A program made the translations under genes and the position numbers. Shown here piece by piece: positions 1 through 64,000 of a stretch of DNA of 64,000 nt. Each line of letters starts with the position of its first letter. The first letter of the stretch is position 1. Below the pieces are notes generated by a model. It had not been told where the DNA came from. It saw only the letters and a list, made by a program, of their open reading frames with translations, and searched no databases. Source of the DNA: Saccharopolyspora sp. SCSIO 74807 (GTDB lineage: Bacteria; Actinomycetota; Actinomycetes; Mycobacteriales; Pseudonocardiaceae); contig NZ_CP146100.1 in assembly GCF_037023755.1 (NCBI RefSeq), positions 2,792,501 through 2,856,500 of the forward strand, written 5' to 3'.

Positions 1-1
1 C

Positions 2-202
2 TTGCGGGCGCGGATCGGGCTGGAAATCCGCACGCGGCTGGAAACCGCGCTCGGCGAACGCAACGAACCGGATGTCCTGAACGCGCTGGAATTCGCCTGG
101 TCCGGTGCCATGGTGCACGCCGGAATGGGTTACACCTCCTACAGCAAAGTCGCCGACCGGCTCACCAAAACGGCCGAACTCGTGTTGCAGGGAAAATCCT
201 GA
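2..202 (+). CDS. TetR-family regulator, C-terminal fragment cut by window edge
   Basis: Only the last 66 or so residues lie in the window and the reading frame is open to the left edge. The helical tail with an FAWSGAMVHAGMG segment followed by a short amphipathic helix resembles the ligand-binding C-terminus of TetR-type repressors. The N-terminal HTH is outside, so the assignment rests on the tail and on the neighbouring P450 and oxidoreductase genes, which such regulators often control. A GGACA-N2-TGTCC dyad at 1503-1514 is a candidate target. It could be another all-helical regulator. Confidence 0.5.
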   Translation: MRARIGLEIRTRLETALGERNEPDVLNALEFAWSGAMVHAGMGYTSYSKVADRLTKTAELVLQGKS

Positions 203-336
203 CCCCACGGTTCAGCGCACGTCGATCCCGCTGATCTTCCACTGCTCGCCGATGCGCCGTGCGGAAACGCCCGATTGCGCCGGCCCGGATCGGCGATCGG
301 CGGTGCCCGCCCGCGGGATCGGCGTGGATCTCCGCG

Positions 337-693
337 CTACGAGCGGTCGTGCTCGCCGATCGCCTTTTCGACGACCGTGTTGAGTTTCGTGCCCAGCGGC
401 CAGCCGACGTAGTGCGTCAGGAAAAGCGCGATCTCCCGGAGCTGGTCGGCGTCGAGTTCGGCGTTGCCGAGCGCGGCCCGCACCTGGATGTCGGCCACGT
501 CGTCGAGGCCCTGCGCGGTCAGCGCGCCGAGCAGTAGCAGCCGCCGGTCGCGCAGGCTCAGGCCCGGCCGCGACCAGATGTCCGCGAACAGGTGGTCCAC
601 TGTGGTCCCGAAGAAGTCGCCGGGGCCGTCCTGCACCTCCCAGCCGTAGACCTGCTGCATCACGTCGAGCCCTTGTGCGCGCCGGGATTCCAT
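337..693 (-). CDS. Carboxymuconolactone decarboxylase (CMD)-like protein
   Basis: A 118-residue all-helical protein with the AhpD/CMD fold pattern, DRRLLLLGALTAQG followed by the helix ending LTHYVGWPLGTK. Family members are decarboxylases or alkylhydroperoxidase-like proteins of aromatic and alicyclic degradation. The AhpD CxxC redox pair is absent, so a redox role is unlikely. The ATG at 693 is chosen because GGAGGA lies about 6 nt upstream; the frame extends further but without a ribosome site. M. tuberculosis has a CMD gene (Rv0771) in its cyp51 region, which supports a link to the P450 genes here. The substrate is unknown. Confidence 0.8.
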   Translation of the reverse strand: MESRRAQGLDVMQQVYGWEVQDGPGDFFGTTVDHLFADIWSRPGLSLRDRRLLLLGALTAQGLDDVADIQVRAALGNAELDADQLREIALFLTHYVGWPLGTKLNTVVEKAIGEHDRS

Positions 694-814
694 GGACGCT
701 CCTCCGCGGTCCGGTCCGTTGTGGACGCCTGAGTGCCTGTCTTGGAAATCGAGTTCGGGCTTGTTCAAGCGGCGTGAGCCGCTTTCGCCACGCAACGAGC
801 TCAACGACAGGAAC

Positions 815-1309
815 TCAGTCCAGTGGTTCGCAGACGATGATGGGGATCGTGCGCTCGGTCCAGGACTGGTAGGAGTTGAAGTCCGAGTACACCTCGAGCA
901 GCTTCGGCCACAGTTCGGCGCGTTCGGCCTCGTCCGCCTCGTGCGCGCGCATCCGCAGCACCTGCTTGCCGATCTGGATCGTCACCTCCGGGTCGGCGGT
1001 GATGTTGTGGTACCAGCTCGGGTGCCGCGGCAGTCCGCCCTGCGAGGCGACCAGCACCACCCGGTCGCCGTCGCGCATGTACAGCAGGGGATTGGTCCGC
1101 TGCTGTCCGCTCTTGCGCCCGGTGGTGGTGAGCAAGCAGGTCGGCACCCCGCTGCGCAGTGCGCTGCCGACGCGCCAGGTCCCGCCGATGCGCCCGCCCG
1201 TCGCGCGATACACGCGCACGTGCATCCGGGACATGATCCGCATCATCTTCGGCACCAGCGGCGAATCGAGCTGCGTCGGTCGCTTCTTGGCCGTGGGCTT
1301 GTCGGTCAC
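815..1309 (-). CDS. Deazaflavin-dependent nitroreductase/oxidoreductase (Ddn/DUF385 family)
   Basis: A 164-residue protein with the split-barrel Ddn signature: TTTGRKSGQQRTNPLLYMRDGDRVVLVASQGG, here quoted in part as TTTGRKSGQQRTNPLLYM, then HPSWYHNITADPEV. Family members bind the reduced deazaflavin F420 and reduce nitro compounds, quinones or enones. GTG at 1309 is chosen because GAGGAGGA lies about 6 nt upstream; the longer open frame upstream is spurious. It is divergent from the P450 operon across a 328-nt gap, so the two may share control. Cofactor F420 is inferred from the family. Confidence 0.85.
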   Translation of the reverse strand: MTDKPTAKKRPTQLDSPLVPKMMRIMSRMHVRVYRATGGRIGGTWRVGSALRSGVPTCLLTTTGRKSGQQRTNPLLYMRDGDRVVLVASQGGLPRHPSWYHNITADPEVTIQIGKQVLRMRAHEADEAERAELWPKLLEVYSDFNSYQSWTERTIPIIVCEPLD

Positions 1310-1637
1310 GACGAGTCCTCCTCGGCGGCCCCGGGGTGGCCGGCGGCGGTGCCCGGTCAACGCTGGGGAGCCAGCGCGCACCGCACTGTAGTCACGCGTC
1401 TGTTCAGTTGTCCAGAACGTCGTTGGAGCGCGAAACCCGTGCTGTCCCGCCGTTTCCCGCGTGTTCGCGGTTGTTCGGCGCAATCTGGCTGTAGTACTGT
1501 CTGGACAAGTGTCCGGTATATCCTCCCCGCTCCGGCGACCGCTTGAGCCAGTGCGCACGGCCCGGGACGGAACAAGCCGGGTCGAGGACCGTCCGCCCTC
1601 CTGACCCCGTGGGCCCTGAACCCGTGGAGCGAACCCC
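1310..1637. promoter_or_regulatory. Divergent promoter region of the P450 operon with TetR-type dyad
   Basis: A non-coding gap between the divergent deazaflavin oxidoreductase and P450 genes. It holds a GGACA-AG-TGTCC palindrome at 1503-1514. The same GGACA-N2-TGTCC core occurs at 16013-16024 upstream of the NTF2-aldehyde dehydrogenase operon. Two-nucleotide-spaced dyads like this are typical TetR-family sites. The -35 and -10 boxes were not assigned with confidence. Confidence 0.5.
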
Positions 1638-4410
<2,773 letters not shown>

Positions 4411-4448
4411 GCGCCGCCCGCGGCGCCCGTCCGCCAATCGCGCTCGAC

Positions 4449-4499
4449 GAGTGAACGGCCTGCTGGTCCCACTAGATTGGACGAACAGTCCGTTCACTC
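4449..4499. repeat. 51-bp palindromic repeat, copy 1
   Basis: Arms of 21 bp (4449-4469 and 4479-4499) with three mismatches enclose a 9-nt loop CACTAGATT. It starts 39 nt after the ferredoxin stop, in the convergent gap before the 3' end of dnaE. Copy 2 follows after 13 nt in the same orientation. There is no T tract. Confidence 0.9.
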
Positions 4500-4512
4500 A
4501 CCCGGTCTCCTG

Positions 4513-4563
4513 GAGTGAACGGACCGTTGGTCCGAATAGATTGGACGAACGGGCCGTTCGCTC
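4513..4563. repeat. 51-bp palindromic repeat, copy 2
   Basis: Same 21-9-21 geometry: arms 4513-4533 and 4543-4563, loop GAATAGATT. It ends 62 nt before the dnaE stop codon. With copy 1 it forms a same-orientation pair separated by 13 nt. Confidence 0.9.
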
Positions 4564-4625
4564 GGAAAAGCGGGTGGGGAACACCGGGCAAGATCGCGTA
4601 CGGAGCCGCCACGGTGGTCGGCTCG

Positions 4626-7600
4626 TCACGCCGATCCCGCGCGCTCGATCGCGATGCCGCGCACCGACTTGAGCTCGGAGACGAGCTCGGTGCAGATCTT
4701 CACCGGCCACTCCGGCAGTTCCAGCCGGGTGGTGCCCAATTGGACGTGCACCGGGGTGTCGCCGTGGTAGGCGCCCAGCGTGTTGCGCAGCTCCGCGACC
4801 GTGTCCTTGCTGATCTTCTTGTAGTCGGCGCGCAGCACCAGCGGCGGCTCGGAGCCCGGCTTGTGCTCGGCCGCGGTGATGTCCACCGGCAGCGCGTCCG
4901 AGGCGAACACGCTGATCTCGCCCTCGCGCTCGTTGACCCGGCCCTTGACCGCGAGCGCGTTGTCCTCCACCAGGCTCTCGGAGAACATCTCGTAGGACTT
5001 CGGGAAGAACAGCACCTCGACGCTGGCGTCGAAGTCCTCCAGCGTGACGATCGCCCACGGCTGCCCGTTCTTGTTCAGCCGCCGCTGGATCCCCGAGATC
5101 ATTCCGGCGATCTTGGCCTCTTCCTTGCCGCTGCCGGGCTCGCGTTCACCGCCGACGAGTTCGGCGATGCTGGTGTCCTGGTACGGCCGCAACAAGCGCT
5201 CGGCCCCGTCCAGCGGGTGCGCCGAGACGTACAGGCCGAGCATTTCGCGCTCGTAGGCCAGCAGCTGCTTGCGCGGCCATTCCTCCTCGGTGAACTGCAG
5301 GTGCGCCAGCGGTGAGGTGTCGTCGGCGCTCGCGGTGTCGTCGCCGCCGCCGAACAGGTCGAACTGGCCCATCGCCTCTTGGCGCTTGAGACCGATCACG
5401 GCGTCGACCGCCGCCTCGTGGTGCTGGGTCAGCGCCATCCGCGTCTGCCCGAGCGAGTCGAAGGCACCGGCCTTGATCAGCGACTCGATGACCCGCTTGT
5501 TGCACGCGGTGATCTCGATCTTGTCGAGGAAGTCGGTGAACGAGCTGAAGCGGCCCTTCTCCTGGCGCGTCTTGATGATCGACTCGACCACATTCGCGCC
5601 GACGTTGCGGATCGCACCGAGTCCGAAGCGGATGCGGCCCTCCACGGCGGCGTGCCCGACCTCGGACTCGTTCACGTCCGGCGGCAGCACGCGGATGCCC
5701 ATCCGGCGGCACTCGGACAGGTAGACGCCGGTCTTGTCCTTGTTGTGCGCGTTGGCGGTCAGCAGCGCGGCCATGTACTCGGCCGGGTAGTGCGCCTTGA
5801 GGTAGGCGGTCCAGTAGGTCACCAGGCCGTAGGCGGCGGCGTGCGATTTGTTGAACGCGTAACCGGCGAAGGGCAGCACCGTCGCCCAGAGCTGGTCGAT
5901 GGCCTCCTTGCGGTACCCGCGCTCGACCATCCCGGCCTGGAAGCGCTCGAACTCCTGGTCCAGCACCGACTTCTTCTTCTTGCCCATCGCCCGCCGCAGC
6001 AGGTCGGCTTGCCCGAGGCTGTAGCCGGCCACGGTCTGCGCGATCGCCATGACCTGCTCCTGGTAGACGATCAGGCCGTAGGTGTCGCCCAGCACGCCTT
6101 CCAGCGGCTTGTCGAGGTCGGGGTGGATCGGCTCGACCGGCTTCTTGTTGTTCTTGCGGTCGGCGTATTCCAGGTGCGAGTTGACGTCCATGGGACCCGG
6201 CCGGTACAGCGCGACGCAGGCGACGATGTCGCCGAACCGGGTCGGCGTCATGCGCTTGAGCAGCGACTGCATCCCGCCGCCTTCGAGCTGGAACACGCCG
6301 AGGCTCTCGCCGCGGCCCAGCATCTCGTAGGCGGCTTCGTCGTCCAGCGGGATGTCCAGCGGTTCGATCTCGGTGCCGTGGTTGGCCCGCACCATCCGCA
6401 CGGTGTCGTCGATCGTGGTCATGTTGACCAGGCCGAGGATATCGATCTTGAGCAGGCCGACCGCCTCGCACTGCGGCCCGTCCCACCCGGTGATGATCTC
6501 GCCGTCGTCGCGCTTCCACAGCGGCAGCACGTCCAGCAGCGGCTCGCGGGAGATGATGTGCGCGCAGGCGTGCACGCCTGCGTTGCGGATCAGGCCTTCC
6601 AGACCGCGCGCGGTGTCGAAGATCTTGCCGATCTGCTGGTCGTTCTCGATCAGCGAGCGGACCTCGGCGGCCTCCTGGTAGCGCTCGTGCTCCGGGTCGA
6701 CGATCCCGGACAGCGGGATGTCCTTGGCCGCGATCGGCGCGGGCAGCGCCTTGCTGAACTGGTCGGCGAGCTGGAAACCGGGCTGGCCGAGGTGCACGCG
6801 GGCGGCGTCCTTGAACGCCGCCTTCGTCTTAATCGTGCCGTAGGTGATGACCTTGGCGAAGTACTCCTCGCCGTACTTCTCCTTGGCGTAGGCGATGACC
6901 TCGTCGCGCCTGCGCTCGTCGAAGTCGATGTCAATGTCCGGCGGCGAGTCCCGCTCGGGGTTGAGGAACCGCTCGAACAGCAGGCCGTGCTGGAGCGGGT
7001 CGATGTCGATGATGTGCAGCACGTACGACAGCAGCGCGCCCGCCGCCGAGCCGCGACCCGGCCCCACCCGGATGCCGTTGTTCTTGGCCCACCGGATCAT
7101 GTCGCCGACGACCAGGAAGTACGAGCTGTACCCCTTCTCGGTGATGACCTTGAGCTCCCATTCGAGCTGGTCGCGGTATTCCTGGGTGAACCCGTCCGGA
7201 TACCGGGTGGGGATGAATTCCTCGACCTCGTCGCGCAGCACCTCGACGTCGGTGCGACCGGCCTGGATCTTCGCCTGCGGCATCCGGTTGGCCTCGGCGA
7301 ACGCGTCTTCGTAGCCCTCGACCATGTCGGTGATCCGCAGCGTGCTGTCGGCCGCGCCGGGCACCTCGGTGTCCCAGTACTCGCGCATCTCCGAGGACGA
7401 CTTGATGTGGTAGCCATCGCCCTGGAACTTGAACCGGTCGGTGTCGGCCAGCATCGACCGGGTTTGCAGGCACAGCAACGCATCGTGCTGCCCGGCCTGA
7501 TCGGCGGTCACGTAGTGGCTGTCATTGGTCGCCACCGTGCGCAAATCGAGTTGCCGGGCGATGTCGACCAGATCGGCGCGGATGTTGCGCTCCATCTGGA

Positions 7601-8207
7601 TGCCGTGGTCCATGACCTCGATGAAGAAACGATCCGCGCCGAAAATGTCCTTGTAGTCCGAGGCGGCCTGAATCGCTTCTTGCTTCTGGCCGATCCGGAG
7701 CCGGGTCAGCACCTCACCGGCCAAGCACCCGCTCGTCGCGATGATTCCCTCGGAATGTTCCGCGATCAGTTCCTTGTCCATTCGCGGTTTGCGGAAGAAT
7801 CCTTGGGTGGAGGCCAGCGAAGACAATTTGAAAAGATTGCGCAGCCCGGTCGAATTCTGCGCGAGCATCGTCATGTGCGTGTAGGCACCGGCGCCCGAGA
7901 CGTCGCCGCCCTCTTCGTCCCCGGACGCCTTCTTGCCGGTCACGGCCCTGCTGCCCCAGAACACCGGCTTCTTGTGGAAGCGGCTCTCCGGAGCGACGTA
8001 CGCCTCGATGCCGATGATCGGCTTGATGCCGGTCTTGGTGGCGTGCTCGTAGAACGAGTGCGCGCCGAACATGTTGCCGTGGTCGGTCATCGCCACCGCG
8101 GGCTGTTCCAGCCGGGCGACCTCGGCGAACAGCGCGTCGTGCTTGGCAGCACCGTCGAGCATCGAGAACTCGGTGTGCACGTGCAGGTGAACGAACCGAT
8201 CAGACAC
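4626..8207 (-). CDS. dnaE: DNA polymerase III alpha subunit
   Basis: A replicative polymerase of 1193 residues, the usual size for actinobacterial DnaE1. Domains in order: an N-terminal PHP domain starting HLHVHTEFSMLDG, which houses a proofreading-type metal site; the polymerase palm with GPGRGSAAG and PDIDIDF carrying the catalytic aspartates; a helix-hairpin-helix region; a QFDLFG beta-clamp-binding motif; and an OB-fold plus C-terminal domain. GTG at 8207 is chosen because GGAG lies upstream and the PHP domain begins directly after; roughly 107 codons of open frame beyond it have no protein-like character. It is a stand-alone essential gene with no operon partner. Confidence 0.97.
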   Translation of the reverse strand: MSDRFVHLHVHTEFSMLDGAAKHDALFAEVARLEQPAVAMTDHGNMFGAHSFYEHATKTGIKPIIGIEAYVAPESRFHKKPVFWGSRAVTGKKASGDEEGGDVSGAGAYTHMTMLAQNSTGLRNLFKLSSLASTQGFFRKPRMDKELIAEHSEGIIATSGCLAGEVLTRLRIGQKQEAIQAASDYKDIFGADRFFIEVMDHGIQMERNIRADLVDIARQLDLRTVATNDSHYVTADQAGQHDALLCLQTRSMLADTDRFKFQGDGYHIKSSSEMREYWDTEVPGAADSTLRITDMVEGYEDAFAEANRMPQAKIQAGRTDVEVLRDEVEEFIPTRYPDGFTQEYRDQLEWELKVITEKGYSSYFLVVGDMIRWAKNNGIRVGPGRGSAAGALLSYVLHIIDIDPLQHGLLFERFLNPERDSPPDIDIDFDERRRDEVIAYAKEKYGEEYFAKVITYGTIKTKAAFKDAARVHLGQPGFQLADQFSKALPAPIAAKDIPLSGIVDPEHERYQEAAEVRSLIENDQQIGKIFDTARGLEGLIRNAGVHACAHIISREPLLDVLPLWKRDDGEIITGWDGPQCEAVGLLKIDILGLVNMTTIDDTVRMVRANHGTEIEPLDIPLDDEAAYEMLGRGESLGVFQLEGGGMQSLLKRMTPTRFGDIVACVALYRPGPMDVNSHLEYADRKNNKKPVEPIHPDLDKPLEGVLGDTYGLIVYQEQVMAIAQTVAGYSLGQADLLRRAMGKKKKSVLDQEFERFQAGMVERGYRKEAIDQLWATVLPFAGYAFNKSHAAAYGLVTYWTAYLKAHYPAEYMAALLTANAHNKDKTGVYLSECRRMGIRVLPPDVNESEVGHAAVEGRIRFGLGAIRNVGANVVESIIKTRQEKGRFSSFTDFLDKIEITACNKRVIESLIKAGAFDSLGQTRMALTQHHEAAVDAVIGLKRQEAMGQFDLFGGGDDTASADDTSPLAHLQFTEEEWPRKQLLAYEREMLGLYVSAHPLDGAERLLRPYQDTSIAELVGGEREPGSGKEEAKIAGMISGIQRRLNKNGQPWAIVTLEDFDASVEVLFFPKSYEMFSESLVEDNALAVKGRVNEREGEISVFASDALPVDITAAEHKPGSEPPLVLRADYKKISKDTVAELRNTLGAYHGDTPVHVQLGTTRLELPEWPVKICTELVSELKSVRGIAIERAGSA

Positions 8208-8678
8208 GCGGCCATCTCCGGAAGCGTCGGGTGGGCGGACAGCTGGCGCCGCAACTCTAGTCGCCCCACGCCGCGTGCTCGGAGAGCATCGGGCCCGTGT
8301 TGCTACCCGGCTACATCGATCCTGTGCGCAGTCGGTACCGCCCGGCCGCCCCGGGCTCCGGCCGGGCACTCCTACTCGCTGTCTTGCGGCTCGTACGACC
8401 CTCGCCGCGGCGCTGTTGATCGACGAGGAGCGGAGGCGGTCGGCACCTCCTGTCGGGGGAGGTTGCTGGCAGGTGCCGACCGGCCGACCCGGGCGGCAGC
8501 GACGGGGAGAACCGCTCGCCCGGGTCACCGCCCTGCTTGCAGGGCGGGGTCTTCTCTGCCCTGCGAACAGGGCGGAGCTTTTTCGCGTTCGTCATGGGAT
8601 TCGCAGGCAATCGGGGCATTGGCGGAACCGCTCGCAGCGCGGTGCTGAACCGCGAATAGCGTCTTTCGGCATTGAAGA
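8208..8678. other. Intergenic region upstream of dnaE
   Basis: About 470 nt between dnaE and the eroded regulator. The part next to 8207 should hold the dnaE promoter. The rest has no credible gene; open frames here lack ribosome sites and protein-like composition. It contains the hairpin pair listed separately. Confidence 0.6.
8528..8583 (+). repeat. Two near-identical hairpins, the second followed by a T tract
   Basis: The first hairpin, 8528-8547, has stem CCGCCCTG/CAGGGCGG and a 4-nt loop. The second, 8558-8573, has stem GCCCTG/CAGGGC and loop CGAA and is followed by GGAGCTTTTT. On the plus strand the second looks like an intrinsic terminator, but no plus-strand gene lies upstream. The duplication sits next to the truncated end of the regulator at 8679, so these may instead be remnants of a mobile-element end. 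Confidence 0.55.
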
Positions 8679-9630
8679 TTATGTCCAGAGCGCACCCAAT
8701 GTGCGGCGCAGATCCACTCCGAGGCTCAAGGCAGTTGCTTGCATGATCGGGAGGCTGAAGCTGGATTGGACGTGGCGATAGCCCGGACCAAGTTTCCGGG
8801 CGATCTCGTACGCGGACTCCCAATACCGCCAGGCGTCCCCATGCCGCCCTTTCCGGGCGCATGTAAGGGCGTTTTCCGCCCGTAGCGCACCGACCATCCC
8901 GCGCCAGTCAGCAGCCGCCGACTCCACGTAGGGCTCAAGCTGAGCGGCACCGTCATGTGCGACCGAGATCGCCCCGTCCCAACGCCCGGACTCGCGCAGC
9001 GCTTGCACCAGTGCCCATGCGCCCGCCGCCATCGCGTACGGGTCGTCAGCGTCCTGTCCCTCGGTGACCGCTCTATCAGCGACGAGCCACACCAGCTCAG
9101 GATCGGGTTGGTAGGCAACGTAGAAATCCGCCAACTGATAGACGCCCGCCAAGACCCGTCGTGCGTTGCGTCGTTCTTCTCCCCATCGCGCCCGCACAGC
9201 ACGTTGCGCATCGCGAATGAGATTCGGCAGAACGGCACCGACCTGTGTCCGGTGGTCCGGTGACGAGTGGCGAAGATGCCACGCTGCAGCAAGCCGCTCA
9301 CGCAGGTGCGCCAGGTCCACCGGGCGCGTATCCGAGCTGAGTCGGTAGTCCATCAAAGCCGCCCGCACGTCGTTGAGCGCGCCGTGCGCGGGGCCTATCG
9401 CGTACCTGGAGATCGAGACTGCTTCTCCGTTGCCGGTCAGCTCGGCGAGGTCGCTGATGTCGAGCGCGCCGGCGATCTTGGTGAGCATGTGGAGCTTCGG
9501 GGTCTGGAGCCGACCGGATTCGACTGCCTTCACCCATTCCGGCGAACGGCCGACGAGCCCACCAAGTACCCGACGGCTTATCGGCGCAGGCGCATTCGTT
9601 CTCGGAATACAGGCGCTTGCCCACTAGCAT
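8679..9630 (-). pseudogene. Degenerate HTH/TPR-like transcriptional regulator
   Basis: The main frame 8679-9533 encodes the end of an XRE-type HTH (GLVGRSPEWVKAVESGRL just upstream and across the GTG at 9533) and a helical repeat domain. The frame upstream of 9533 runs to a stop at 9624-9626 without ATG, GTG or TTG, so the first HTH helices are not in frame. An ATG at 9630 opens another frame reading GKRLYSENE, as if a one-base frameshift near 9590-9600 had split the gene. The C-terminus stops after PIMQATALSLGVDLRR, where relatives continue for roughly 80-100 residues. A functional short form from GTG 9533 cannot be excluded. An orphan DUF397 gene is divergent from it. Confidence 0.6.
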
Positions 9631-9669
9631 CCTGGAGATTGCAAGCCACCCGTACGAAGGAGTCGCACC

Positions 9670-9855
9670 ATGAGCGCAGGTATTCATTGGCGGAAATCGA
9701 GCCGGAGCGGGCAGGGCAACAACTGTGTCGAGGTCGCGGACGCCCGGTTGGTCCGGGACAGCAAGCTCGGTGCGCGGTCGCCGGTGCTGGAGGTGTCCGC
9801 GAAAGCGTTCAGCGACTTCATCAACGCCGCCAAAGACGGCCGCTTCGACGGTTGA
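9670..9855 (+). CDS. DUF397 domain protein
   Basis: A 61-residue protein with the DUF397 pattern: HWRKSSRSGQGNNCVEVAD, then VRDSK, then AFSDFINAAKDGRFDG. These small actinobacterial proteins usually pair with HTH regulators and are linked to development and antibiotic control; the biochemical role is not settled. AAGGAG lies 7 nt before the ATG. Its natural regulator partner would be the adjacent divergent HTH gene, which appears broken, leaving this copy an orphan. A complete pair exists at 60038-61078. Confidence 0.88.
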   Translation: MSAGIHWRKSSRSGQGNNCVEVADARLVRDSKLGARSPVLEVSAKAFSDFINAAKDGRFDG

Positions 9856-9885
9856 GGTCGCGGATCGAGCGCTGGAGGGAGTCGG

Positions 9886-10635
9886 ATGCGGACCGCTGAG
9901 CTGAGCGATCTGACCGTGCACGTCGACACGGGCCGGTGGAACGAGACGGTCCTGGACTCGGTGCACCTCGTGGTGCCCGCGGGCCGGATCACCGCGCTGC
10001 TCGGCGAATCCGGCTGCGGCAAATCCATGGTGGCCGCGGCGCTGACGGGTCTGCTCCCCGCGGTCGCGCGCAGTACCGGGGACGTGTGCATCAACGGGAC
10101 GGCAGTGCGGGACGAGCAGCAGTGGCGAAAGCTCCGTGCCGGAACCGTTGGCCTGGTGCCGCAATTCGGGGTCGAGGCGTTCGCGGCGGAGAAAACCGTT
10201 GGCGCGCAACTATTCGAGCGGCAACGGCTGCATGGCGGCCGGAGCGTCGAGGATGCCTGCGCGGCGGCGCTTTATCCGGCCGAGGCACTCGATCTGCATC
10301 CGGATCAGCATTCCAGCGGGCAGATCCAGCGGGCCGCGCTGGCCGCGGCGTTGCTGCCCGATCCCGATCTGCTCATCGTGGACGAGCCCAGTTCGTCCCT
10401 CGATCTCGGCACCGCCTACGAGGTGTGGGCCAATCTGCGCGCCTACGCCGATTCCGGAGCTGCGGTGCTGGCCATCACCCACGACGTCGCGCTGCTCATC
10501 GAGACCGGAGCCGCCGATCAAATCGTCTTCATGCGCGATGGCCGCACCATCGCCGCGGGTTCACCGGCCGAGGTGCGTGCTCTCGAAGATCCTTACGTGC
10601 AGGGCTTCTTTCACCAGCTCTGGGGTTTGCGCTGA
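9886..10635 (+). CDS. Orphan ABC transporter ATP-binding protein (DppD/OppD-like)
   Basis: A 249-residue ATPase with Walker A GESGCGKS, Q-loop region PQFG, a modified signature SSGQIQRA in place of LSGGQ, Walker B LLIVDEP and the switch His in ITHD. The sequence is closest in style to peptide/nickel ATPases. No permease or binding protein lies nearby, so it either serves a distant transporter or acts as a soluble ABC protein. The start follows the DUF397 gene by 30 nt, with GGAGGGAG upstream. The altered signature motif may lower activity. Confidence 0.85.
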   Translation: MRTAELSDLTVHVDTGRWNETVLDSVHLVVPAGRITALLGESGCGKSMVAAALTGLLPAVARSTGDVCINGTAVRDEQQWRKLRAGTVGLVPQFGVEAFAAEKTVGAQLFERQRLHGGRSVEDACAAALYPAEALDLHPDQHSSGQIQRAALAAALLPDPDLLIVDEPSSSLDLGTAYEVWANLRAYADSGAAVLAITHDVALLIETGAADQIVFMRDGRTIAAGSPAEVRALEDPYVQGFFHQLWGLR

Positions 10636-11096
10636 CCGGCCTCCTCCGCTTCGTGCTTGGTCTGCCTGCACGGTCCGAGCACCGCTTCCACCCGGAGGTG
10701 GACTCGGTATGTCAACTGCCGCGGTAAGCCCGGTTCGGGTTCGGTGTGCGCGAGCACGAAATCGCGGCGGAGGCTGTCGCCGCGCTGGAGCACTGGCGCA
10801 TCCGCCGCGCGATCCCGTTCCAAATGCGCCTCGTCCGCGACCGTGCCGACGTTGTGCGGCGGGTCGGCGTACGGGATCCGGACCTCGTAGCGATGCGCGT
10901 ACGTGCGGGTCAGCTCATCCACCCAGTCGATGGCTTCATCGGGGCTGCGCAGGCAGCGCGGCTCGATCTCCGGCAGGTTCCCGGCCGGTACCTCGGCAGG
11001 ATCAGAAGAGGTTTCGGGTCTGATCTCGGCCGATCCGTGCCAGTGCACCCCGAGCATCGCCCAACGATCCGGATCGTCCAGATGCGGCTCGTCCAC
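10611..11096 (-). CDS. Hypothetical protein
   Basis: A 161-residue soluble, acidic-to-neutral protein with no family recognised. The GTG at 11096 has AGGA 6 nt upstream. The segment DEAIDWVDELTRTYAHRYEVRIPY looks like a genuine alpha/beta protein, and the charged composition is unlike a shadow frame. Its 3' end overlaps the convergent ABC ATPase gene by 25 nt. No signal peptide or membrane segment is seen. Function is unknown. Confidence 0.5.
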   Translation of the reverse strand: MDEPHLDDPDRWAMLGVHWHGSAEIRPETSSDPAEVPAGNLPEIEPRCLRSPDEAIDWVDELTRTYAHRYEVRIPYADPPHNVGTVADEAHLERDRAADAPVLQRGDSLRRDFVLAHTEPEPGLPRQLTYRVHLRVEAVLGPCRQTKHEAEEAGQRKPQSW

Positions 11097-11276
11097 GTTG
11101 CGTCCTAACTCGCTGGATGAGCGCGCAATGTATCGGAATCCGCGGATTGGGCCGCACGGGGGTGCGCGTACCGCCGAAAAGGCGAATATGTTTCCAGGGC
11201 GAACTTGCCGAATCATGGGTTCCGGGGAACTTCATTCTGGAAATGCCGGGCCGAACCGCTCAGCGGACCCGCCCGA

Positions 11277-12785
11277 TCAAGACTCCGCCATGTCCGCGAC
11301 CGCCAGCGACGCGAACACCATCGCCGTGCCGAGCGGGACGCCGGGCGCGGGGTAGACGGCCCCGGTCATCGAGGCCGATGAGTTCCCGGCCGCGTACAGG
11401 CCGCCGATCGCGCTGCCGTCACCGCGCAGCACCCGGCCGCGGGAATCGGTGACCAGACCACCCTTGGTTCCCAAGTCCGAGAGCACGAACTTCGCCGCGT
11501 AGTACGGCGGCTGGTCGATCGCGACCAGCGGTTCGCCGCCCGCGAAGAACGCGTCGTATTCGTCCTCGCCGCGGTGGAAGTCCGCGTCCGCCCCGGCGGC
11601 GGCGAACTCGTTGAAGCGCTCGACGGTGCCGGTCAAGGCCTGCGCGGGGACGCCGATGTCCGCGGCGAGTTCGGCGATCGTGTCCGCGCGGAACCGGATT
11701 CCGGCCCGCACGTGCTCCTCCGGGTCGCCCTCCGGCATGGCGATCGCGGGAAGGCCGCCGCCTTCGCGGGAGTCGAACACGAACCACGACGGGATGCGTT
11801 CGGCAGCGGCGGCCATGGCGCGCCCGAACCGGTCGTAGGGGAGGCATTCGTTGGCGTAGCGGCGGCCGGTCGCGTCGACCATGATCCCGCCGCGGAAGCC
11901 CAGCGCGAACGAGCCGCCGCCGTCCGGCTGCGCCAAGCCGGGGCAGAACCAGCCCTGGTCGAGCAGGTCGGTGGCCGCACCCAGCCGGGCCGCGGCGAAG
12001 ATCGGCTCGCCGCGGTTCGTGCCCGCCGGAGCCATCGTCCACCGCGCGTCACCCGGCACGCCGTGCTCGTCGCGCAGCTGCGCGTCGCCCTCGAAACCGC
12101 CTGCTGCCACGAGGATTCCGCGCTCGGCCGCGATCCGGACGGATCCGCCGTCCACCACCGCGTCGACACCGGCCACTCGCCCGCGCTCCTGGTGGAAACC
12201 GACGACGTTGTGTCCTGTTAGGACAGTTCCGCCCGCGCGCACGAACGCGGTGAGCAGCCGGGCGATCAGCGCTTGCCCGCCGCTGAGCTTGCTCCGCCCC
12301 GGCCTGCCTGCGCGGTCGCGTTCCACCGGCGGCCGGACCAGCTCGGCGACCTCGGCAGGCAGCTCGTCCCGGCGGATGTCGACGGGCTGGATCGACCGCC
12401 CGAGCCCGACCCGGCCCGGCGCGTCGAAGTACTCCGGGAACGGGATCCACTCGAACTCCAGCGCCGGATCGGCCTCGAACGCCTTGACCAGCCGCGGCGA
12501 CTCGGCCAGGAACGCTTCGACCCGGCCGGAGTCCGGCGCGTCGAGCAGGCTTCCCAGGTAGGTGCGCGCGGAGTCGGTCGAATCGGCCAGCCCGGCGCGC
12601 TGCTGCACCTCGGAACCCGGCAGCCAGCACGCACCGCCGGAGTACGCGGACGTGCCGCCGACCCGCGCCGTGCGCTCGAGAACGGCGGTCGACAACCCCG
12701 CCTTGGCGGCGAGGTAGGCGCCGGCCAGCGCGCCACCGCCGGAACCGACCACGACCACGTCGAACGAATCAGGTGTGTGCTGCAC
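11277..12785 (-). CDS. FAD-binding dehydrogenase, 3-ketosteroid-delta-1-dehydrogenase-like
   Basis: A 502-residue flavoprotein with an N-terminal Rossmann FAD motif DVVVVGSGGGALAGAYLAAKAG, partly quoted as VVVGSGGGALAG, and the VGGTSAYSGGACW segment of the KstD/fumarate-reductase group. Near the C-terminus a YPAPG motif matches the catalytic Tyr-x3-Gly spacing of ketosteroid dehydrogenases. The likely reaction is FAD-dependent 1,2-desaturation of a cyclic ketone. GTG at 12785 has AGGAG 7 nt upstream. It is followed upstream by a TetR gene and a second flavoprotein on the same strand, so it probably belongs to one catabolic unit. The steroid substrate is inferred. Confidence 0.82.
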   Translation of the reverse strand: MQHTPDSFDVVVVGSGGGALAGAYLAAKAGLSTAVLERTARVGGTSAYSGGACWLPGSEVQQRAGLADSTDSARTYLGSLLDAPDSGRVEAFLAESPRLVKAFEADPALEFEWIPFPEYFDAPGRVGLGRSIQPVDIRRDELPAEVAELVRPPVERDRAGRPGRSKLSGGQALIARLLTAFVRAGGTVLTGHNVVGFHQERGRVAGVDAVVDGGSVRIAAERGILVAAGGFEGDAQLRDEHGVPGDARWTMAPAGTNRGEPIFAAARLGAATDLLDQGWFCPGLAQPDGGGSFALGFRGGIMVDATGRRYANECLPYDRFGRAMAAAAERIPSWFVFDSREGGGLPAIAMPEGDPEEHVRAGIRFRADTIAELAADIGVPAQALTGTVERFNEFAAAGADADFHRGEDEYDAFFAGGEPLVAIDQPPYYAAKFVLSDLGTKGGLVTDSRGRVLRGDGSAIGGLYAAGNSSASMTGAVYPAPGVPLGTAMVFASLAVADMAES

Positions 12786-12846
12786 CGGTCTTCTCCTACA
12801 TCGACTCGGCCCGGGCACGCCGGGCGCAGGCGGATCGGGGGCGGAT

Positions 12847-13449
12847 TCAGGACAAGTAGGCGGTCACCGCGTCGCTGAGACCGCGCTTCGCGTCGTCGAT
12901 GTCCAGGTAGGTGCTCAGGTCCTGCTCGCCGTGCAGCCCGCGCATCGCGCCGGGCAGCAGCGCCCGCACCCGGCGCAGCTTGACCTTGTCCACGGCGAGC
13001 CCGTCGAAGGCGCGCTCGCAGGCTTCGTTCCAGCTGGCGTCCCAGGCGGCGAGCGCTTCGGCGGTGCGGGGGAACTCGGCTTCCAACTCGCCGCGGTCGC
13101 GCGGCAGCGCCAGCCGCAGGTGGTGGATCGCGCGCGCACCGGCGGAATCCAGCGCCCGCCACAGCATGTCGACGACCGCGCCGACCCGGTCCGGCAGCGC
13201 GGCGTGCTGCGGCGGCAGCAGCGGATCGCTGCGTTCGGAGATGTGCGCCAGCACGGCGGCCCACAACCCGTCGGCGTCGCCGAACTGGTGCTGCACGGTG
13301 CCCCAGGTGACGCCCGCCTCGCGGGCGATCAGGTTCGCGCTCACGCCTTCCGAACCGTCGGCCAGGCAGCGGATGGCGACTTTCAGCAGCGTGCGCCGCG
13401 TCTCCAGGCCCCTGCGGTTGAGCCGCGTGCCTTTCGCGCTAAGAGTCAT
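12847..13449 (-). CDS. TetR-family transcriptional regulator
   Basis: A 200-residue regulator. The N-terminal HTH runs through RRTLLKVAIRCLADGSEGVSANLIAREAGVTWGTVQHQFGD, partly quoted as IAREAGVTWGTVQHQFGD, where the recognition helix is readable. The C-terminal domain is helical and ligand binding. ATG 13449 is taken as the start because the HTH begins directly after; upstream extension overlaps the next gene. It lies between two ketosteroid-dehydrogenase-like flavoprotein genes on the same strand and probably controls this cluster. Confidence 0.9.
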   Translation of the reverse strand: MTLSAKGTRLNRRGLETRRTLLKVAIRCLADGSEGVSANLIAREAGVTWGTVQHQFGDADGLWAAVLAHISERSDPLLPPQHAALPDRVGAVVDMLWRALDSAGARAIHHLRLALPRDRGELEAEFPRTAEALAAWDASWNEACERAFDGLAVDKVKLRRVRALLPGAMRGLHGEQDLSTYLDIDDAKRGLSDAVTAYLS

Positions 13450-13480
13450 GCGGACCGCCTCGCAAGCTGCACCTCCGGGC

Positions 13481-14923
13481 TCACGCCGAGCCCGCGGCGT
13501 GCAGCCCGGCGCGGCGGCCGAAGAACGAGCCTTCGCCCAGCTGGACGCCGGAACAGTAGCCGTTGCCGTCCTGCGCGATGTTGGACGCGCAGGCCCCTGC
13601 GGCGTAAAGGCCGGGCACGACCGAGCCGTCCGCGCGCTGCACCTGCGCATCGACGGTGGTCCGCATCCCGCCCAAGGTGAACCCCGCGTACAGCGCGTGC
13701 CCCAACCGCAGGTCGAAGACCGCCCACGGGCCGGTGTCCTGGGCCGCCAGCCACTTCGGGCTCTTGTGGAAGTCCGGGTCCTCGCCGCGCGCGGCGTGCT
13801 CGTTGTAGCGGGTCAGCGTCTTCACCAGCGAACCGGACGGCAGGTCGAGCCCGGACTCCATCTCCTCGACCGTCTCGAAGCCGTCCAGCAGCGGAACCAG
13901 CGGGTCCTTCGGCTTCGCCTCGTGCTCGACGTCGACGATCAGGTAAGCCGTCGAATCGGGCTGCGCCAGCACGTGATAGCTGGTTCGCGCGTGGTAGGAG
14001 TCCTCGGCGACGAACCGCTCGCCGAGCTTGTTGACGATCAACCCGGTCGCCAGCTGACCGGGCGGGTAGAACGGCGCGGTGATGAACGGCTGCGCCATGT
14101 GCTTGAGCTCGGCGCCCGCTGCCTCGCCCAGCTTGATCGCGGTCCCGTCGTCGTAGCTGGAGCCGAGCGTGAACAGCTTGGCTCCCAGCGCGGGGGTGTG
14201 CTCGGCGACCATCCGCTCGTTCATCACGAACCCGCCGGCGGCGAGCACCACCGCGGACGCCCGGACCAGGCCCGTTTCGGAGAACCGCCGCCAAGCCAGC
14301 CCGAGCACGCGGCCGTCCTCCTGCTGCACCAGCGCGGTCGCGCCGGTGTCGAAGCGGACCTGCACCCCCGCCTGCTCGATCTGCTCGCGCAGCAGGTCCA
14401 TCACCAGCTTGGCGCCCTCGGTGTCGCCGGGCACCGGGACCTTGTGCCCGCGCGGTGCCGCAACGGCCTGTTCGCGGAACGGCCAGACCTGCTCGTTCCC
14501 GGTGTACATCAGCCCTTCGGTGCCGGGCTGGATCACCGCCTTCTCGGCGAAGTAGGAGCGCTCGAAGTGGACACCGAGCGACTCCAGCCAGTCGAAGTGC
14601 GCCACCGAGCCGTCGCAGTAGGCGCGGATCTTGTCCGGCTCCGGATCGCGGGACACGGCCAGCAGGTACTTGTACATCTCCTCCGGCGAGTCCTCGTGCC
14701 CGGTGGCCCGCTGCACCGCGGTACCACCGCCGAGGTAGAAGTGCCCGCCCGCCATGGCCGTTGTGCCGCCGTGCGTCGCGGCGCGTTCCAGCAGCAGCAC
14801 CCGCGCACCCGCGCGCGCGGCTTCCAGCGCGGCGCAGCCGCCCGCGATGCCGAAGCCCACCACGACGACGTCGAACTGCTCGGCCTGCTCCGGGATGGCG
14901 GACGGGGGTAGGACCTCGGGCAC
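13481..14923 (-). CDS. FAD-dependent oxidoreductase of the KstD/fumarate reductase flavoprotein family
   Basis: A 480-residue protein with FAD motif VVVGFGIAGGCAALEAARAG and the GGTTAMAGGHFYLGGGTAVQ loop. The C-terminal LYAAGACASNIAQDGNGYCSG segment binds the flavin. It resembles mycobacterial flavoproteins annotated as ketosteroid dehydrogenases or FAD-binding dehydrogenases. Predicted role: desaturation or reduction of an alicyclic substrate. GTG at 14923 is preceded by GGGAG about 5 nt upstream. It leads an apparent three-gene unit with the TetR gene and the second flavoprotein, divergent from the luciferase-like gene. Confidence 0.83.
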   Translation of the reverse strand: MPEVLPPSAIPEQAEQFDVVVVGFGIAGGCAALEAARAGARVLLLERAATHGGTTAMAGGHFYLGGGTAVQRATGHEDSPEEMYKYLLAVSRDPEPDKIRAYCDGSVAHFDWLESLGVHFERSYFAEKAVIQPGTEGLMYTGNEQVWPFREQAVAAPRGHKVPVPGDTEGAKLVMDLLREQIEQAGVQVRFDTGATALVQQEDGRVLGLAWRRFSETGLVRASAVVLAAGGFVMNERMVAEHTPALGAKLFTLGSSYDDGTAIKLGEAAGAELKHMAQPFITAPFYPPGQLATGLIVNKLGERFVAEDSYHARTSYHVLAQPDSTAYLIVDVEHEAKPKDPLVPLLDGFETVEEMESGLDLPSGSLVKTLTRYNEHAARGEDPDFHKSPKWLAAQDTGPWAVFDLRLGHALYAGFTLGGMRTTVDAQVQRADGSVVPGLYAAGACASNIAQDGNGYCSGVQLGEGSFFGRRAGLHAAGSA

Positions 14924-15130
14924 GCTGACTCCCTTCCGCGCGGTGCGTTCGTTCCGGTCGGACCGGTTTGCTGACTGCTCCGGTTTCCGGGCGGTGCCAA
15001 GTCGTTTCCTTGGGCAGCCACCAGACGCTTGCTAGGGTCATTGAAGCACCTATGACAATCGCCGTCGATCCGTCGCCTCCCGATGGGCCTCGCCACCGGG
15101 TTCCGGCTGCTGCTGCGGAAAGGAATTCCC

Positions 15131-15979
15131 TTGCGACACGGCATAGTGCTGTTCACCAGCGACCGCGGGATCACCCCGGACCGGGCCGCGAAAGCCGCCG
15201 AAGAGGCCGGGTTCGACACCTTCTACGTCCCGGAGCACACCCACATCCCGATCAAGCGGGAGGCCGCGCATCCCGGCACCGGCGGCGCGGAGCTGCCCGA
15301 CGACCGCTACCTGCGCACGCTCGATCCGTGGGTCGGGCTGAGCGCGGCCGCGGCGGTGACCTCCCGGATCCGGCTGGCCACGGCGGTGGCGCTGCCGGTG
15401 GAGTCCGACCCGATCACGCTGGCGAAGACGATCGCTTCGCTGGACTGGCTCTCCGGCGGCCGGGTCACGATCGGTGCGGGCTTCGGCTGGAACACCGACG
15501 AGCTCGCCGACCACCACGTCCCGGCAGGCAGGCGGCGCACCGCGCTGCGCGAGCACGTCGAGGCGATGCGGGCGCTGTGGACGCAGCAGGAGGCTTCCTA
15601 CTCCGGCGAGTTCGTCCACTTCGGACCGTCGTGGGCCTACCCGAAGCCTGCGCAGGCGCACGTCCCGCTGCTGATCGGGGCGGGTGCGGGGCCGAAGACG
15701 TTCGCCTGGATCGCCGCGCACGCGGACGGCTGGATGACCACTCCCGCTGAGCGGGACGTGCGCGCGAACGCGGACCGGCTGCGCGCGGCCTGGGCCGCGG
15801 CGGGACGTCCCGGTGCGCCGGAGATCCACGTGCTCGCGACCGCGAAACCCACTCCTGAACTGCTCGGGGAGTGGGCGCAGGCCGGTGTCACCGAAGCGAT
15901 CTGGGGCTTGCCGGACAAGCCCGCCGACGAGGTGGTGGCCTTCCTGGGGCGGCACGCGGCCCGCCTCGGCATCGCCTGA
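15131..15979 (+). CDS. LLM-class (luciferase-like) F420-dependent oxidoreductase
   Basis: A 282-residue TIM-barrel protein. HGIVLFTSDRGITPDRAAKAAE at the N-terminus, FDTFYVPEHTHIP, and SGGRVTIGAGFGWNTDEL are the usual luciferase-like monooxygenase segments; the GxGxGWN motif favours the F420 subgroup. It probably transfers hydride to or from coenzyme F420 in the catabolic pathway. TTG 15131 is preferred, since AAGGA lies 6 nt upstream and the conserved sequence starts there; ATG 15083 would add 16 unlikely residues. It is divergent from the flavoprotein gene at 13481-14923. Confidence 0.87.
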   Translation: MRHGIVLFTSDRGITPDRAAKAAEEAGFDTFYVPEHTHIPIKREAAHPGTGGAELPDDRYLRTLDPWVGLSAAAAVTSRIRLATAVALPVESDPITLAKTIASLDWLSGGRVTIGAGFGWNTDELADHHVPAGRRRTALREHVEAMRALWTQQEASYSGEFVHFGPSWAYPKPAQAHVPLLIGAGAGPKTFAWIAAHADGWMTTPAERDVRANADRLRAAWAAAGRPGAPEIHVLATAKPTPELLGEWAQAGVTEAIWGLPDKPADEVVAFLGRHAARLGIA

Positions 15980-16012
15980 TCCCTTGTGCGGGGCCGGGCC
16001 CGCACGCATAAT

Positions 16013-16024
16013 GGACACCTGTCC
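16013..16024. promoter_or_regulatory. GGACA-N2-TGTCC dyad, candidate operator
   Basis: A perfect 5+2+5 palindrome 109 nt upstream of the NTF2-like gene. It shares its core with the site at 1503-1514 before the P450 operon, suggesting one TetR-type regulator controls both units. Confidence 0.5.
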
Positions 16025-16042
16025 AATCAACTGTCCGCCCGT

Positions 16043-16093
16043 GAGCGAACGGACCGCTCGTCCCAATGGATCGGGCGAACGGTCCGTTCACTC
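16043..16093. repeat. 51-bp palindromic repeat, copy 3
   Basis: Arms 16043-16063 and 16073-16093 with loop CAATGGATC. It starts 63 nt after the luciferase-like gene and ends 39 nt before the NTF2-like gene. It is a single copy. Confidence 0.9.
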
Positions 16094-16132
16094 GATGCTC
16101 ACGCCGGCGCGAGCACAGGCTGGAGGGGTCCG

Positions 16133-16717
16133 ATGGGCGGCTTCACCCGCACCGAGATGGAACGGTTCTGGCAGCGCTGGCTGGACGCCAACCGCGAGGC
16201 CGAACGCCGCCGCGACTGGAAACCGCTGGCCGACCACTACGCCGAAGACGCCACCTACGGCTGGATGTACTCGCCGGACGAGCACTTCATGGCGGTGGGG
16301 CGCGAGGAGATCCGGCAGTACGCGCTCGGCACCGAGATGGCCGGGCTCGACGGGTGGCACTACGACTACGTGGCCACCGTCATGGACGAGTCGAACGGCA
16401 TGGTGATCGGTTTCTGGAAGCAGCGCGCCGGGATCACCGACGACCACGGCCGCGAGTACGAGGTGCCGGGCATCGGCGGCAGCTGGTTCGGCTACGGCCA
16501 GGACTCCGCGGGCAACGGCCGGTTCGAGTGGCAGCGCGACTGGTTCGACCTGGGCGCCGCCGCGCGGACCTTCCTCAGCCTGGCCGAATCCGGGAAGGCG
16601 ACGCCGGGGCTGCTGGAGCGGATGAAGACCGACAGCAAGTCGCAGCCCGGGCACTACCGGCCCGCGGACCTGCCGTCCACGGTGTGGCCGCCGGTGGTCG
16701 AGGAGGGGGCGCGGTGA
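16133..16717 (+). CDS. NTF2/SnoaL-like protein
   Basis: A 194-residue protein with the start of a cone-shaped NTF2-like fold: ERFWQRWLDANREAERRRDW, then LADHYAEDATYGW. Relatives include ketosteroid isomerases, polyketide cyclases and dehydratases. Mycobacteria carry an NTF2-like gene (Rv0760c) near cyp51. The catalytic role here is unknown. ATG 16133 has GGAGGGG 4 nt upstream. The stop overlaps the GTG of the aldehyde dehydrogenase (GTGA), so the two are translationally coupled in an operon with the SDR and hydroxyacid dehydrogenase genes. Confidence 0.8.
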   Translation: MGGFTRTEMERFWQRWLDANREAERRRDWKPLADHYAEDATYGWMYSPDEHFMAVGREEIRQYALGTEMAGLDGWHYDYVATVMDESNGMVIGFWKQRAGITDDHGREYEVPGIGGSWFGYGQDSAGNGRFEWQRDWFDLGAAARTFLSLAESGKATPGLLERMKTDSKSQPGHYRPADLPSTVWPPVVEEGAR

Positions 16718-18198
16718 GCCTCGGCGCAGTGTCGGACCTCGGCTCGCCGCAGCCGCGGCAACTCATCGACGGCAGGCTCACTGCCGGTTCCGGCGGGCGG
16801 AGCCATCCCGTGCTGAACCCTGCCGAAGGCGTCGAGATCGGGAGGGCGCCCAGCGCCACGGCCGACGACGTCGACGACGCGATCGGCGCCGCGCGCCGCG
16901 CATTCGACTTCGGCGAGTGGGCCACCTCCCCGGAATTCCGCATCCGTTGCTTGCGCCAGCTGCACTCGGCATTGGTCGAGCACGGCGCGGCGATGCGCGC
17001 GCTGACGACGGAAGAAGCGGGTGCGCCCGCGTTCCTGACCGCGGGGCCGCAGTACGACGTGCCGGTGGAAAGTCTCAAGTGGACGGTCGACATGGCCGAG
17101 GGCTACCCGTGGCACACCGACCTGGGAGTCGCCGAGCCGATGGGGATCGCCACCCGGCGCACCATCCACCGCGAGCCGGTGGGCGTGGTCGCGGCGATCA
17201 CGCCGTGGAACTTCCCGAACCAGGTCAACCTGGCCAAGGTCGGCCCGGCGCTGGCCGCGGGCAACACAGTCGTGCTGAAACCGGCGCCGGACACGCCGTG
17301 GGTGGGTGCCGAACTCGGACGGCTGGTGGCCGAGCGGACCGACATCCCGCCCGGCGTGTTCAACGTCGTGACACCGCACGACGACGCGGTCGCGGCGCTG
17401 CTGACCACCGATCCGAGGGTGGATCTCGTTTCGTTCACCGGATCCACGGCCACCGGGCGCGCGATCATGGCCGCCGCATCCACCACGCTGGCGAAGGTTT
17501 TCCTGGAACTGGGCGGAAAATCCGCCGCGATCGTGCTCGACGACGCCGACCTCGGCGCCGCGGTCGGCGCGACCGCCTTCGGGGTCTGCGTGCACGCCGG
17601 GCAAGGATGCGCGCTGACGACCCGGCTCGTCGTTCCGCGGGACCGCTACGACGAGGCGGTGGAGATCGCCGCACGCACGATGCGCAAGATCGGCGCGGGC
17701 GATCCGCGCGATGCGGGCACGATCTGCGGGCCGGTGATCTCGCAGGCCCAGCGCGACAGGGTCTTGGACTACCTGCGGCTCGCCACCGAGGAAGGCGGCA
17801 CGTTCGCCACCGGCGGCGGGATTCCGGCGGGCAAGGACGCGGGGTTCTGGATCGAACCGACCGTCATTTCCGGGCTGCACAACGAAAACCGCGTGGCCCG
17901 CGAGGAGATCTTCGGGCCGGTGCTGGTCGTGCTGGCGCACGACGGCGACGACGACGCGGTGCGGATCGCCAACGACTCGCCGTACGGGCTGTCCGGGTCG
18001 GTCGACAGCGGCTCGATCGAGCGCGCGCGCAACGTCGCCGCCCGGGTTCGCACCGGGACGCTGGCCGTCAACGGCGGGCTCTGGTTCAGCCCGGACGCGC
18101 CGTTCGGCGGGTACAAGCAATCCGGCATCGGACGCGAGATGGGTGTGGCCGGGTTCGAGGAGTACTTGGAGACCAAGCTGCTGGCGGAACCGGCGTGA
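16714..18198 (+). CDS. NAD(P)-dependent aldehyde dehydrogenase
   Basis: A 494-residue member of the aldehyde dehydrogenase superfamily. It has the TPWNFP substrate/NAD segment, the SFTGSTATGR cofactor motif, catalytic Glu 265 in LELGGKS and nucleophile Cys 299 in GQGCALTTRL, followed by EEIFGPVL. It oxidises an aldehyde to a carboxylate in the cytoplasm. GTG 16714 overlaps the NTF2-like stop, with GGAGGGGG upstream. An aldehyde dehydrogenase (Rv0768) occupies the comparable place in the M. tuberculosis cyp51 region. Its 3' end forms the first unit of a 33-bp tandem repeat. Confidence 0.94.
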   Translation: MSLGAVSDLGSPQPRQLIDGRLTAGSGGRSHPVLNPAEGVEIGRAPSATADDVDDAIGAARRAFDFGEWATSPEFRIRCLRQLHSALVEHGAAMRALTTEEAGAPAFLTAGPQYDVPVESLKWTVDMAEGYPWHTDLGVAEPMGIATRRTIHREPVGVVAAITPWNFPNQVNLAKVGPALAAGNTVVLKPAPDTPWVGAELGRLVAERTDIPPGVFNVVTPHDDAVAALLTTDPRVDLVSFTGSTATGRAIMAAASTTLAKVFLELGGKSAAIVLDDADLGAAVGATAFGVCVHAGQGCALTTRLVVPRDRYDEAVEIAARTMRKIGAGDPRDAGTICGPVISQAQRDRVLDYLRLATEEGGTFATGGGIPAGKDAGFWIEPTVISGLHNENRVAREEIFGPVLVVLAHDGDDDAVRIANDSPYGLSGSVDSGSIERARNVAARVRTGTLAVNGGLWFSPDAPFGGYKQSGIGREMGVAGFEEYLETKLLAEPA

Positions 18199-18270
18199 CC
18201 GCCGGCGGGTTACTTGGCGGAACCGGCGTGACCGCCGGCGGGTTACTTGGCGGAGCCGGCGTGACCGCCC
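18182..18270. repeat. 33-bp in-frame tandem repeat across the aldehyde dehydrogenase stop codon
   Basis: Units start at 18182, 18215 and 18248 (the third is partial, about 23 bp, with one substitution). Each contains GGCGGAACCGGCGTGACCGC, so the GTGA stop/start junction is triplicated. The 33-bp period equals 11 codons, and repeats after the first extend the frame upstream of the SDR. It is a recent local duplication, not an interspersed or CRISPR-like repeat. Confidence 0.85.
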
Positions 18271-18359
18271 GGGAATTCGATGGCGGAGTCAGAGGGACCG
18301 CCGGGGAATTCGGCGGCGAGGCCGCCGGCGGTTCGCCGACCGGGATGACGGGAGCGGGC

Positions 18360-19109
18360 ATGGGAAAGCGGTTCGACGGCAAGGTCGCCATCGTCACCGG
18401 CGCGGCGCAGGGCATCGGAGCGGCCTACGCGCAAGCGCTCGCGGCCCACGGCGCATCGGTGGTGATCGCCGACCTCAACGCCGACGCCGGGCGAACCTGC
18501 GCCAAGTCCATCGAGAGCGACGGCGGGAGAGCGATGTTCGTGCGCACCGACGTCTCCTCCCCGGATTCGGCCGCCGAACTGGCGGCGCGCGCGACCGAGG
18601 AGCTCGGCGGCATCGACCTGCTGGTCAACAACGCCGCGATCTACGGCGACATGGAGTTCGACCTGCTGCTGACCGTGGACTGGGACTACTACCGCAAGTT
18701 CATGAGCGTGAACATGGACGGCGCGCTGGTGGTGACCCGCGCGGTGCACCCGCACATGCAGCGGCGCGGCGGCGGCGCGATCGTGAACCAGAGCTCCACC
18801 GCGGCCTGGCTCTACTCCGGTTTCTACGGGCTGGCGAAGGCGGGCGTGAACGGGCTGACGCAGCAGCTCGCGCACGAACTCGGCGGCATGAACATCCGCG
18901 TCAACGCCATCGCGCCGGGACCGACCGATACCGCAGCCACCCGCAACCAGGTCGGGGAAGCGGCCGCGGACCTGGTGCGCGGGCTGGCGATCAAGCGGAT
19001 CGGGCAACCGGCGGACATGGTCGGCGCCTGCCTGTTCCTGCTGTCCGAGGAGGCGTCGTGGGTGACCGGGCAGATCTTCAACGTCGACGGCGGTCAGGTG
19101 ATCCGATGA
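18360..19109 (+). CDS. Short-chain dehydrogenase/reductase (SDR)
   Basis: A 249-residue classical SDR: TGAAQGIGAAYA for NAD binding, NNAAIYGD, catalytic Ser in NQSSTAAW, and the Y-x3-K pair in YGLAKAG. The RVNAIAPGPTDT segment follows. It interconverts an alcohol and a ketone. ATG 18360 is chosen for the conserved start and a GGGAG just upstream. The open frame continues back through a repeat-derived Gly/Ala-rich stretch to a GTG at 18195 that overlaps the upstream stop, so the ancestral start may have lain at that junction. The stop overlaps the next gene (ATGA). M. tuberculosis Rv0769 is the likely counterpart. Confidence 0.92.
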   Translation: MGKRFDGKVAIVTGAAQGIGAAYAQALAAHGASVVIADLNADAGRTCAKSIESDGGRAMFVRTDVSSPDSAAELAARATEELGGIDLLVNNAAIYGDMEFDLLLTVDWDYYRKFMSVNMDGALVVTRAVHPHMQRRGGGAIVNQSSTAAWLYSGFYGLAKAGVNGLTQQLAHELGGMNIRVNAIAPGPTDTAATRNQVGEAAADLVRGLAIKRIGQPADMVGACLFLLSEEASWVTGQIFNVDGGQVIR

Positions 19110-19966
19110 GCGCGGTCGGGTTCGCCGGTCTCGGCAACATCGGCAAGGCGATGGCCACCAGGCTCGTGGACCGCCCCGGTGGCCTGCTGGTCTTCGACAT
19201 CGCCTCCGAGCCGGTGGCGCAATTGCGCGCGGCGGGAGCGAAGGTCGCGCGGGACGTGGCGGAACTGGCGGCGCAGGTGGATCTGCTGTGCGTCATGGTC
19301 CGCGACGACGACCAGGTGCGTTCGGTCCTCGCCGAGGTGCTGCCCGCGGCCCGCGACGGACTCGTCGTCGCGGTGCACTCCACGATCGCCCCCGGTACCC
19401 CTGCGGAGCTGGCCGAACAGGCCGCCGAGCACGGCGTCGCGCTGGTGGACGCGCCGGTCAGCGGCGGTCCGATGGGAGCTGCGGACGGCAGCTTGGCGAT
19501 CATGGTCGGCGGCCCCGAAACCGCCTTCGCCACCTGCGCCGAACCGTTCGGCCGGATGGGCGGGCAGGTCGTGCACGCGGGCCCGATCGGCGCGGGAACC
19601 AGGATGAAACTCGCCAGGAACCTGCTGCACTTCGCATCGTTCACCGCGGCCGCGGAAGCGCAGCGGCTCGCCGAAGCGGCCGGGCTGGACCTGGTCGAAC
19701 TCGGCCGGGTCGTGCGGCACACCGACGGGATCACCGGTGGACCAGGCGCGATCATGCACCGCGACACGGCCGCGCCGCTGGCCGACGGCGACCCGTGGGC
19801 GGGGATCTTCGAGCACGTCCGCGCGCTGGGGGAGAAGGACCTGCGGTTCGCGATCGAGCTGGCGCGGGAGCTGGGCGTCGACGTCCCGCTCGCCCGGCAC
19901 GCGCTCACCGGCCTCGGGCCAGGACTGGGGCTCTCCGCACCACCCGCGCCCCCGCGGGAGCAGTGA
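19106..19966 (+). CDS. NAD(P)-dependent 3-hydroxyisobutyrate-type dehydrogenase
   Basis: A 286-residue beta-hydroxyacid dehydrogenase with N-terminal GFAGLGNIGKAMA dinucleotide motif, the substrate loop DAPVSGGPMGAADGSLAIMVGG, partly quoted as DAPVSGGPMGA, and the catalytic Lys segment GTRMKLARN. It would oxidise a beta-hydroxy acid to the semialdehyde or keto acid. It overlaps the upstream SDR by 4 nt. Rv0770 holds the same position in M. tuberculosis. The stop codon lies inside the first bases of repeat copy 4. Confidence 0.9.
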   Translation: MSAVGFAGLGNIGKAMATRLVDRPGGLLVFDIASEPVAQLRAAGAKVARDVAELAAQVDLLCVMVRDDDQVRSVLAEVLPAARDGLVVAVHSTIAPGTPAELAEQAAEHGVALVDAPVSGGPMGAADGSLAIMVGGPETAFATCAEPFGRMGGQVVHAGPIGAGTRMKLARNLLHFASFTAAAEAQRLAEAAGLDLVELGRVVRHTDGITGGPGAIMHRDTAAPLADGDPWAGIFEHVRALGEKDLRFAIELARELGVDVPLARHALTGLGPGLGLSAPPAPPREQ

Positions 19967-20015
19967 GCGAACGGACCGTTCGTCCAATCTAGCGGGACCA
20001 ACAGTCCGTTCACCT
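19965..20015. repeat. 51-bp palindromic repeat, copy 4
   Basis: Arms 19965-19985 and 19995-20015; loop AATCTAGCG, which is the reverse-complement form of the copy 1 loop. The TGA of the upstream dehydrogenase overlaps its first two bases. Copy 5 follows after exactly 13 nt. Confidence 0.9.
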
Positions 20016-20028
20016 GGGAAGCCGCGAG

Positions 20029-20079
20029 CAGTGAACGGACCGTTCGTCCGAACAGATCGGGCGAACATGCCGTTCGCTC
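20029..20079. repeat. 51-bp palindromic repeat, copy 5
   Basis: Arms 20029-20049 and 20059-20079; loop GAACAGATC. It is in the opposite orientation to copy 4, judged by the loop, and ends 35 nt before the next SDR gene. Confidence 0.9.
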
Positions 20080-20114
20080 CGGAACCGCACCACCGGAACG
20101 GAAGAAGGCGTGAC

Positions 20115-20903
20115 ATGCCGAGATTCGATCCCCATCCGCAGCGGCGCCCGGCCATCGTGGCCGGGGCGTCCTCCGGCATCGGCACGGCCACCGCGCAGGC
20201 GCTGGCGACCGCCGGGCACCCCGTCGCGCTCGGCGCCAGGCGGGTGCAGCTGTGCGAGGAGATCGCCGCGACGATCCGCGCGGGCGGGGGAGAGGCGATC
20301 GCCGAACCGCTCGACGTCGCCGACACCGAGTCGGTGCAGAACTTCGTCGCCGCCGTCGAGGACTCGCTGGGTCCGGTGGAGACGGTCGTCTCCGGCGCGG
20401 GCGACATCGACGCCGCGCTGATCCACGAGCAGGACCCGGAGACCTTCGCCAGCCAGGTCGAAGTGCACCTCGGCGGCCCGCAGCGGTTGGCGGCGGCGAT
20501 CGTGCCGTCGATGGTGCGGCGGCAGCGCGGCGATTTCGTGTTCATCAGCTCCGACGTGGCGCGCACCCACCGCCCGCGGATGGGCGGCTACGTGCCCGCG
20601 AAGGCCGGGCTGGAGGCGATGGTGCAGACGATGCGGATGGAGCTGGAAGGCACCGGCGTGCGCACGTCGCTGGTGCGTCCCGGGCCGACGAAGACCGCGA
20701 TGGGCACCACCTGGAAGGACGAGGTCGCAACCGCGGTGCTGGAGGACTGGGTGCACTGGGGACTCGCGCGGCACCCCTACTTCCTGCGCCCGTCCGACGT
20801 GGCGGCCGCGATCACCGCGATCGTCGGCACCCCGCGGGGTTCGCACCTGACGATGGTGGAGGTCGAGCCCGAAGCGCCGCTGCGAGAACGACCGGAGGGC
20901 TGA
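20115..20903 (+). CDS. SDR-family oxidoreductase
   Basis: A 262-residue short-chain dehydrogenase with AGASSGIGTATAQALA, Ser in FISSDVA and a Y-x3-K pair in YVPAKAG. The asparagine of the usual NAG motif is replaced (VSGAGDID), which is seen in some divergent SDRs. M. tuberculosis has an SDR (Rv0765c) between cyp51 and cyp123, and this gene may match it although it is displaced here. AAGG lies about 6 nt before the ATG at 20115. It is the last gene of the putative catabolic block. Confidence 0.88.
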   Translation: MPRFDPHPQRRPAIVAGASSGIGTATAQALATAGHPVALGARRVQLCEEIAATIRAGGGEAIAEPLDVADTESVQNFVAAVEDSLGPVETVVSGAGDIDAALIHEQDPETFASQVEVHLGGPQRLAAAIVPSMVRRQRGDFVFISSDVARTHRPRMGGYVPAKAGLEAMVQTMRMELEGTGVRTSLVRPGPTKTAMGTTWKDEVATAVLEDWVHWGLARHPYFLRPSDVAAAITAIVGTPRGSHLTMVEVEPEAPLRERPEG

Positions 20904-21227
20904 AGCGGCGGACTCGTCCGGCGACGTGGCCGCCGCGCACATCCGTCATTCCCGGTGAACCCGCCGAGGAGCGAATTCGGCGTTACTGCCCGCCCGGGGC
21001 GGCCTCGTTCCCGGATGGCCGCGTGCCGGGCGGGTTCTCCGCGCATTTCCGCCGGATGCGGTACCTGCATCCAGGCGGATTCGTCGGGTGCGTGGCACTC
21101 CTTCGGGGAAATCCCGTGGGAAATGAATTGAGGGGTTTCCCCGTGTCATGCCGACAGTGCCCGCTCGTCTGCCCGGCCGCGAATAGTCTTCCCAACGTAA
21201 TCAGATTTCGAGCGGAAGGAACCACTC
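20904..21227. other. Non-coding gap with weak inverted repeat
   Basis: About 324 nt without a credible gene. An imperfect long hairpin with GGGGAAA and TTTCCCC arms lies near 21113-21150, possibly a terminator for the upstream SDR or part of the control of the secreted peptide. The ribosome site of the next gene (AAGGA) is at its right end. Confidence 0.4.
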
Positions 21228-21452
21228 ATGCGTATCCGCAAGACCGTTGCCACCCTGGCCTTGTGCGCGGCGGGAATGTCCGTGCTCGGTGCGGGCACCG
21301 CCGTCGCCGAAGAAGTGGTGGGGCACTTCGACACGGCCCAGCAGTGTTCGGCCGAGCTCCAGCGGCTCGCCGACCAGGGTGACCCGGGTCCGCTGATGTG
21401 CGAACCGACCACCGATGATGACAACGGCCCGCAGGTCCTCGTGCGTGGCTGA
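21228..21452 (+). CDS. Small secreted two-cysteine peptide, paralogue A
   Basis: A 74-residue precursor: basic MRIRK, a hydrophobic core and an AVA-E signal peptidase site after about residue 26, giving a mature acidic peptide of some 48 residues. Two Cys, in QQCSAELQRLA and LMCEPTTDDD, could form one disulphide. The peptide shares this C-x-EL-RLA-x-G-P-L-CEP-DDD pattern with the gene at 22035-22262. AAGGA lies 7 nt before the ATG, and a strong terminator follows the stop. No known family is recognised. Confidence 0.8.
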   Translation: MRIRKTVATLALCAAGMSVLGAGTAVAEEVVGHFDTAQQCSAELQRLADQGDPGPLMCEPTTDDDNGPQVLVRG

Positions 21453-21464
21453 GCCCGGTACTCG

Positions 21465-21501
21465 AAACCGATCCCCCGCCGTGCGGCGGGGGATCGGTTT
21501 T
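21465..21501 (+). terminator. Intrinsic terminator of secreted peptide A
   Basis: A perfect 16-bp stem (21465-21480 with 21485-21500) and GTGC loop, ending in GGTTTT. It begins 13 nt after the peptide stop codon. Confidence 0.85.
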
Positions 21502-22034
21502 CGTCGGTGCAGAAGGGGAGTATTCCGGAAACGGCCGGTTCCGCTCACTTCGGGCCCCGGTTCGGGCGGTGCGGCGCACAGGAGCCGCGGCGGAAGCTGG
21601 GGCTGCGTCGCTCCGGGCGTCGAAACCCCGAAAACGCGGGGAACCGTCCGGTCGCGAGGGATTCAGCGGCCGCGGTCGATTCCGGCGCGTGCGCGAAGCG
21701 AATGGTCAGAACGGCGAAGCGACTTTCCCGGCCTGATCCGGTTGCTCGCGCAACCGGGCAGCGGTGGGATTCGCGCCCGCGAGAACCCGCCCGAGAGCTC
21801 GGGCAACCTTTGCGGTTGCAAGGTCTTCGGCGGCTCTTGAGTCGTCAAGGCCAGATCGCTCTCGGGCGGATCCGCCGGTTTCCCGGCAACCCCCAGCCTG
21901 CGGTCGCCGCCGCCCCGCCGACAGAGGCGAAAGTCCTGGCGGCGCCGGACCGCGCTCAGCGGCACGGACCGCGCCCCGCGACTCCGCGTAGCATCCCGGT
22001 GGAAGCTCGAAGGCGTACAAGAAGAGGAATGCTC
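21502..22034. other. Intergenic stretch between the two secreted peptide genes
   Basis: About 530 nt with no gene that can be supported. Several open frames cross it but lack ribosome sites and protein-like composition. The right end carries AGAGGA for peptide B. It may hold a promoter and possibly decayed duplicated sequence, since the two flanking genes are paralogues. Confidence 0.5.
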
Positions 22035-22262
22035 GTGAGGTTGCGTAACGTCGTTCCGGCCGTGGCGCTGTGCGCAGTGGGAGCGTCCGTGGCGGTGCTG
22101 GGCGGCGCGTTCGACACGGAGCTGGTGAGCGAGGAACCCACCAGCGCCGCGTGCAAGCACGAACTCACCCGGCTCGCCCACGCGGGCTTCCCGGAGTCGC
22201 TGTCCTGCGAGCCGGTGCGCGACGACGACCCGTCCGGCCCGAGCGACCTCCTGCACGGCTGA
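22035..22262 (+). CDS. Small secreted two-cysteine peptide, paralogue B
   Basis: A 75-residue precursor starting at GTG 22035: AGAGGA lies 6 nt upstream, and the resulting MRLRNVVPAVALCAVGAS aligns with MRIRKTVATLALCAAGMS of paralogue A. An ATG at 22029 is also in frame but sits on the ribosome site. After the signal sequence come CKHELTRLAHAGFPESLSCEP and an acidic DDDPSGPS tail. It ends 10 nt before the convergent bioN. No function is known; the pair is probably exported and disulphide bonded. Confidence 0.78.
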   Translation: MRLRNVVPAVALCAVGASVAVLGGAFDTELVSEEPTSAACKHELTRLAHAGFPESLSCEPVRDDDPSGPSDLLHG

Positions 22263-22272
22263 GCCGACCCGA

Positions 22273-22878
22273 TCAGTCGTCGCCGACGCCCCGCGCCGCG
22301 AGCGCTTCCCCGAGTTCGTCGGCGTGGCGCAGGGTGCGCACCAGGAACGGGATGGCGAAGGCGGAGACCGAACGGTCCGCGTCGCGAGCGCGCTGGGCTT
22401 CGCGGGTCTCCGCCGCGATGGTCGAGAGCACCGCGATGGCCTGCATCGTCAGCCCCACCAGCAGTCCGGCCCGCTCCGGCCGGACGCCGAACCGCCGCAG
22501 CGGGCGCAACCCGCGCTCGACGGCGCCCACCATGTCGTCGACCCGGGTGGTCAGGGTGAACAGGTTCGCCGCCGCCAGCGCCGCGAACAGCCGTAGCGCC
22601 ACCACGATCGCCTGATCCAGCCCCAGCAGCCACCACTGCAACGCGAAGATCACCGCCAGCAGCGGGAGCAGGAACCGAGCCAGCCGCCAGCAGCGTCCCG
22701 GCGAAACCCGGGCGACGAGGTAGCCGAGCAGCACCGCGCCCGCGAGCACTCCGAGCGGAGTCGGCGCGGCGAACACGAAGATCAGCATCGCGAGCGCCAG
22801 CAGCGCCAGGAACTTCACGCCCGCCGGAACCCGGTGCAGCGGGGTCGTTCCCGGCTCGTACAGCCCGAGCGGGTTCAT
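22273..22878 (-). CDS. bioN: ECF transporter transmembrane (T) component, BioN-like
   Basis: A 201-residue membrane protein with several hydrophobic helices and the coupling-helix region containing an ARG-type motif at the end (ALAARGVGDD). ECF T components link the ATPase to the substrate-binding S component. Its ATG overlaps the bioM stop by 4 nt. With bioM and bioY in the same operon, the transporter should be BioMNY for biotin. It is shorter than many EcfT proteins but matches BioN length. Confidence 0.85.
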   Translation of the reverse strand: MNPLGLYEPGTTPLHRVPAGVKFLALLALAMLIFVFAAPTPLGVLAGAVLLGYLVARVSPGRCWRLARFLLPLLAVIFALQWWLLGLDQAIVVALRLFAALAAANLFTLTTRVDDMVGAVERGLRPLRRFGVRPERAGLLVGLTMQAIAVLSTIAAETREAQRARDADRSVSAFAIPFLVRTLRHADELGEALAARGVGDD

Positions 22879-23549
22879 CCGGCCAGCTCCCGATACCGCG
22901 CCAACGCCGCGTCCGGCGAGTCGTCGGCGGCCACCTGTCCCCGGTCGAGCACCACCACCCGCTCGAAGTCCTCCAGCAGGTGCAGGTCGTGCGTGACCAG
23001 CAGCACCTGCTGCGGCAATTCCCGCAGCAACTCCATGAAGTGCCGCTTGTTGCGCAGGTCGAGCAGCGTCGTCGGCTCGTCGCAGACCAGCACGTCCGGT
23101 TCCAGCACCAGCATCGAGCACAGCGCCAGCAGCTGCTTCTGCCCGCCGGAGAGCTGGTGCGCCGGGTGCTGCTCGTACCCGCCGAGGCCGTGCTGCGCGA
23201 GTACTTCGGCCGCGCGCCGCTCCCGCTCCGCTTTCGGAATTCCGCGGCGCCGCAACGAGAACGCGACGTCCTCACCGGCGGTCGGCATCACGATCTGGCT
23301 GTCCGGGTCGGTGAACACGAATCCGACGCGCTTGCGCACCGCGCGCCCGTTCTTCGCCGGGTCCTGCCCGTCCACCAGCACGCGGCCCCGCGTGGGCGTG
23401 ACCAGCCCGTTGACCATCCGCGCCAGGGTGGACTTGCCGGAGCCGTTCGCACCGACGAACGCCACCCGCGGCTCGCGCAGCCGCAGGTCGACGCCGGTGA
23501 GCACGGAGTGCTCGCCGTAGGAGTGCGCGACGTCCTCGAACTCGATCAA
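22875..23549 (-). CDS. bioM: ECF transporter ATP-binding protein, BioM-like
   Basis: A 224-residue ABC ATPase: Walker A GANGSGKST, signature LSGGQKQLL, Walker B VLVCDEPT, switch THD. It energises biotin uptake with BioN and BioY at the membrane. The TTG at 23549 overlaps the thiolase TGA (TTGA), with GGGAG 8 nt upstream, showing tight coupling to the thiolase gene. The frame continues upstream but only inside the thiolase. Confidence 0.88.
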   Translation of the reverse strand: MIEFEDVAHSYGEHSVLTGVDLRLREPRVAFVGANGSGKSTLARMVNGLVTPTRGRVLVDGQDPAKNGRAVRKRVGFVFTDPDSQIVMPTAGEDVAFSLRRRGIPKAERERRAAEVLAQHGLGGYEQHPAHQLSGGQKQLLALCSMLVLEPDVLVCDEPTTLLDLRNKRHFMELLRELPQQVLLVTHDLHLLEDFERVVVLDRGQVAADDSPDAALARYRELAG

Positions 23550-24664
23550 TCCACTCGCTCCCACGCGGTCGCCACGCCCAGCCCGCCGCCGGAGGACAGG
23601 GCCGCCACTCCGGTGCGCGGCCCGTTCTCGCGCACCATGCGGCTGAACAATCGCACCACCAGGACCGCGCCGGACGCTCCCCAGGGGTGCCCGAGCGCGA
23701 CGGCGCCGCCGTCCGGGCTGATCGTGCGCTCGTCCAGCCCGGCCGCGTCCGCGCACGCCAGCACCTGCCCGGCGAAGGCTTCGGTGAACTCCACCAGCTC
23801 CGGCCGGTCCTGCAGCACGGCCTGCAAGGCGGGTACCGCGCCGAGCCCGAGCCGGTTCGGGTCCACGCCCGCGGTCCGTTCGGCGGCCAGCCGCAGGCCG
23901 GGCACGCCGAGTCCGCGGCGCTCGTCCTCGGTGGTGAGCAGCACTGCGGCCGCCCCGTCGCTGACGCCGCACGAGTTCGCGGCGGTGGCCGTGCCGTCCG
24001 GGGTGAACGCGGGGCGGAACCGGCTCAGCCGCTGCGCGGTGAAGTTGCGCCGCGGGCGTTCGTCGCGCGCGGCGCCGACCTCGACGAGTTCGGCGTCGAA
24101 ACGGCCGGAATCCTGCGCCGCGATCGCGCGGGCGTGGCTGCGCGCCGCGAAATCGTCCTGGCGCCGGCGGGAAACGCCCGCCTCGGCGGCGACCAGGTCG
24201 GCGGCCGGGCCCATGTCCGGGTCGCCGATGTCGGCCGGGGCGAACGGGGCGCGCGAGTAGAACCGCGGTGGCTCACCGGCGGTGCGCGGTCGCCACGCCC
24301 GCCACGGCGCGGTCGACGGGCTCTCCACGCCACCGGCCAGGAACCGATCGCCGACCCCGGCGCGCAGCAGCGCCGCAGCGGTGAGGATCGCGCTGAGCCC
24401 GCTGGCGCACTGCCGATCCACCGTCATGCCGGGCACCTCGAACCCGAACCCGGCGCGCAGCGCGGCGACCCGCGCCGGATTCCCGCCCGGCCCGAGCGCG
24501 TTGCCGAGCAGCACGTCGTCCACGGTGTCCAGCCCGGAATCGGTGAGCGCGGCGCGCAGCACCGGAGCGGCGAGCTGATCGGTCGCCACATTGCGCAGCA
24601 CGCCACCGACTTCTCCGATCGGGCTGCGGCGCGCGGCGATGATCACGGGTGTCCGGTCGGTCAC
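23546..24664 (-). CDS. Thiolase-family protein with altered active site
   Basis: A 372-residue thiolase-fold protein. The acyl-carrying Cys 86 is in DRQCASG and His 326 in GHPWGASG. Two other usual residues are changed: the NEAF motif is TEAF (Thr 294), and the second catalytic Cys of the C-x-GGG motif is Ser 357 (LSSGGGLG). A normal Claisen or thiolytic reaction may therefore be lost or modified. GTG 24664 overlaps the ligase stop, so it is translated with the ligase and biotin transporter. It may act on an acyl-CoA made by that ligase. Length is about 20 residues below typical thiolases. Confidence 0.85.
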   Translation of the reverse strand: MTDRTPVIIAARRSPIGEVGGVLRNVATDQLAAPVLRAALTDSGLDTVDDVLLGNALGPGGNPARVAALRAGFGFEVPGMTVDRQCASGLSAILTAAALLRAGVGDRFLAGGVESPSTAPWRAWRPRTAGEPPRFYSRAPFAPADIGDPDMGPAADLVAAEAGVSRRRQDDFAARSHARAIAAQDSGRFDAELVEVGAARDERPRRNFTAQRLSRFRPAFTPDGTATAANSCGVSDGAAAVLLTTEDERRGLGVPGLRLAAERTAGVDPNRLGLGAVPALQAVLQDRPELVEFTEAFAGQVLACADAAGLDERTISPDGGAVALGHPWGASGAVLVVRLFSRMVRENGPRTGVAALSSGGGLGVATAWERVD

Positions 24665-26025
24665 GGTCGTTCCTGCGAAGGGGTGCTCGGGCGCAAGACC
24701 TCGGCTTGCGGCGCGCCGTTGCGCAGCCACTCGTCCAGCACGCCGCGCGCGGGTTTCCCGGAGCCGGTGCGCGGCAGCTCGGGCACGGTCAGCCAGCGCC
24801 GCGGGCGCTTGACGGGCTCCAGCTCGCGAACCCGGGCGCGCAGCTCCTCCCGCGTCGCGGGCGCGGCCGGATCGACCTCGACGACCGCCGTGACGAGCGC
24901 GCCGAGGCGGGGGTGCGGCGTCCCGGCCACCAGCACCTCGCGGACGCCCCGGCCGCGCAGCGCGGACTCGACCTCTTCGGCGGCCACCAGCGTCCCGCCG
25001 GTGCTGATCGTGGCGCTGCAGCGACCGAGCACGCTCAGCCCGCCGTCGTCGTGCCGGACGGCGCGGTCGCCGACGCTGATCCGGTCCGATTCCGGGGCTT
25101 CCAGCACGCCTTGCCGCAGGTAGCCGTCGAAGGCCAGCTCCGAGCGCACCCGCAATTCGCCTTCACTGGCCGGATTTCCTTGCGCATCAAGGATTTCCAC
25201 GTCCACCACCGGCCGCAGCCGATGCTCGCCGCGGCGCAGCGCGATCAGCGAGGTCTCCGCGGAGCCGTAGTACTCCAGCAGTTCGCAGCCCGGCAGCAGC
25301 GCGTGCAGCCGCGTCTCCAGCTCGGGCGCCAGGTCGGCCCCGCCGCAGACGATCAGCCGCAGCGCACAGGAGGCACGCAGCTCGGGATGCCGCTCCCACA
25401 CCGAAAGCAGCTCGGCGAGCATCGCGGGGACAACGTGCACGACCGTCGCGTGCAGGCACTCCTGCGCGGCGGTGCGCGCGGACCAGCGCCGCAGCAGGCG
25501 GACATCGCGGTCCTGGTGCAGCGCGTGCAGCGTGCCGAACAGGTACAGCGAGGAACTCAACGGCCCCGGGATCAGCACGGAATCGTCGTCGCGCAACGGT
25601 GCGTCGAGCGCGGTGAAGCTGCGCAGCCAGGACTTCCGGGATCGCGCCAGCACTTTCGGCGTGCCGCTGCTGCCGGAAGTGGTGGGCAGGTAGAACCAGG
25701 TCAGCTCGTCGCCGCGCGGCGTTTCCGGCGGCTCGCCCGGAATCGGCAGGCCGCGGACCACCCGGCCCGGTTTCGCCTCGTCCAGCACGTCCTGCGGCCG
25801 CGGCCAATCCGGGTCGACGATCAGCGTCGCTGCTCCGGCGAGGTCCGCGCCCAGCAGCCAGCACAGCCGGTGCAGCGGGTCGGGGTCGTCGACGGCCACC
25901 CGATCGACTCCGGCGAGTTCGCCCGCCGCGCCCTGCGCGCGCCGCATGATCTCGGCGCCGTCGAGAACGTCCGCACCGCACGACACGCCGGCGGTGAGTC
26001 GGCGCCCGAGGATCGGCAGGGTCAT
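24661..26025 (-). CDS. AMP-dependent acyl-CoA ligase/synthetase
   Basis: A 454-residue adenylating enzyme, compact for its family. It has the P-loop TTSGSSGTPKV, the EYYGSAETS motif, the GDRAVRHDDGGLSVLGR hinge region and the C-terminal Lys in RTGSGKPAR. It activates a carboxylate as acyl-AMP, probably for CoA transfer. It sits between bioY and the thiolase with 4-nt overlaps on both sides. A role in pimelate or another biotin-precursor acid is an attractive guess but is not shown by sequence; a general fatty acid is possible. Confidence 0.87.
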   Translation of the reverse strand: MTLPILGRRLTAGVSCGADVLDGAEIMRRAQGAAGELAGVDRVAVDDPDPLHRLCWLLGADLAGAATLIVDPDWPRPQDVLDEAKPGRVVRGLPIPGEPPETPRGDELTWFYLPTTSGSSGTPKVLARSRKSWLRSFTALDAPLRDDDSVLIPGPLSSSLYLFGTLHALHQDRDVRLLRRWSARTAAQECLHATVVHVVPAMLAELLSVWERHPELRASCALRLIVCGGADLAPELETRLHALLPGCELLEYYGSAETSLIALRRGEHRLRPVVDVEILDAQGNPASEGELRVRSELAFDGYLRQGVLEAPESDRISVGDRAVRHDDGGLSVLGRCSATISTGGTLVAAEEVESALRGRGVREVLVAGTPHPRLGALVTAVVEVDPAAPATREELRARVRELEPVKRPRRWLTVPELPRTGSGKPARGVLDEWLRNGAPQAEVLRPSTPSQERP

Positions 26026-26618
26026 TCCCGCGCCGTCCGGGAACCGCCCTGCGCAGCCGGAGGACCGCTCAGCGAAGCGGGCAACGCCCGGTGCACCGCC
26101 ACCGCGACCAGCGAAACCAGCACCAGCTTCACCGCGTCACCCGGCACGAACACCAGCGATTGCACCGCGGCCGCACCGAGATCACCGGTGAACGCGGCCC
26201 AGTACGGAATGCCGACCAGGTAGTCCACCGCCACCCCGGCCAGGTTCGCCAGCAGCAGCACCGCGAGCCCCGGACGCGGCGTCGCCCGCTGCACGATCAG
26301 CCCCACCACGAACGCCGACAGCAGCCAGCCCAGCAGGAACCCGCCGCTCGGCCCGGCGAACGGCGCGATGCCGCCGCGGCCACCCGACAGCAGCGGCAAC
26401 CCGATCACCACGAGTCCCAGGAACAGCAGCACCGATGCGCCTCCGCGGCGGGCACCGAGGATGCTGCCCGCCAGCAGCGGCCCCATGTTCTGCAGCACCA
26501 CCGGCACCGCGGCGCCGCCGAGGTAGAACCCGGGGAACAGGCCGAGCACGGCGATGAACGCCGCGAACACCACGGTCCGGGCCAGCTCGGTGGCCGGGGC
26601 AGTGCGTTGTCCAGGCAC
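26022..26618 (-). CDS. bioY: Biotin transporter substrate-binding protein BioY
   Basis: A 198-residue membrane protein with about six hydrophobic helices and the BioY-typical GPSGGFLLGWLLSAFVVG segment. It is the biotin-binding S component of the ECF transporter. GTG 26618 has AGGAG 5 nt upstream. It is first in the operon bioY-ligase-thiolase-bioM-bioN. Two palindromes in the upstream gap are candidate operators for biotin-responsive control. Confidence 0.92.
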   Translation of the reverse strand: MPGQRTAPATELARTVVFAAFIAVLGLFPGFYLGGAAVPVVLQNMGPLLAGSILGARRGGASVLLFLGLVVIGLPLLSGGRGGIAPFAGPSGGFLLGWLLSAFVVGLIVQRATPRPGLAVLLLANLAGVAVDYLVGIPYWAAFTGDLGAAAVQSLVFVPGDAVKLVLVSLVAVAVHRALPASLSGPPAAQGGSRTARE

Positions 26619-26669
26619 GACGACTCCTCACCGATCGCGGTCCGGCGTCAACCTACCCGGCTCGGCCTG

Positions 26670-26688
26670 CGGAACAGAAAGTGTTCCG
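26670..26688. promoter_or_regulatory. Inverted repeat upstream of bioY
   Basis: CGGAACA-N5-TGTTCCG, 7-bp perfect arms, 52 nt upstream of the bioY start in the divergent gap to the gene at 26794. It may bind a biotin-responsive or other repressor. Confidence 0.5.
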
Positions 26689-26693
26689 TCCCA

Positions 26694-26710
26694 TTGTGGA
26701 CACTCCACAA
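26694..26710. promoter_or_regulatory. Second inverted repeat in the bioY divergent region
   Basis: TTGTGGA-CAC-TCCACAA, perfect 7-bp arms with a 3-nt spacer, 6 nt from the first palindrome. It lies 84 nt upstream of the GTG at 26794. Confidence 0.45.
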
Positions 26711-26793
26711 CCGGGCGGTGCCGGGCTTGCCCGCATTCCCCGGCTGCCGCGAAGATCGCGCCCGGCCCTACCCGAGTCCCGAAAGGGGAAGTC

Positions 26794-27165
26794 GTGACCG
26801 CGCAACTACCCGGCAACGTCGCTCCCACCGATGACGGCGAGATCGTCACCTGGCGCCGCTGGGCGAACCGGACGCAGAGCAATTCCCGCGCCGCCGGCGG
26901 CAGGCTGTACCTGACGAACCGGCGAGTGCTGTTCTGCCCGCACGCCTTCGACGCCAACACCGGTGGCGAATACCGGAGCATCCCGCTGGCGGCGATCACC
27001 GAGGTCGGCAAGCAGCCGCGCACCCTGAACCTGCGCGCCGCGTACAACGGCGGCCTGCGCACCCGACTGCGGATCGACTGCGCGGACGGCTCCACCGAAC
27101 TGTTCGTCCTCAACAAACTCGACCAGGTCATCACCGAGATCCGCGCCGCGACCGGCCCGGCCTGA
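26794..27165 (+). CDS. Small GRAM/PH-like domain protein
   Basis: A 123-residue soluble protein with no signal peptide. The GGRLYLTNRRVLFCPHAFDA segment is the beta-strand pattern of bacterial GRAM/PH-like domains, which bind lipids or proteins at membranes. GTG 26794 follows GAAAGGGGAA. It is divergent from bioY and stands alone. The role is unknown. Confidence 0.75.
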   Translation: MTAQLPGNVAPTDDGEIVTWRRWANRTQSNSRAAGGRLYLTNRRVLFCPHAFDANTGGEYRSIPLAAITEVGKQPRTLNLRAAYNGGLRTRLRIDCADGSTELFVLNKLDQVITEIRAATGPA

Positions 27166-27405
27166 ACCGCAACCTCCCAGCGCGGTGCGGTGCGCGGTCT
27201 CCGATCGAAGGCGACCACCGAAACCCGGCGTCGAGATCGACGGTGACGGACACTCTGCCAGTCCTGACCAGCGGATGCGGACGTCACAGCAGGGCGCCTA
27301 GTGCCGACCACGGTTACCGTGTATAGTCGTCGGTGCGGACCCGTCCCATGTGCTTGGGGTAGCGGGTCCAGCTTACTTTTCAGGGCCCGCCAGCGTTCAG
27401 GTTGG
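27166..27405. other. Intergenic region, somewhat AT-richer
   Basis: 240 nt between the GRAM-like gene and the convergent DUF3800 gene. There is no gene and no clear terminator. The lower GC near 27300-27340 differs from the flanks and fits imported DNA around the DUF3800 gene. Confidence 0.35.
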
Positions 27406-28095
27406 TCAGCCTTCGGGGCCCCCAAGATCCAGCGGCTCCGGCCCGGTGCGGGCGCAGGGAGACAGCAGCTCGTACCAACCCCACGTATGAGCTTTGCGCT
27501 CAACACGCGCCACCCGCATGTAAGCCGTGTACGCCACCAGATCAGCCATTTGCACCCACTGGCTGTGGTGCGAGTGATGAAACAGCGGATCTTCGATCAC
27601 CGAGCGCGTAGCCAGCTTCAATTCCCGATGCGCAGTCCGGTACGAGTGATCATTGCCGTCCCCGTCCATCATGATCAAGCCCAGCTCGCCGGCCGCGGTC
27701 AACCGCGCATCCAGATACCGCACCAGCCGCGCATAAGCGTCCGCCTTCGCCGCCTTATGTTTGACTCCCGATGGCGTCCGCAGAAACACCGCGCCAGCCT
27801 CCAACCCCTCCAGCCGCGCCACGGTCGACAACGCCTCCCGCATCACACTCGACCGGTTCGCCTTCACCGCGTCCCAGTCCGTACCCGTCGGACGCGAACG
27901 ACCTCCCACGAAATCTGTCGCATGCAACTCAAAGTCCGTGGCCAATCCGATCGAGCGGTACAACTCCTGCCGCCAGTCCAGCCAGCCCCGCAGCACCTGA
28001 CTCCACGTCCGCAGCTCTAGTTCCACCCAGCCGAACACGTTCATCCCCGACTGCTGCGCCCCGGAGTCATCGACGTAGAACACCCGCACGACCAT
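27406..28095 (-). CDS. DUF3800 domain protein
   Basis: A 229-residue protein with the DUF3800 layout: an N-terminal FYVDDSG strand with paired Asp, a central MMDGDGNDHSY strand, and a C-terminal HHSQWVQMADLVAYTAYMRV helix with another Asp. The fold is thought to be RNase H-like with a metal site, and such genes are common on mobile and defence islands. ATG 28095 places the catalytic strand at the start. Base composition is lower in GC than the neighbours, hinting at transfer. The precise activity is unknown. Confidence 0.82.
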   Translation of the reverse strand: MVVRVFYVDDSGAQQSGMNVFGWVELELRTWSQVLRGWLDWRQELYRSIGLATDFELHATDFVGGRSRPTGTDWDAVKANRSSVMREALSTVARLEGLEAGAVFLRTPSGVKHKAAKADAYARLVRYLDARLTAAGELGLIMMDGDGNDHSYRTAHRELKLATRSVIEDPLFHHSHHSQWVQMADLVAYTAYMRVARVERKAHTWGWYELLSPCARTGPEPLDLGGPEG

Positions 28096-28282
28096 GACCA
28101 CACCATACGGAACGTGACCGACCACAAACGCACCGTGTTCGTCTTAGGGTGTTTTCTTGAACCGCGGCACCCCGACTCGGCGGCCTGCGCGCTTGCCGGA
28201 CAGCGAAGGTTTTGCAGGCATGGTCAACGTCATTCCACGTCGGACTGGAGCGCATACGTCGAGAGCGACCGCTCCTGCACCG

Positions 28283-30457
28283 TCAGCCGGAGGCCGCCGC
28301 GTTCAGCCTGCCCAGTGCGCCGCGGACCACCTGCGGGTCGTAGGTGGCCCAGAACGGCGGCAGCGAGGCGCGCAGGAAGCTGCCGTAGCGGGCGGTCGCC
28401 AGCCGCGGGTCGAGGACCGCGATGACGCCGCGGTCGTGCACGGACCGCAGCAGCCGCCCGGCGCCTTGGGCCAGCAGCAGCGCCGCGTGCGTCCCGGCGA
28501 CGGTGATGAACCCGTTGCCGCCGTGCGCGGACACCGCCTTCTGCCGCGCCGAGGCGAGCGGGTCGTCCGGCCGCGGGAACGGGATGCGGTCCATCACCAC
28601 GAGTTGCAGCGAGTCACCGGGCACGTCCACGCCCTGCCACAGCGACAACGTGCCGAACAGCGAGGTTTCCGGTGATTCGGAGAACTTCGCCACCAGCTGC
28701 GCGGTGTTGTCCTCGCCCTGGCACAGCACCGGCGTCGACAGCCGCTCCCGCAGCTGTTCGGACGCCTGCTTGGCCGCGCGCATCGAGGAGAACAGCCCGA
28801 GCGTGCGGCCACCCGCGGCCTGCACCAGCTCGGTGAGCTCGTCCAGGTACTCGTCCGGCAGCCCGGCTTTGCCCGGCGGCGGCAGGTGCCGCGCGATGTA
28901 GAGGATGCCGCTGCGCCGGTGCTCGAACGGTGAGCCGACGTCCAGCCCGGTCCAGGCGGTGCTGGAGCTGTCGGAGGGTGCTTCCTTGCGGCTGGCCATG
29001 TCCTCGGCCGCGGCCGCCTGGCGCTCCGGCGGCAGGCCCCACTGCCGGGCCAGCGTGTCGAAGGACCCGCCGAGCGCCAGCGTCGCCGAGGTCAGCACCG
29101 TCGTGCGCTGCCCGAACAGCCGCTCCCGCAGCAGCCCGCCGACGCCGAGCGGGGCCACCTTCACCGCTCGCGGCCGGTTCGGCTCGGCGCTGATCCAAAC
29201 CACGTCGCGGCGCTGGCCCTCCGGTTCGTCGAAGGCGTCCAGCAACCGAACCGCGGTGTCGTGCAGCTCCTCGGTCAACGCCAGCGCGAGCCTGCGGGCC
29301 GTGCTGCCTTCGACGTCCTCCTTGCGCTCCGGCCCGAGCGCGGTCATGCACGCCGCGCCCGCGTCGCGCAACGCCGTGAGCGCCCCGCCGAGCGCTTCCG
29401 GCATCGCCTCCAGCCGCTCCGCAGGCGCGTCCTCCAGCACGGTTTCGAGTCCTTCGGCCGCCTCGTCGAGCCGGTCGGCGATGCTCTGGTCGATCGCGCG
29501 CCCGCAGCGCCGCGCGGCGAGTTTCGCCTGGCCTCCGGTGAGTTCTCCGGTGGCGGCCGAGGTCACCCGGTCGACCAGGTCGTGCGCCTCGTCGACCATG
29601 ACCACGTCGTGCTCGGGCAGCACCGGCCGGTCGTCGAGCGCGTCGATCGCCAGCAGCGCGTGGTTGGTCACGACCACGTCGGCCCGGCCCGCTTCACCGC
29701 GGGCGCGTTCGGCGAAGCAGTCGGTGCCGACGGGGCAGCGCTGCACCCCGAGGCATTCCTTCGCGGTCACCGAAACCTGCCGCCACGCCTGATCGGTCAC
29801 GCCCGGCACGAGTTCGTCCCGGTCGCCGGATTCGGTCTCGGTCGCCCACTCCCGCAGCCGCTTGACCTGCCGTTCCAGTGCGGAGGCGGCGAACGGGTCG
29901 AACAGCGCGCCTTCGTCGGGTTCTTCCGGGGCGTTGCCGTGGATCCGGTTCAGGCACAGGTAGTTGCGGCGGCCTTTGAGGATCGCGAACGTCGGCGGCC
30001 GCCCCAGCGCCTCGGCCAGCGCGGTCGCCAGCCGCGGCAGGTCGCGGTCCACCAGCTGGCGCTGCAGCGCGATCGTCGCGGTGGAGATCACCACCGTGGT
30101 GGCCGCGGTGACGGCGTGCCGGATCGCGGGAACCAGGTAGGCGAGGGATTTGCCGGTGCCGGTTCCGGCCTGCACGGCCAAGTGCTCACCGGATCCGATG
30201 GAGTGCTCCACGGCGTCGGCCATCCGCGCCTGGCCCTCGCGCTCGGTGCCGCCGACCGAGCGGACCGCGATCTCCAGCAGCTCGGCCAGCTCAGGTACCT
30301 GCTCCGGTGGTTTCGCGGTGCTCGGCTCGTTCCGGTGCTGAGCCTGCTGCGGCCTGCCCTGCTTCGCGAGATCAGCGGCGATCTCCGGCGGAAGATCGTC
30401 GGAGTCGTCGGGCGCGAACACGTCCGGATCGGACCACTGCGGAACAGAACCAGGCAC
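28283..30457 (-). CDS. dinG: DinG-family ATP-dependent DNA helicase
   Basis: A 724-residue superfamily 2, XPD-like helicase with Walker A AGTGTGKS, the DEAH box VDEAHD, and Cys residues in YLCLNRI and ECLGVQRCPVGTDC that can bind a 4Fe-4S cluster. The C-terminal ATPase half ends with GAGRLLRS. It unwinds DNA 5' to 3' and processes R-loops and repair intermediates. GTG 30457 is the start. In M. tuberculosis the dinG homologue Rv1329c adjoins pncB1; here about 8.5 kb lies between them. Confidence 0.92.
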   Translation of the reverse strand: MPGSVPQWSDPDVFAPDDSDDLPPEIAADLAKQGRPQQAQHRNEPSTAKPPEQVPELAELLEIAVRSVGGTEREGQARMADAVEHSIGSGEHLAVQAGTGTGKSLAYLVPAIRHAVTAATTVVISTATIALQRQLVDRDLPRLATALAEALGRPPTFAILKGRRNYLCLNRIHGNAPEEPDEGALFDPFAASALERQVKRLREWATETESGDRDELVPGVTDQAWRQVSVTAKECLGVQRCPVGTDCFAERARGEAGRADVVVTNHALLAIDALDDRPVLPEHDVVMVDEAHDLVDRVTSAATGELTGGQAKLAARRCGRAIDQSIADRLDEAAEGLETVLEDAPAERLEAMPEALGGALTALRDAGAACMTALGPERKEDVEGSTARRLALALTEELHDTAVRLLDAFDEPEGQRRDVVWISAEPNRPRAVKVAPLGVGGLLRERLFGQRTTVLTSATLALGGSFDTLARQWGLPPERQAAAAEDMASRKEAPSDSSSTAWTGLDVGSPFEHRRSGILYIARHLPPPGKAGLPDEYLDELTELVQAAGGRTLGLFSSMRAAKQASEQLRERLSTPVLCQGEDNTAQLVAKFSESPETSLFGTLSLWQGVDVPGDSLQLVVMDRIPFPRPDDPLASARQKAVSAHGGNGFITVAGTHAALLLAQGAGRLLRSVHDRGVIAVLDPRLATARYGSFLRASLPPFWATYDPQVVRGALGRLNAAASG

Positions 30458-30603
30458 TCTCCGACGTTACCGCGCGGCCACGTCAAGGCTGCGGGGCACA
30501 CACCGGCGCGAGTCGGCGGTGACGCATGGATGGGTGTGGCCGCAGGCAAGCGGCTGCTACGCCGCCTGCCCGGCACTCGCAGCACTGCGCCGTTCCCGGC
30601 GGG

Positions 30604-31206
30604 TCAGGAAGGCGCCGCCGGCCAGGCGCTCATGGCGTGATCGATCACGCCTTCCAGGTCCGCCAGGGACGCGCCGTCCTTCGCCTGAATGGACAGCCCT
30701 TGCAGCACCGTCGCGTAGAAGGTCGCGACCGATGCGGTGTCGGTGTCCGCCCGAACGTCGCCTTCGGCGATGCCGCGTTCCAGGCGTTGCCGCAGCGTCG
30801 CGAGCACTTCGCGGCGCAGCCCGGCGAGGTGCTCGCGAACACCGGCGTTGCGGGCGGTGCCGACGTTCGCAGCCAGCACGATCATGCAGCCCCGCGGAGT
30901 CGCCGGGTCGGTGTAGGACCGCGCGTAGCTGCGCAGCATGGACTCCACCGCCAGCCGCGCGGTCGCAGCCCGGTGCAGGGCGTCGTTCGCGGCGCGGCCC
31001 TCGACGGTGTTGTACCGCTCGGTCGCGGACCGGAACAGTCCCTCCTTGCTGCCGAACGTCGCGTACAGGCTCGGTGCGTTGATCCCCATCGCGGCGGTGA
31101 GGTCGCCGATGGAAGTCCCCTCGTACCCGCTGGCCCAGAAGACCTCCATCGCCTTGTGCAGCGCGACCTCCCGGTCGAAGGCCCGCGGTCGTCCGCGTTC
31201 GGTCAT
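30604..31206 (-). CDS. TetR/AcrR-family transcriptional regulator
   Basis: A 200-residue repressor. The HTH covers ALHKAMEVFWASGYEGTSIGDLTAAMGINAPSLYATFGSKEGLF, partly quoted as GDLTAAMGINAPSLYATFG, followed by a helical ligand domain with a CMIVLA segment typical of the TetR_C type that senses electrophilic or quinone-like molecules. It is divergent from the SDR gene, and a perfect 22-bp palindrome lies between them, so it almost certainly represses both. It is the likely pathway regulator of the cyclitol island. Confidence 0.92.
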   Translation of the reverse strand: MTERGRPRAFDREVALHKAMEVFWASGYEGTSIGDLTAAMGINAPSLYATFGSKEGLFRSATERYNTVEGRAANDALHRAATARLAVESMLRSYARSYTDPATPRGCMIVLAANVGTARNAGVREHLAGLRREVLATLRQRLERGIAEGDVRADTDTASVATFYATVLQGLSIQAKDGASLADLEGVIDHAMSAWPAAPS

Positions 31207-31285
31207 CTCGTGCCCTCCCCGGCCGGTGTCGCGGCTTCCTGCCGCAAATTCTGCTTGACGGCCACCAGTGGTGACGTCAGACTAC

Positions 31286-31307
31286 TTCTGTATCGACCGA
31301 TACAGAA
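31286..31307. promoter_or_regulatory. Perfect TetR operator palindrome
   Basis: Ten-base perfect half-sites TTCTGTATCG and CGATACAGAA flank a 2-nt AC spacer. The dyad lies 80 nt from the TetR start and 18 nt from the SDR start, so binding would block both promoters. Confidence 0.85.
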
Positions 31308-31324
31308 CAATCGATGGGGGAACG

Positions 31325-32065
31325 ATGGCGGAGCTCGCGGGCAAGAAGGCACTCGTGGTCGGCGGGAGCAGGGGCATCGGGGCCGGAGCGGCGAGCGGTC
31401 TCGCGTCGAACGGCGCGGACGTGGCGATCACGTACTCGGGTTCGAAGGACAAAGCGCATTCCGTCGTGCGCGACATCGAGGCTTCGGGGGTGCGCGGGGC
31501 GGCCCTGCCGCTGGACGGGATGGACGCGGACTCCGCCCGCGTCGCGGTCGACGAGGCCGCCGACCGCCTCGGCGGACTCGACATCCTGGTCAACTGCGCC
31601 GGCATCTTCCCCTACGGGTTGATCGAGGACGTCACGCTGGAGCAGTTCGACCAGGCCATCGCGGTGCACGTGCGGACCGCCTTCCTGACGACGCAGGCCG
31701 CGGTGCGGCACATGTCCGGCGGCGGCCGGATCATCCACATCGGAACCTCGTTCGTGGAACGGGTGCCGTTCCCCGGCGTGAGCCTGTACACCTTGAGCAA
31801 GTCCGGGCTCACCGGTTTCGCCAAGGCGCTAGCCCGGGAACTCGGCCCCCGCGGGATCACGGTCAACGTGGTGCACCCGGGGCCTACGGACACGGACATG
31901 AACCCGGCGGATTCCGAAGGGGCCGACGGGCAGCGCGCCATCACCGCGCTGGGGCACTACGGCGTGGTGGAAGACATCGCGAACACCGTCGTGCACCTGT
32001 CCGGTGCCGGTGGGCGCCACATCACCGGTGCCTCGATCCCCGTGGACGGGGGCTGGGCGGCCTGA
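31325..32065 (+). CDS. SDR-family oxidoreductase
   Basis: A 246-residue classical SDR: VVGGSRGIGAGAASGLA cofactor loop, NCAGIFPYG, catalytic Ser in GTSFVERV and Tyr-x3-Lys in YTLSKSG. It reduces or oxidises a secondary alcohol or ketone. It is under direct control of the adjacent TetR operator. As the first gene of the cyclitol island it could oxidise a ring hydroxyl of the valiolone-type intermediate, but the TetR-SDR pair is also common as a stand-alone detoxification unit. Confidence 0.9.
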   Translation: MAELAGKKALVVGGSRGIGAGAASGLASNGADVAITYSGSKDKAHSVVRDIEASGVRGAALPLDGMDADSARVAVDEAADRLGGLDILVNCAGIFPYGLIEDVTLEQFDQAIAVHVRTAFLTTQAAVRHMSGGGRIIHIGTSFVERVPFPGVSLYTLSKSGLTGFAKALARELGPRGITVNVVHPGPTDTDMNPADSEGADGQRAITALGHYGVVEDIANTVVHLSGAGGRHITGASIPVDGGWAA

Positions 32066-32399
32066 TCCGACGGCCGGTGCGCAGCGGGCTCCGCCGACCG
32101 TGCAACGGTGCGGAGAACCGGGGGTTCGTGGGAGAAGTCAGCGCTGCTGCTGGGTCAGCGGCACGGGGGCATCACTAGCACTGGGCATCACTGGGTCATC
32201 ACTACTGGGGCGAGTTCCATCGAGCCGGGGTGCGCCCGAAACCGCACCACCGGCCGAGTACGGGCCCAAGGCTCTGGGGGCCTGATCGCGTTCCGGGCCT
32301 GCGCGGCCTGAGCACCGCGGTTCACGGGCGAGCTCGTCGGCAATTCTCGCGCGCAGCGCCCTGGGGGTCGCTGCACTGGACTGAAGAGGTATTCCTGCA
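32066..32399. other. Intergenic region with CATCACT direct repeats
   Basis: 334 nt between the SDR and the FAD oxidase. Three CATCACT heptamers occur at 32170, 32186 and 32198, within GCAC/CTGGG-rich context. They may be an activator or repressor site for the oxidase, or simply local duplication. No gene is supported. Confidence 0.45.
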
Positions 32400-33938
32400 A
32401 TGGCAACAATTTCAAAAGAAGCGCGGCAATACCCGGACCTGACCAGCGGGTACAACCAGCGGTGGTCGGGGACTCCGGAATCCGTTGTCCTGGTCGAGTC
32501 CGTGGAGCAGGTCGCACCGGTGGTGCAGGAAGCCGTCCGCGACGGCAAGCGGATGACGGTGAACGGTGCCGGGCACTGCTTCGAGGACTTCGTCTACAAC
32601 AGCGACGTCGATGTCGTGATCAACATGAAGCACCTCGACGCCGTGTACTACGACCCGGCCATGAACGCCGTCGCCGTCGAAGCGGGTTCGAACCTGCTCA
32701 ACGTGTACGAGAAGCTCTACGAGCGGTGGGGTGTCACCCTCCCCGGCGGCCTCTGCTACTCGGTCGGTGTCGGGGGACACGTTTCCGGCGGTGGATGGGG
32801 CGCGCTGGCCCGGCGGCACGGTTTGATCGTCGACCACCTCTACGCGGTCGAGGTCGTCGTGGTCGGCGAAGGCGGTGAGGTCCGCCGGGTAGTGGCCACG
32901 AGGGAGGAAGACGACCCCAACCGGGACCTGTGGTGGGCGCACACCGGCGGTGGCGGCGGCAATTTCGGCGTGATCACCCGCTATTGGTTCCGCAGTCCCG
33001 GCGCGACCGGCCGCGAACCCGGCGAGATCCTGCCGCGCCCACCGCGGCACGTGCTGCTCAGCGCAGCCGCGCTGTCCTGGGACGAGATCACCGAAGCAGG
33101 CTTCACCCGGCTCGTGAACAACTACGCCGACTGGCACGTGCGCAACTCCCGGCCGGGCAGCCGGGCCGCAGGTCTGTTCGGGCTGGCCGTGCTCAACCAC
33201 CGGTCGAACGGGCAGATCGGCTTGATCACCCAGGTGGAAGCCGATCTTCCGGGGGCGGACGACCTGCTAGCGGAATACCTCGACGCGATCACGGACGGGG
33301 TCGGTGCACCGCTCCAACCGATGACCGCGTCGATGGGGGAGTACAACGCGATGCCCGGGTGCTACGAAGCGCAGCGCTTGCCGTGGCTGCAGGCGACGCG
33401 CTTCCTGGGCACCAACAACGTCGACCTGAACAATCCGACGTTGCGCGCCGATTACAAATCCGGGTACATGCGCGGCAACTTCCCGGACAAGCACGTCGCG
33501 ACCATGTACCAGAGCCTCACCAGCACCGACATCGACAACTCGACCGCCACCATGCACCTGCAGGGCTTCGGCGCCCAGGTCAACGCGGTGCCCGAGTCCG
33601 CGACCGCGTTCGCGCACCGGAGTTCGTACTTCAAGCTCTACTGGCAAGTGCTGTGGGACGACCCGGCGGATGACGACGAGCACCTGACCTGGTTGCGCCG
33701 GTTCTACGCGGACCTGTACCGGGACACCGGCGGGGTGCCGGTGCCGAACGAGCTCACGGACGGCTGCTACGTGAACTACCCGGACGTGGACTTGAACTCC
33801 GCGGAGCACAACCAGTCGCAAGTGCCCTGGTACCGGCTCTACTACAAGGAGAACTACGAGCGGCTGCAGCAGGTGAAGAAGCGGTTCGATCCGCGCGACG
33901 TGTTCCGGCACGCCCAATCCGTGCGGCTGCCGGACTGA
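32400..33938 (+). CDS. FAD-binding oxidase (BBE-like), probably bicovalently flavinylated
   Basis: A 512-residue VAO/berberine-bridge-family oxidase. His 59 in NGAGHCFEDF and Cys 119 in GGLCYSVGVGGHVSGGG align with the two residues that tether FAD in glucooligosaccharide oxidase, AknOx and TamL. The C-terminal BBE motif includes YYKENYERLQQVKKRFDPRDVF, partly quoted as RFDPRDVFRHAQS. Such enzymes oxidise alcohols or ring positions of sugars and natural products with O2. No signal peptide is visible, so it is probably cytoplasmic. It converges on the cyclase operon and is the best candidate oxidase of the island. Confidence 0.88.
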   Translation: MATISKEARQYPDLTSGYNQRWSGTPESVVLVESVEQVAPVVQEAVRDGKRMTVNGAGHCFEDFVYNSDVDVVINMKHLDAVYYDPAMNAVAVEAGSNLLNVYEKLYERWGVTLPGGLCYSVGVGGHVSGGGWGALARRHGLIVDHLYAVEVVVVGEGGEVRRVVATREEDDPNRDLWWAHTGGGGGNFGVITRYWFRSPGATGREPGEILPRPPRHVLLSAAALSWDEITEAGFTRLVNNYADWHVRNSRPGSRAAGLFGLAVLNHRSNGQIGLITQVEADLPGADDLLAEYLDAITDGVGAPLQPMTASMGEYNAMPGCYEAQRLPWLQATRFLGTNNVDLNNPTLRADYKSGYMRGNFPDKHVATMYQSLTSTDIDNSTATMHLQGFGAQVNAVPESATAFAHRSSYFKLYWQVLWDDPADDDEHLTWLRRFYADLYRDTGGVPVPNELTDGCYVNYPDVDLNSAEHNQSQVPWYRLYYKENYERLQQVKKRFDPRDVFRHAQSVRLPD

Positions 33939-34030
33939 TGGGACCGGCCCGTACCGGTGCGGTGCGATCGCCCTGGTGGCGCATCGCACCGCACCGGTCG
34001 CGGGGCCGGGCATCGCCGCGTGGCCGCGCA

Positions 34031-35227
34031 TCAGCCGTTCTTCGCCAGCTCAGCCAGCGACTCGCCCGCCACCTCGAGTTCCCGCTCGTCGACGTCGTCG
34101 ACGAACCGGGCGGCCCCGATGCCGACGGGAAGCGGCAACCGCTGCCTGCCGCCGCGGTGTCGGGTGGTGTCGCCCAGCGCCGAGATCAGCAGCTCGCTGG
34201 TGCACAGCGGGTGCGAGATCGGCAGTTCCAGCGCGCGCATGAGCCGCAGCACGCGGCTCCGTTCGGTAGCGGTGACCAGACCTCGCGCTTCGGCGAGCAG
34301 CGTGCTCAAGGCCATGTCGATGCTCACCGCTTCGCCGTGCAGCAGTTCCGGCAACGCCCGCATCTCCAGCGTCGGGCTGAACGAATGACCGTAGTCGACG
34401 ACGCGTTCCAGCGAGCTCTCCCACAGGTTCGGCTGCAATTCGTCCAACATGCCGCCGATGGACCGTTCGAGAACTTCGGTCGCGGCTTCCCGGTGCCGGC
34501 CGTCGCGCTGGAACTTGGCAGCGAGGAGCCCGGCACCGTGCCAGTCCAGCAGGTCGAACAGCCGGCGATCCCCGATCAGCGCCATCTTGAGGATCTCGGC
34601 CAGCCCGTTGCTGAGATGCCTGCGGTCGACGGTTCGCAGGAACGCCGGATCCAGCACGACGCGATCGGCCGCGTGATAGGTCCCGATCCGGTTCTTGTGC
34701 TCGTCGAAGTTGACGCCGGTCTTCACTCCGATGCCCGCGTCGACGAGACCGATCAGCGTCGTGGGCACCCGCACCACCGGCGTGCCCCGGCGGTACAGGC
34801 TGCCGGCGAAACCGACGACGTCCAGCAGCACACCGCCACCCGCCGCGACGATCGGCTCGTTCCGGCGGTCGATGCCGAACCGATCGAGCGCTTGCAGCAC
34901 GGTGCGCACGTTGCCCCAGTGCTTCGTCGTCTCGTCGCAATTCAGCACGCAGGTGGCGGATGGGATCGAATGTCGCTCGAAGTAGTCGGCGAACGAACGG
35001 CCGTAGTGCCGGTGCACCTCGGAATCAATCACGAGGAGTCGTCGCGCCGTTGGCGACACGCCGCGCGGAACGGCCCGCAGCAGCGCCGGATTCGCGGGAT
35101 CGAGAATGCCGTCGCAGAGCGCGACGTCGTAGCTGACGGGCCGGGTCGCCGTTACGGTCCAGCGGTTGCGGGATGCTTCGGATCGATCCCGCCACGGCGC
35201 GAACGATTCCGTTGCGGTCGGCGTCAT
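34031..35227 (-). CDS. Sugar-phosphate cyclase, 2-epi-5-epi-valiolone synthase-like
   Basis: A 398-residue member of the dehydroquinate synthase superfamily. NAD motif GGGVLLD at 130-136; metal ligands Glu 211 (NGLAEILK), His 281 (YGHSF) and His 297 (LLHGEAV). The segments KTGVNFDEHKNRIGTY and NGLAEILKMALI follow the valiolone synthase pattern (AcbC, ValA, CetA) rather than the shikimate enzyme or the mycosporine cyclase, which favours sedoheptulose 7-phosphate as substrate. The ATG follows the VOC stop with no gap, in a four-gene operon of cupins, VOC protein and cyclase. The exact subclass (EEVS or a close relative) needs a tree. Confidence 0.85.
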   Translation of the reverse strand: MTPTATESFAPWRDRSEASRNRWTVTATRPVSYDVALCDGILDPANPALLRAVPRGVSPTARRLLVIDSEVHRHYGRSFADYFERHSIPSATCVLNCDETTKHWGNVRTVLQALDRFGIDRRNEPIVAAGGGVLLDVVGFAGSLYRRGTPVVRVPTTLIGLVDAGIGVKTGVNFDEHKNRIGTYHAADRVVLDPAFLRTVDRRHLSNGLAEILKMALIGDRRLFDLLDWHGAGLLAAKFQRDGRHREAATEVLERSIGGMLDELQPNLWESSLERVVDYGHSFSPTLEMRALPELLHGEAVSIDMALSTLLAEARGLVTATERSRVLRLMRALELPISHPLCTSELLISALGDTTRHRGGRQRLPLPVGIGAARFVDDVDERELEVAGESLAELAKNG

Positions 35228-35875
35228 CTAACGCTCCTTCTCTGTCAGGTTCGCGCCGGTGTTCCGGGACGGGTGCGGATCGTCGGCCGCATTCGCGTCG
35301 GCGCTGCTCGGGATCGCGTCGCGGTTTTGCTCGGCCCTGTTGTCCCAGCGTGGGGCCGGTCCGTATTTGCGTGCGGCGGTGCGCTGTTCGTAGGGCATTC
35401 CCGCGGGCATGTCGACCACTTCCAGCTGCATTCCCCACGGCGCGGTGAAGTACATCCACCTGTTCCCGGCGAGCGGGCCTTCTTCGATCGTTTCCGGTTC
35501 GCCCTGCAACCGCACTCCCGGCTGGTTCCGCAGGTATTCGGCGGCGACGTCCACGTCGTCGACGTAAATGGCCAGGTGGTGACCGCCGTGGTCGCTGTTC
35601 TCCGGTATCCGGCGCTGCTGGTCCGGGGCCGTGTACTCGAACAGTTCCAGGTTCGTGGTGGGGCCCAGCCGCAGCATCGCGATCCGGGCCGTCGCTCGTT
35701 CGTGCACGTTGAGCTTGCGAGTCATCCAGTCACCGGCCAGGTCCTGGACCGGACCTTCCCAGTAGATCGTTTCGGCACCCAGCACGTCCACGAAGAAGTC
35801 GACCGCCCGCCGCAGATCGGGCACGGTGAAGGCGACGTGGTCGACGTTTCGCGCTCCGGGGATTCCGCTACCCAT
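35228..35875 (-). CDS. VOC-superfamily protein, CetB-type cyclitol epimerase candidate
   Basis: A 215-residue glyoxalase/dioxygenase-fold protein. Four likely metal ligands are visible: His in NVDHVAFTV, Glu in LELFEYT, His in HHLAIYVDD and Glu in LEVVDMP. In the cetoniacytone A pathway the VOC protein CetB, encoded with a valiolone synthase, epimerises 2-epi-5-epi-valiolone; the immediate linkage here points to the same role. A polar tail after residue 170 is probably disordered. It overlaps the upstream cupin by 8 nt and abuts the cyclase. A dioxygenase or lyase role remains possible. Confidence 0.8.
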   Translation of the reverse strand: MGSGIPGARNVDHVAFTVPDLRRAVDFFVDVLGAETIYWEGPVQDLAGDWMTRKLNVHERATARIAMLRLGPTTNLELFEYTAPDQQRRIPENSDHGGHHLAIYVDDVDVAAEYLRNQPGVRLQGEPETIEEGPLAGNRWMYFTAPWGMQLEVVDMPAGMPYEQRTAARKYGPAPRWDNRAEQNRDAIPSSADANAADDPHPSRNTGANLTEKER

Positions 35876-36278
35876 CCCCGGCCCCCGCGGGCCGTTCCAC
35901 GGGTTTCCGGATCGGCAACCGGCCGGTCACCGACTCCGGGAACACCGCGATCAGCAGCAGTTCCAATTCGACCTCGCCGGTGTTGCGCAACACCGTGCCC
36001 GAACCCGCGGGCGCGAGCACCAGCGCCCCGGGACGCAGGGGTGCGGGCCGGTCCCGCCGGGTATCGGACAGCTCGCCGCTCCCGCCGAGCACCAGCACGG
36101 CCAGCTCGACACCGGACTGCCCGCGCGCGTCCTGCGCGGCGCCGGGCGCCAGCAGCAAGTAGTCCACGGCTTCGCATTCGCTGTAGAGCATTCCGCGCCG
36201 AGCCAGGCAGCGCGATCTGATCACGCCGGTGCGCTCGTCGGCGGTCAGCACCAGTCCGCGCGAGTCGGTGACGATCAT
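35868..36278 (-). CDS. Degenerate cupin-fold protein
   Basis: A 136-residue protein parallel to the first half of the upstream tandem cupin: both share LARRG-x3-W/C-EAVD/E near residue 30 and VLRNTG near the end. The metal-binding HxH and Glu are missing (QDARGQSGVELAVLV), so it probably binds no metal and may be structural or regulatory. ATG 36278 overlaps the tandem cupin stop (ATGA). It sits directly upstream of the VOC gene. No function is known. Confidence 0.75.
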   Translation of the reverse strand: MIVTDSRGLVLTADERTGVIRSRCLARRGMLYSECEAVDYLLLAPGAAQDARGQSGVELAVLVLGGSGELSDTRRDRPAPLRPGALVLAPAGSGTVLRNTGEVELELLLIAVFPESVTGRLPIRKPVERPAGAGDG

Positions 36279-37027
36279 TGCCGGCCTCCCTCGGCGCCGG
36301 GGACGTCGAGGCTCACGACGAACAGTTCCAGCGGGTCCCGCTGGGACGCGGCTTCGATGGAAACCGTTCCGCCGAGCGGCAGCGTCAGGCCCACTCCGGA
36401 GCGGAGCGCGACCGTTTCCGAGGATCCGCGTGCGCGTCCCTGGCCGCCGATGGTGTAGACGGTGTGCTCTTCGGCGTCGGCGGAAAGCTCCAGCGGCTCT
36501 CCGGGGCGCAGGCGCACCAGCCGCGCGAGCCGCAGCGGACCGGTCAGGTGCTCGGTGGTGTCCACTTGGCCTGCCTGGCGCAGATCGATGACCACGGCGT
36601 CGCTCATTGCTGTCCTCTCCGGCTCGTGTCGGGGTGTTTCTCGCGGGGTGTCGAGCACCGCCGCGGTGTGCGGTCCCGAGACTTCGATGACCAGCCAGAC
36701 CAGTTCCTCGTCACCGGTGTTGCGCAAGCCGTGGCGGGTGCCCAGGCCGTTCACGATGAGGTGGCCCGGCCGGACCTGGTGCGTCCGTCCGTTGAGCGTC
36801 ATCTCTCCGTCGCCGGAGACGATGAAGTACAACTCTTCGGTGCGCGAATGAATATGTTCTCCGCTCACCCCGCCCGGCGGTAGTGCGGACCACTCGACCG
36901 CCTCCCAGTAGCCGAACAAACTGCCCCTGCGAGCCAGCACTTTCCAGCGGGCCAGGCCTTCGCCGCTGTGCATTCCGTGGATGTCCGACGGTTCGTTGAG
37001 GTCTGCGACGATCACTGCGTCTACCAA
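36275..37027 (-). CDS. Tandem (two-unit) cupin protein
   Basis: A 250-residue protein from TTG 37027, with GGAGGG 8 nt upstream. The N-terminal unit carries a complete cupin metal set, His 58 and His 60 in GEHIHSRTEELYF, the Glu after them and His 99 in GTRHGLRNTG. The second unit (from Met 141) lacks it. An internal ATG at 36607 has its own AGAGGA, so the second unit may also be made alone. Cupins in biosynthetic operons act as isomerases, cyclases or dioxygenases. It is the first gene of the cyclase operon, divergent from the methyltransferase. Confidence 0.75.
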   Translation of the reverse strand: MVDAVIVADLNEPSDIHGMHSGEGLARWKVLARRGSLFGYWEAVEWSALPPGGVSGEHIHSRTEELYFIVSGDGEMTLNGRTHQVRPGHLIVNGLGTRHGLRNTGDEELVWLVIEVSGPHTAAVLDTPRETPRHEPERTAMSDAVVIDLRQAGQVDTTEHLTGPLRLARLVRLRPGEPLELSADAEEHTVYTIGGQGRARGSSETVALRSGVGLTLPLGGTVSIEAASQRDPLELFVVSLDVPGAEGGRQ

Positions 37028-37635
37028 GGATCGTTCCCTCCGTGTACGAGCGTGCGAAAACGGCGGAAGCGTGAATTGGGTGGCGCTTCGCCACGCGGTC
37101 GGGCCAGAAGTGTCGATCGATCGCACACGGCGCTGCGCTGCGTTCCGCGGTGGACCGCGCGGCCCTGATTCCTTCCCCAGTCCCGCACATCCCGAGATGT
37201 CCGGTGTGCTGCCGAGTTTGGGGCGGGGCATCCGGTGTGTCAAGCGAAATGCGGCTCCGCGACCGCTTCGCGCTCCGATTTCACATTCGCACCGGGGCCG
37301 ATCGGTTGTCGTTTGGTGCTAACGGCTCACGTGCGCGCGGTGGATTTTCCGGCGGCTTCCGCTGTGCAGGTGAATAATTGCTCTGAAGCGGTGAACGGCA
37401 ACCGGACGGATCCGATGCCCGGACGCAAGGAGTTCTTGTCGAAAAATTGCGGCAGTGTCCTGAATCACATTACGATCTTCGATTTGCCGCCGCTAACATC
37501 GGCGGCATCACCCGTGCCATGGGGGTTTCCGGGTGCATTCCGATGATCCGCGCCGAAGCGATTCGCGGGGCCTTGGCGCGCCCGCGGCATCGTCCGATTC
37601 GGTGCGCGGTCCGCGAACATCGAAGGAGTCGCCCT
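37028..37635. promoter_or_regulatory. Divergent promoter region of the cyclase and methyltransferase operons
   Basis: About 600 nt, locally lower in GC (37290-37500). It must contain the promoters for the cupin-cyclase operon (leftward) and the methyltransferase-cupin operon (rightward). A frame at 37436-37546 follows an AAGGAG but the spacing is only 3 nt, so I do not call it a gene. No clear dyad shared with the TetR operator at 31286 was found. Confidence 0.5.
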
Positions 37636-38298
37636 GTGCGAGTACAGGTCGAAGTGACGTCCGCGCTCCAGGACTACATCGCCGAAATGTCCTTGCGGGA
37701 ACCCGCGGCGCTGGCCGCGCTGCGGGAGGAGACGGAGCAGATGCCCGGCGCGATCATGCAGGTCTCGCCGGAGGAAGGCCAGTTCCTCGGGGTCCTGGTG
37801 CGAGCGCTCGGTGCTTCCCGCGTGCTGGAAGTGGGCACGTTCACCGGGTACAGCACGATCTCCATCGCACGCGCGTTGCCCGCCGGCGGCAGCGTGCTCT
37901 CCTGCGACATCAGCTCGGAGGCCAGCTCGATCGCCCTGGCGCACGCCCGCCGGGCCGGCGTCGAGGACAAGGTCGACCTGCGGGTCGGTGACGCCGTCGG
38001 GGTCCTCACCGGACTCGCCGGGCGCGCGGACCGGCGCGGCTCCTTCGACCTGGTCTTCATCGACGCCGACAAGGAGGGCTACGCGGACTACTACGAGATC
38101 GCGTTGCGCCTGGTCCGGCCCGGCGGACTGATCTTGGTGGACAACGTGCTGTGGCACGGCGCCGTGCTCGACGAGGCCGAACAGGACAGCGAGACCACGG
38201 CGATCCGCGCGTTCAACGAGAAGATCCGGGAGGACGAGCGGGTGGACCTGAGCATCCTCCCGTTCGCCGACGGGCTGGCGTTCGCGGTGAAGCGCTGA
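37636..38298 (+). CDS. Class I O-methyltransferase (caffeoyl-CoA/catechol type)
   Basis: A 220-residue SAM-dependent, metal-dependent O-methyltransferase. Motif I is EVGTFTGYSTISIA, the metal/SAM acidic segment is FDLVFIDADKEGYADYY, and VDNVLWHG completes the site. The same type of methyltransferase follows the cyclase in mycosporine-like amino acid clusters, where it O-methylates the cyclitol product. GTG 37636 has AAGGAG 7 nt upstream. It is divergent from the cyclase operon and followed by a cupin, so it probably methylates the cyclitol or its enol. Confidence 0.9.
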   Translation: MRVQVEVTSALQDYIAEMSLREPAALAALREETEQMPGAIMQVSPEEGQFLGVLVRALGASRVLEVGTFTGYSTISIARALPAGGSVLSCDISSEASSIALAHARRAGVEDKVDLRVGDAVGVLTGLAGRADRRGSFDLVFIDADKEGYADYYEIALRLVRPGGLILVDNVLWHGAVLDEAEQDSETTAIRAFNEKIREDERVDLSILPFADGLAFAVKR

Positions 38299-38339
38299 CC
38301 AGCCGGGATCGAGGAGGGGCGGGATCGAGGAGGGGACGG

Positions 38340-38960
38340 ATGGTCGTCCGGTCGAAAGAGGTCTACGACAACCCGGTCTGCGGTGAGCGCGTCGTCATCC
38401 GGCGGGGCAACGACGAAGGCGACGGGTCCGTGCTCATCTGGGACCTGTACCTGGAGCCCGGCGGCACCGTGGTCGGCGAGCACTACCATCCGACGGCCGA
38501 CGAGAGGTTCGTGCTGGTCAGCGGCAAGCTGGGCATTCGAGCAGGCGGCCGGTCGCGGATTCTCGAAGAAGTGGGCGAGAGCGTGCTCGCCGAAGCGGGC
38601 ACCCGGCACTACTTCTGGAACGGCGACTCCGGCCCGACGCGGATCGTGATCCGGATGCAGGGCCGGGTGGATCGCTTCGAGCAGGCCGTGTTCCGGCAGT
38701 TGTACGGGCTGGCCCAAGACGGCAGGACCGATTCGAACGGCAAGCCCGGCCTGCTGCAGCATGCGGTGACCTCCGCCGAATACGCCGACATCGTCCGGTT
38801 CGCCGCACCGCCGTGGCCGGTGCAGCGCTTGCTGTTCGGGGTGCTCGCCCCGGTCGGACGTGCCCTCGGTTTTCGGGCGTTGTGCGCGGAGTACCGGGAC
38901 CGGCGAGCGCCGCTCGTCGCGGAACTCGACCCGCTGCCCCCGGGATTTCCCGAGTTGTAG
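38340..38960 (+). CDS. Cupin-domain protein with C-terminal hydrophobic segment
   Basis: A 206-residue protein. The cupin core has [17 protein letters not shown] with HxH and Glu, and the later His in AGTRHYFW, so a metal site is intact. The C-terminal third has a hydrophobic helix ([18 protein letters not shown]) that may bind a membrane or partner. GAGGAGGGG lies before the ATG, 41 nt after the methyltransferase stop, so they form one operon. It may be an isomerase or oxygenase on the cyclitol ring. The tail is unlike the other cupins of the island. Confidence 0.82.
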
Positions 38961-38985
38961 CGGTGCCGCTGCTGATGTCCCGGCC

Positions 38986-39555
38986 TCACGCCACCACCGG
39001 CGTCCCCGTCAGCGCCACTCCCGCCGCGCGCAGGTCGCGAACAGCTGTGTCCACTGTGGCCGGTGCGACTCCTGCGGTCAGCGACAGCAGGACCGTCGTG
39101 GTCAGGCCCGCTTTCGCGGCGTCCAGCGCGGTGGCGCGCACGCAGTGGTCGGTGGCGATGCCGACCACATCGACGGCGTCCACTCCGCGTTCACCGAGCC
39201 AATCGCGCAGCGGCGTGCCAAGCCGATCTTTCCCCTCGAAACCGGAGTATCCGGCGCTGTACTGCCCCTTGGAGAACACCGCGCGCACCGGCCCCACCTC
39301 CAGCTCCGGGTGGAACGCCGCGCCGGCGGTGCCCGCGACGCAGTGCACCGGCCAGGACCGCACGTAGTCCGGCCGCGAGCTGAAGTGATCCCCGGGATCG
39401 ATGTGGTAATCGCGGGTGGCGACCACGTGCGCGTACTCGTTCTCCGCGGCATGGCGGGAAATCGCCGCGGCGACACCGGCCCCGCCGGACACCCCGAGCG
39501 CCCCGCCCTCGCAGAAGTCGAGCTGCACATCGACGATCAGCAGCGCAGTGCTCAT
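38986..39555 (-). CDS. pncA: Nicotinamidase
   Basis: A 189-residue isochorismatase-fold amidase. Catalytic triad Asp 9 (DVQLDF), Lys 96 (FSKGQY) and Cys 138 (ATDHCVRAT), with metal ligands Asp 49, His 51 and His 57. It hydrolyses nicotinamide to nicotinate for NAD salvage and is the activator of pyrazinamide in mycobacteria. It follows pncB by 30 nt on the same strand, so the two consecutive salvage steps are encoded together. In M. tuberculosis pncA is elsewhere. Confidence 0.95.
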
Positions 39556-39585
39556 CCGTGCTCCTCCACTCGGCTCGCGGGGGGA

Positions 39586-40887
39586 TCAGCTCTCCGGAAA
39601 GACGGTCGGAATCGCCGGTTCGCCACCGGAAAGCTTCAGCCCCTCCCACGGCAGGCTCACCAGTGCGTGCCGCAGGCGCTCCCGATTGTCCTCCAGCGTG
39701 GGCAGGTCATCGACCTGTTTCCCGCCGCGCACCAGCGGAATCGGCACCTCGCGGTCGTGCGGGCCCGGCTGCGGCGCGGCGAAGCCCGCCCCGGTCCGGT
39801 ACACCTCCTCCTCGATCGCGGTACCGGTGTTCTTGTGCCTGCGCAGCGCGGATTTGCTGCCGCCGCGGGACTCCTTGCTCGACGAGCGCTTGGCGACCGG
39901 GCGGCCCTCGACCTCGGTGAGCTTGTAGACCATGCCCGCCGTCGGCGCCCCCGAACCGGTCACCAGCGAAGTGCCCACGCCGTAGCCGTCGACCGGTTCC
40001 GCGCGCAGCGAGGCGATCGCGTACTCGTCCAGGTCACCGGAGACGACCACGCGGGTTCCGGTCGCGCCCAGCGAATCCAGCTGCTCCCGCGCCTGCCGCG
40101 CCAGCACGCCCACGTCACCGGAGTCGATCCGGACCGCGCCGAGACCGGAACCCGCGACCTCCACGGCCGTCGCGATCCCGCGGGAAATGTCGTAGGTGTC
40201 CACCAGGAGTGTCGTGTCCGCGCCAAGAGCGGCGATCTGCGACTCGAACGCGGCACGCTCGGAGTCGTGCAGCAGCGTGAACGAATGCGCCGAGGTCCCC
40301 ATGGTGGGAATGCGGTAGCGGCGACCGGCCTCCAGGTTCGACGTCCCGGAGAACCCTGCCAGGTAGGCGGCGCGTGCGGCGGCCACCGCGGATTCCTCGT
40401 GCGTGCGGCGGGATCCCATCTCGATGATCCGGCGCCCGTTGGCCGCCGAGACCATCCGCGCGGCCGCGGCGGCGATCGCGCTGTCGTGGTTGAGGATCGA
40501 CAGCACCACCGTCTCCAGCAGCACCGCTTCCGCGAACGTGCCGCGCACGGTCAGCAGCGGCGAACCGGGGAAGTACAGCTCGCCCTCGGGATAACCGTCC
40601 ACATCGCCCTGGAACCGGTAGTTGCGCAGCCAGTCCAGCGTGGTCTCGTCGACCACCCCGGCCTCCGCGAGCCGCGTCAGCTCGGCCTCGTCGAAGCGGA
40701 AGTTCTCGATCGCGTCCAGCACCCGCTGCATCCCGCCGAGCACGCCGTACCGGCGCCCGTCCGGCAATCGCCGGGTGAACACCTCGAACACGCAACGCCG
40801 CTCGGCGGTCCCGTCGCGCAGGGCACTGGCCAGCATGGTCAGCTCGTAGTGATCGGTGCGCAGTGCGGTACTGGATGCGGCCGTCAT
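39586..40887 (-). CDS. pncB: Nicotinate phosphoribosyltransferase
   Basis: A 433-residue enzyme of the PncB family: [13 protein letters not shown] at the N-terminus, then [15 protein letters not shown] near the catalytic His, and the phosphate-binding [20 protein letters not shown] loop, partly quoted as [13 protein letters not shown]. It makes nicotinate mononucleotide from nicotinate and PRPP with ATP. It is divergent from clpS, the same arrangement as Rv1330c and Rv1331. Its product pathway joins pncA downstream. Confidence 0.95.
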
Positions 40888-40989
40888 GGATCAGAGGCTA
40901 CGTGCCGCCCGCGCGGCTCCCGCACAGGTCGGGCCGGGTGTGCCCGTGCGGTCGACACGGTTCCCGCGCACACGTGCGAACATGGGGAC

Positions 40990-41277
40990 ATGACTTCGCC
41001 CGCTGAACTGGAGCGCGCGCAGCCGAACGAACTCGGCAACGAGGACAAACCGTGGGTGACCGTGGTGTGGAACGACCCGGTGAACCTGATGTCCTACGTG
41101 ACCTACGTGCTGCAGAAGATCTTCGGTTACAGCCGGGACCACGCGACCAAGCTGATGCTCGACGTGCACCACAAGGGACGGGCCGCGGTGTCCTCGGGCA
41201 CGAAGGAGAAGGTCGAGGGCGATGTGGCGAAGCTGCACGCCAACGGCCTGTGGGCGACGATGCAGAAAGACTCGTGA
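40990..41277 (+). CDS. clpS: ATP-dependent Clp protease adaptor ClpS
   Basis: A 95-residue adaptor with [20 protein letters not shown] and [18 protein letters not shown], the conserved N-degron pocket and ClpC-binding face. It delivers N-end-rule substrates to the Clp ATPase. The ATG at 40990 gives the usual length. The DUF2017 gene follows after 6 nt, as in mycobacteria. Confidence 0.95.
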
Positions 41278-41283
41278 TCTCAA

Positions 41284-41847
41284 GTGAACGGCTGGACGCG
41301 CAAGAACGGGCACGTCGTCGCCGAACTGTCCCAGCAGGAAGCGGCGGTGATCCGCGGCCTGGTCGGGCAGATCAAGGACATGCTCGACGCCCGGGCCGAC
41401 GAGGCCCCGCAGGACGAGCTGGCCGAGCTCACCGGCATCCGCACCGGCCCGTCCACCCCGCCCGAGGACCGGGTGCTGGAGCGGCTGCTGCCGGACTTCT
41501 ACCGGCGCGACCCGGAAACCGGCGAGACCGACGAGGAGAAGCCCGCGGCCGCCGGGGCGATGCGCTCGCTGTACGAGCCGGAGCTGCTGGACCGCAAGAC
41601 CGGCACCGCCGCGGTGGTGCTGGAGACCTGCCCGCGCGACGGCGGCCGGGTGGTGCTCAGCGGTGAGCAGGCCGACAACTGGCTCAGCGCGATCAACGAC
41701 GTGCGGCTGGCACTGGGCACCGCCCTCGACGTGCAGGAGGACATGCCCGAGGAGCCGCCGGAGGACGACCTGCGCCGCGAGCACCTGGGCGTCTACCAGT
41801 GGCTCACCTGGGTCCAGGACTCCCTGGTCGAAACCCTCACCTCCTGA
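41284..41847 (+). CDS. DUF2017 domain protein
   Basis: A 187-residue soluble protein always linked to clpS in actinobacteria (Rv1332 in M. tuberculosis). Motifs visible are QQEAAVIRGLVGQIKDML at the N-terminus, LLPDFYRRDPETG in the middle and WLSAINDVRLALGT. The role is unknown; the linkage suggests protein turnover or regulation. GTG 41284 follows clpS by 6 nt. Repeat copy 6 begins 15 nt after the stop. Confidence 0.88.
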   Translation: MNGWTRKNGHVVAELSQQEAAVIRGLVGQIKDMLDARADEAPQDELAELTGIRTGPSTPPEDRVLERLLPDFYRRDPETGETDEEKPAAAGAMRSLYEPELLDRKTGTAAVVLETCPRDGGRVVLSGEQADNWLSAINDVRLALGTALDVQEDMPEEPPEDDLRREHLGVYQWLTWVQDSLVETLTS

Positions 41848-41861
41848 GCCGTTTCCTCCAG

Positions 41862-41912
41862 GAGTGAACGGACCGTTGGACCAATCTAGCCGGACCAACA
41901 GGCCGTTCACTC
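41862..41912. repeat. 51-bp palindromic repeat, copy 6
   Basis: Arms 41862-41882 and 41892-41912, loop AATCTAGCC. It begins 15 nt after the DUF2017 stop. Copy 7 follows after 67 nt in the same orientation. Confidence 0.9.
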
Positions 41913-41979
41913 GGTCCACTTCGCGCAGGGCGAGTGGTGCGCGGGTGTTCGCCAGAGCGGCAGAGCCGGGGTTCGCGAA

Positions 41980-42030
41980 GAGTGAACGGACCGTTTGCCC
42001 AATCTAGTGGGACGAACAGTCCGTTCACTC
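41980..42030. repeat. 51-bp palindromic repeat, copy 7
   Basis: Arms 41980-42000 and 42010-42030, loop AATCTAGTG, the exact reverse complement of the copy 1 loop. It ends 48 nt before the P1 peptidase start. Confidence 0.9.
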
Positions 42031-42078
42031 GGGAAAGCCGGGGGTGAAGCCGCGGTGCAGATCGGGCAGGGTCACCGC

Positions 42079-43134
42079 ATGCGATCAGGAGCGCGGAACT
42101 CGATCACCGACGTGCGCGGCGTGCTCGTGGGGCACGAGCAGCGGCTCGACGAGCAGTGGGCGACCGGTACCAGCGTGGTGCTCACCGCGGGCGGCGCGTC
42201 CGCGGCGGTCGACGTGCGCGGCGGCGGCCCCGGCACCCGCGAGACCGATGTGCTCGAACCGACCCACGCGGTGCAGCAGGCGCACGCGATCGTGCTCACC
42301 GGCGGCAGCGCCTACGGGCTGGCCGCCGCCGATGGCGCGATGCGCTGGCTCGGCGAACGCGAGCACGGTTTCCCGGTGGGCACCGAGCCGCACGAGGTCG
42401 TTCCGGTCGTCCCGGCGGCGGTGCTGTTCGACCTGCCGATGGGCGACTGGGGCAACCGGCCGGACGCCGCCTTCGGCCACCGCGCCTGCGATGCGGCCTC
42501 GGCCACCGAGGCTCGGGAGGGCAACGTCGGCGCCGGAACCGGCGCGGTCGCGGGCTCGCTCAAGGGCGGCACCGGTTCCGCCAGCGCGGTGTTCACCAGT
42601 GACGTGCTGGGCAGCGAGGTCACCGTCGGCGCGTTGATGGCCGTGAACTCCTCGGGCTCGGTGATCGACCCGGAGACCGGGTTGCCCTGGAACCCGCATC
42701 CGGGCCTGCGCGCCCCATCCACCGACGAGATCGCGGCGGGCAAGCGGCTCGGCCCCCGGCCGTCGCGGCACGGGACGGCGCAGCGCCCGGTGAACACCAC
42801 CATCGGAGTCGTCGCCACCGACCTCGCGCTGACCAAACCGCAGTGCCACCGGATCGCGGTCGCCGGGCACGACGGGCTGGCGCGCGCGATCCGGCCGGCG
42901 CACGGGATGTCCGATGGGGACACCGTGTTCGCGCTGTCGACCGGTTCCCCCGCGGCGTCCAGGGAACGGGATTCCGATCAGCGGCTGGCCGGTGCCGAGG
43001 CGCGGCTGCTCGACGAGGTCTGCGCCGCCGCGGCCGACGTCGTGCAGCACGCCATCGTGCGCGCGGTGCTGGCCGCGGAACCGGTGGGCGAGGTGACTTC
43101 CTACACGCGCACCTACCCCTCGGCGCGGGAATGA
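42079..43134 (+). CDS. P1 family peptidase (DmpA-type)
   Basis: A 351-residue Ntn-type hydrolase of the P1/DmpA family (Rv1333 counterpart). NSITDVRGVLVGHEQ opens the protein; VLTGGSAYGLAAADGAM is the substrate region; NTTIGVVATDLALTK holds the probable nucleophile Thr exposed by self-cleavage. These enzymes have aminopeptidase activity. ATG 42079 is chosen for the conserved start; an in-frame GTG at 42055 is an alternative. The 51-bp repeat copy 7 lies in its 5' region. Confidence 0.88.
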   Translation: MRSGARNSITDVRGVLVGHEQRLDEQWATGTSVVLTAGGASAAVDVRGGGPGTRETDVLEPTHAVQQAHAIVLTGGSAYGLAAADGAMRWLGEREHGFPVGTEPHEVVPVVPAAVLFDLPMGDWGNRPDAAFGHRACDAASATEAREGNVGAGTGAVAGSLKGGTGSASAVFTSDVLGSEVTVGALMAVNSSGSVIDPETGLPWNPHPGLRAPSTDEIAAGKRLGPRPSRHGTAQRPVNTTIGVVATDLALTKPQCHRIAVAGHDGLARAIRPAHGMSDGDTVFALSTGSPAASRERDSDQRLAGAEARLLDEVCAAAADVVQHAIVRAVLAAEPVGEVTSYTRTYPSARE

Positions 43135-43225
43135 ACCATGGTTGGCGGACGTTGATCCCGCCGAACGGCACCGGCCGGGGGCGTGGCCTCCCGGATCGTG
43201 GGACACCGGTGCCCCACATAGTAGG

Positions 43226-43690
43226 ATGGTGCTTGTGCTGGTGATTCGACGCGACCTCGTCGACGCGATGGTCGCGCACGCTCGACGGGACCACCCGGAC
43301 GAGGCGTGCGGCGTCATTGCCGGCCCGGACGGGTCGGACCGGCCCGAGCGGTTCGTCGAGATGATCAACGCGGAGCGCTCGCCGACGTTCTACCGCTTCG
43401 ATTCGAGCGAGCAGCTCAAGGTGTGGCGGGAGATGGACCAGGCGGATGAGGAGCCGGTCGTCATCTACCACTCGCACACCGCGACCGAGGCGTACCCGTC
43501 GCGCACCGACGTGTCCTACGCCTTGGAACCCAATGCGCACTACGTTCTCGTGTCCACCAGGGACCCGGAGACCCACGAGTTGCGCTCGTACCGCATCCTC
43601 GACGGCGTGGTGACCGAGGAGCCGGTGGAGATCGTGGAGTCCTACATGTTCGCCCACACCGGCACCGACGAGGTGCCCGACCGCGGCTGA
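43226..43690 (+). CDS. mec: JAMM/MPN+ zinc peptidase Mec
   Basis: A 154-residue isopeptidase. The JAMM set is complete: Glu 26 in DEACG, His 82 and His 84 in HSHTATEAYPSRTD, Ser 92 and Asp 95. In M. tuberculosis Mec+ (Rv1334) releases cysteine from the CysO-cysteine adduct. ATG 43226 is selected because the fold starts there; the frame upstream is not conserved. It precedes cysO and cysM, so all three parts of the sulphur-carrier cysteine pathway are together. Confidence 0.93.
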   Translation: MVLVLVIRRDLVDAMVAHARRDHPDEACGVIAGPDGSDRPERFVEMINAERSPTFYRFDSSEQLKVWREMDQADEEPVVIYHSHTATEAYPSRTDVSYALEPNAHYVLVSTRDPETHELRSYRILDGVVTEEPVEIVESYMFAHTGTDEVPDRG

Positions 43691-43770
43691 GCCGCGCTCG
43701 CCGCAGTCATTCGGCGAGCGGGCGTGTGCAAGTTCCGTTCAGTAGTTCCTGTGGACAGGGAGGTACCCCC

Positions 43771-45016
<1,246 letters not shown>

Positions 45017-45037
45017 TCCCGCCGCCCGCATTTCTTC

Positions 45038-45077
45038 GCAAGGCCCACCCGATCCGCTCGGGTGGGCCTTGCGTTTT
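45038..45077 (+). terminator. Intrinsic terminator after cysM
   Basis: A perfect 15-bp stem (45038-45052 with 45058-45072), loop TCCGC, followed by GTTTT. It lies 21 nt after the cysM stop and closes the mec-cysO-cysM unit. Confidence 0.92.
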
Positions 45078-45130
45078 CGCCGTGCCCGGTGCTCGAGCGC
45101 TGCCCAGCCGCTCCGCCGTTGACGAGGTCG

Positions 45131-45751
45131 TCAGTCGGCGGCCGTGAGGTAGCGGGTGAGCATGGCGACGAGCTCGTCCTCGAGCCGCTCGGCGTCGATC
45201 GGGTCGGGCGCGGCGACGAGGTGGTGCACGACGAACTCGATCGTGGACACCAGCAGCCGGGCGGCCGTGCCGGTGTCGTCCACCCGGACCTCGGGATGCC
45301 CGTCGAGCAGTTCCCGCACGCCCGCCACCCTTTCCCGCTCGTGCTGCGAGATCCGTTCCAGCAGCTGCTGGGAGCGCGGTGCTTGTTCGAGCAGCAGGCG
45401 CAGCAGCCGCGGATCCTCGCGGTGGTTGTCGATCGCCGTGCGCACGAACCCCCGGACGATCTCCTCGAACGACTCGGGCAGCTGCTCGTCCTGGCGCCGC
45501 AGCGCGGCCGCTCCGTCGTCGAGGTGCCTGCTCATCAGCTCGGCGAGGATGGCGTCCTTGTTCGGGTAGTACTGGTACAGCGAGCCGATCGAGATCCGCG
45601 CCCGCTCGGCGATGCGGTTCGTGGTGCCCGCGGCGTAACCGTGTTCGGCGAAAACGTGAGCAGCCGCGGCGAGGATGCGTCGCCGGGTGAGTTCGGCGCG
45701 GACCTGGCGGGGCTGTTTGCGGGGCCGGAGCCTGCGCTCGCCGGATGTCAT
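45131..45751 (-). CDS. TetR-family transcriptional regulator
   Basis: A 206-residue regulator. Its HTH is ILAAAAHVFAEHGYAAGTTNRIAERARISIGSLYQYYPNKDAIL, partly quoted as RISIGSLYQYYPNKDAIL. The C-terminal helices resemble TetR_C domains of AcrR-like proteins. ATG 45751 has GGAGG 4 nt upstream. It is divergent from the FMN-protein gene, and the palindrome at 45793-45806 between them is the likely operator, controlling itself and the two-gene flavin/reductase unit. Confidence 0.92.
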   Translation of the reverse strand: MTSGERRLRPRKQPRQVRAELTRRRILAAAAHVFAEHGYAAGTTNRIAERARISIGSLYQYYPNKDAILAELMSRHLDDGAAALRRQDEQLPESFEEIVRGFVRTAIDNHREDPRLLRLLLEQAPRSQQLLERISQHERERVAGVRELLDGHPEVRVDDTGTAARLLVSTIEFVVHHLVAAPDPIDAERLEDELVAMLTRYLTAAD

Positions 45752-45792
45752 GGCACCTCCTGCCGGGCCGTGAAAGCGAGTAGACCGGGAAC

Positions 45793-45806
45793 TGAGCAAT
45801 TGCTCA
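45793..45806. promoter_or_regulatory. TetR operator and probable promoter
   Basis: The perfect palindrome TGAGCAATTGCTCA. It sits between a possible -35 (TAGACC at 45781) and a CATAAT -10 at 45804-45809 reading rightward, so repressor binding would block RNA polymerase. Confidence 0.75.
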
Positions 45807-45816
45807 TAATAGTGCC

Positions 45817-45873
45817 ATGAACTGCGAAGGAACTAGTTATCGAACGGTGCGAGCTGATCGGCTCCGGTCGTGA
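45817..45873 (+). CDS. Possible 18-residue leader peptide, leaderless start
   Basis: ATG 45817 lies about 8 nt after the CATAAT -10 box, near the expected transcription start, so it could be translated from a leaderless mRNA. The frame ends in a TGA (45871-45873) that overlaps the GTG start of the FMN-binding gene. That gene has no ribosome site of its own, so translation may depend on re-initiation from this leader. This is inferred from spacing only. Confidence 0.4.
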   Translation: MNCEGTSYRTVRADRLRS

Positions 45874-46496
45874 CCCGCGCCCGCGAGCGATTCCGCCGAG
45901 TGCCGCTGGACGAGATCCGCGCCCGGATCGGCGAGCCCGACGACGGCCTCAAGGTCGCGAAGTCCGGCACCCGCATCGCCGAGCACGCGCACCGGTTCAT
46001 CGCGCACTGCCCGTTCCTGTCGCTGGCCACCGCGGACGCGGCGGGGCTGCCGGACTGCTCACCCCGCGGTGACTACCCGGGTTTCGTGAAGGTGCTGGAC
46101 GAACACACGCTGGCGATCCCGGACCGGCCAGGCAACAAGATCGCCGACTCGTTCCGGAACCTGGCGGACAACGACGGGATCGGGTTGCTGTTGCTGATCC
46201 CCGGCGTGCGGGAAGTGCTGCGGATCAACGGCCGCGGTTACGCCACCGACGAACCCGACGTGCTCGCGCGGATGCAGGTCGAGGGCAAGGACCCGATGTT
46301 CGCGCTGATCGTCGAGGTGCAGCAGGTGTTCTTCCACTGCGGGCGGGCGCTGCTGCGCTCCCGGCTGTGGGATCCGGCCAGCCAGGCGCTGGCCAACGAG
46401 ATCCCGTCCGCGGGCGAGATCGTCGCCGCCGAGCTCGGAGCCGATCCCCAGGTGTTGAACGACCGGCTCGAAGCCGCCTACCGCCAGCTGTACTGA
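45870..46496 (+). CDS. Pyridoxamine 5'-phosphate oxidase-family flavin-binding protein
   Basis: A 208-residue split-barrel protein of the MSMEG_1061-like group: FIAHCPFLSLATADAAGLPDCSPRGD, partly quoted as CPFLSLATADAAGLPDCS, and the hallmark IPDRPGNKIADSFRNL. These bind FMN or F420 and act as reductases or detoxifiers. GTG 45870 overlaps the putative leader stop. It is followed 17 nt later by a ferredoxin-domain reductase that could supply its electrons. The TetR gene is divergent. Confidence 0.85.
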   Translation: MTRARERFRRVPLDEIRARIGEPDDGLKVAKSGTRIAEHAHRFIAHCPFLSLATADAAGLPDCSPRGDYPGFVKVLDEHTLAIPDRPGNKIADSFRNLADNDGIGLLLLIPGVREVLRINGRGYATDEPDVLARMQVEGKDPMFALIVEVQQVFFHCGRALLRSRLWDPASQALANEIPSAGEIVAAELGADPQVLNDRLEAAYRQLY

Positions 46497-46513
46497 CCAC
46501 GAGGATTTTCCCG

Positions 46514-47431
46514 ATGCAGCAAGCGATCCTCGATCGCATCGACCCGGTGGCCGAGGACGTCGCCGCGCTCGTCCTGCGCGGTGCGAGCGCCCCGTTGGCG
46601 CCCTGGGAGCCGGGAGCGCACATCGATCTGGCGTTGCCGAACTGGCTGACCCGGCAGTACTCGCTCTGCGGTGATCCCGCCGACCGGGAGCACTACCGCA
46701 TCGCGGTCCGGCACGACCGGCTCAGCCGAGGCGGTTCGGAGTACGTGCACCGGTTCCTCCGGCAGGGCCGCACGCTGGACATTTCGTTGCCGCGCAACCA
46801 TTTTCCGCTCCGGGACGCGCCGGAGCACCTGTTCGTCGCGGGCGGGATCGGGATCACGCCGATCCTGCCGATGCTGCGGGCGGCCGTGGCGGCGGGGTCC
46901 TCGGCGACGCTGGTCTACGTGGGACGGTCGGTGGCGGCCATGCCGTTCGCCGACGAACTTCGCCGCGACCACGGCGATCGGGTGCGCATCGTCGCCACGG
47001 AAGATCAGTGCCGACCCGATTTCGCGGCGCTGGCCGGGGAACTCGGTCCGCGTGCGCTGATCTACTGCTGCGGACCCACGTCGATGATCGCTGCTGCCGA
47101 GGCCGCGTTTCCCGCGCAGCGGTTGCACGCGGAACGTTTCCGGCCGGTGGCCAAGACCTTCCCGCCGAACACCGCGTTCGAGGTGGCGTGCGCCCGCTCC
47201 GGGCGAACCGTCGAGGTCGCGGCGGACGAGACGTTGCTGGACGCGCTGAACCACTCCGGGCATCCCGTGGCGTCCGGTTGCCGCGAAGGCGTCTGCGGCA
47301 GTTGCGAACTCACCGTCGTCGAAGGCGAGCCCGAGCACCGGGACGACATCGGCGCCGAGCAGGGGCGGATTTTCGCCTGCGTGTCCCGCGCGGTCGCCGC
47401 GGCTGGTGGTGGACCTGTGATCAGCCGGTGA
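46514..47431 (+). CDS. Phthalate-dioxygenase-reductase-type flavoprotein with 2Fe-2S domain
   Basis: A 305-residue reductase. The N-terminal FAD/FMN domain has TRQYSLCGDP; the NAD domain has FVAGGIGITPILPML and the YCCGP signature; the C-terminal plant-type ferredoxin has C-x4-C-x2-C in SGCREGVCGSCEL and the last Cys in FACVSRA. It passes electrons from NADH to an oxygenase or to the FMN protein encoded upstream. GAGGA lies before the ATG at 46514. No Rieske oxygenase is nearby. Its end overlaps the convergent SMP-30-like gene by 11 nt. Confidence 0.88.
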   Translation: MQQAILDRIDPVAEDVAALVLRGASAPLAPWEPGAHIDLALPNWLTRQYSLCGDPADREHYRIAVRHDRLSRGGSEYVHRFLRQGRTLDISLPRNHFPLRDAPEHLFVAGGIGITPILPMLRAAVAAGSSATLVYVGRSVAAMPFADELRRDHGDRVRIVATEDQCRPDFAALAGELGPRALIYCCGPTSMIAAAEAAFPAQRLHAERFRPVAKTFPPNTAFEVACARSGRTVEVAADETLLDALNHSGHPVASGCREGVCGSCELTVVEGEPEHRDDIGAEQGRIFACVSRAVAAAGGGPVISR

Positions 47432-48263
47432 AGGAGTACGAGCGCAGCCCGTTGCCCACGCCCGGCACGACCAGCACGGCGCCGTCGGCTTCGCCGGGGG
47501 AGGCGAGTCCTTCGCGGGCGGTCGTGACGTACAGGTCGGTCAGGTCCGCGCCGCCTAAGCAGCAGCTGGTCGGGCGCTGCGCGGGTAGCTGGATCGTGCG
47601 GTCGAGCTCGCCGCTGGGCGCGTACCGCCGAACCTCACCGCGGTCCCGCACGGTGATCCAGAGGCAGCCGTCCGCGTCGGTGCACAACCCGCCCGGTTCG
47701 CCGTCGATCGCCAGCAGCGGGCGGCGGCCGCCCGCCTCGCCGGACTGCGCGTCGAAACCGAGCACGTCCACCCGGTGCGTCGCGCTGTCGACGAAGTAGA
47801 GCCGGGTGTCGTCCGGGCTGAACGCCAAGCCGTTGCCCGCGGCCACACCGCGCAGCACGACGTGGGCGGCGCCACGCGCGTCGACCCGCACCAGCCAGCC
47901 GTCGCCGCCGTGCTGTTCGGGGACCGTGTTCGCCCACAGCCGCCCGCGCGTGTCGATGGTGCTCTCCCCGGCGCGCACGCCTTCCCGAGCCCAGAAGGTG
48001 AGCCAGGTGCGGCTCTTGCCGTCCGCATCGAACAGCGCGATGCCCTCGTCGAAGTGCAGCAGCAGCCCGCCGCGCGTCCGCGGTTTGGCCGCGCTGATCT
48101 GCTGGGGGACGTCCATGGCGTGATCGGTGTCGTCCGGCGCGTAGCGATGCGCGGAGTGCGCGCGCAGGTCGGTCCACAGCAGGGTGTCGGTGCCGACGTC
48201 CCAGGTGGGGCTCAGGCCGACGGAAGCGTTCGCGCGCACCGCGAACTCGGCTCGCGCGGTCAT
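47421..48263 (-). CDS. SMP-30/gluconolactonase-like protein
   Basis: A 280-residue beta-propeller with GNGLAFSPDDTRLYFVDS, which contains the metal Asn, and GGLCTDADGCLWITV with a later Asp region. The first metal ligand of the family, Glu in an EGPxW motif, is replaced here by LSPTW, so lactonase activity may be weak or different. ATG 48263 has AGGAGG 5 nt upstream. The substrate would be a sugar lactone or related compound. It is not in an operon. Confidence 0.85.
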   Translation of the reverse strand: MTARAEFAVRANASVGLSPTWDVGTDTLLWTDLRAHSAHRYAPDDTDHAMDVPQQISAAKPRTRGGLLLHFDEGIALFDADGKSRTWLTFWAREGVRAGESTIDTRGRLWANTVPEQHGGDGWLVRVDARGAAHVVLRGVAAGNGLAFSPDDTRLYFVDSATHRVDVLGFDAQSGEAGGRRPLLAIDGEPGGLCTDADGCLWITVRDRGEVRRYAPSGELDRTIQLPAQRPTSCCLGGADLTDLYVTTAREGLASPGEADGAVLVVPGVGNGLRSYSFTG

Positions 48264-48360
48264 CGCCACCTCCTGCGAACGGCTTCCGGTCGCCGGGAGC
48301 TTAACGTTCGCCGCTGTCGACCCGGGGTCGTACCCGAGTCATCCGGGTAATCTCGGAAGG

Positions 48361-48990
48361 GTGACGAACCAGCCGGCACGGCAACGGCCCCGGGTGCTGC
48401 CGCAGCAGCCGCTGCGCGCGGCGGTCCAGATGGCTTTCCTGATCGCGGTGCTCTACGCGGTCGAGTTCGCGGACCAGCTGACCCCGGCCACCAGCCTCGA
48501 CGACAACGGCATCGTGCCTCGCGCGGTCGACGGCCTGGACGGGATCGTGTGGGCGCCGCTGCTGCACGCGGGCTGGGCGCACCTCATCTCGAACACGCTG
48601 CCGCTGCTGGTGCTGGGCTGGCTGGTGCTGGCCAACGGTGCACGCCAGTTCATCGCGGTCACCGCCACGGTGTGGATCGTCGGCGGCCTCGGCACCTGGC
48701 TGATCGGGGCGCCGCCCACGCACGTCGGCGCCTCCGGCGTCGCCTTCGGGTGGATGGTGTTCCTGCTGGTCCGCGGCTTCTTCCTGGGCAGCGTCGGGCA
48801 GATCCTGGTGGCCGCGGTGCTGTTCTTCTACTGGGGCGGCATGTTGTGGGGCGTGCTGCCCGGCCAGCCCGGCATCTCCTGGGAGGGCCACCTGTGCGGC
48901 GCGCTCGGCGGGCTGCTCGCGGCGTGGCTGGTGTCCCGCAACACTCGTCGTCCGGACAAGCCCGCCTCGCCTGGCACACTGTCCGCGTGA
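48361..48990 (+). CDS. Rhomboid-family intramembrane serine protease
   Basis: A 209-residue membrane protein with about six hydrophobic helices. Catalytic Ser 125 is in GASG and His 177 in [25 protein letters not shown] is the conserved early loop. It cleaves transmembrane substrates. GTG 48361 is the start. It corresponds to Rv1337 and is followed by murI with a stop/start overlap, as in mycobacteria. Confidence 0.9.
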
Positions 48991-49799
48991 GCAACGCGCC
49001 GATCGGGATCTTCGACTCCGGCGCGGGCGGGCTTACCGTCGCCCGCGCGGTCATGGACCAGCTTCCCGGCGAATCCGTGCGCTACGTCGGTGACACCGCG
49101 AACGCCCCCTACGGCCCGAAGCCGCTGGCCGACATCCGCGCCCGCACCCTCGCGATCACCGACGCGCTGGTGGCGGACGGCGTGAAGGCACTCGTGATCG
49201 CCTGCAACACGGCCTCGTCGGCCTGCCTGCGCGACGCCCGCGAGCGCTACGACATCCCGGTCGTGGAAGTCGTGCTGCCCGCGGTCCGCCGCGCGGTGGC
49301 CACCACCCGCAACAACCGGGTCGGTGTGATCGGCACCCAGGCCACGATCCGCTCGCGCGCCTACGAGGACGCCTTCACCGCCGCCCCGCAAGTGCGGTTG
49401 AGCACCGCCGCCTGCCCCCGGTTCGCCGAGTTCGTCGACCGCGGCATCACCAGCGGACGCCAGGTCCTCGGCCTCGCGCAGGGCTACCTGGACCCGTTGC
49501 AGCAGGACGACGTGGACACGCTGGTGCTCGGCTGCACGCACTACCCGCTGCTGACCGGCGTGCTGCAGCTGGCGATGGGCGAGCAGGTCACGCTGGTCTC
49601 CAGCGCGGAAGAGACCGCCAAGGACGTGGTGCGGGTGCTCACCGAGAACGACCTGCTCAGCACGGCCGGCGATGCCGAGCACGAGTTCCTGGCCACCGGC
49701 GAGCCGGACCGGTTCGCCAAGCTGGCCCGCCGCTTTCTGGGGCCGATGTCGGCGACCGGGTCCGTGCGGTCGTTCGCCATGTCAGGCTCGGTCTCGTGA
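48987..49799 (+). CDS. murI: Glutamate racemase
   Basis: A 270-residue racemase. [13 protein letters not shown] opens the protein; Cys 73 (IACNTAS) and Cys 182 (GCTHYPLL) are the two catalytic cysteines. It makes D-glutamate for peptidoglycan. GTG 48987 overlaps the rhomboid stop, and the stop overlaps the next start, so the operon rhomboid-murI-MBL is translationally coupled. Confidence 0.96.
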
Positions 49800-50563
49800 A
49801 GCTGACGATTCTCGGGTGCTCCGGCAGCCTCCCGCGGCCGGATTCGCCCGCCTCCGGTTACCTCGTCGAGTCCGCCGGTTCGCGGATCGTGCTCGACCTG
49901 GGCAGCGGCAGCATCGGCACGCTGCAACGCTTCGCCGACCCGTTCGCGCTGGACGGCCTGTTCCTGACGCACCTGCATCCGGACCACTGCGCGGATTTCG
50001 GCGGGTTGACGGTGCTGCGGCGCTACCACCCGGATCCGCCGTTCGATGCGAGGGAGCACCGGCTGCCGGTGTTCGGGCCGCCGGAGGCCGCGGACCGGCT
50101 GGCCCGGCTGTACGCGCCGAGCTCCGCGGAGCTCGGCGACACCGACCTGTCCGACGTGTTCGAGTTCGGCGGTGTGGACGAGCCGATGCGTGCCGGCGCG
50201 TTCGAGGTCACCGCGCTGCCGATGGATCACCTGTGCCCGTCCTGGGGTTTCCGGGTGCGGAGCGAGGACCGGGTGCTCGCCTACACCGGCGACACCGGCC
50301 CGTGCGCGGAGCTGGGCGAGCTGGCCCGCGACGCGGACGTGCTGCTGGCGGAGGCGTCCTGGCCGGACGCGCCGGACCGCCCGGACGGCGTGCACCTGTC
50401 CGGCGCGCAGGCGGGCCGGGTCGCGAAGCAGGCCGGGGTGCGCAAGCTGCTGCTGACCCACCTGCAGCCGTGGACCGACGCGGGGGAGATCCTGCGGGAA
50501 GCGACCGCGGAGTTCGACGGTCCGGTCGAGGTGGTCGAGGCCGCCCGCAGCTACCAGGTGTGA
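49796..50563 (+). CDS. Metallo-beta-lactamase fold phosphodiesterase (Rv1339-like)
   Basis: A 255-residue MBL protein with the HxHxDH metal motif at His 59, His 61, Asp 63 and His 64 ([10 protein letters not shown]), then GDTGP and THLQPW. Its M. tuberculosis counterpart Rv1339 is reported as an atypical cyclic AMP phosphodiesterase. GTG 49796 overlaps the murI stop by 4 nt. In M. tuberculosis rph follows directly; here an Imm1 gene is inserted between them. Confidence 0.9.
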
Positions 50564-50657
50564 GCGCGTCCCGGCCGGCTCGTAGCCGTGCAACCGCTCG
50601 CCCGGGCGACCGTCGACACGAGCAGCATCTGCGCGGGATGAGTCCTTGGAGGAACTA

Positions 50658-51077
50658 ATGACGATCACGGCGGTCTGGCCGATCGCGTCGAAGACCGACG
50701 CGAACGCCGGTGACGGGCTCACCATCACCGAGCCCGGCGAGGTCGACGAGCTGATCCGCCGCCTGTCCGAGCCGAACGCGGGCCCGGCCTCGATCTGGCA
50801 CGAGCACCGCGAACTGGCCGACGAGAGCACCGGGATGCTCGACCACGACGTCATCGCGGCGGTGGATGGCGGCTACGGCTACCTGAGCCACTTCGACGTC
50901 GATCACGACTTCGCGGTGCTCGAGGGCGACCCGGAATCCCCTGGCTTGACCAGCGAGGACATCGAGTTCCCCGCGGGCAGCGGAGTCGCGGTGGGCGTGC
51001 TGGCCGCGGCGCTGAAGGACTTCCTGGAGACCGCGTCGCGGCCGAAGGTCGTGGACTGGCGCACCGTCGACTGGTAG
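50658..51077 (+). CDS. Imm1-family immunity protein
   Basis: A 139-residue acidic protein with the Imm1 features [25 protein letters not shown] and the [21 protein letters not shown]-terminal helix. Imm1 proteins neutralise secreted nuclease or deaminase toxins. GGAGGAAC precedes the ATG. No toxin gene lies in the window, and the gene sits in a housekeeping operon, so it may be an orphan protecting against rivals or may have been recruited to another role. Confidence 0.82.
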
Positions 51078-51120
51078 GGGCGTGACCACCGGCCGCGCGT
51101 GTCCTCTTAGGGTGGGGATC

Positions 51121-51876
51121 GTGGCTAGAGCGGACGGGCGGAGCGACGACGCGCTCCGAGAGGTGCAGATCACCCGCGGCTACCAGATTTGGCCCGCCGG
51201 GTCTGTGCTGGTGGAGTTCGGGCGGACCCGCGTGCTGTGCGCGGCGAGCGTGCAGGAGGGCGTGCCGCGCTGGCGCAGCGGTTCCGGCCTGGGTTGGGTG
51301 ACCGCGGAATACGCGATGCTGCCGTCCGCGACGAACACCCGCGGCCAGCGCGAGTCGGTGAAGGGCCGCATCGGCGGCCGCACGCACGAGATCAGCCGCC
51401 TGGTCGGGCGCTCGCTGCGCGCCTGCATCGACATGGCCGCGCTGGGCGAGAACACGATCGCGCTGGACTGCGACGTGATCCAGGCCGACGGCGGCACCCG
51501 CACGGCCGCGATCACCGGCGCTTACGTGGCGCTGGCGGACGCGATCACCTGGCTGAGCTCGGCGCGCAGGCTCTCCGACCCGAAGCCGCTGTCGTGCTCG
51601 ATCGCGGCGGTCAGCGTCGGCGTGGTGGACGGCCGGGTGCGGCTGGACCTGCCGTACGAGGAGGACTCGCGCGCCGAGGTGGACATGAACGTGGTCGCCA
51701 CCGACCACGGCACCCTGGTCGAGGTGCAGGGCACCGGTGAGGGCGCCACGTTCACCCGGTCCACGATGGACACGATGATCGACTACGCGCTGCACGGCTG
51801 CGGCGAGCTGGCCCGCAAGCAGGCCGAGGCGCTGGCCGCGCCGTACCCCGGCGAACTGCCCGGGAGCTCCCGGTGA
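51121..51876 (+). CDS. rph: Ribonuclease PH
   Basis: A 251-residue phosphorolytic 3'-5' exoribonuclease. Key segments are [14 protein letters not shown], the [13 protein letters not shown] phosphate-binding stretch and [20 protein letters not shown], partly quoted as [18 protein letters not shown]. It trims tRNA 3' ends. GTG 51121 is the chosen start. The stop overlaps rdgB (GTGA). It matches Rv1340. Confidence 0.95.
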
Positions 51877-52487
51877 GCCGCGTCCTGCTGGCCACCCGCA
51901 ACGCGAAGAAGCTGGTGGAGCTGCGGCGGATCCTGGAAGCCGCCGGTGTCACCGGCATCGAGGTCGTCGGCCTGGACGCGGTTCCGGAGTTCCCGGAAGC
52001 CCCCGAGACGGGCGCGACCTTCGAGGCGAACGCGCTCGCGAAGGCAGCGGACGCGGCCCGCGCCACCGGCCTGCCCGCGGTGGCCGACGACTCCGGCCTG
52101 GAAGTGGACGCGCTGAACCGGATGCCCGGCGTGCTCTCCGCCCGCTGGTCCGGCGGGCACGGCGACGACCAGGCCAACCTGGACCTGCTGCTCGGCCAGA
52201 TCCACGACGTGCCGGACGAGCGCCGCGGTGCCGCTTTCGTGTCCGCCTGCGCGCTGGTGCGGGCGGACGGCACCGAGACCGTCGTGCGCGGCGAGTGGCC
52301 CGGCACGATCATCCGCGAGGAGCGCGGCACGAACGGCTTCGGCTACGACCCGATCTTCGTGCCGGAAGGCGAGACGCGGACGTCTGCGGAGCTTTCCGCG
52401 GAGGAGAAGGACGCGGATTCGCATCGGGGGCGGGCGCTGCAAAAGCTGGTGCCGCACCTGCGGGAGATCGCCGGTCAGATCGGGTAG
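51873..52487 (+). CDS. rdgB: dITP/XTP pyrophosphatase (non-canonical purine NTPase)
   Basis: A 204-residue Ham1/RdgB enzyme: [12 protein letters not shown] substrate loop, [11 protein letters not shown] with catalytic acids, and [16 protein letters not shown]. It removes inosine and xanthosine triphosphates from the nucleotide pool. GTG overlaps the rph stop. It matches Rv1341 and ends the syntenic block. Confidence 0.95.
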
Positions 52488-52617
52488 CGGCAGCGGAGGC
52501 AGCCGGGGCGTGTGCTGGGGGCCCGCCGACTCTCCGGCCAGAGCCGTCGTCCAGTTCCGAAACCAGCGCAGGCCGCTTGCAGATCCCCGCGTGAGCTGCG
52601 GTGCAAACCCGTTCTGT

Positions 52618-53328
52618 TCACATGCGGTCACGCGCGTCGCGCACGCGCTCTGACATCCATTCGATCCCCGCCGGACCCTGTCCGGTGGCGTGCAGATCGA
52701 TCGGGCTTCCGGCGGCTTTCGCGGCTTTTGCGATCTCTTGCATCGCTTCCCAGGGACGCCAGCCGAAGGATTTGGTTTTGCAGGTCCGTCCGCCTCGCGA
52801 GGTTTCGATCCGCACCTGCCCGGGGTGCAGTCGTCGCAGCAGGAACCTCACGAACTTCAACAAGGGGAATTCGTTCGGTGAATGGTCGTAGGTGTCCGTG
52901 CGGACGCGGGTCGAGCGGAAACGTGCGCGCGACCGGTGCCGTGCGATGCGCAATTCGGTTATATCGCCCAGCGGCAACACCCGGGTCCGGAACAACGTCC
53001 GCACGAGCAGGTCGTTCGAGGTCAAGGTGACCCGTCGCCGGAAAGCCGCCGCGATGCAGCAGGCGGTGATCGCCGCCAGGACGACGTCCGCAACGACCCA
53101 AAAGCCGGTTCCCTTGGGGCGGTGGACCGCAGCACCGAGAGTGAGCCAGCAGGAGAAAAGCAGGAACAAGAACACGAAAACGGCGGCGAGCAACGGAACG
53201 AACCGGCCCTTTTTCCACACGCGGTCCACCTGTCCGGCGGACTGAAATGCTGAAGGCGGTGGCAGCCCCCGGTCCGTGCTCTGGGCAGGTGATGTGCAAA
53301 CCTCTTGCGGCCGGTGGTGCTCGTTCAT
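52618..53328 (-). CDS. Membrane protein with PH-like domain
   Basis: A 236-residue protein with two hydrophobic helices (VPLLAAVFVFLFLLFSCWLT and WVVADVVLAAITACCIAAAF) followed by a RRRVTLTSNDLLVRTLF strand pattern like bacterial PH domains. The N-terminus is hydrophilic. ATG 53328 has no clear ribosome site, so the start is uncertain and the mRNA may be leaderless. Base composition is lower in GC than the neighbours. It is on the same strand as the zinc-ribbon and SPFH genes. Confidence 0.7.
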   Translation of the reverse strand: MNEHHRPQEVCTSPAQSTDRGLPPPSAFQSAGQVDRVWKKGRFVPLLAAVFVFLFLLFSCWLTLGAAVHRPKGTGFWVVADVVLAAITACCIAAAFRRRVTLTSNDLLVRTLFRTRVLPLGDITELRIARHRSRARFRSTRVRTDTYDHSPNEFPLLKFVRFLLRRLHPGQVRIETSRGGRTCKTKSFGWRPWEAMQEIAKAAKAAGSPIDLHATGQGPAGIEWMSERVRDARDRM

Positions 53329-53404
53329 GTCGCGGACGTTAGCAGATCTTGCCTGCAAACCGAGTGGTTCGGTAGTTCAATTCGAATTCCGGTGGGCGAG
53401 CTCC

Positions 53405-54523
53405 TCAGTGGTGCTTCGTCGTCTTGGACCCGCCGGTGTGGTGGCCGTTGAAGTACAGGACCGCCAGGGCCGCCACGACGATCACCGCGAGCAGGATCGC
53501 GAGCGTGACCTTCACCTTGCTCCACGGGCGTTCGCCCTGGACCTCGCCGGTCCGGCCATTGACCAGAAGCTGCCAGCTGCGGCCCGCGTACATGTACGTC
53601 GCGACCCAGACCGGCAGCAACATCAGCTTGAAGGTGATGTTGCTGAAGTCGGTGTCGACCCGCTCGACCCGCTGCTCGTCACCACCGATGTCCCGTCGGC
53701 ACTCCTCGTGGATCTCCCGCGACATCCGCGACTTGGCCTCGTCGAGGCCGCTCTCGGGTTCCACGTCGTACCGCAGCGCGTGGTAACCGGCGAGGTACTG
53801 GGGCTGGTAGGGCCCGGCCTCGGGCAGCGGCCACGGGCCCAGCGCGTCCACCCGGTTGACCGGTAGCACGGTGCTGGCCGGCACGAGGACGTCGTCGAAC
53901 CCGCTGGAGACCTCACCCCGCACGTGGTGCCAGCGCGTCCGGCGGACCCGTTTCGTCCGCCCTTCGCCGTCGGTCTCCGTCACCCAGTAATGCCGCCCTT
54001 GCTGACCGCTGTAGGCCGAGAACGCCTCCGCGTCGAACGTCCAATGTGGCACGTAGGTGCCCTTGGTCGACTCCGCCGCGGCCACCTTCTTGAACGCCGA
54101 CGGCGCGAACCACCGCGACGACACCCACTTGCCCAGCGCCTCCCGGATGCCGTTGTGGTCGACCTCGAACGGCAGCACGCCCTCCGGGATGATCTGACCG
54201 GTCGCGGCCGCGTCCATCACCAGCGGTGAGCCGCAGAACTGGCACAACCCCGCGGTTTCGGTCGTCTCCGTGCTCGCCGCGCAGCGCTGGCAGACCAATG
54301 TGTACGGCGCGAGCTGCCCGACCGGCTTGCGGGCCAGCACGTCCAGGTCCTCGATCGCGATCTCCCGGACCTGCCTGCTGCTGGCCGTGATCTCCTGACG
54401 GAAACCGCAGTACGGGCACTGCAGCACGTTCGTGCCGGGCGCGAACTCCACGCGGGCGCCGCAGCCGCCACAGGGATAGGTGGCGGCTGACGCGGTTCGC
54501 CCGTCGCCGTACGGATCTGACAT
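53405..54523 (-). CDS. Zinc-ribbon membrane protein, YdjG/TFIIB-like
   Basis: A 372-residue protein with two zinc ribbons: CGGCG and CPYCG near residues 18-39, then CQRCA and CQFCG near 78-97. A soluble domain follows, and one transmembrane helix is near the C-terminus (LAILLAVIVVAALAVLYF) with a His-rich tail. It resembles B. subtilis YdjG, which works with YdjH and the SPFH protein YdjI to recruit PspA to membranes. The SPFH gene lies just upstream. Confidence 0.8.
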   Translation of the reverse strand: MSDPYGDGRTASAATYPCGGCGARVEFAPGTNVLQCPYCGFRQEITASSRQVREIAIEDLDVLARKPVGQLAPYTLVCQRCAASTETTETAGLCQFCGSPLVMDAAATGQIIPEGVLPFEVDHNGIREALGKWVSSRWFAPSAFKKVAAAESTKGTYVPHWTFDAEAFSAYSGQQGRHYWVTETDGEGRTKRVRRTRWHHVRGEVSSGFDDVLVPASTVLPVNRVDALGPWPLPEAGPYQPQYLAGYHALRYDVEPESGLDEAKSRMSREIHEECRRDIGGDEQRVERVDTDFSNITFKLMLLPVWVATYMYAGRSWQLLVNGRTGEVQGERPWSKVKVTLAILLAVIVVAALAVLYFNGHHTGGSKTTKHH

Positions 54524-54643
54524 CAGGTTTTCCTTCGGAAGTAGCGGAAATCAGGTCCAGTCGGTGCCTTCCGGCGCAGGTGTCCCGGCACAACCGGATC
54601 AGTTCCCGGGTTGCGGGGCCCCGCGCTCAGGTCCGGAAGGGAC

Positions 54644-55828
54644 TCAGGACTGCGGCGGCAATGGCGGCGGCGCCTGGCCGAACAGGGGACTCAGCTCCGG
54701 CACTTGGCCTGCGGGTGCCCATTGCGACATGCCTTGTTTCCACGCAAGGGTTTCCGCGGTGAGGGCGCTGTTGGAAACCTGCTGGGCGAGGGCGGCGAAG
54801 TCGAACGGCCCGAGCTGCTGACCGTTCACACCGAGGTACCACTGGTCCTGCTGCGGCAGCGGCGGAGGTCCGGCCTGCGGCGGCTGCTGCGCGGGAGCGG
54901 GAGGTTGTTGCCCGTACTGCGGGGGCTGTCCGGCGGGCTGATGCGGCGCCTGCAGGCCGTTCTGCACCGGTTGCTGCTGGTACGCGGCTGCCGCGGTCTG
55001 CTGCCCGAACGCCACGCCCATGCCGATGCCCATTCCCTCGCCGGCGCCGCCCTGGTTGGACGCGGCCTGCTCGATGGCGTTGGCGGCCTGGAACTGCGTG
55101 TACTGGTTGAGATCGCCCGCGATGCCCATCCGGGTGCGTTTGTCGATCATCTCCTCGACCTCGGGCGGCACCGAGATGTTCTCGATGACGAACCGCGAGA
55201 TCTCCACGCCCAGCGTGCGAAGCTCCAGGTTCAGCGCGGTGGCGATCCGGTCGCCGAGCTGGGACTGCTGGGTGACCAGGTCGAGCATCGGCACACCGGA
55301 GGACGCCAGCGCCGGTCCGAGCTTTCCGACGATCATCTGGCGGAGGTGTTCGGACACCTCGTCGGTGCGGAACGCCGGGTCCGTGCCGACGAGTTCGCGC
55401 AGCAGCGCGACGGGCTCGATCACCCGGAGCGCGTATCCGCCGAACGCGCGCAGCCGGACCATGCCGAACTCCGGATCGCGCACGACGACCGGGTTCTGCG
55501 TACCCCACTTCAGGTCGGAGAACTGCCGGGTGTTGACGAAGTACACCTCGGCCTTGAACGGCGAGTTGAAGCCGTACTTCCAGCCCTTGAGCGTGGACAG
55601 GACGGGCATGTTCTGCGTCTGCAGCGTGTACATGCCGGGCGGGAAGGGGTCTGCGACCTGGCCCTCGTTGACGAAGACGGCGGCCTGGGATTCACGTACG
55701 GTGAGCTTGGCGCCCATCTTGATCTCGTTGTCGTGGCGGGGGAATCGCCAGACGATGGTGTCCCTGCTGTCGTCGGTCCATTCGATGGTGTCGATGAACT
55801 CGCCGCGGACCTTGTCGAATAAACCCAC
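54644..55828 (-). CDS. SPFH-domain (YdjI/virion-core-like) protein with C-terminal GYF-like domain
   Basis: A 394-residue protein. The N-terminal half is an SPFH domain (ESQAAVFVNEGQVADPFPPGMYTL, partly quoted as ESQAAVFVNEGQVADPF), then a region with helical repeats, a Gln/Pro-rich linker and a C-terminal DQWYLGVNGQQLGPFDFAAL domain of the GYF_2 type. It probably builds membrane-associated assemblies. GTG 55828 has AGGGG 5 nt upstream. The linker and C-terminal domain may bind partners. No pspA gene lies nearby. Confidence 0.85.
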   Translation of the reverse strand: MGLFDKVRGEFIDTIEWTDDSRDTIVWRFPRHDNEIKMGAKLTVRESQAAVFVNEGQVADPFPPGMYTLQTQNMPVLSTLKGWKYGFNSPFKAEVYFVNTRQFSDLKWGTQNPVVVRDPEFGMVRLRAFGGYALRVIEPVALLRELVGTDPAFRTDEVSEHLRQMIVGKLGPALASSGVPMLDLVTQQSQLGDRIATALNLELRTLGVEISRFVIENISVPPEVEEMIDKRTRMGIAGDLNQYTQFQAANAIEQAASNQGGAGEGMGIGMGVAFGQQTAAAAYQQQPVQNGLQAPHQPAGQPPQYGQQPPAPAQQPPQAGPPPLPQQDQWYLGVNGQQLGPFDFAALAQQVSNSALTAETLAWKQGMSQWAPAGQVPELSPLFGQAPPPLPPQS

Positions 55829-56073
55829 CGAAACCCCTGCAAACTTGCCGCCGCTACGTCGGCGCGACCGTAGCAAAGCGATCACCAGGGCAACCGCGGT
55901 CGCTCCGGTGGAATTCGGCGATCAGCACCCCCGGCGTCCGGTTTCAGCCCGCCCGACCGGTTCCGGATCCCGCCGTCCGGGAGACTGCTCTTCCGCTCGG
56001 CGAGGGACGTTCGGGGTGTGACGGCGATCGCCCCGGTGGGGTGTACCGCCATCCGGGCGGTTAGGTTCCGCGA

Positions 56074-56832
56074 GTGTTCACCGAATGGTTCGAGCTGGTT
56101 GTGCTGGTCGTCGTCGGATTCCTCTCCGGCGCGATCAACGCGGTGGCCGGTGGGGGCTCGCTGCTGGTGTTCCCCGCGCTGCTGGCGACCGGGATGCCGC
56201 CGCTGATCGCGAACGTGACGAACTCCGTCGCGCAAGGGCCGGGATTCGTCGGTGCCGCGGTCAGCCAGCGCGCTGATCTGGGCGGAGCGCGGCGGCGCTT
56301 GGTGCTCACCTCGGTCGCGGCCGCGATCGGGTCGGTGATCGGCTGCGTGCTGCTGCTGATCCTGCCCGGTGCGGTCTTCGACGCCGTGGTCCCGGCGCTG
56401 ATCGCGCTGTCGGCGGTGCTGATGGCGTTCCAGAACACGATCCGCCGCTGGCTCGGGCAACCGGCCGAAGGCGGGCCGGACCGCACCTGGGGGCTCACGA
56501 TCGGGATCTTCCTGGCCTCGATCTACGGCGGCTACTTCGGCGGCGCGCGCAGCGTCATCTTCATCGCCGTGCTGGTGCTCGCGGTGAACGACTCGATGCG
56601 GCGGCTCAACGCGTTGAAGAGCTGGCTCGGGCTGATCGGCAGCGCGGTGACCTTCGCGGTGTACGCGCTGATCGCGCCGGTCGACTGGATCGCGGTGCTG
56701 ACGCTGGTGCCCACCACGGTCCTCGGCGGCTTCGCGGGCGGCAAGATCGCCCAGCGGCTGCCCGCGACCCTGCTGCGCTACGTCGTAGTGGTCATCGCCG
56801 CAGGCGTCGCCGTCTACATGGTCCTGGACTAA
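56074..56832 (+). CDS. TSUP-family (TauE/SafE) permease
   Basis: A 252-residue membrane protein with about eight hydrophobic helices. FLSGAINAVAGGGSLLVFPALLATG, partly quoted as GAINAVAGGGSLLVFPALL, is the family motif, and a second repeat includes GGYFGGARSV. TSUP proteins move sulphite, sulphoacetate or other organic anions. GTG 56074 is the start. It stands alone, divergent from the SPFH gene. Confidence 0.9.
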   Translation: MFTEWFELVVLVVVGFLSGAINAVAGGGSLLVFPALLATGMPPLIANVTNSVAQGPGFVGAAVSQRADLGGARRRLVLTSVAAAIGSVIGCVLLLILPGAVFDAVVPALIALSAVLMAFQNTIRRWLGQPAEGGPDRTWGLTIGIFLASIYGGYFGGARSVIFIAVLVLAVNDSMRRLNALKSWLGLIGSAVTFAVYALIAPVDWIAVLTLVPTTVLGGFAGGKIAQRLPATLLRYVVVVIAAGVAVYMVLD

Positions 56833-56869
56833 GCCCGCCCGACACGCCCGCGCACCCGCCGATTCCCTG

Positions 56870-56920
56870 GAGTGCACGACCTGTTCGCCCGAATCAGTCG
56901 GACCAACAGGCCGTTCACCC
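56870..56920. repeat. 51-bp palindromic repeat, copy 8
   Basis: Arms 56870-56890 and 56900-56920, loop GAATCAGTC. It is in the convergent gap, 38 nt after the permease stop and 15 nt from the bcp stop. It is the most diverged copy. Confidence 0.88.
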
Positions 56921-56934
56921 GGAAATGCGGGGAG

Positions 56935-57408
56935 TCAGACGCCGAGGTCCTTGCGGAGGCGGTCGACGTGGCCGGTGGCCTTGACGTTGTAGAGCGCCTT
57001 GGCGATCTTGCCATCGGGGTCCACCACGAACGTCGAGCGGATCACGCCCTGCACGACCTTGCCGTAGTTGTTCTTCTCCCCGAACGCGCCCCACTCGGCC
57101 ATCACCGATTTGTCCACATCGGACAGCAGCGGGAACGTGAGCCCTTCGGCGTCCCGGAACTTCGCCAGCTTCTCCGGCTTGTCCGGGGAGATCCCGACCA
57201 CGTCGAAACCGGCATCGCTAAGGGGCGCCAGGCTGTCCCGGAAGTCGCAGGCCTCCTTGGTGCAGCCCGGCGTACTCGCCGCCGGGTAGAAGTACACCAC
57301 CAGGGACCGGCCGCGGTAGTCGGCCAGCGCCACGGTCTTGCCGTCGGCGTCGGGCAGGGAGAACTCCGGCGCGGTGTCACCCGCCTCAAGTCGTTGCTGT
57401 TCGCTCAT
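56935..57408 (-). CDS. bcp: Thioredoxin-dependent peroxiredoxin (BCP/PrxQ type)
   Basis: A 157-residue peroxidase with peroxidatic Cys 49 and resolving Cys 54 in TPGCTKEAC. FSLPDADGKTVAL begins the fold. It reduces hydroperoxides with thioredoxin. The start is ATG 57408. It is monocistronic. Confidence 0.95.
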   Translation of the reverse strand: MSEQQRLEAGDTAPEFSLPDADGKTVALADYRGRSLVVYFYPAASTPGCTKEACDFRDSLAPLSDAGFDVVGISPDKPEKLAKFRDAEGLTFPLLSDVDKSVMAEWGAFGEKNNYGKVVQGVIRSTFVVDPDGKIAKALYNVKATGHVDRLRKDLGV

Positions 57409-57466
57409 GCCCTCGACGCTAGGGGCTGTTCAGTGAGCGGTTTGCGTAGGGGGCAGGTAGCGGAAC

Positions 57467-57564
57467 CTCAGACGCCTTCTGGCTCCGGGATCTCATCCTG
57501 AAGTAGCTCCCTACTCGGCGTCTTCATAGGTCCGGGCCGCTGTCCTCGCCAGAAGACGTCTGAG
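57467..57564. repeat. Inverted repeat with 16-bp arms
   Basis: CTCAGACGCCTTCTGG at 57467-57482 and CCAGAAGACGTCTGAG at 57549-57564 pair with one mismatch, enclosing 66 nt. No coding frame fits between. It could be a decayed miniature element or a structured transcript. Confidence 0.6.
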
Positions 57565-57666
57565 AACCCGCCGGTGGTCCGGCTGAGTCCTCGGACGCCG
57601 CAAGCGGCTGCCGCCGCTTCTTGAAGCAGAACCAAAGTGCACCGGCGCACGCCGCCCGCGGGCACG

Positions 57667-57834
57667 TCAGCGCAGTCGCGCCCCGACATCTTCGGGCGCG
57701 GTGGGGCCGACGGTGCTCACCGCCACCTTCGGCTCGTCCCGTTCACTGGATGCGATGAACCCACCGACGAAAAGTCCGGCCACGGCCGAGATCGTGACGG
57801 ACAGCGCGCAAACGGTGTAGAGGCGCAGGTTCAC
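57667..57834 (-). CDS. 55-residue single-pass membrane peptide
   Basis: GTG 57834 is preceded by GGAAGGAAGACGCG (AAGGA 6-7 nt away). The peptide reads a basic start (NLRLYTVCA), one hydrophobic helix (SVTISAVAGLFVGGFIA), then a charged, acidic tail ending in GARLR. It is too short for most gene callers. Divergent from the pyruvate-oxidase-type gene. Function is unknown; a regulator of a membrane enzyme is possible. Confidence 0.6.
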   Translation of the reverse strand: MNLRLYTVCALSVTISAVAGLFVGGFIASSERDEPKVAVSTVGPTAPEDVGARLR

Positions 57835-58007
57835 CGCGTCTTCCTTCCGGGAGCAGGGGCACGTCGACGAAGAAGTGATCGCCGGTGGCCGCGCGGACGT
57901 TACCGCCGCGTGCTGGGGCCCGCCCGGCCGAGCAGTGTTGCGGGGTCGGTGCGCTGCGCGTACACGGAGTGGCGGAACGTGTCGTAGCCCAGTCAGCGGG
58001 AGCAGCT

Positions 58008-59741
58008 ATGCCGACCGTCGCAGACCAGTTCGTCGAAGTCCTCGTGCAAGCCGGGGTGCAGCGGATCTACGGGATCGTGGGCGACAGCCTCAACCCGGTC
58101 GTGGACGCGGTGCGGCGCACCGAAGGCATCGAGTGGGTGCACGTCCGGCACGAGGAGACCGCCGCGTTCGCCGCCGGAGCGGAAGCCCAGGTCACCGGGC
58201 GCCTGGCGGTGTGCGCGGGCAGTTGCGGGCCGGGCAACCTGCACCTGATCAACGGGCTCTACGACGCGCACCGCAGCGGCGCGCCGGTGCTGGCGCTGGC
58301 CTCGCACATCCCGTCCGAGCAGATCGGCACCGGCTTCTTCCAGGAGACTCACCCGGAGAAGCTGTTCGGCGAGTGCAGCCACTTCTGCGAGCTGATGTCC
58401 CAGCCGGAGCAGATGCCGCGGCTGCTGCGCAGCGCCATCCAGACCGCTGCCGGACGCCGCGGGGTGTCGGTGCTGGTGCTGCCCGGCGACATCGCGCACA
58501 AACCCGCCGCGCGGCCCACCGGTTCCGGCGTCGTGCACTCCGAGCCGCCGACCGTCGTGCCGTCACCTGCGCAGGTCGAGCGGTTGGCGGAGTCGCTGAA
58601 CTCGGCCGAGCGCGTGATGTTGTTCTGCGGCGCGGGCAGCCGCGGCGCGCACCGCGAGGTCATGGAGCTGGCGGGCAAGCTCAACGCCCCGGTCGGGCAC
58701 GCGCTGCGCGGCAAGGAGTGGATCCAGTTCGACAACCCCTACGACGTGGGCATGAGCGGGCTGCTCGGCTACGGCGCGTGCCAGGAGGCGATGGGCAAGG
58801 CCGACCGGCTGGTGCTGCTGGGCACCGACTTCCCGTACGACAACTTCCTCCCGCAGGCCAACACCGTCCAGGTCGACATCGAACCGGCGCACCTGGGCAG
58901 GCGCACCGTGCTGGACCTGGCGGTGCAGGGCGACGTGCGCGAGACGGTGCGCGCGGTGCTGCCGCAGCTGCGGCAGAAGTCCGACCGCGGCTATCTGGAC
59001 CGGATGCTGCGCTCGCACGCCGAGCAGCTCGAACGGGTCGTGGACGCCTACACCACCAACGTCGAGAACCAGGTGCCGATCCACCCCGAGTACGTCGCCG
59101 ACGTGCTCGACGACCTGGCCGCGGACGACGCGGTGTTCACAGTGGACACCGGGATGGCGAACGTGTGGGCGGCCCGGTACGTCACGCCGAACGGCCGCCG
59201 CCGGGTGCTTGGCTCGTTCGTGCACGGCTCGATGGCCAACGCGCTGCCGCAGGCGATCGGCGCGCAGCTGGTCGACCCGCGGCGGCAGGTGGTGGCGATG
59301 GCGGGCGACGGCGGGTTGTCCATGCTGCTCGGCGACATGCTCACGTTGCGCTCGCGCGGGTTGCCGGTGAAGGCCGTGGTGTTCAACAACTCCTCGCTGG
59401 GCATGGTGAAGCTGGAGATGCTGGTGGACGGTCTGCCGGACTTCGGCACCGACTACGACGCGACGGATTTCGCCGCGGTGGCCGCCGCTGCGGGAATTCA
59501 CTCGGTGCGGGTGGAGAAGCCCGGCGAGGTGCGCGATGGGCTGGCCGAGGTGCTGGCGTACCGAGGTCCCGCGTTGCTGGACGTGGTCACCGACCCGAAC
59601 GCGCTGTCCATCCCGCCGCGGATCACCGGCACGCAGGTGAAGGGGTTCGCGCTGGCGGTGAGCCGCACGGTGCTCTCCGGCGGGGTCGGCAAGATGGTGC
59701 AGCTGGCGCGCAGCAACCTGCGCAACATCCCCGGGCGCTGA
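58008..59741 (+). CDS. poxB: Thiamine-pyrophosphate enzyme, pyruvate dehydrogenase (quinone)-like
   Basis: A 577-residue enzyme of the TPP/acetolactate synthase family. GIVGDSLNP and catalytic Glu in HEETAAF (about residue 49-50) are at the N-terminus; the TPP-binding segment is GDGGLSMLLGDMLTLRSR, partly quoted as GDGGLSMLLGDM, with NNSSLGM. It resembles PoxB, which decarboxylates pyruvate to acetate with FAD and quinone. A final membrane-binding tail like that of E. coli PoxB is not obvious. GGGAG precedes the ATG at 58008. Confidence 0.88.
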   Translation: MPTVADQFVEVLVQAGVQRIYGIVGDSLNPVVDAVRRTEGIEWVHVRHEETAAFAAGAEAQVTGRLAVCAGSCGPGNLHLINGLYDAHRSGAPVLALASHIPSEQIGTGFFQETHPEKLFGECSHFCELMSQPEQMPRLLRSAIQTAAGRRGVSVLVLPGDIAHKPAARPTGSGVVHSEPPTVVPSPAQVERLAESLNSAERVMLFCGAGSRGAHREVMELAGKLNAPVGHALRGKEWIQFDNPYDVGMSGLLGYGACQEAMGKADRLVLLGTDFPYDNFLPQANTVQVDIEPAHLGRRTVLDLAVQGDVRETVRAVLPQLRQKSDRGYLDRMLRSHAEQLERVVDAYTTNVENQVPIHPEYVADVLDDLAADDAVFTVDTGMANVWAARYVTPNGRRRVLGSFVHGSMANALPQAIGAQLVDPRRQVVAMAGDGGLSMLLGDMLTLRSRGLPVKAVVFNNSSLGMVKLEMLVDGLPDFGTDYDATDFAAVAAAAGIHSVRVEKPGEVRDGLAEVLAYRGPALLDVVTDPNALSIPPRITGTQVKGFALAVSRTVLSGGVGKMVQLARSNLRNIPGR

Positions 59742-60037
59742 GCGTTCACGCTGCTCGGTTATGTCGAAATTCGATCATTCGCGTCGATCATTGCTCAGCG
59801 TAAGCTTGTTGAGGTCTTGTTCCGGCTGCTCGCCCGGTCGGCCGCGAGTCGGCCGGAACGCCGCCGAGAGCATCGATCAGCCCGCGTGCCAACGAAAAGC
59901 CGCGGCTCGGGCGCGGCGGTCAGCGGCAGCGGACTGCGCATCCCGCGAGCTACGCGGCAACCGGCAGCCGCTGCCTGCTCACCTTGTCCGGGTGATGCGG
60001 TGGTGACTCGCTGTGGGCAGAGGTGGACACTGTTTTC
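59742..60037. promoter_or_regulatory. Upstream region of the HTH-DUF397 pair
   Basis: About 296 nt. A direct repeat TCGATCATT occurs at 59771 and 59784, a 13-nt period, and may be a regulator site. No gene is supported. Confidence 0.4.
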
Positions 60038-60886
60038 ATGACAGTGAGTCCCACGGTGCGTCGCCGACGCCTCGCCGCGGAGCTGCGCACGCTCCGGGCA
60101 CGGGCGGAGGTGACCCAGCAGCAGGCCGCCGCGCACCTCGGTTGCACCCAGGCCAAGATCGGCCGGTTCGAAACCGCGAAGCGTTCCCCCTCGATCGGCG
60201 ACGTGAGCGCGTTGCTGGACTTCTACGCCATCACCGGCGCCGAGCGCGAGCACCTGATCAACCTGGCCCGCGATGCCCGCAAGCGCGGCTGGTGGCACTC
60301 CTACAGCGACGTGCTGCCGGAGTGGTACGAGACCTACGTCGGCCTGGAGGCCGAGGCCTCCTCGATGCACACCTACGAGTCGGAGGCGATCCCCGGCCTG
60401 CTGCAAACCGAGGAATACGCCTACGCCATCACCAAATCCACCCTGATCCGCGCGCACGAACCGGAGATCACCCGCCGGGTGGAGCTGCGGATGCAACGGC
60501 AGGACCGGATCACCGGCTCCCAGCCCTTGGACTTGTGGGCGGTGATCGGGGAAGCCGCGCTGCGCCGCGTGGTCGGCGGTACCGACGTGCTGCGCAAGCA
60601 GCTGGAGCACCTGCTCAAGCTCTCCGAGCTGCCGAACGTGACGGTGCAGGTCATGCCGCTGGAGGTGGGCGCGCATCCGGCGCAGGCGGGTCCTTTCGTC
60701 ATCCTGCGCTACTCCAATCACATCGATCCGGATGTGGTCTATTTGGAAACCCACGTCGGTGGCCTTTACCTCGAACGGGATAACGAGCTGTTGAAGTACG
60801 CGACGATGATGGACCATCTACGCGCACATGCGATCAACCCGGAAGGGTCTGGTCAGCTGATTCAGGAGCGCATAGGAGAGCTGTAG
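60038..60886 (+). CDS. Scr1-family XRE-type HTH regulator (DUF5753)
   Basis: A 282-residue regulator. The HTH is LRARAEVTQQQAAAHLGCTQAKIGRFETAKR, partly quoted as TQQQAAAHLGCTQAKIGRFE, and the DUF5753 domain includes YESEAIPGLLQTEEYAYA, WAVIGEAALRRVVGG and a C-terminal VVYLETHVGGLYLE. Such proteins pair with DUF397 partners and govern development or antibiotics in actinomycetes. ATG 60038 is taken; GTG 60023 is also possible. DUF397 follows with no gap. Confidence 0.9.
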   Translation: MTVSPTVRRRRLAAELRTLRARAEVTQQQAAAHLGCTQAKIGRFETAKRSPSIGDVSALLDFYAITGAEREHLINLARDARKRGWWHSYSDVLPEWYETYVGLEAEASSMHTYESEAIPGLLQTEEYAYAITKSTLIRAHEPEITRRVELRMQRQDRITGSQPLDLWAVIGEAALRRVVGGTDVLRKQLEHLLKLSELPNVTVQVMPLEVGAHPAQAGPFVILRYSNHIDPDVVYLETHVGGLYLERDNELLKYATMMDHLRAHAINPEGSGQLIQERIGEL

Positions 60887-61078
60887 ATGGAATACGTCAC
60901 GGGTTGGCGTACGAGCAGCCGCACCTCGCATCAAGGGCAGTGCGTGGAGGTCGGATTCGGGACCGGGCGCGTGGGCGTCCGGGACACCAAGAACCGGCCG
61001 GGCGGCTACTTCACCGTCACACCCGCGCAGTGGGCGGGCTTCGTCCAGCGCATCAAGCGCGGCGAGTTCGACCGCTGA
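60887..61078 (+). CDS. DUF397 domain protein
   Basis: A 63-residue DUF397 protein: WRTSSRTSHQGQCVEVGF, VGVRDTKN, and WAGFVQRIKRGEFDR. The ATG directly follows the regulator stop (TAGATG), with GGAGAG upstream. It is likely the partner of the Scr1-type regulator. Unlike the copy at 9670, its regulator is intact. Confidence 0.92.
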   Translation: MEYVTGWRTSSRTSHQGQCVEVGFGTGRVGVRDTKNRPGGYFTVTPAQWAGFVQRIKRGEFDR

Positions 61079-61298
61079 TCCCGTAGCGCGCGCCCGAGGC
61101 ATCGGAGTTCCCGGCGCGCCGGAATCCACCAGATCCGGGCGGGTCGCCAGATCCGCACCCGCTCGGCCGGCATTATCCGATCTGGATTATTCCGCTGTTG
61201 ATCACCGGAAAATGCTCCGATCCGGGGCTTGATCACGGGTGCTCGGCGCAAATACTGCGAATTGCGTCTCACCCGGATGGCCGCGGCGGCGGACCGCA

Positions 61299-62777
61299 TT
61301 AATCCTCCGGGTGGCTGGGTTCGAGGAACGGGGCGACCAGTCCCGGAACGGTCTGCTCGGCGAACTCCAGACCCGCTCCTGCCGCCACGTCCGGCACCGT
61401 GCAGCGGCCCGTCCCGGCCGCGGTCGTGGCGACGACGTCCAGCAGTCCGGCGCGGCGCTGGAACAACGACTGCTCGAAGCGCCAGCCGATGATCCCGCTG
61501 CGCTGCAGCGCCACCGTTCTCCGCAGCCCGCTTCCCCGCCGCGCCAGTAGAAACCGACCGTGCAGCCGGTGCCCGAGGTTGCGGTAGGCGTCGACGGCGA
61601 ACGCGGCCGCGACCGCGACGCTCAGCGCGGCCACCACTACCGCTAGCCACCAGGGGATCCAGCCGAGCGCGGCGGCGGTGATCACGAAGGCTGCGAACGG
61701 TGCGGCGCTGAGCGATCCCCAGGTGAGCCGCCGCCGCAGCGCGGCACGCGGATGCGGGCGGAACTCGCCGGTGGAGGGGAATTCCGGTTCCCCCGATTCC
61801 GGTTCCCGCAGCACCGCCGCGGCCACTCGCATGGCCTGCGCGCGAGGTGCCGGTGGCAGCAGCGTCTTCGCGTCCGGCTGGTTCTTGCCGTCGGCCTGCT
61901 CGCTGAGCCCGGTGGCGATCGCGTTCGTGCGCGCGCCGCCGGTCCAGCGCAGCAGCAGCGGCTCGGCGACCTCCACGCCGCGAAGTCGTTGCTCCTCAAG
62001 GGAAATCGAGCGCCGGGTCAGCAACCCGCGCCGCACCCGCAGCGTGCCGGAGTCCTCCCGGGTGAGCGTGAAGTCCCACCAGAGCTCCAGCGACAGCAGG
62101 AAAGCCCCGAGCACACCGGTCAGCAGCACCGCCGCGACCGGCACCCCGATGCCCGCCCACAGCGGCACCGACCGGAACAGCTCGCCGATTTCCCCGTACA
62201 GCCCGAACTTCTGCAACACGTCCGAGAGCGAACCGAACGCGGAGGCGATCGCGCCCCACACCGCCAGCATCATCGACAGCGTCACCGCGGAATACAGCAG
62301 CCAGGCGGGATTCAGCCGCGCCAGCGGAGCATCCTGACCGTCCGAAGTGGACGGAAGTAGGTCGGTGCGGATCCGGTCGGCTTCGCCGCGCGCGACCGCG
62401 TCCAGCTTGAACTCGTCCGCTCCTTGCGCCCCGGTGCCGATCTTGACCACGGCGAGCCCGAGCAGGCGGTGCACCGGATCGGCGGTCAGGTCCACGCTGC
62501 GGATGCGCTCGCGCGGCAGCGAGCGGTGGTTGCGCGAAACCACTCCGCTGCGCAGTTCGACCCGCTCGTCGGTGATCCGGTAGCTGGTCGCGTACCACTC
62601 GAGCGCCCGGGACAGCACCAGCAGCGCCGCGATCGCCGAATACACCTGGGCGACGTTGCGCACCGCGTCCGCTCCCGCTCCGGCGATCAGCATCACCGCG
62701 ATGGTCGGCACGATCGGCGCCAGCACCAGGATGGCCAGCGCGGCCACGATCCGGCCGTCCAGCTTCTGCCAGCTCAT
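61299..62777 (-). CDS. Bacterial PH-domain membrane protein (YdbT-like)
   Basis: A 492-residue membrane protein with repeated units of two hydrophobic helices and a PH-like domain. The repeated motif is the R-x-G-x-L/V-x-R-x2-S-x3-RI/RLRGV type seen in ELRSGVVSRNHRSLPRERIRSV and RVRRGLLTRRSISLEEQRLR, partly quoted as RRGLLTRRSISLEEQRLRGV. B. subtilis YdbT is the relative; with YdbS it helps tolerance of membrane-active compounds. GAGGAG precedes the ATG at 62777, which overlaps the upstream stop by 4 nt. Confidence 0.85.
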   Translation of the reverse strand: MSWQKLDGRIVAALAILVLAPIVPTIAVMLIAGAGADAVRNVAQVYSAIAALLVLSRALEWYATSYRITDERVELRSGVVSRNHRSLPRERIRSVDLTADPVHRLLGLAVVKIGTGAQGADEFKLDAVARGEADRIRTDLLPSTSDGQDAPLARLNPAWLLYSAVTLSMMLAVWGAIASAFGSLSDVLQKFGLYGEIGELFRSVPLWAGIGVPVAAVLLTGVLGAFLLSLELWWDFTLTREDSGTLRVRRGLLTRRSISLEEQRLRGVEVAEPLLLRWTGGARTNAIATGLSEQADGKNQPDAKTLLPPAPRAQAMRVAAAVLREPESGEPEFPSTGEFRPHPRAALRRRLTWGSLSAAPFAAFVITAAALGWIPWWLAVVVAALSVAVAAAFAVDAYRNLGHRLHGRFLLARRGSGLRRTVALQRSGIIGWRFEQSLFQRRAGLLDVVATTAAGTGRCTVPDVAAGAGLEFAEQTVPGLVAPFLEPSHPED

Positions 62778-63280
62778 GTCGCGTCTCCTCGCGCGGCCTG
62801 GGTCTTCGTGGTGAGCCGGGTGACCAGCTCGGCGGCAACGTGCTGGTCGAGCGCGTCGATGCGCAACGGCCCGGCCGCGGATGCGGTGGTCACGGTGACG
62901 CTGGAGAGCCCGAACAGGCGCTGCACCGGCCCGCGCACGGTGTCCACGGTCTGGATCCGCGACATCGGCGCGATCCGCCACTCCTGGCGCAGCCAGCCCG
63001 CCGCGGTGTAGACGGCTTCGTCGGTGGTTTCCCAGCGGTGCACCCGGTAACTCCACTGCGGTCGCACCACCACGTACGGCAGTGCGACAACTGCGACGAC
63101 AGCGAGCCCGAGCAGCAGCCACGGCCTGGCCGGAGCGATCAGGGCCGCCAGCACGCCGAGCGCGCCGAGCAGCGGCACGGCCACGACCAAGGCTTGCACC
63201 GTCCACCAGCCGATGGAGCGGCGGTCGACCGGGTTGCGGGGCGGGCGCAGCCGCACCCCGCCTTCCTCCGCTGTGGACAC
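62774..63280 (-). CDS. Bacterial PH-domain membrane protein (YdbS-like)
   Basis: A 168-residue protein with two hydrophobic helices and a single PH unit ending in RIQTVDTVRGPVQRLFGLSSV, partly quoted as RIQTVDTVRGPVQRLFGL. GTG 63280 has GGAG 7 nt upstream; a TTG at 63301 is in frame but less likely. It is the YdbS-like partner of the following gene, encoded in one operon with 4-nt overlap. Confidence 0.85.
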   Translation of the reverse strand: MSTAEEGGVRLRPPRNPVDRRSIGWWTVQALVVAVPLLGALGVLAALIAPARPWLLLGLAVVAVVALPYVVVRPQWSYRVHRWETTDEAVYTAAGWLRQEWRIAPMSRIQTVDTVRGPVQRLFGLSSVTVTTASAAGPLRIDALDQHVAAELVTRLTTKTQAARGDAT

Positions 63281-63293
63281 TCGATTTCTCCGA

Positions 63294-64000
63294 TCAGGCA
63301 AGGCTTCGCACCTGTTCCCAGACTTGCGGCCAGGGTTGTTCGCGGCCGGTGAGCAGCCACACCGGGATGTCGCCGCCGCGGACCAGCCGCGTCTGCGCGA
63401 ACAGCGGCCGCCACTCGTCGACCTCCTTGCCTACCAGCAGGATGTTGTCCGCCTGCGGCCCGGGAGGCCCGAAGAACCCGTAGCCGCGGTGCGCGCTGCG
63501 CGCCAGCGGCAGGCCGGACTCGGCGGAGTGCGCGTCGAGCATCGCAGCGGGCACGTAGCTGCCGGTGACCAGTGCGGTCCGTTCCCGGACCCCGGCGGGA
63601 AGCGCTCGGTACTCGGCCGCGGTGTACTCGGTGATGGTGCGGTCCAGTGGTTTGGCGGGATCTCCCATGGCGACCGTGGACAGCCAGACCATCCCGCCCG
63701 CGGTGAGCACGGCGGCCACGCCGACCGGCCAGCGCACCCAGCTCCAGTTCCGGGCCCAGCTCCAGTTCCGGGACGAGTGCGCGGCCTTCGCCTCGCGTCG
63801 CCGTTGCAGGCCGACCGCTCCGGCCGCCACGAGGACTCCGTACATGCCGATCAGGTAGTACGGCCGCCCGCTGGTGACGACGTAGAACACGTACTGCACG
63901 AGGAAAGCGGCCGCGATGAACCGGTAAGGCCGCATGTCCTTGCCGAACAACATCCGCCCGATGCCGCAGAGCAGCAGCGGCACGCCGAGCACACCGGCGG
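63294..64000 (-). CDS. Polytopic membrane protein, glycosyltransferase 39-like, cut by window edge
   Basis: The C-terminal 235 or so residues of a membrane protein: several helices (FIAAAFLVQYVFYVVTSGRP, VAAVLTAGGMVWL) and an extracytoplasmic domain rich in Arg and Pro. The style matches the C-termini of ArnT/PMT-like glycosyltransferases, with YYLIGMYGVLVAAGA after a GRPYY turn. The N-terminus with catalytic acids is outside. Its stop lies 13 nt before the GTG start of the YdbS-like gene, so they may share an operon. Confidence 0.65.
   Translation of the reverse strand, partial: AGVLGVPLLLCGIGRMLFGKDMRPYRFIAAAFLVQYVFYVVTSGRPYYLIGMYGVLVAAGAVGLQRRREAKAAHSSRNWSWARNWSWVRWPVGVAAVLTAGGMVWLSTVAMGDPAKPLDRTITEYTAAEYRALPAGVRERTALVTGSYVPAAMLDAHSAESGLPLARSAHRGYGFFGPPGPQADNILLVGKEVDEWRPLFAQTRLVRGGDIPVWLLTGREQPWPQVWEQVRSLA
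63737..63772. repeat. 18-bp perfect tandem duplication within the membrane protein gene
   Basis: CCCAGCTCCAGTTCCGGG occurs twice in direct succession, encoding RNWSWA and RNWSWV in frame in the cytoplasmic or loop segment. It adds two Trp-rich repeats without breaking the frame. Confidence 0.8.

Follow-up and report, generated by a model that had tools for sequence, protein, structure and literature searches.

A nine-gene island (positions 30604-38960, ~8.4 kb) lies within the 64,000-nucleotide stretch of Saccharopolyspora sp. SCSIO 74807 DNA analysed here (the window), and it probably turns a seven-carbon sugar into a small ring compound that is both oxidised and methylated. On balance we favour its full reading as a horizontally acquired, TetR-controlled island that encodes a nitrogen-free and phosphate-free C7-cyclitol pathway. 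Its new point is a cupin module that recurs beside EEVS-type cyclase genes and possibly supplies an enzyme step still lacking from the biosynthesis of an antibiotic family. For the unphosphorylated C7-cyclitol branch, the cyclase and the epimerase are known; to our knowledge, no enzyme has been assigned to the step after the epimerase.

The island is inserted as a single block. The flanking helicase and nicotinamidase genes adjoin each other in all four congeners, which lack the island, and the second genome of the same species (L032) encodes island proteins that are 98-100% identical. This discrete insertion, missing from the congeners and kept in L032, makes a chance grouping of the genes unlikely. 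The O-methyltransferase and the single cupin cup3 were considered as unrelated neighbours and rejected as such, since both sit inside the insertion and neither was found in the four congeners (no O-methyltransferase match at E 1e-15 in any of them; cup3 in two of 13 genomes, each belonging to this species). The first-pass annotation had described a valiolone-synthase-like cyclase, a VOC protein of the CetB kind, two single cupins and one tandem cupin, a bicovalent-type FAD oxidase, an SDR and a class I O-methyltransferase under a TetR regulator, and all nine genes hold in place, strand and family (Pfam/NCBIfam, with cup1 assigned as described below) with small start-site corrections only. Coding-model prediction moved the O-methyltransferase start from 37447 to 37636 and that of the tandem cupin from 37243 to 37015, the mechanical ORF starts being too early; an alternative tandem-cupin start is a TTG near 37024, preceded by GGAGGG. 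The cup2T, cup1, VOC and cyclase genes abut or overlap. As that annotation had also stated, kinases, aminotransferases, glycosyltransferases, ATP-grasp proteins and ligases are all missing from the nine genes by Pfam and NCBIfam. The island also shows no recognisable transporter or resistance gene. Its view of the gene set as a candidate undescribed one stands as well, with no locus outside the species, among the neighbourhoods examined, carrying the whole set, and the label of a C7-cyclitol island is supported.

The cyclase (34031..35227, minus strand) belongs to the DHQS superfamily and scores 446.7 bits against ValA (4P53), compared to 238.8 against the DDGS 5TPR, 130.9 against the best DHQS and 65.6 against DOIS. 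Alignment revealed the residues L/D/H, the same as in ValA, at three positions that we take to be the published fingerprint sites, compared to E/A/T in DDGS-type rows and V or I/N/variable in DHQS-type rows. That fingerprint sites exist for such cyclases is stated in PMC4426668. By its scores and residues, the cyclase is EEVS-type, neither DHQS nor DDGS, and the lack of DDGS residues at the fingerprint positions rules out a DDGS identity. The best NCBIfam model is aroB (208 bits, below the 305-bit cut-off), which would suit a second shikimate-type dehydroquinate synthase; however, the ValA-type residues, the 447 bits to ValA, a probable AroB encoded elsewhere in the host genome and a tree in which DHQS-type rows form a separate group (100/100 support; six rows dropped beforehand) all stand against it. 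Scores, residues, tree and the sub-cut-off aroB match together rule out the shikimate enzyme, and a reading of the island as a second dehydroquinate synthase, or as an unrelated detoxification set, is hardly credible. A shikimate grouping in such a tree had been named beforehand as a result that would count against the cyclitol-island reading, and it was not seen.

The single-domain VOC protein (35228..35875, minus strand; Pfam Glyoxalase) adjoins the cyclase and is 63-69% identical to 14 other VOC proteins at EEVS loci of two kinds, class A and class C. The residues H13, E80, H100 and E152 are invariant across the 15 aligned rows (of 23 listed; two-domain and weaker VOCs excluded), and they may include metal ligands. 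The active site of CetB has been described as 2His-2Glu. These features point to a probable 2-epi-5-epi-valiolone epimerase of the CetB-like kind, where the labels "CetB-like" and "AcbL-like" refer to genomic context and protein family.

Three cupins accompany these enzymes. The tandem cupin cup2T (36275..37015, or about 37024, minus strand) has a full metal site in its N-terminal domain and a degenerate C-terminal domain. The N-domain ligands H54, H56, E60 and H95 are kept in 38/38 aligned N-domains, and a separate chosen-row alignment of cupin N-domains holds 27 of 32 listed rows; the assignment draws on this conservation, on the A1 invariants and on an AlphaFold model with a pLDDT of 89.3. 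The cupin-like single protein cup1 (35868..36278, minus strand) has no Pfam or NCBIfam match at E 0.001. It is called a cupin because a relative matches Cupin_2 (E 9.9e-6, 25.6 bits, below the 27.2 cut-off), because it shares 38% identity with the tandem cupin over ~95 residues, and because its AlphaFold model is all-beta (pLDDT 84.1). Its identity to 22 homologues from EEVS loci is 35-53%, and the metal-ligand set is absent from it, with no invariant His across the 23 aligned rows (of 29 listed). The third, cup3 (38340..38960, plus strand; Pfam Cupin_2), is a single cupin with a C-terminal extension and an H-x-H...E...H pattern. We propose cup2T as a putative keto-cyclitol dehydratase and cup1 as its candidate metal-less partner.

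Comparison of cyclase loci revealed that the cupins and the VOC travel together. Of 57 chosen, related loci, 24 have both a cupin and a CetB-like VOC, 33 have neither and none has one alone, a split for which the thresholds were set after the scores had been seen and the models were derived from these very loci. Nor is the sample random, as the 57 rows cover, within the host family, 43 of 45 places at E 1e-100 or better and only four of the 31 weaker listed places. Duplicates (L032, L036 and L151) were removed before the count, the L147 row was entered manually from tblastn, two Rhodococcus rows with weaker VOC matches (109 and 123 bits) were scored as VOC-lacking, and L042 (cupin 61 bits) as cupin-lacking. 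The recurrent unit beside EEVS pairs a metal-less single cupin with a metal-site tandem cupin, which may also be split; at L148 it is part of a compact operon, CYC-cup2T-cup1-VOC-GMC-ADH. The pair of a ROK kinase and an AcbL-like ADH is found in none of the 24 cupin loci and in 15 of the 33 others, and the ROK and ADH5 models score 0 bits in the window. The remaining 18 loci have neither cupin/VOC nor kinase, so the two routes do not cover every EEVS-type locus. An ADH is moreover present at L085, at L148 and in the class C loci, where it could perform the AcbL step.

The same association appeared in genome-wide searches, in which the cupin profile matched 24 of 390 genomes of the host family at E 1e-20, with only four or seven candidates scored per genome, so that matches can be missed. 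Twenty-two of these 24 score >200 bits, and all 22 have an EEVS-type gene within 5 kb; weak cupin matches (<55 bits) were seen in five genomes. In the plasmid collection there was no cupin match at E 1e-15, and 19 records had a cyclase match at E 1e-60. The cupins as a chance addition are rejected by the co-occurrence at 24/57 loci and the proximity in 22/22 genomes. The earlier remark that the cupin set is no standard part of any such pathway needs revising, as cupins are present at 24 of the 57 chosen cyclase loci, although the papers searched gave no link between a cupin and valiolone or EEVS and described no such module.

The island itself may be a mosaic, whose chemistry could then not be read from any single relative. 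In the tree, its cyclase groups with those of L038, L072 and L073, with support of only 90/83, whereas its cupin and VOC are nearer to class A or C.

Further analysis of the cupin profile against the PDB gave a putative oxalate decarboxylase as the best match, with uncharacterised cupins, putative sugar-phosphate isomerases and dioxygenases ranking next; gentisate and quercetin dioxygenases, KdgF and BacB are among the matches. Among cupins elsewhere there are dioxygenases, isomerases, epimerases and also lyases, and this variety, together with the matches, makes dehydration only one option. Within the same nitrogen-free C7-cyclitol pathway, the cupins could instead isomerise or epimerise the keto-cyclitol or oxidise it with O2, with water lost via the SDR or spontaneously. 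The dioxygenase, isomerase, KdgF and BacB matches would agree with this, as would the extradiol-dioxygenase-like genes beside catabolic relatives at L170 and L206; we nevertheless regard it as rather unlikely, as a VOC is present in 24/24 cupin loci, so that epimerisation may already be covered, and a BBE or GMC oxidase of at least 500 bits lies within 9 kb at 18/24.

For cup2T as a dehydratase, the settings of its relatives are suggestive. A similar tandem cupin adjoins a DOIS-like cyclase at L171 and L205, and a cupin pair at L170 and L206, in a cyclitol-like catabolic operon, stands beside an SDR, an extradiol-dioxygenase-like VOC and an FAA hydrolase; the best, though sub-threshold, match of the L206 ADH is scyllo-inosose 3-dehydrogenase. 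The EEVS, DOIS-like and catabolic settings share keto-cyclitols as a common theme. Tentatively, and as something short of an even prospect, the split and fused tandem cupins may constitute a new family of metal-dependent keto-cyclitol dehydratases that follow either EEVS or a DOIS-like cyclase and also serve cyclitol catabolism; the EEVS branch would have gained cup1 as a metal-less subunit. They would then provide the missing early unphosphorylated step to cetoniacytone, epoxyquinomicin and BE-40644 types, and the window would encode a new O-methylated, nitrogen-free member.

The remaining genes fit oxidation, methylation and control. The BBE/PCMH-type FAD oxidase (32400..33938, plus strand; Pfam) has H59 and C119, which we take to be the bicovalent FAD-linking residues; both are invariant in the eight aligned rows (of 11 listed), in keeping with the bicovalent type first assigned. 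Its nearest solved relatives are TamL, CrmK, AknOx, a putative hexose oxidase and GilR. It is like TamL, CrmK, AknOx and related bicovalent enzymes in family and presumed FAD-linking residues but differs in that its substrate is presumably a cyclitol. The SDR oxidoreductase (31325..32065, plus strand; Pfam adh_short_C2) has counterparts near the cyclase at L038, L072, L073, L085, L149 and class C loci, and none at L148. The class I O-methyltransferase of the CCoAOMT/catechol type (37636..38298, plus strand; Pfam Methyltransf_3) has 5LHM as its nearest solved chain (230 bits) and does not group with the O-methyltransferases found next to DDGS-type genes (branch support not given). The TetR-family repressor (30604..31206, minus strand; Pfam TetR_N and TetR_C_13) is divergent from the SDR, and is 41-42% identical to TetR proteins near the cyclase at L038, L072 and L073 and 40-41% identical to those of Rhodococcus L033 and L034. 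Between the two genes lies a 20-bp perfect inverted repeat (9-2-9; 31287..31306, no strand assigned), probably the TetR operator. Its 18-bp core has a single match in the window with up to three mismatches allowed; the 16-bp core has one exact site in the genome and, at up to two mismatches, three sites compared to two for a reversed control.

The gene families, EEVS-type and metal-site residues, single insertion and cupin-VOC association are read directly from the DNA; from them we infer the following reactions, their order and the product. The cyclase would convert sedoheptulose 7-phosphate into 2-epi-5-epi-valiolone, which the VOC would epimerise to 5-epi-valiolone. From this beta-hydroxyketone, cup2T with its partner cup1 would remove water to give a valienone-type enone. 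AcbL dehydrates 5-epi-valiolone 7-phosphate to valienone 7-phosphate (PMC7081202). With AcbL-like genes absent from the cupin loci, the dehydration slot is empty there and the cupins could fill it; the cupin would thus replace AcbL, acting on an unphosphorylated substrate instead of the 7-phosphate. The FAD oxidase and the SDR would then set the oxidation level of the ring hydroxyls, and the O-methyltransferase would cap an enediol or an aromatised diol. This sequence would end in a gabosine- or epoxydon-like compound, either a hydroxymethyl-cyclohexenone or a hydroquinone, in oxidised and O-methylated form.

As the cupin module comes with a VOC in 24/24 loci and with kinase/AcbL-like genes in 0/24, a handful of small proteins is enough to put the missing step to a direct test. 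Some cupin loci have parts lists resembling cetoniacytone/epoxyquinomicin and BE-40644 type clusters. If the cupin role is true, genomes could be mined with the module for nitrogen-free carbasugars as well as for candidate clusters of the epoxyquinomicin and BE-40644 types.

Compared to known systems, gadusol (EEVS plus MT-Ox) resembles the window in EEVS and O-methylation, and mycosporine (DDGS plus O-methyltransferase) in cyclase superfamily and O-methylation. The animal gadusol route also uses EEVS. Cyclase, oxidation and O-methylation genes stand side by side here, and O-methyltransferase genes adjoin DDGS-type cyclases in relatives, which would agree with a UV-absorbing product of either kind. 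However, the cyclase has EEVS and not DDGS residues, the O-methyltransferase is of another group, ATP-grasp and ligase genes are lacking among the nine, and no MT-Ox-like gene is recognised among them by family assignment. The window also adds a VOC and cupins, which score 0 at L043, the single DDGS-type locus tabulated. The gadusol-like product first suggested is not favoured, and we consider either product very improbable.

The acarbose, validamycin and pyralomicin C7N pathways share the EEVS first step with the window. They phosphorylate the cyclitol and AcbL then dehydrates the phosphate (PMC9200736 and PMC7081202), whereas none of the 24 cupin loci has a ROK or an AcbL-like gene. Class C loci, of the BE-40644 merosesquiterpenoid type, have EEVS, cupN, cupC, cup1, SDR and VOC in common with the window, but carry a UbiA prenyltransferase, a Pyr4-like cyclase and an FAD enzyme that it lacks; BE-40644 biosynthesis uses EEVS and a UbiA enzyme (PMC5133447).

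The cetoniacytone A cluster of Actinomyces sp. Lu 9419 (MIBiG BGC0000283) has EEVS and a single-domain VOC, as in the window, and class A loci share these together with tandem and single cupins. We take the other cet genes to include an aminotransferase and a GMC oxidase. CetD is a NAT (PMC11213898), and NAT-family genes occur at four class A loci (Pfam run on one). A DegT aminotransferase is present at class A loci whose VOC and cupins closely resemble those here, so we also weighed an aminocyclitol product, for which the aminotransferase would have to come from another part of the genome; it is improbable, as the island has no aminotransferase and the DegT model scores 0 bits at the window. 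That model also scores 0 bits at L038, L072, L073, L148 and L149, and 23 at L085. The GMC model likewise scores 0 bits at the window, and no NAT is found among the nine genes. Compared to cetoniacytone and class A, the window thus lacks the aminotransferase, NAT and GMC oxidase, and adds the BBE oxidase, the O-methyltransferase and cup3.

The island occupies positions 30604-38960 with nine genes, which encode a TetR regulator, an SDR, a BBE-type FAD oxidase, a cyclase, a VOC protein, the cupin-like protein cup1, the tandem cupin cup2T, an O-methyltransferase and the single cupin cup3, as the first-pass annotation had rightly observed. The host genome is complete, with 6.69 Mb in a single contig. 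The genes for cup2T, cup1, the VOC protein and the cyclase follow one another in this order on the minus strand, where cup2T and cup1 overlap by 4 bases, cup1 and VOC overlap by 8 bases, and VOC and cyclase abut. The divergent TetR and SDR genes are separated by a stretch that holds a 20-bp perfect inverted repeat (31287-31306). With up to 3 mismatches allowed, the 18-bp core of this repeat matches nowhere else in the window (mean by chance 0.08). Across the genome, the 16-bp core occurs once without a mismatch, and at up to 2 mismatches it has three sites compared to two for the reversed control.

The helicase (28283-30421) and nicotinamidase (38986-39555) genes that flank the island are adjacent in four congeners (G001-G004; L143-L146), with a gap of ~100-260 bp. 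Among 10 genomes searched at E 1e-15, the O-methyltransferase was found in the two that belong to the window's species and not in the four congeners; the query also matched different methyltransferases in four genomes from outside the genus, at best 55%. cup3 showed the same distribution in a search of 13 genomes (E 1e-10). Since the flanking genes adjoin in the congeners, where neither of these two genes was found, the borders assigned in the first pass lie close to those of a real insertion. The G+C content is 68.2% in the island and 71.9% and 70.4% in its flanks. A counterpart locus in Saccharopolyspora sp. HNM0986 (L032) encodes proteins 98-100% identical to those of the window, and genome G433 is listed under the same species. 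On the nicotinamidase side, the gene order is common to the window and the four congeners as far as 45016, and on the helicase side the window has two additional genes (26794-28101) before the next common gene. These two, a small gene and a DUF3800 gene adjoining the helicase, may be a second strain-specific insertion, because neither is called there in the four congeners. Elsewhere in the window, positions 11277-20903 hold FAD-dependent enzymes, an aldehyde dehydrogenase, an SDR and other dehydrogenase-like genes (translated starts, judged by eye), and may be a catabolic region.

In phmmer comparisons, the cyclase scored 446.7 bits against ValA (4P53), 238.8 bits against DDGS (5TPR) and at most 130.9 bits against dehydroquinate synthases. 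At three positions in the alignment of the cyclases in this study, it shares L, D and H with ValA, where the residues are E, A and T in DDGS-type rows and V or I, N and a variable one in DHQS-type rows. We take these positions to be the published fingerprint sites; that sites of this kind exist is stated in the eLife 2015 gadusol paper (PMC4426668). A maximum-likelihood tree of 73 cyclase rows placed the DHQS-type and DDGS-type rows in separate starred groups, apart from the window cyclase, which groups with those of loci L038, L072 and L073 at 90/83, under the star threshold. The suggested check by tree and residues thus showed ValA-type residues and no grouping with dehydroquinate synthases; a probable AroB is encoded elsewhere in the genome, which has a single cyclase match at E 1e-70. 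Because EVS was outside the reference set, the comparison does not separate EEVS from EVS, and the EVS product 2-epi-valiolone stays compatible. A kinase/phosphatase-type EEVS cluster occurs in other genomes of the genus (L101 in G433:C34; L041 in G004).

Counting the window's own genome, the cyclase was matched in 72 of 390 family genomes (E 1e-70) and in 12 of 394 sampled class genomes (1e-80). Relatives were a chosen set of 20-kb regions, with genes called by a simple codon model. The same loci supplied models of several families, among them the cupin N-domain, the VOC protein and the kinase, and every cyclase row was scored within 9 kb. Among the 57 rows left after removal of three duplicates (one, L043, is DDGS-type), cupin and VOC were both present in 24, both missing in 33 and never found singly, with presence thresholds set after the scores were seen, L147 put in by hand from tblastn, two Rhodococcus rows (VOC 109 and 123 bits) scored as VOC-negative and L042 (61 bits) as cupin-negative. 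The Fisher value of 1.3e-16 is not readable as a probability, because the rows are related and chosen. The ROK kinase was present in none of the 24 cupin and VOC rows and in 15 of the 33 others; the same 15 have an ADH that we take to be AcbL-like, and 18 of the 57 rows have neither pair. Against the 390 family genomes, the cupin profile matched 24 at E 1e-20. For 22 of these, the top hit exceeded 200 bits and lay within 5 kb of a cyclase match, and the other two matches (117 and 129 bits) were in non-EEVS contexts. The class sample of 394 genomes gave matches in 11 at 1e-12: four adjoin EEVS (the window's included), two are in non-EEVS contexts and five are weak.

The cupin-bearing loci fall into three classes. 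In class A (12 rows), the fuller operon (7 rows) consists of a salicylate synthase, a KAS III-like protein, an aryl-AMP ligase and an ACP (called in 5), followed by cupN, cupC, cup1, cup2T, cup1 and a GMC oxidase, and then a DegT aminotransferase, the cyclase, VOC and a further cupin. Of the salicylate synthases, one was run against NCBIfam and scored above the cut-off (459 against 325 bits). Such operons, of salicylate synthase, KAS III-like protein, cupins, DegT, EEVS and VOC (L087:14-11582; also L039, L074, L075, L077, L090 and L147), are candidate epoxyquinomicin-type clusters, a match behind which stands the ring structure that we assume for epoxyquinomicin. A NAT-family gene occurs in another four loci of class A (L079, L080, L083 and L084; Pfam run on one). 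Class B (the window, L038, L072, L073, L085, L148 and L149) has no strong aminotransferase match. Class C (5 rows) has the order cyclase, cupN, cupC, cup1, ADH, cupin, SDR, VOC and UbiA prenyltransferase, then a Pyr4-like cyclase and an FAD enzyme; gene calling either merged the small cupins of L100 into a single gene or missed them. These loci, with EEVS, cupins, SDR, VOC, UbiA, Pyr4-like terpene cyclase and FAD enzyme (L102:9367-19901; also L092, L095, L099 and L100), are candidate BE-40644-like merosesquiterpenoid clusters. In the cyclase tree, the class A rows all group together (100/100), as do those of class C (92/93), and class B is not one group. The window's full gene set was found at none of the examined loci outside its species.

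Further analysis of the cupins revealed that H54, H56, E60 and H95 of the N-domain are kept in all 38 rows, including those from DOIS-linked and catabolic contexts. Neither the cup2T C-domain nor cup1 has an invariant His in the alignment, and the AlphaFold models of cup2T (89.3) and cup1 (84.1) are confident. The window's cupin falls among those of class A, away from L038, L072 and L073, in a quick tree that carries no support values, and its VOC protein is 63-69% identical to those of classes A and C and 37-51% to those of L038, L072 and L073. At two loci from genomes of two families (L171:8484-11160 and L205:8611-11260), a tandem cupin sits between a DOIS-like cyclase and an SDR. The cyclase from L205 scores 248.5 bits against 2-deoxy-scyllo-inosose synthase compared to 136 against the best DHQS, and the L171 cyclase is 69% identical to it. 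An ATP-grasp protein lies near the L171 set and a DegT aminotransferase near the L205 set. At L206:5059-13354 and L170:1937-11200, the genes around a cupN-cupC pair encode an SDR, an FAA-hydrolase protein, a sugar-type ABC transporter and a VOC protein; the top NCBIfam matches of this VOC protein, extradiol dioxygenases, are sub-threshold. L206 also has a Zn-ADH with a sub-threshold best match to scyllo-inosose 3-dehydrogenase. Both sets possibly serve cyclitol catabolism via a ring-cleavage step. Judged from the DOIS-linked and catabolic contexts together, the cupin substrate may be a cyclic polyol ketone.

The AcbL-like ADH family is missing from the cupin loci; class C, L085 and L148 have a different ADH. 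The enzyme that converts 5-epi-valiolone 7-phosphate to valienone 7-phosphate by dehydration in acarbose biosynthesis is AcbL (PMC7081202; PMC9200736). We propose the cupin as a dehydratase of a beta-hydroxyketone, because the AcbL-like ADH sits at the kinase loci and is missing from the cupin loci; metal-assisted elimination from such a ketone would be ordinary chemistry. That the cupins isomerise or oxygenate instead is a less likely but serious alternative. Downstream of the proposed dehydration, the FAD oxidase profile gave top scores to TamL, CrmK, AknOx, a putative hexose oxidase and GilR, which oxidise alcohol groups on sugars and related rings. The O-methyltransferase is closest to a relative from L124 (54% identical, no assigned role), outside the DDGS-partner group, in a FastTree tree that carries no support values. 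From these relatives, an O-methylated enediol or diol is a plausible product, and gadusol is not specially favoured. Altogether, the first-pass reading of the block as a C7-cyclitol island is well supported, and its gadusol-like part is not.

The cupin module sets the island apart from an orphan cluster, as its co-occurrence with the VOC route points to a new enzyme role that can be tested. Searches for 'cupin' with 'valiolone' or 'EEVS' found no paper; most subscription papers, including that on the cetoniacytone cluster, lay outside the search and may mention cupins. The class A loci resemble the cetoniacytone cluster by parts list; CetD of that cluster is a NAT with an aminocyclitol as its substrate (PMC11213898). 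Class C loci likewise resemble by parts list the BE-40644 system, in which an EEVS and a UbiA prenyltransferase make the product (PMC5133447), and the class A loci with salicylate synthase fit the parts expected for the epoxyquinomicins of Amycolatopsis (PMC8037709; PMC8532670).
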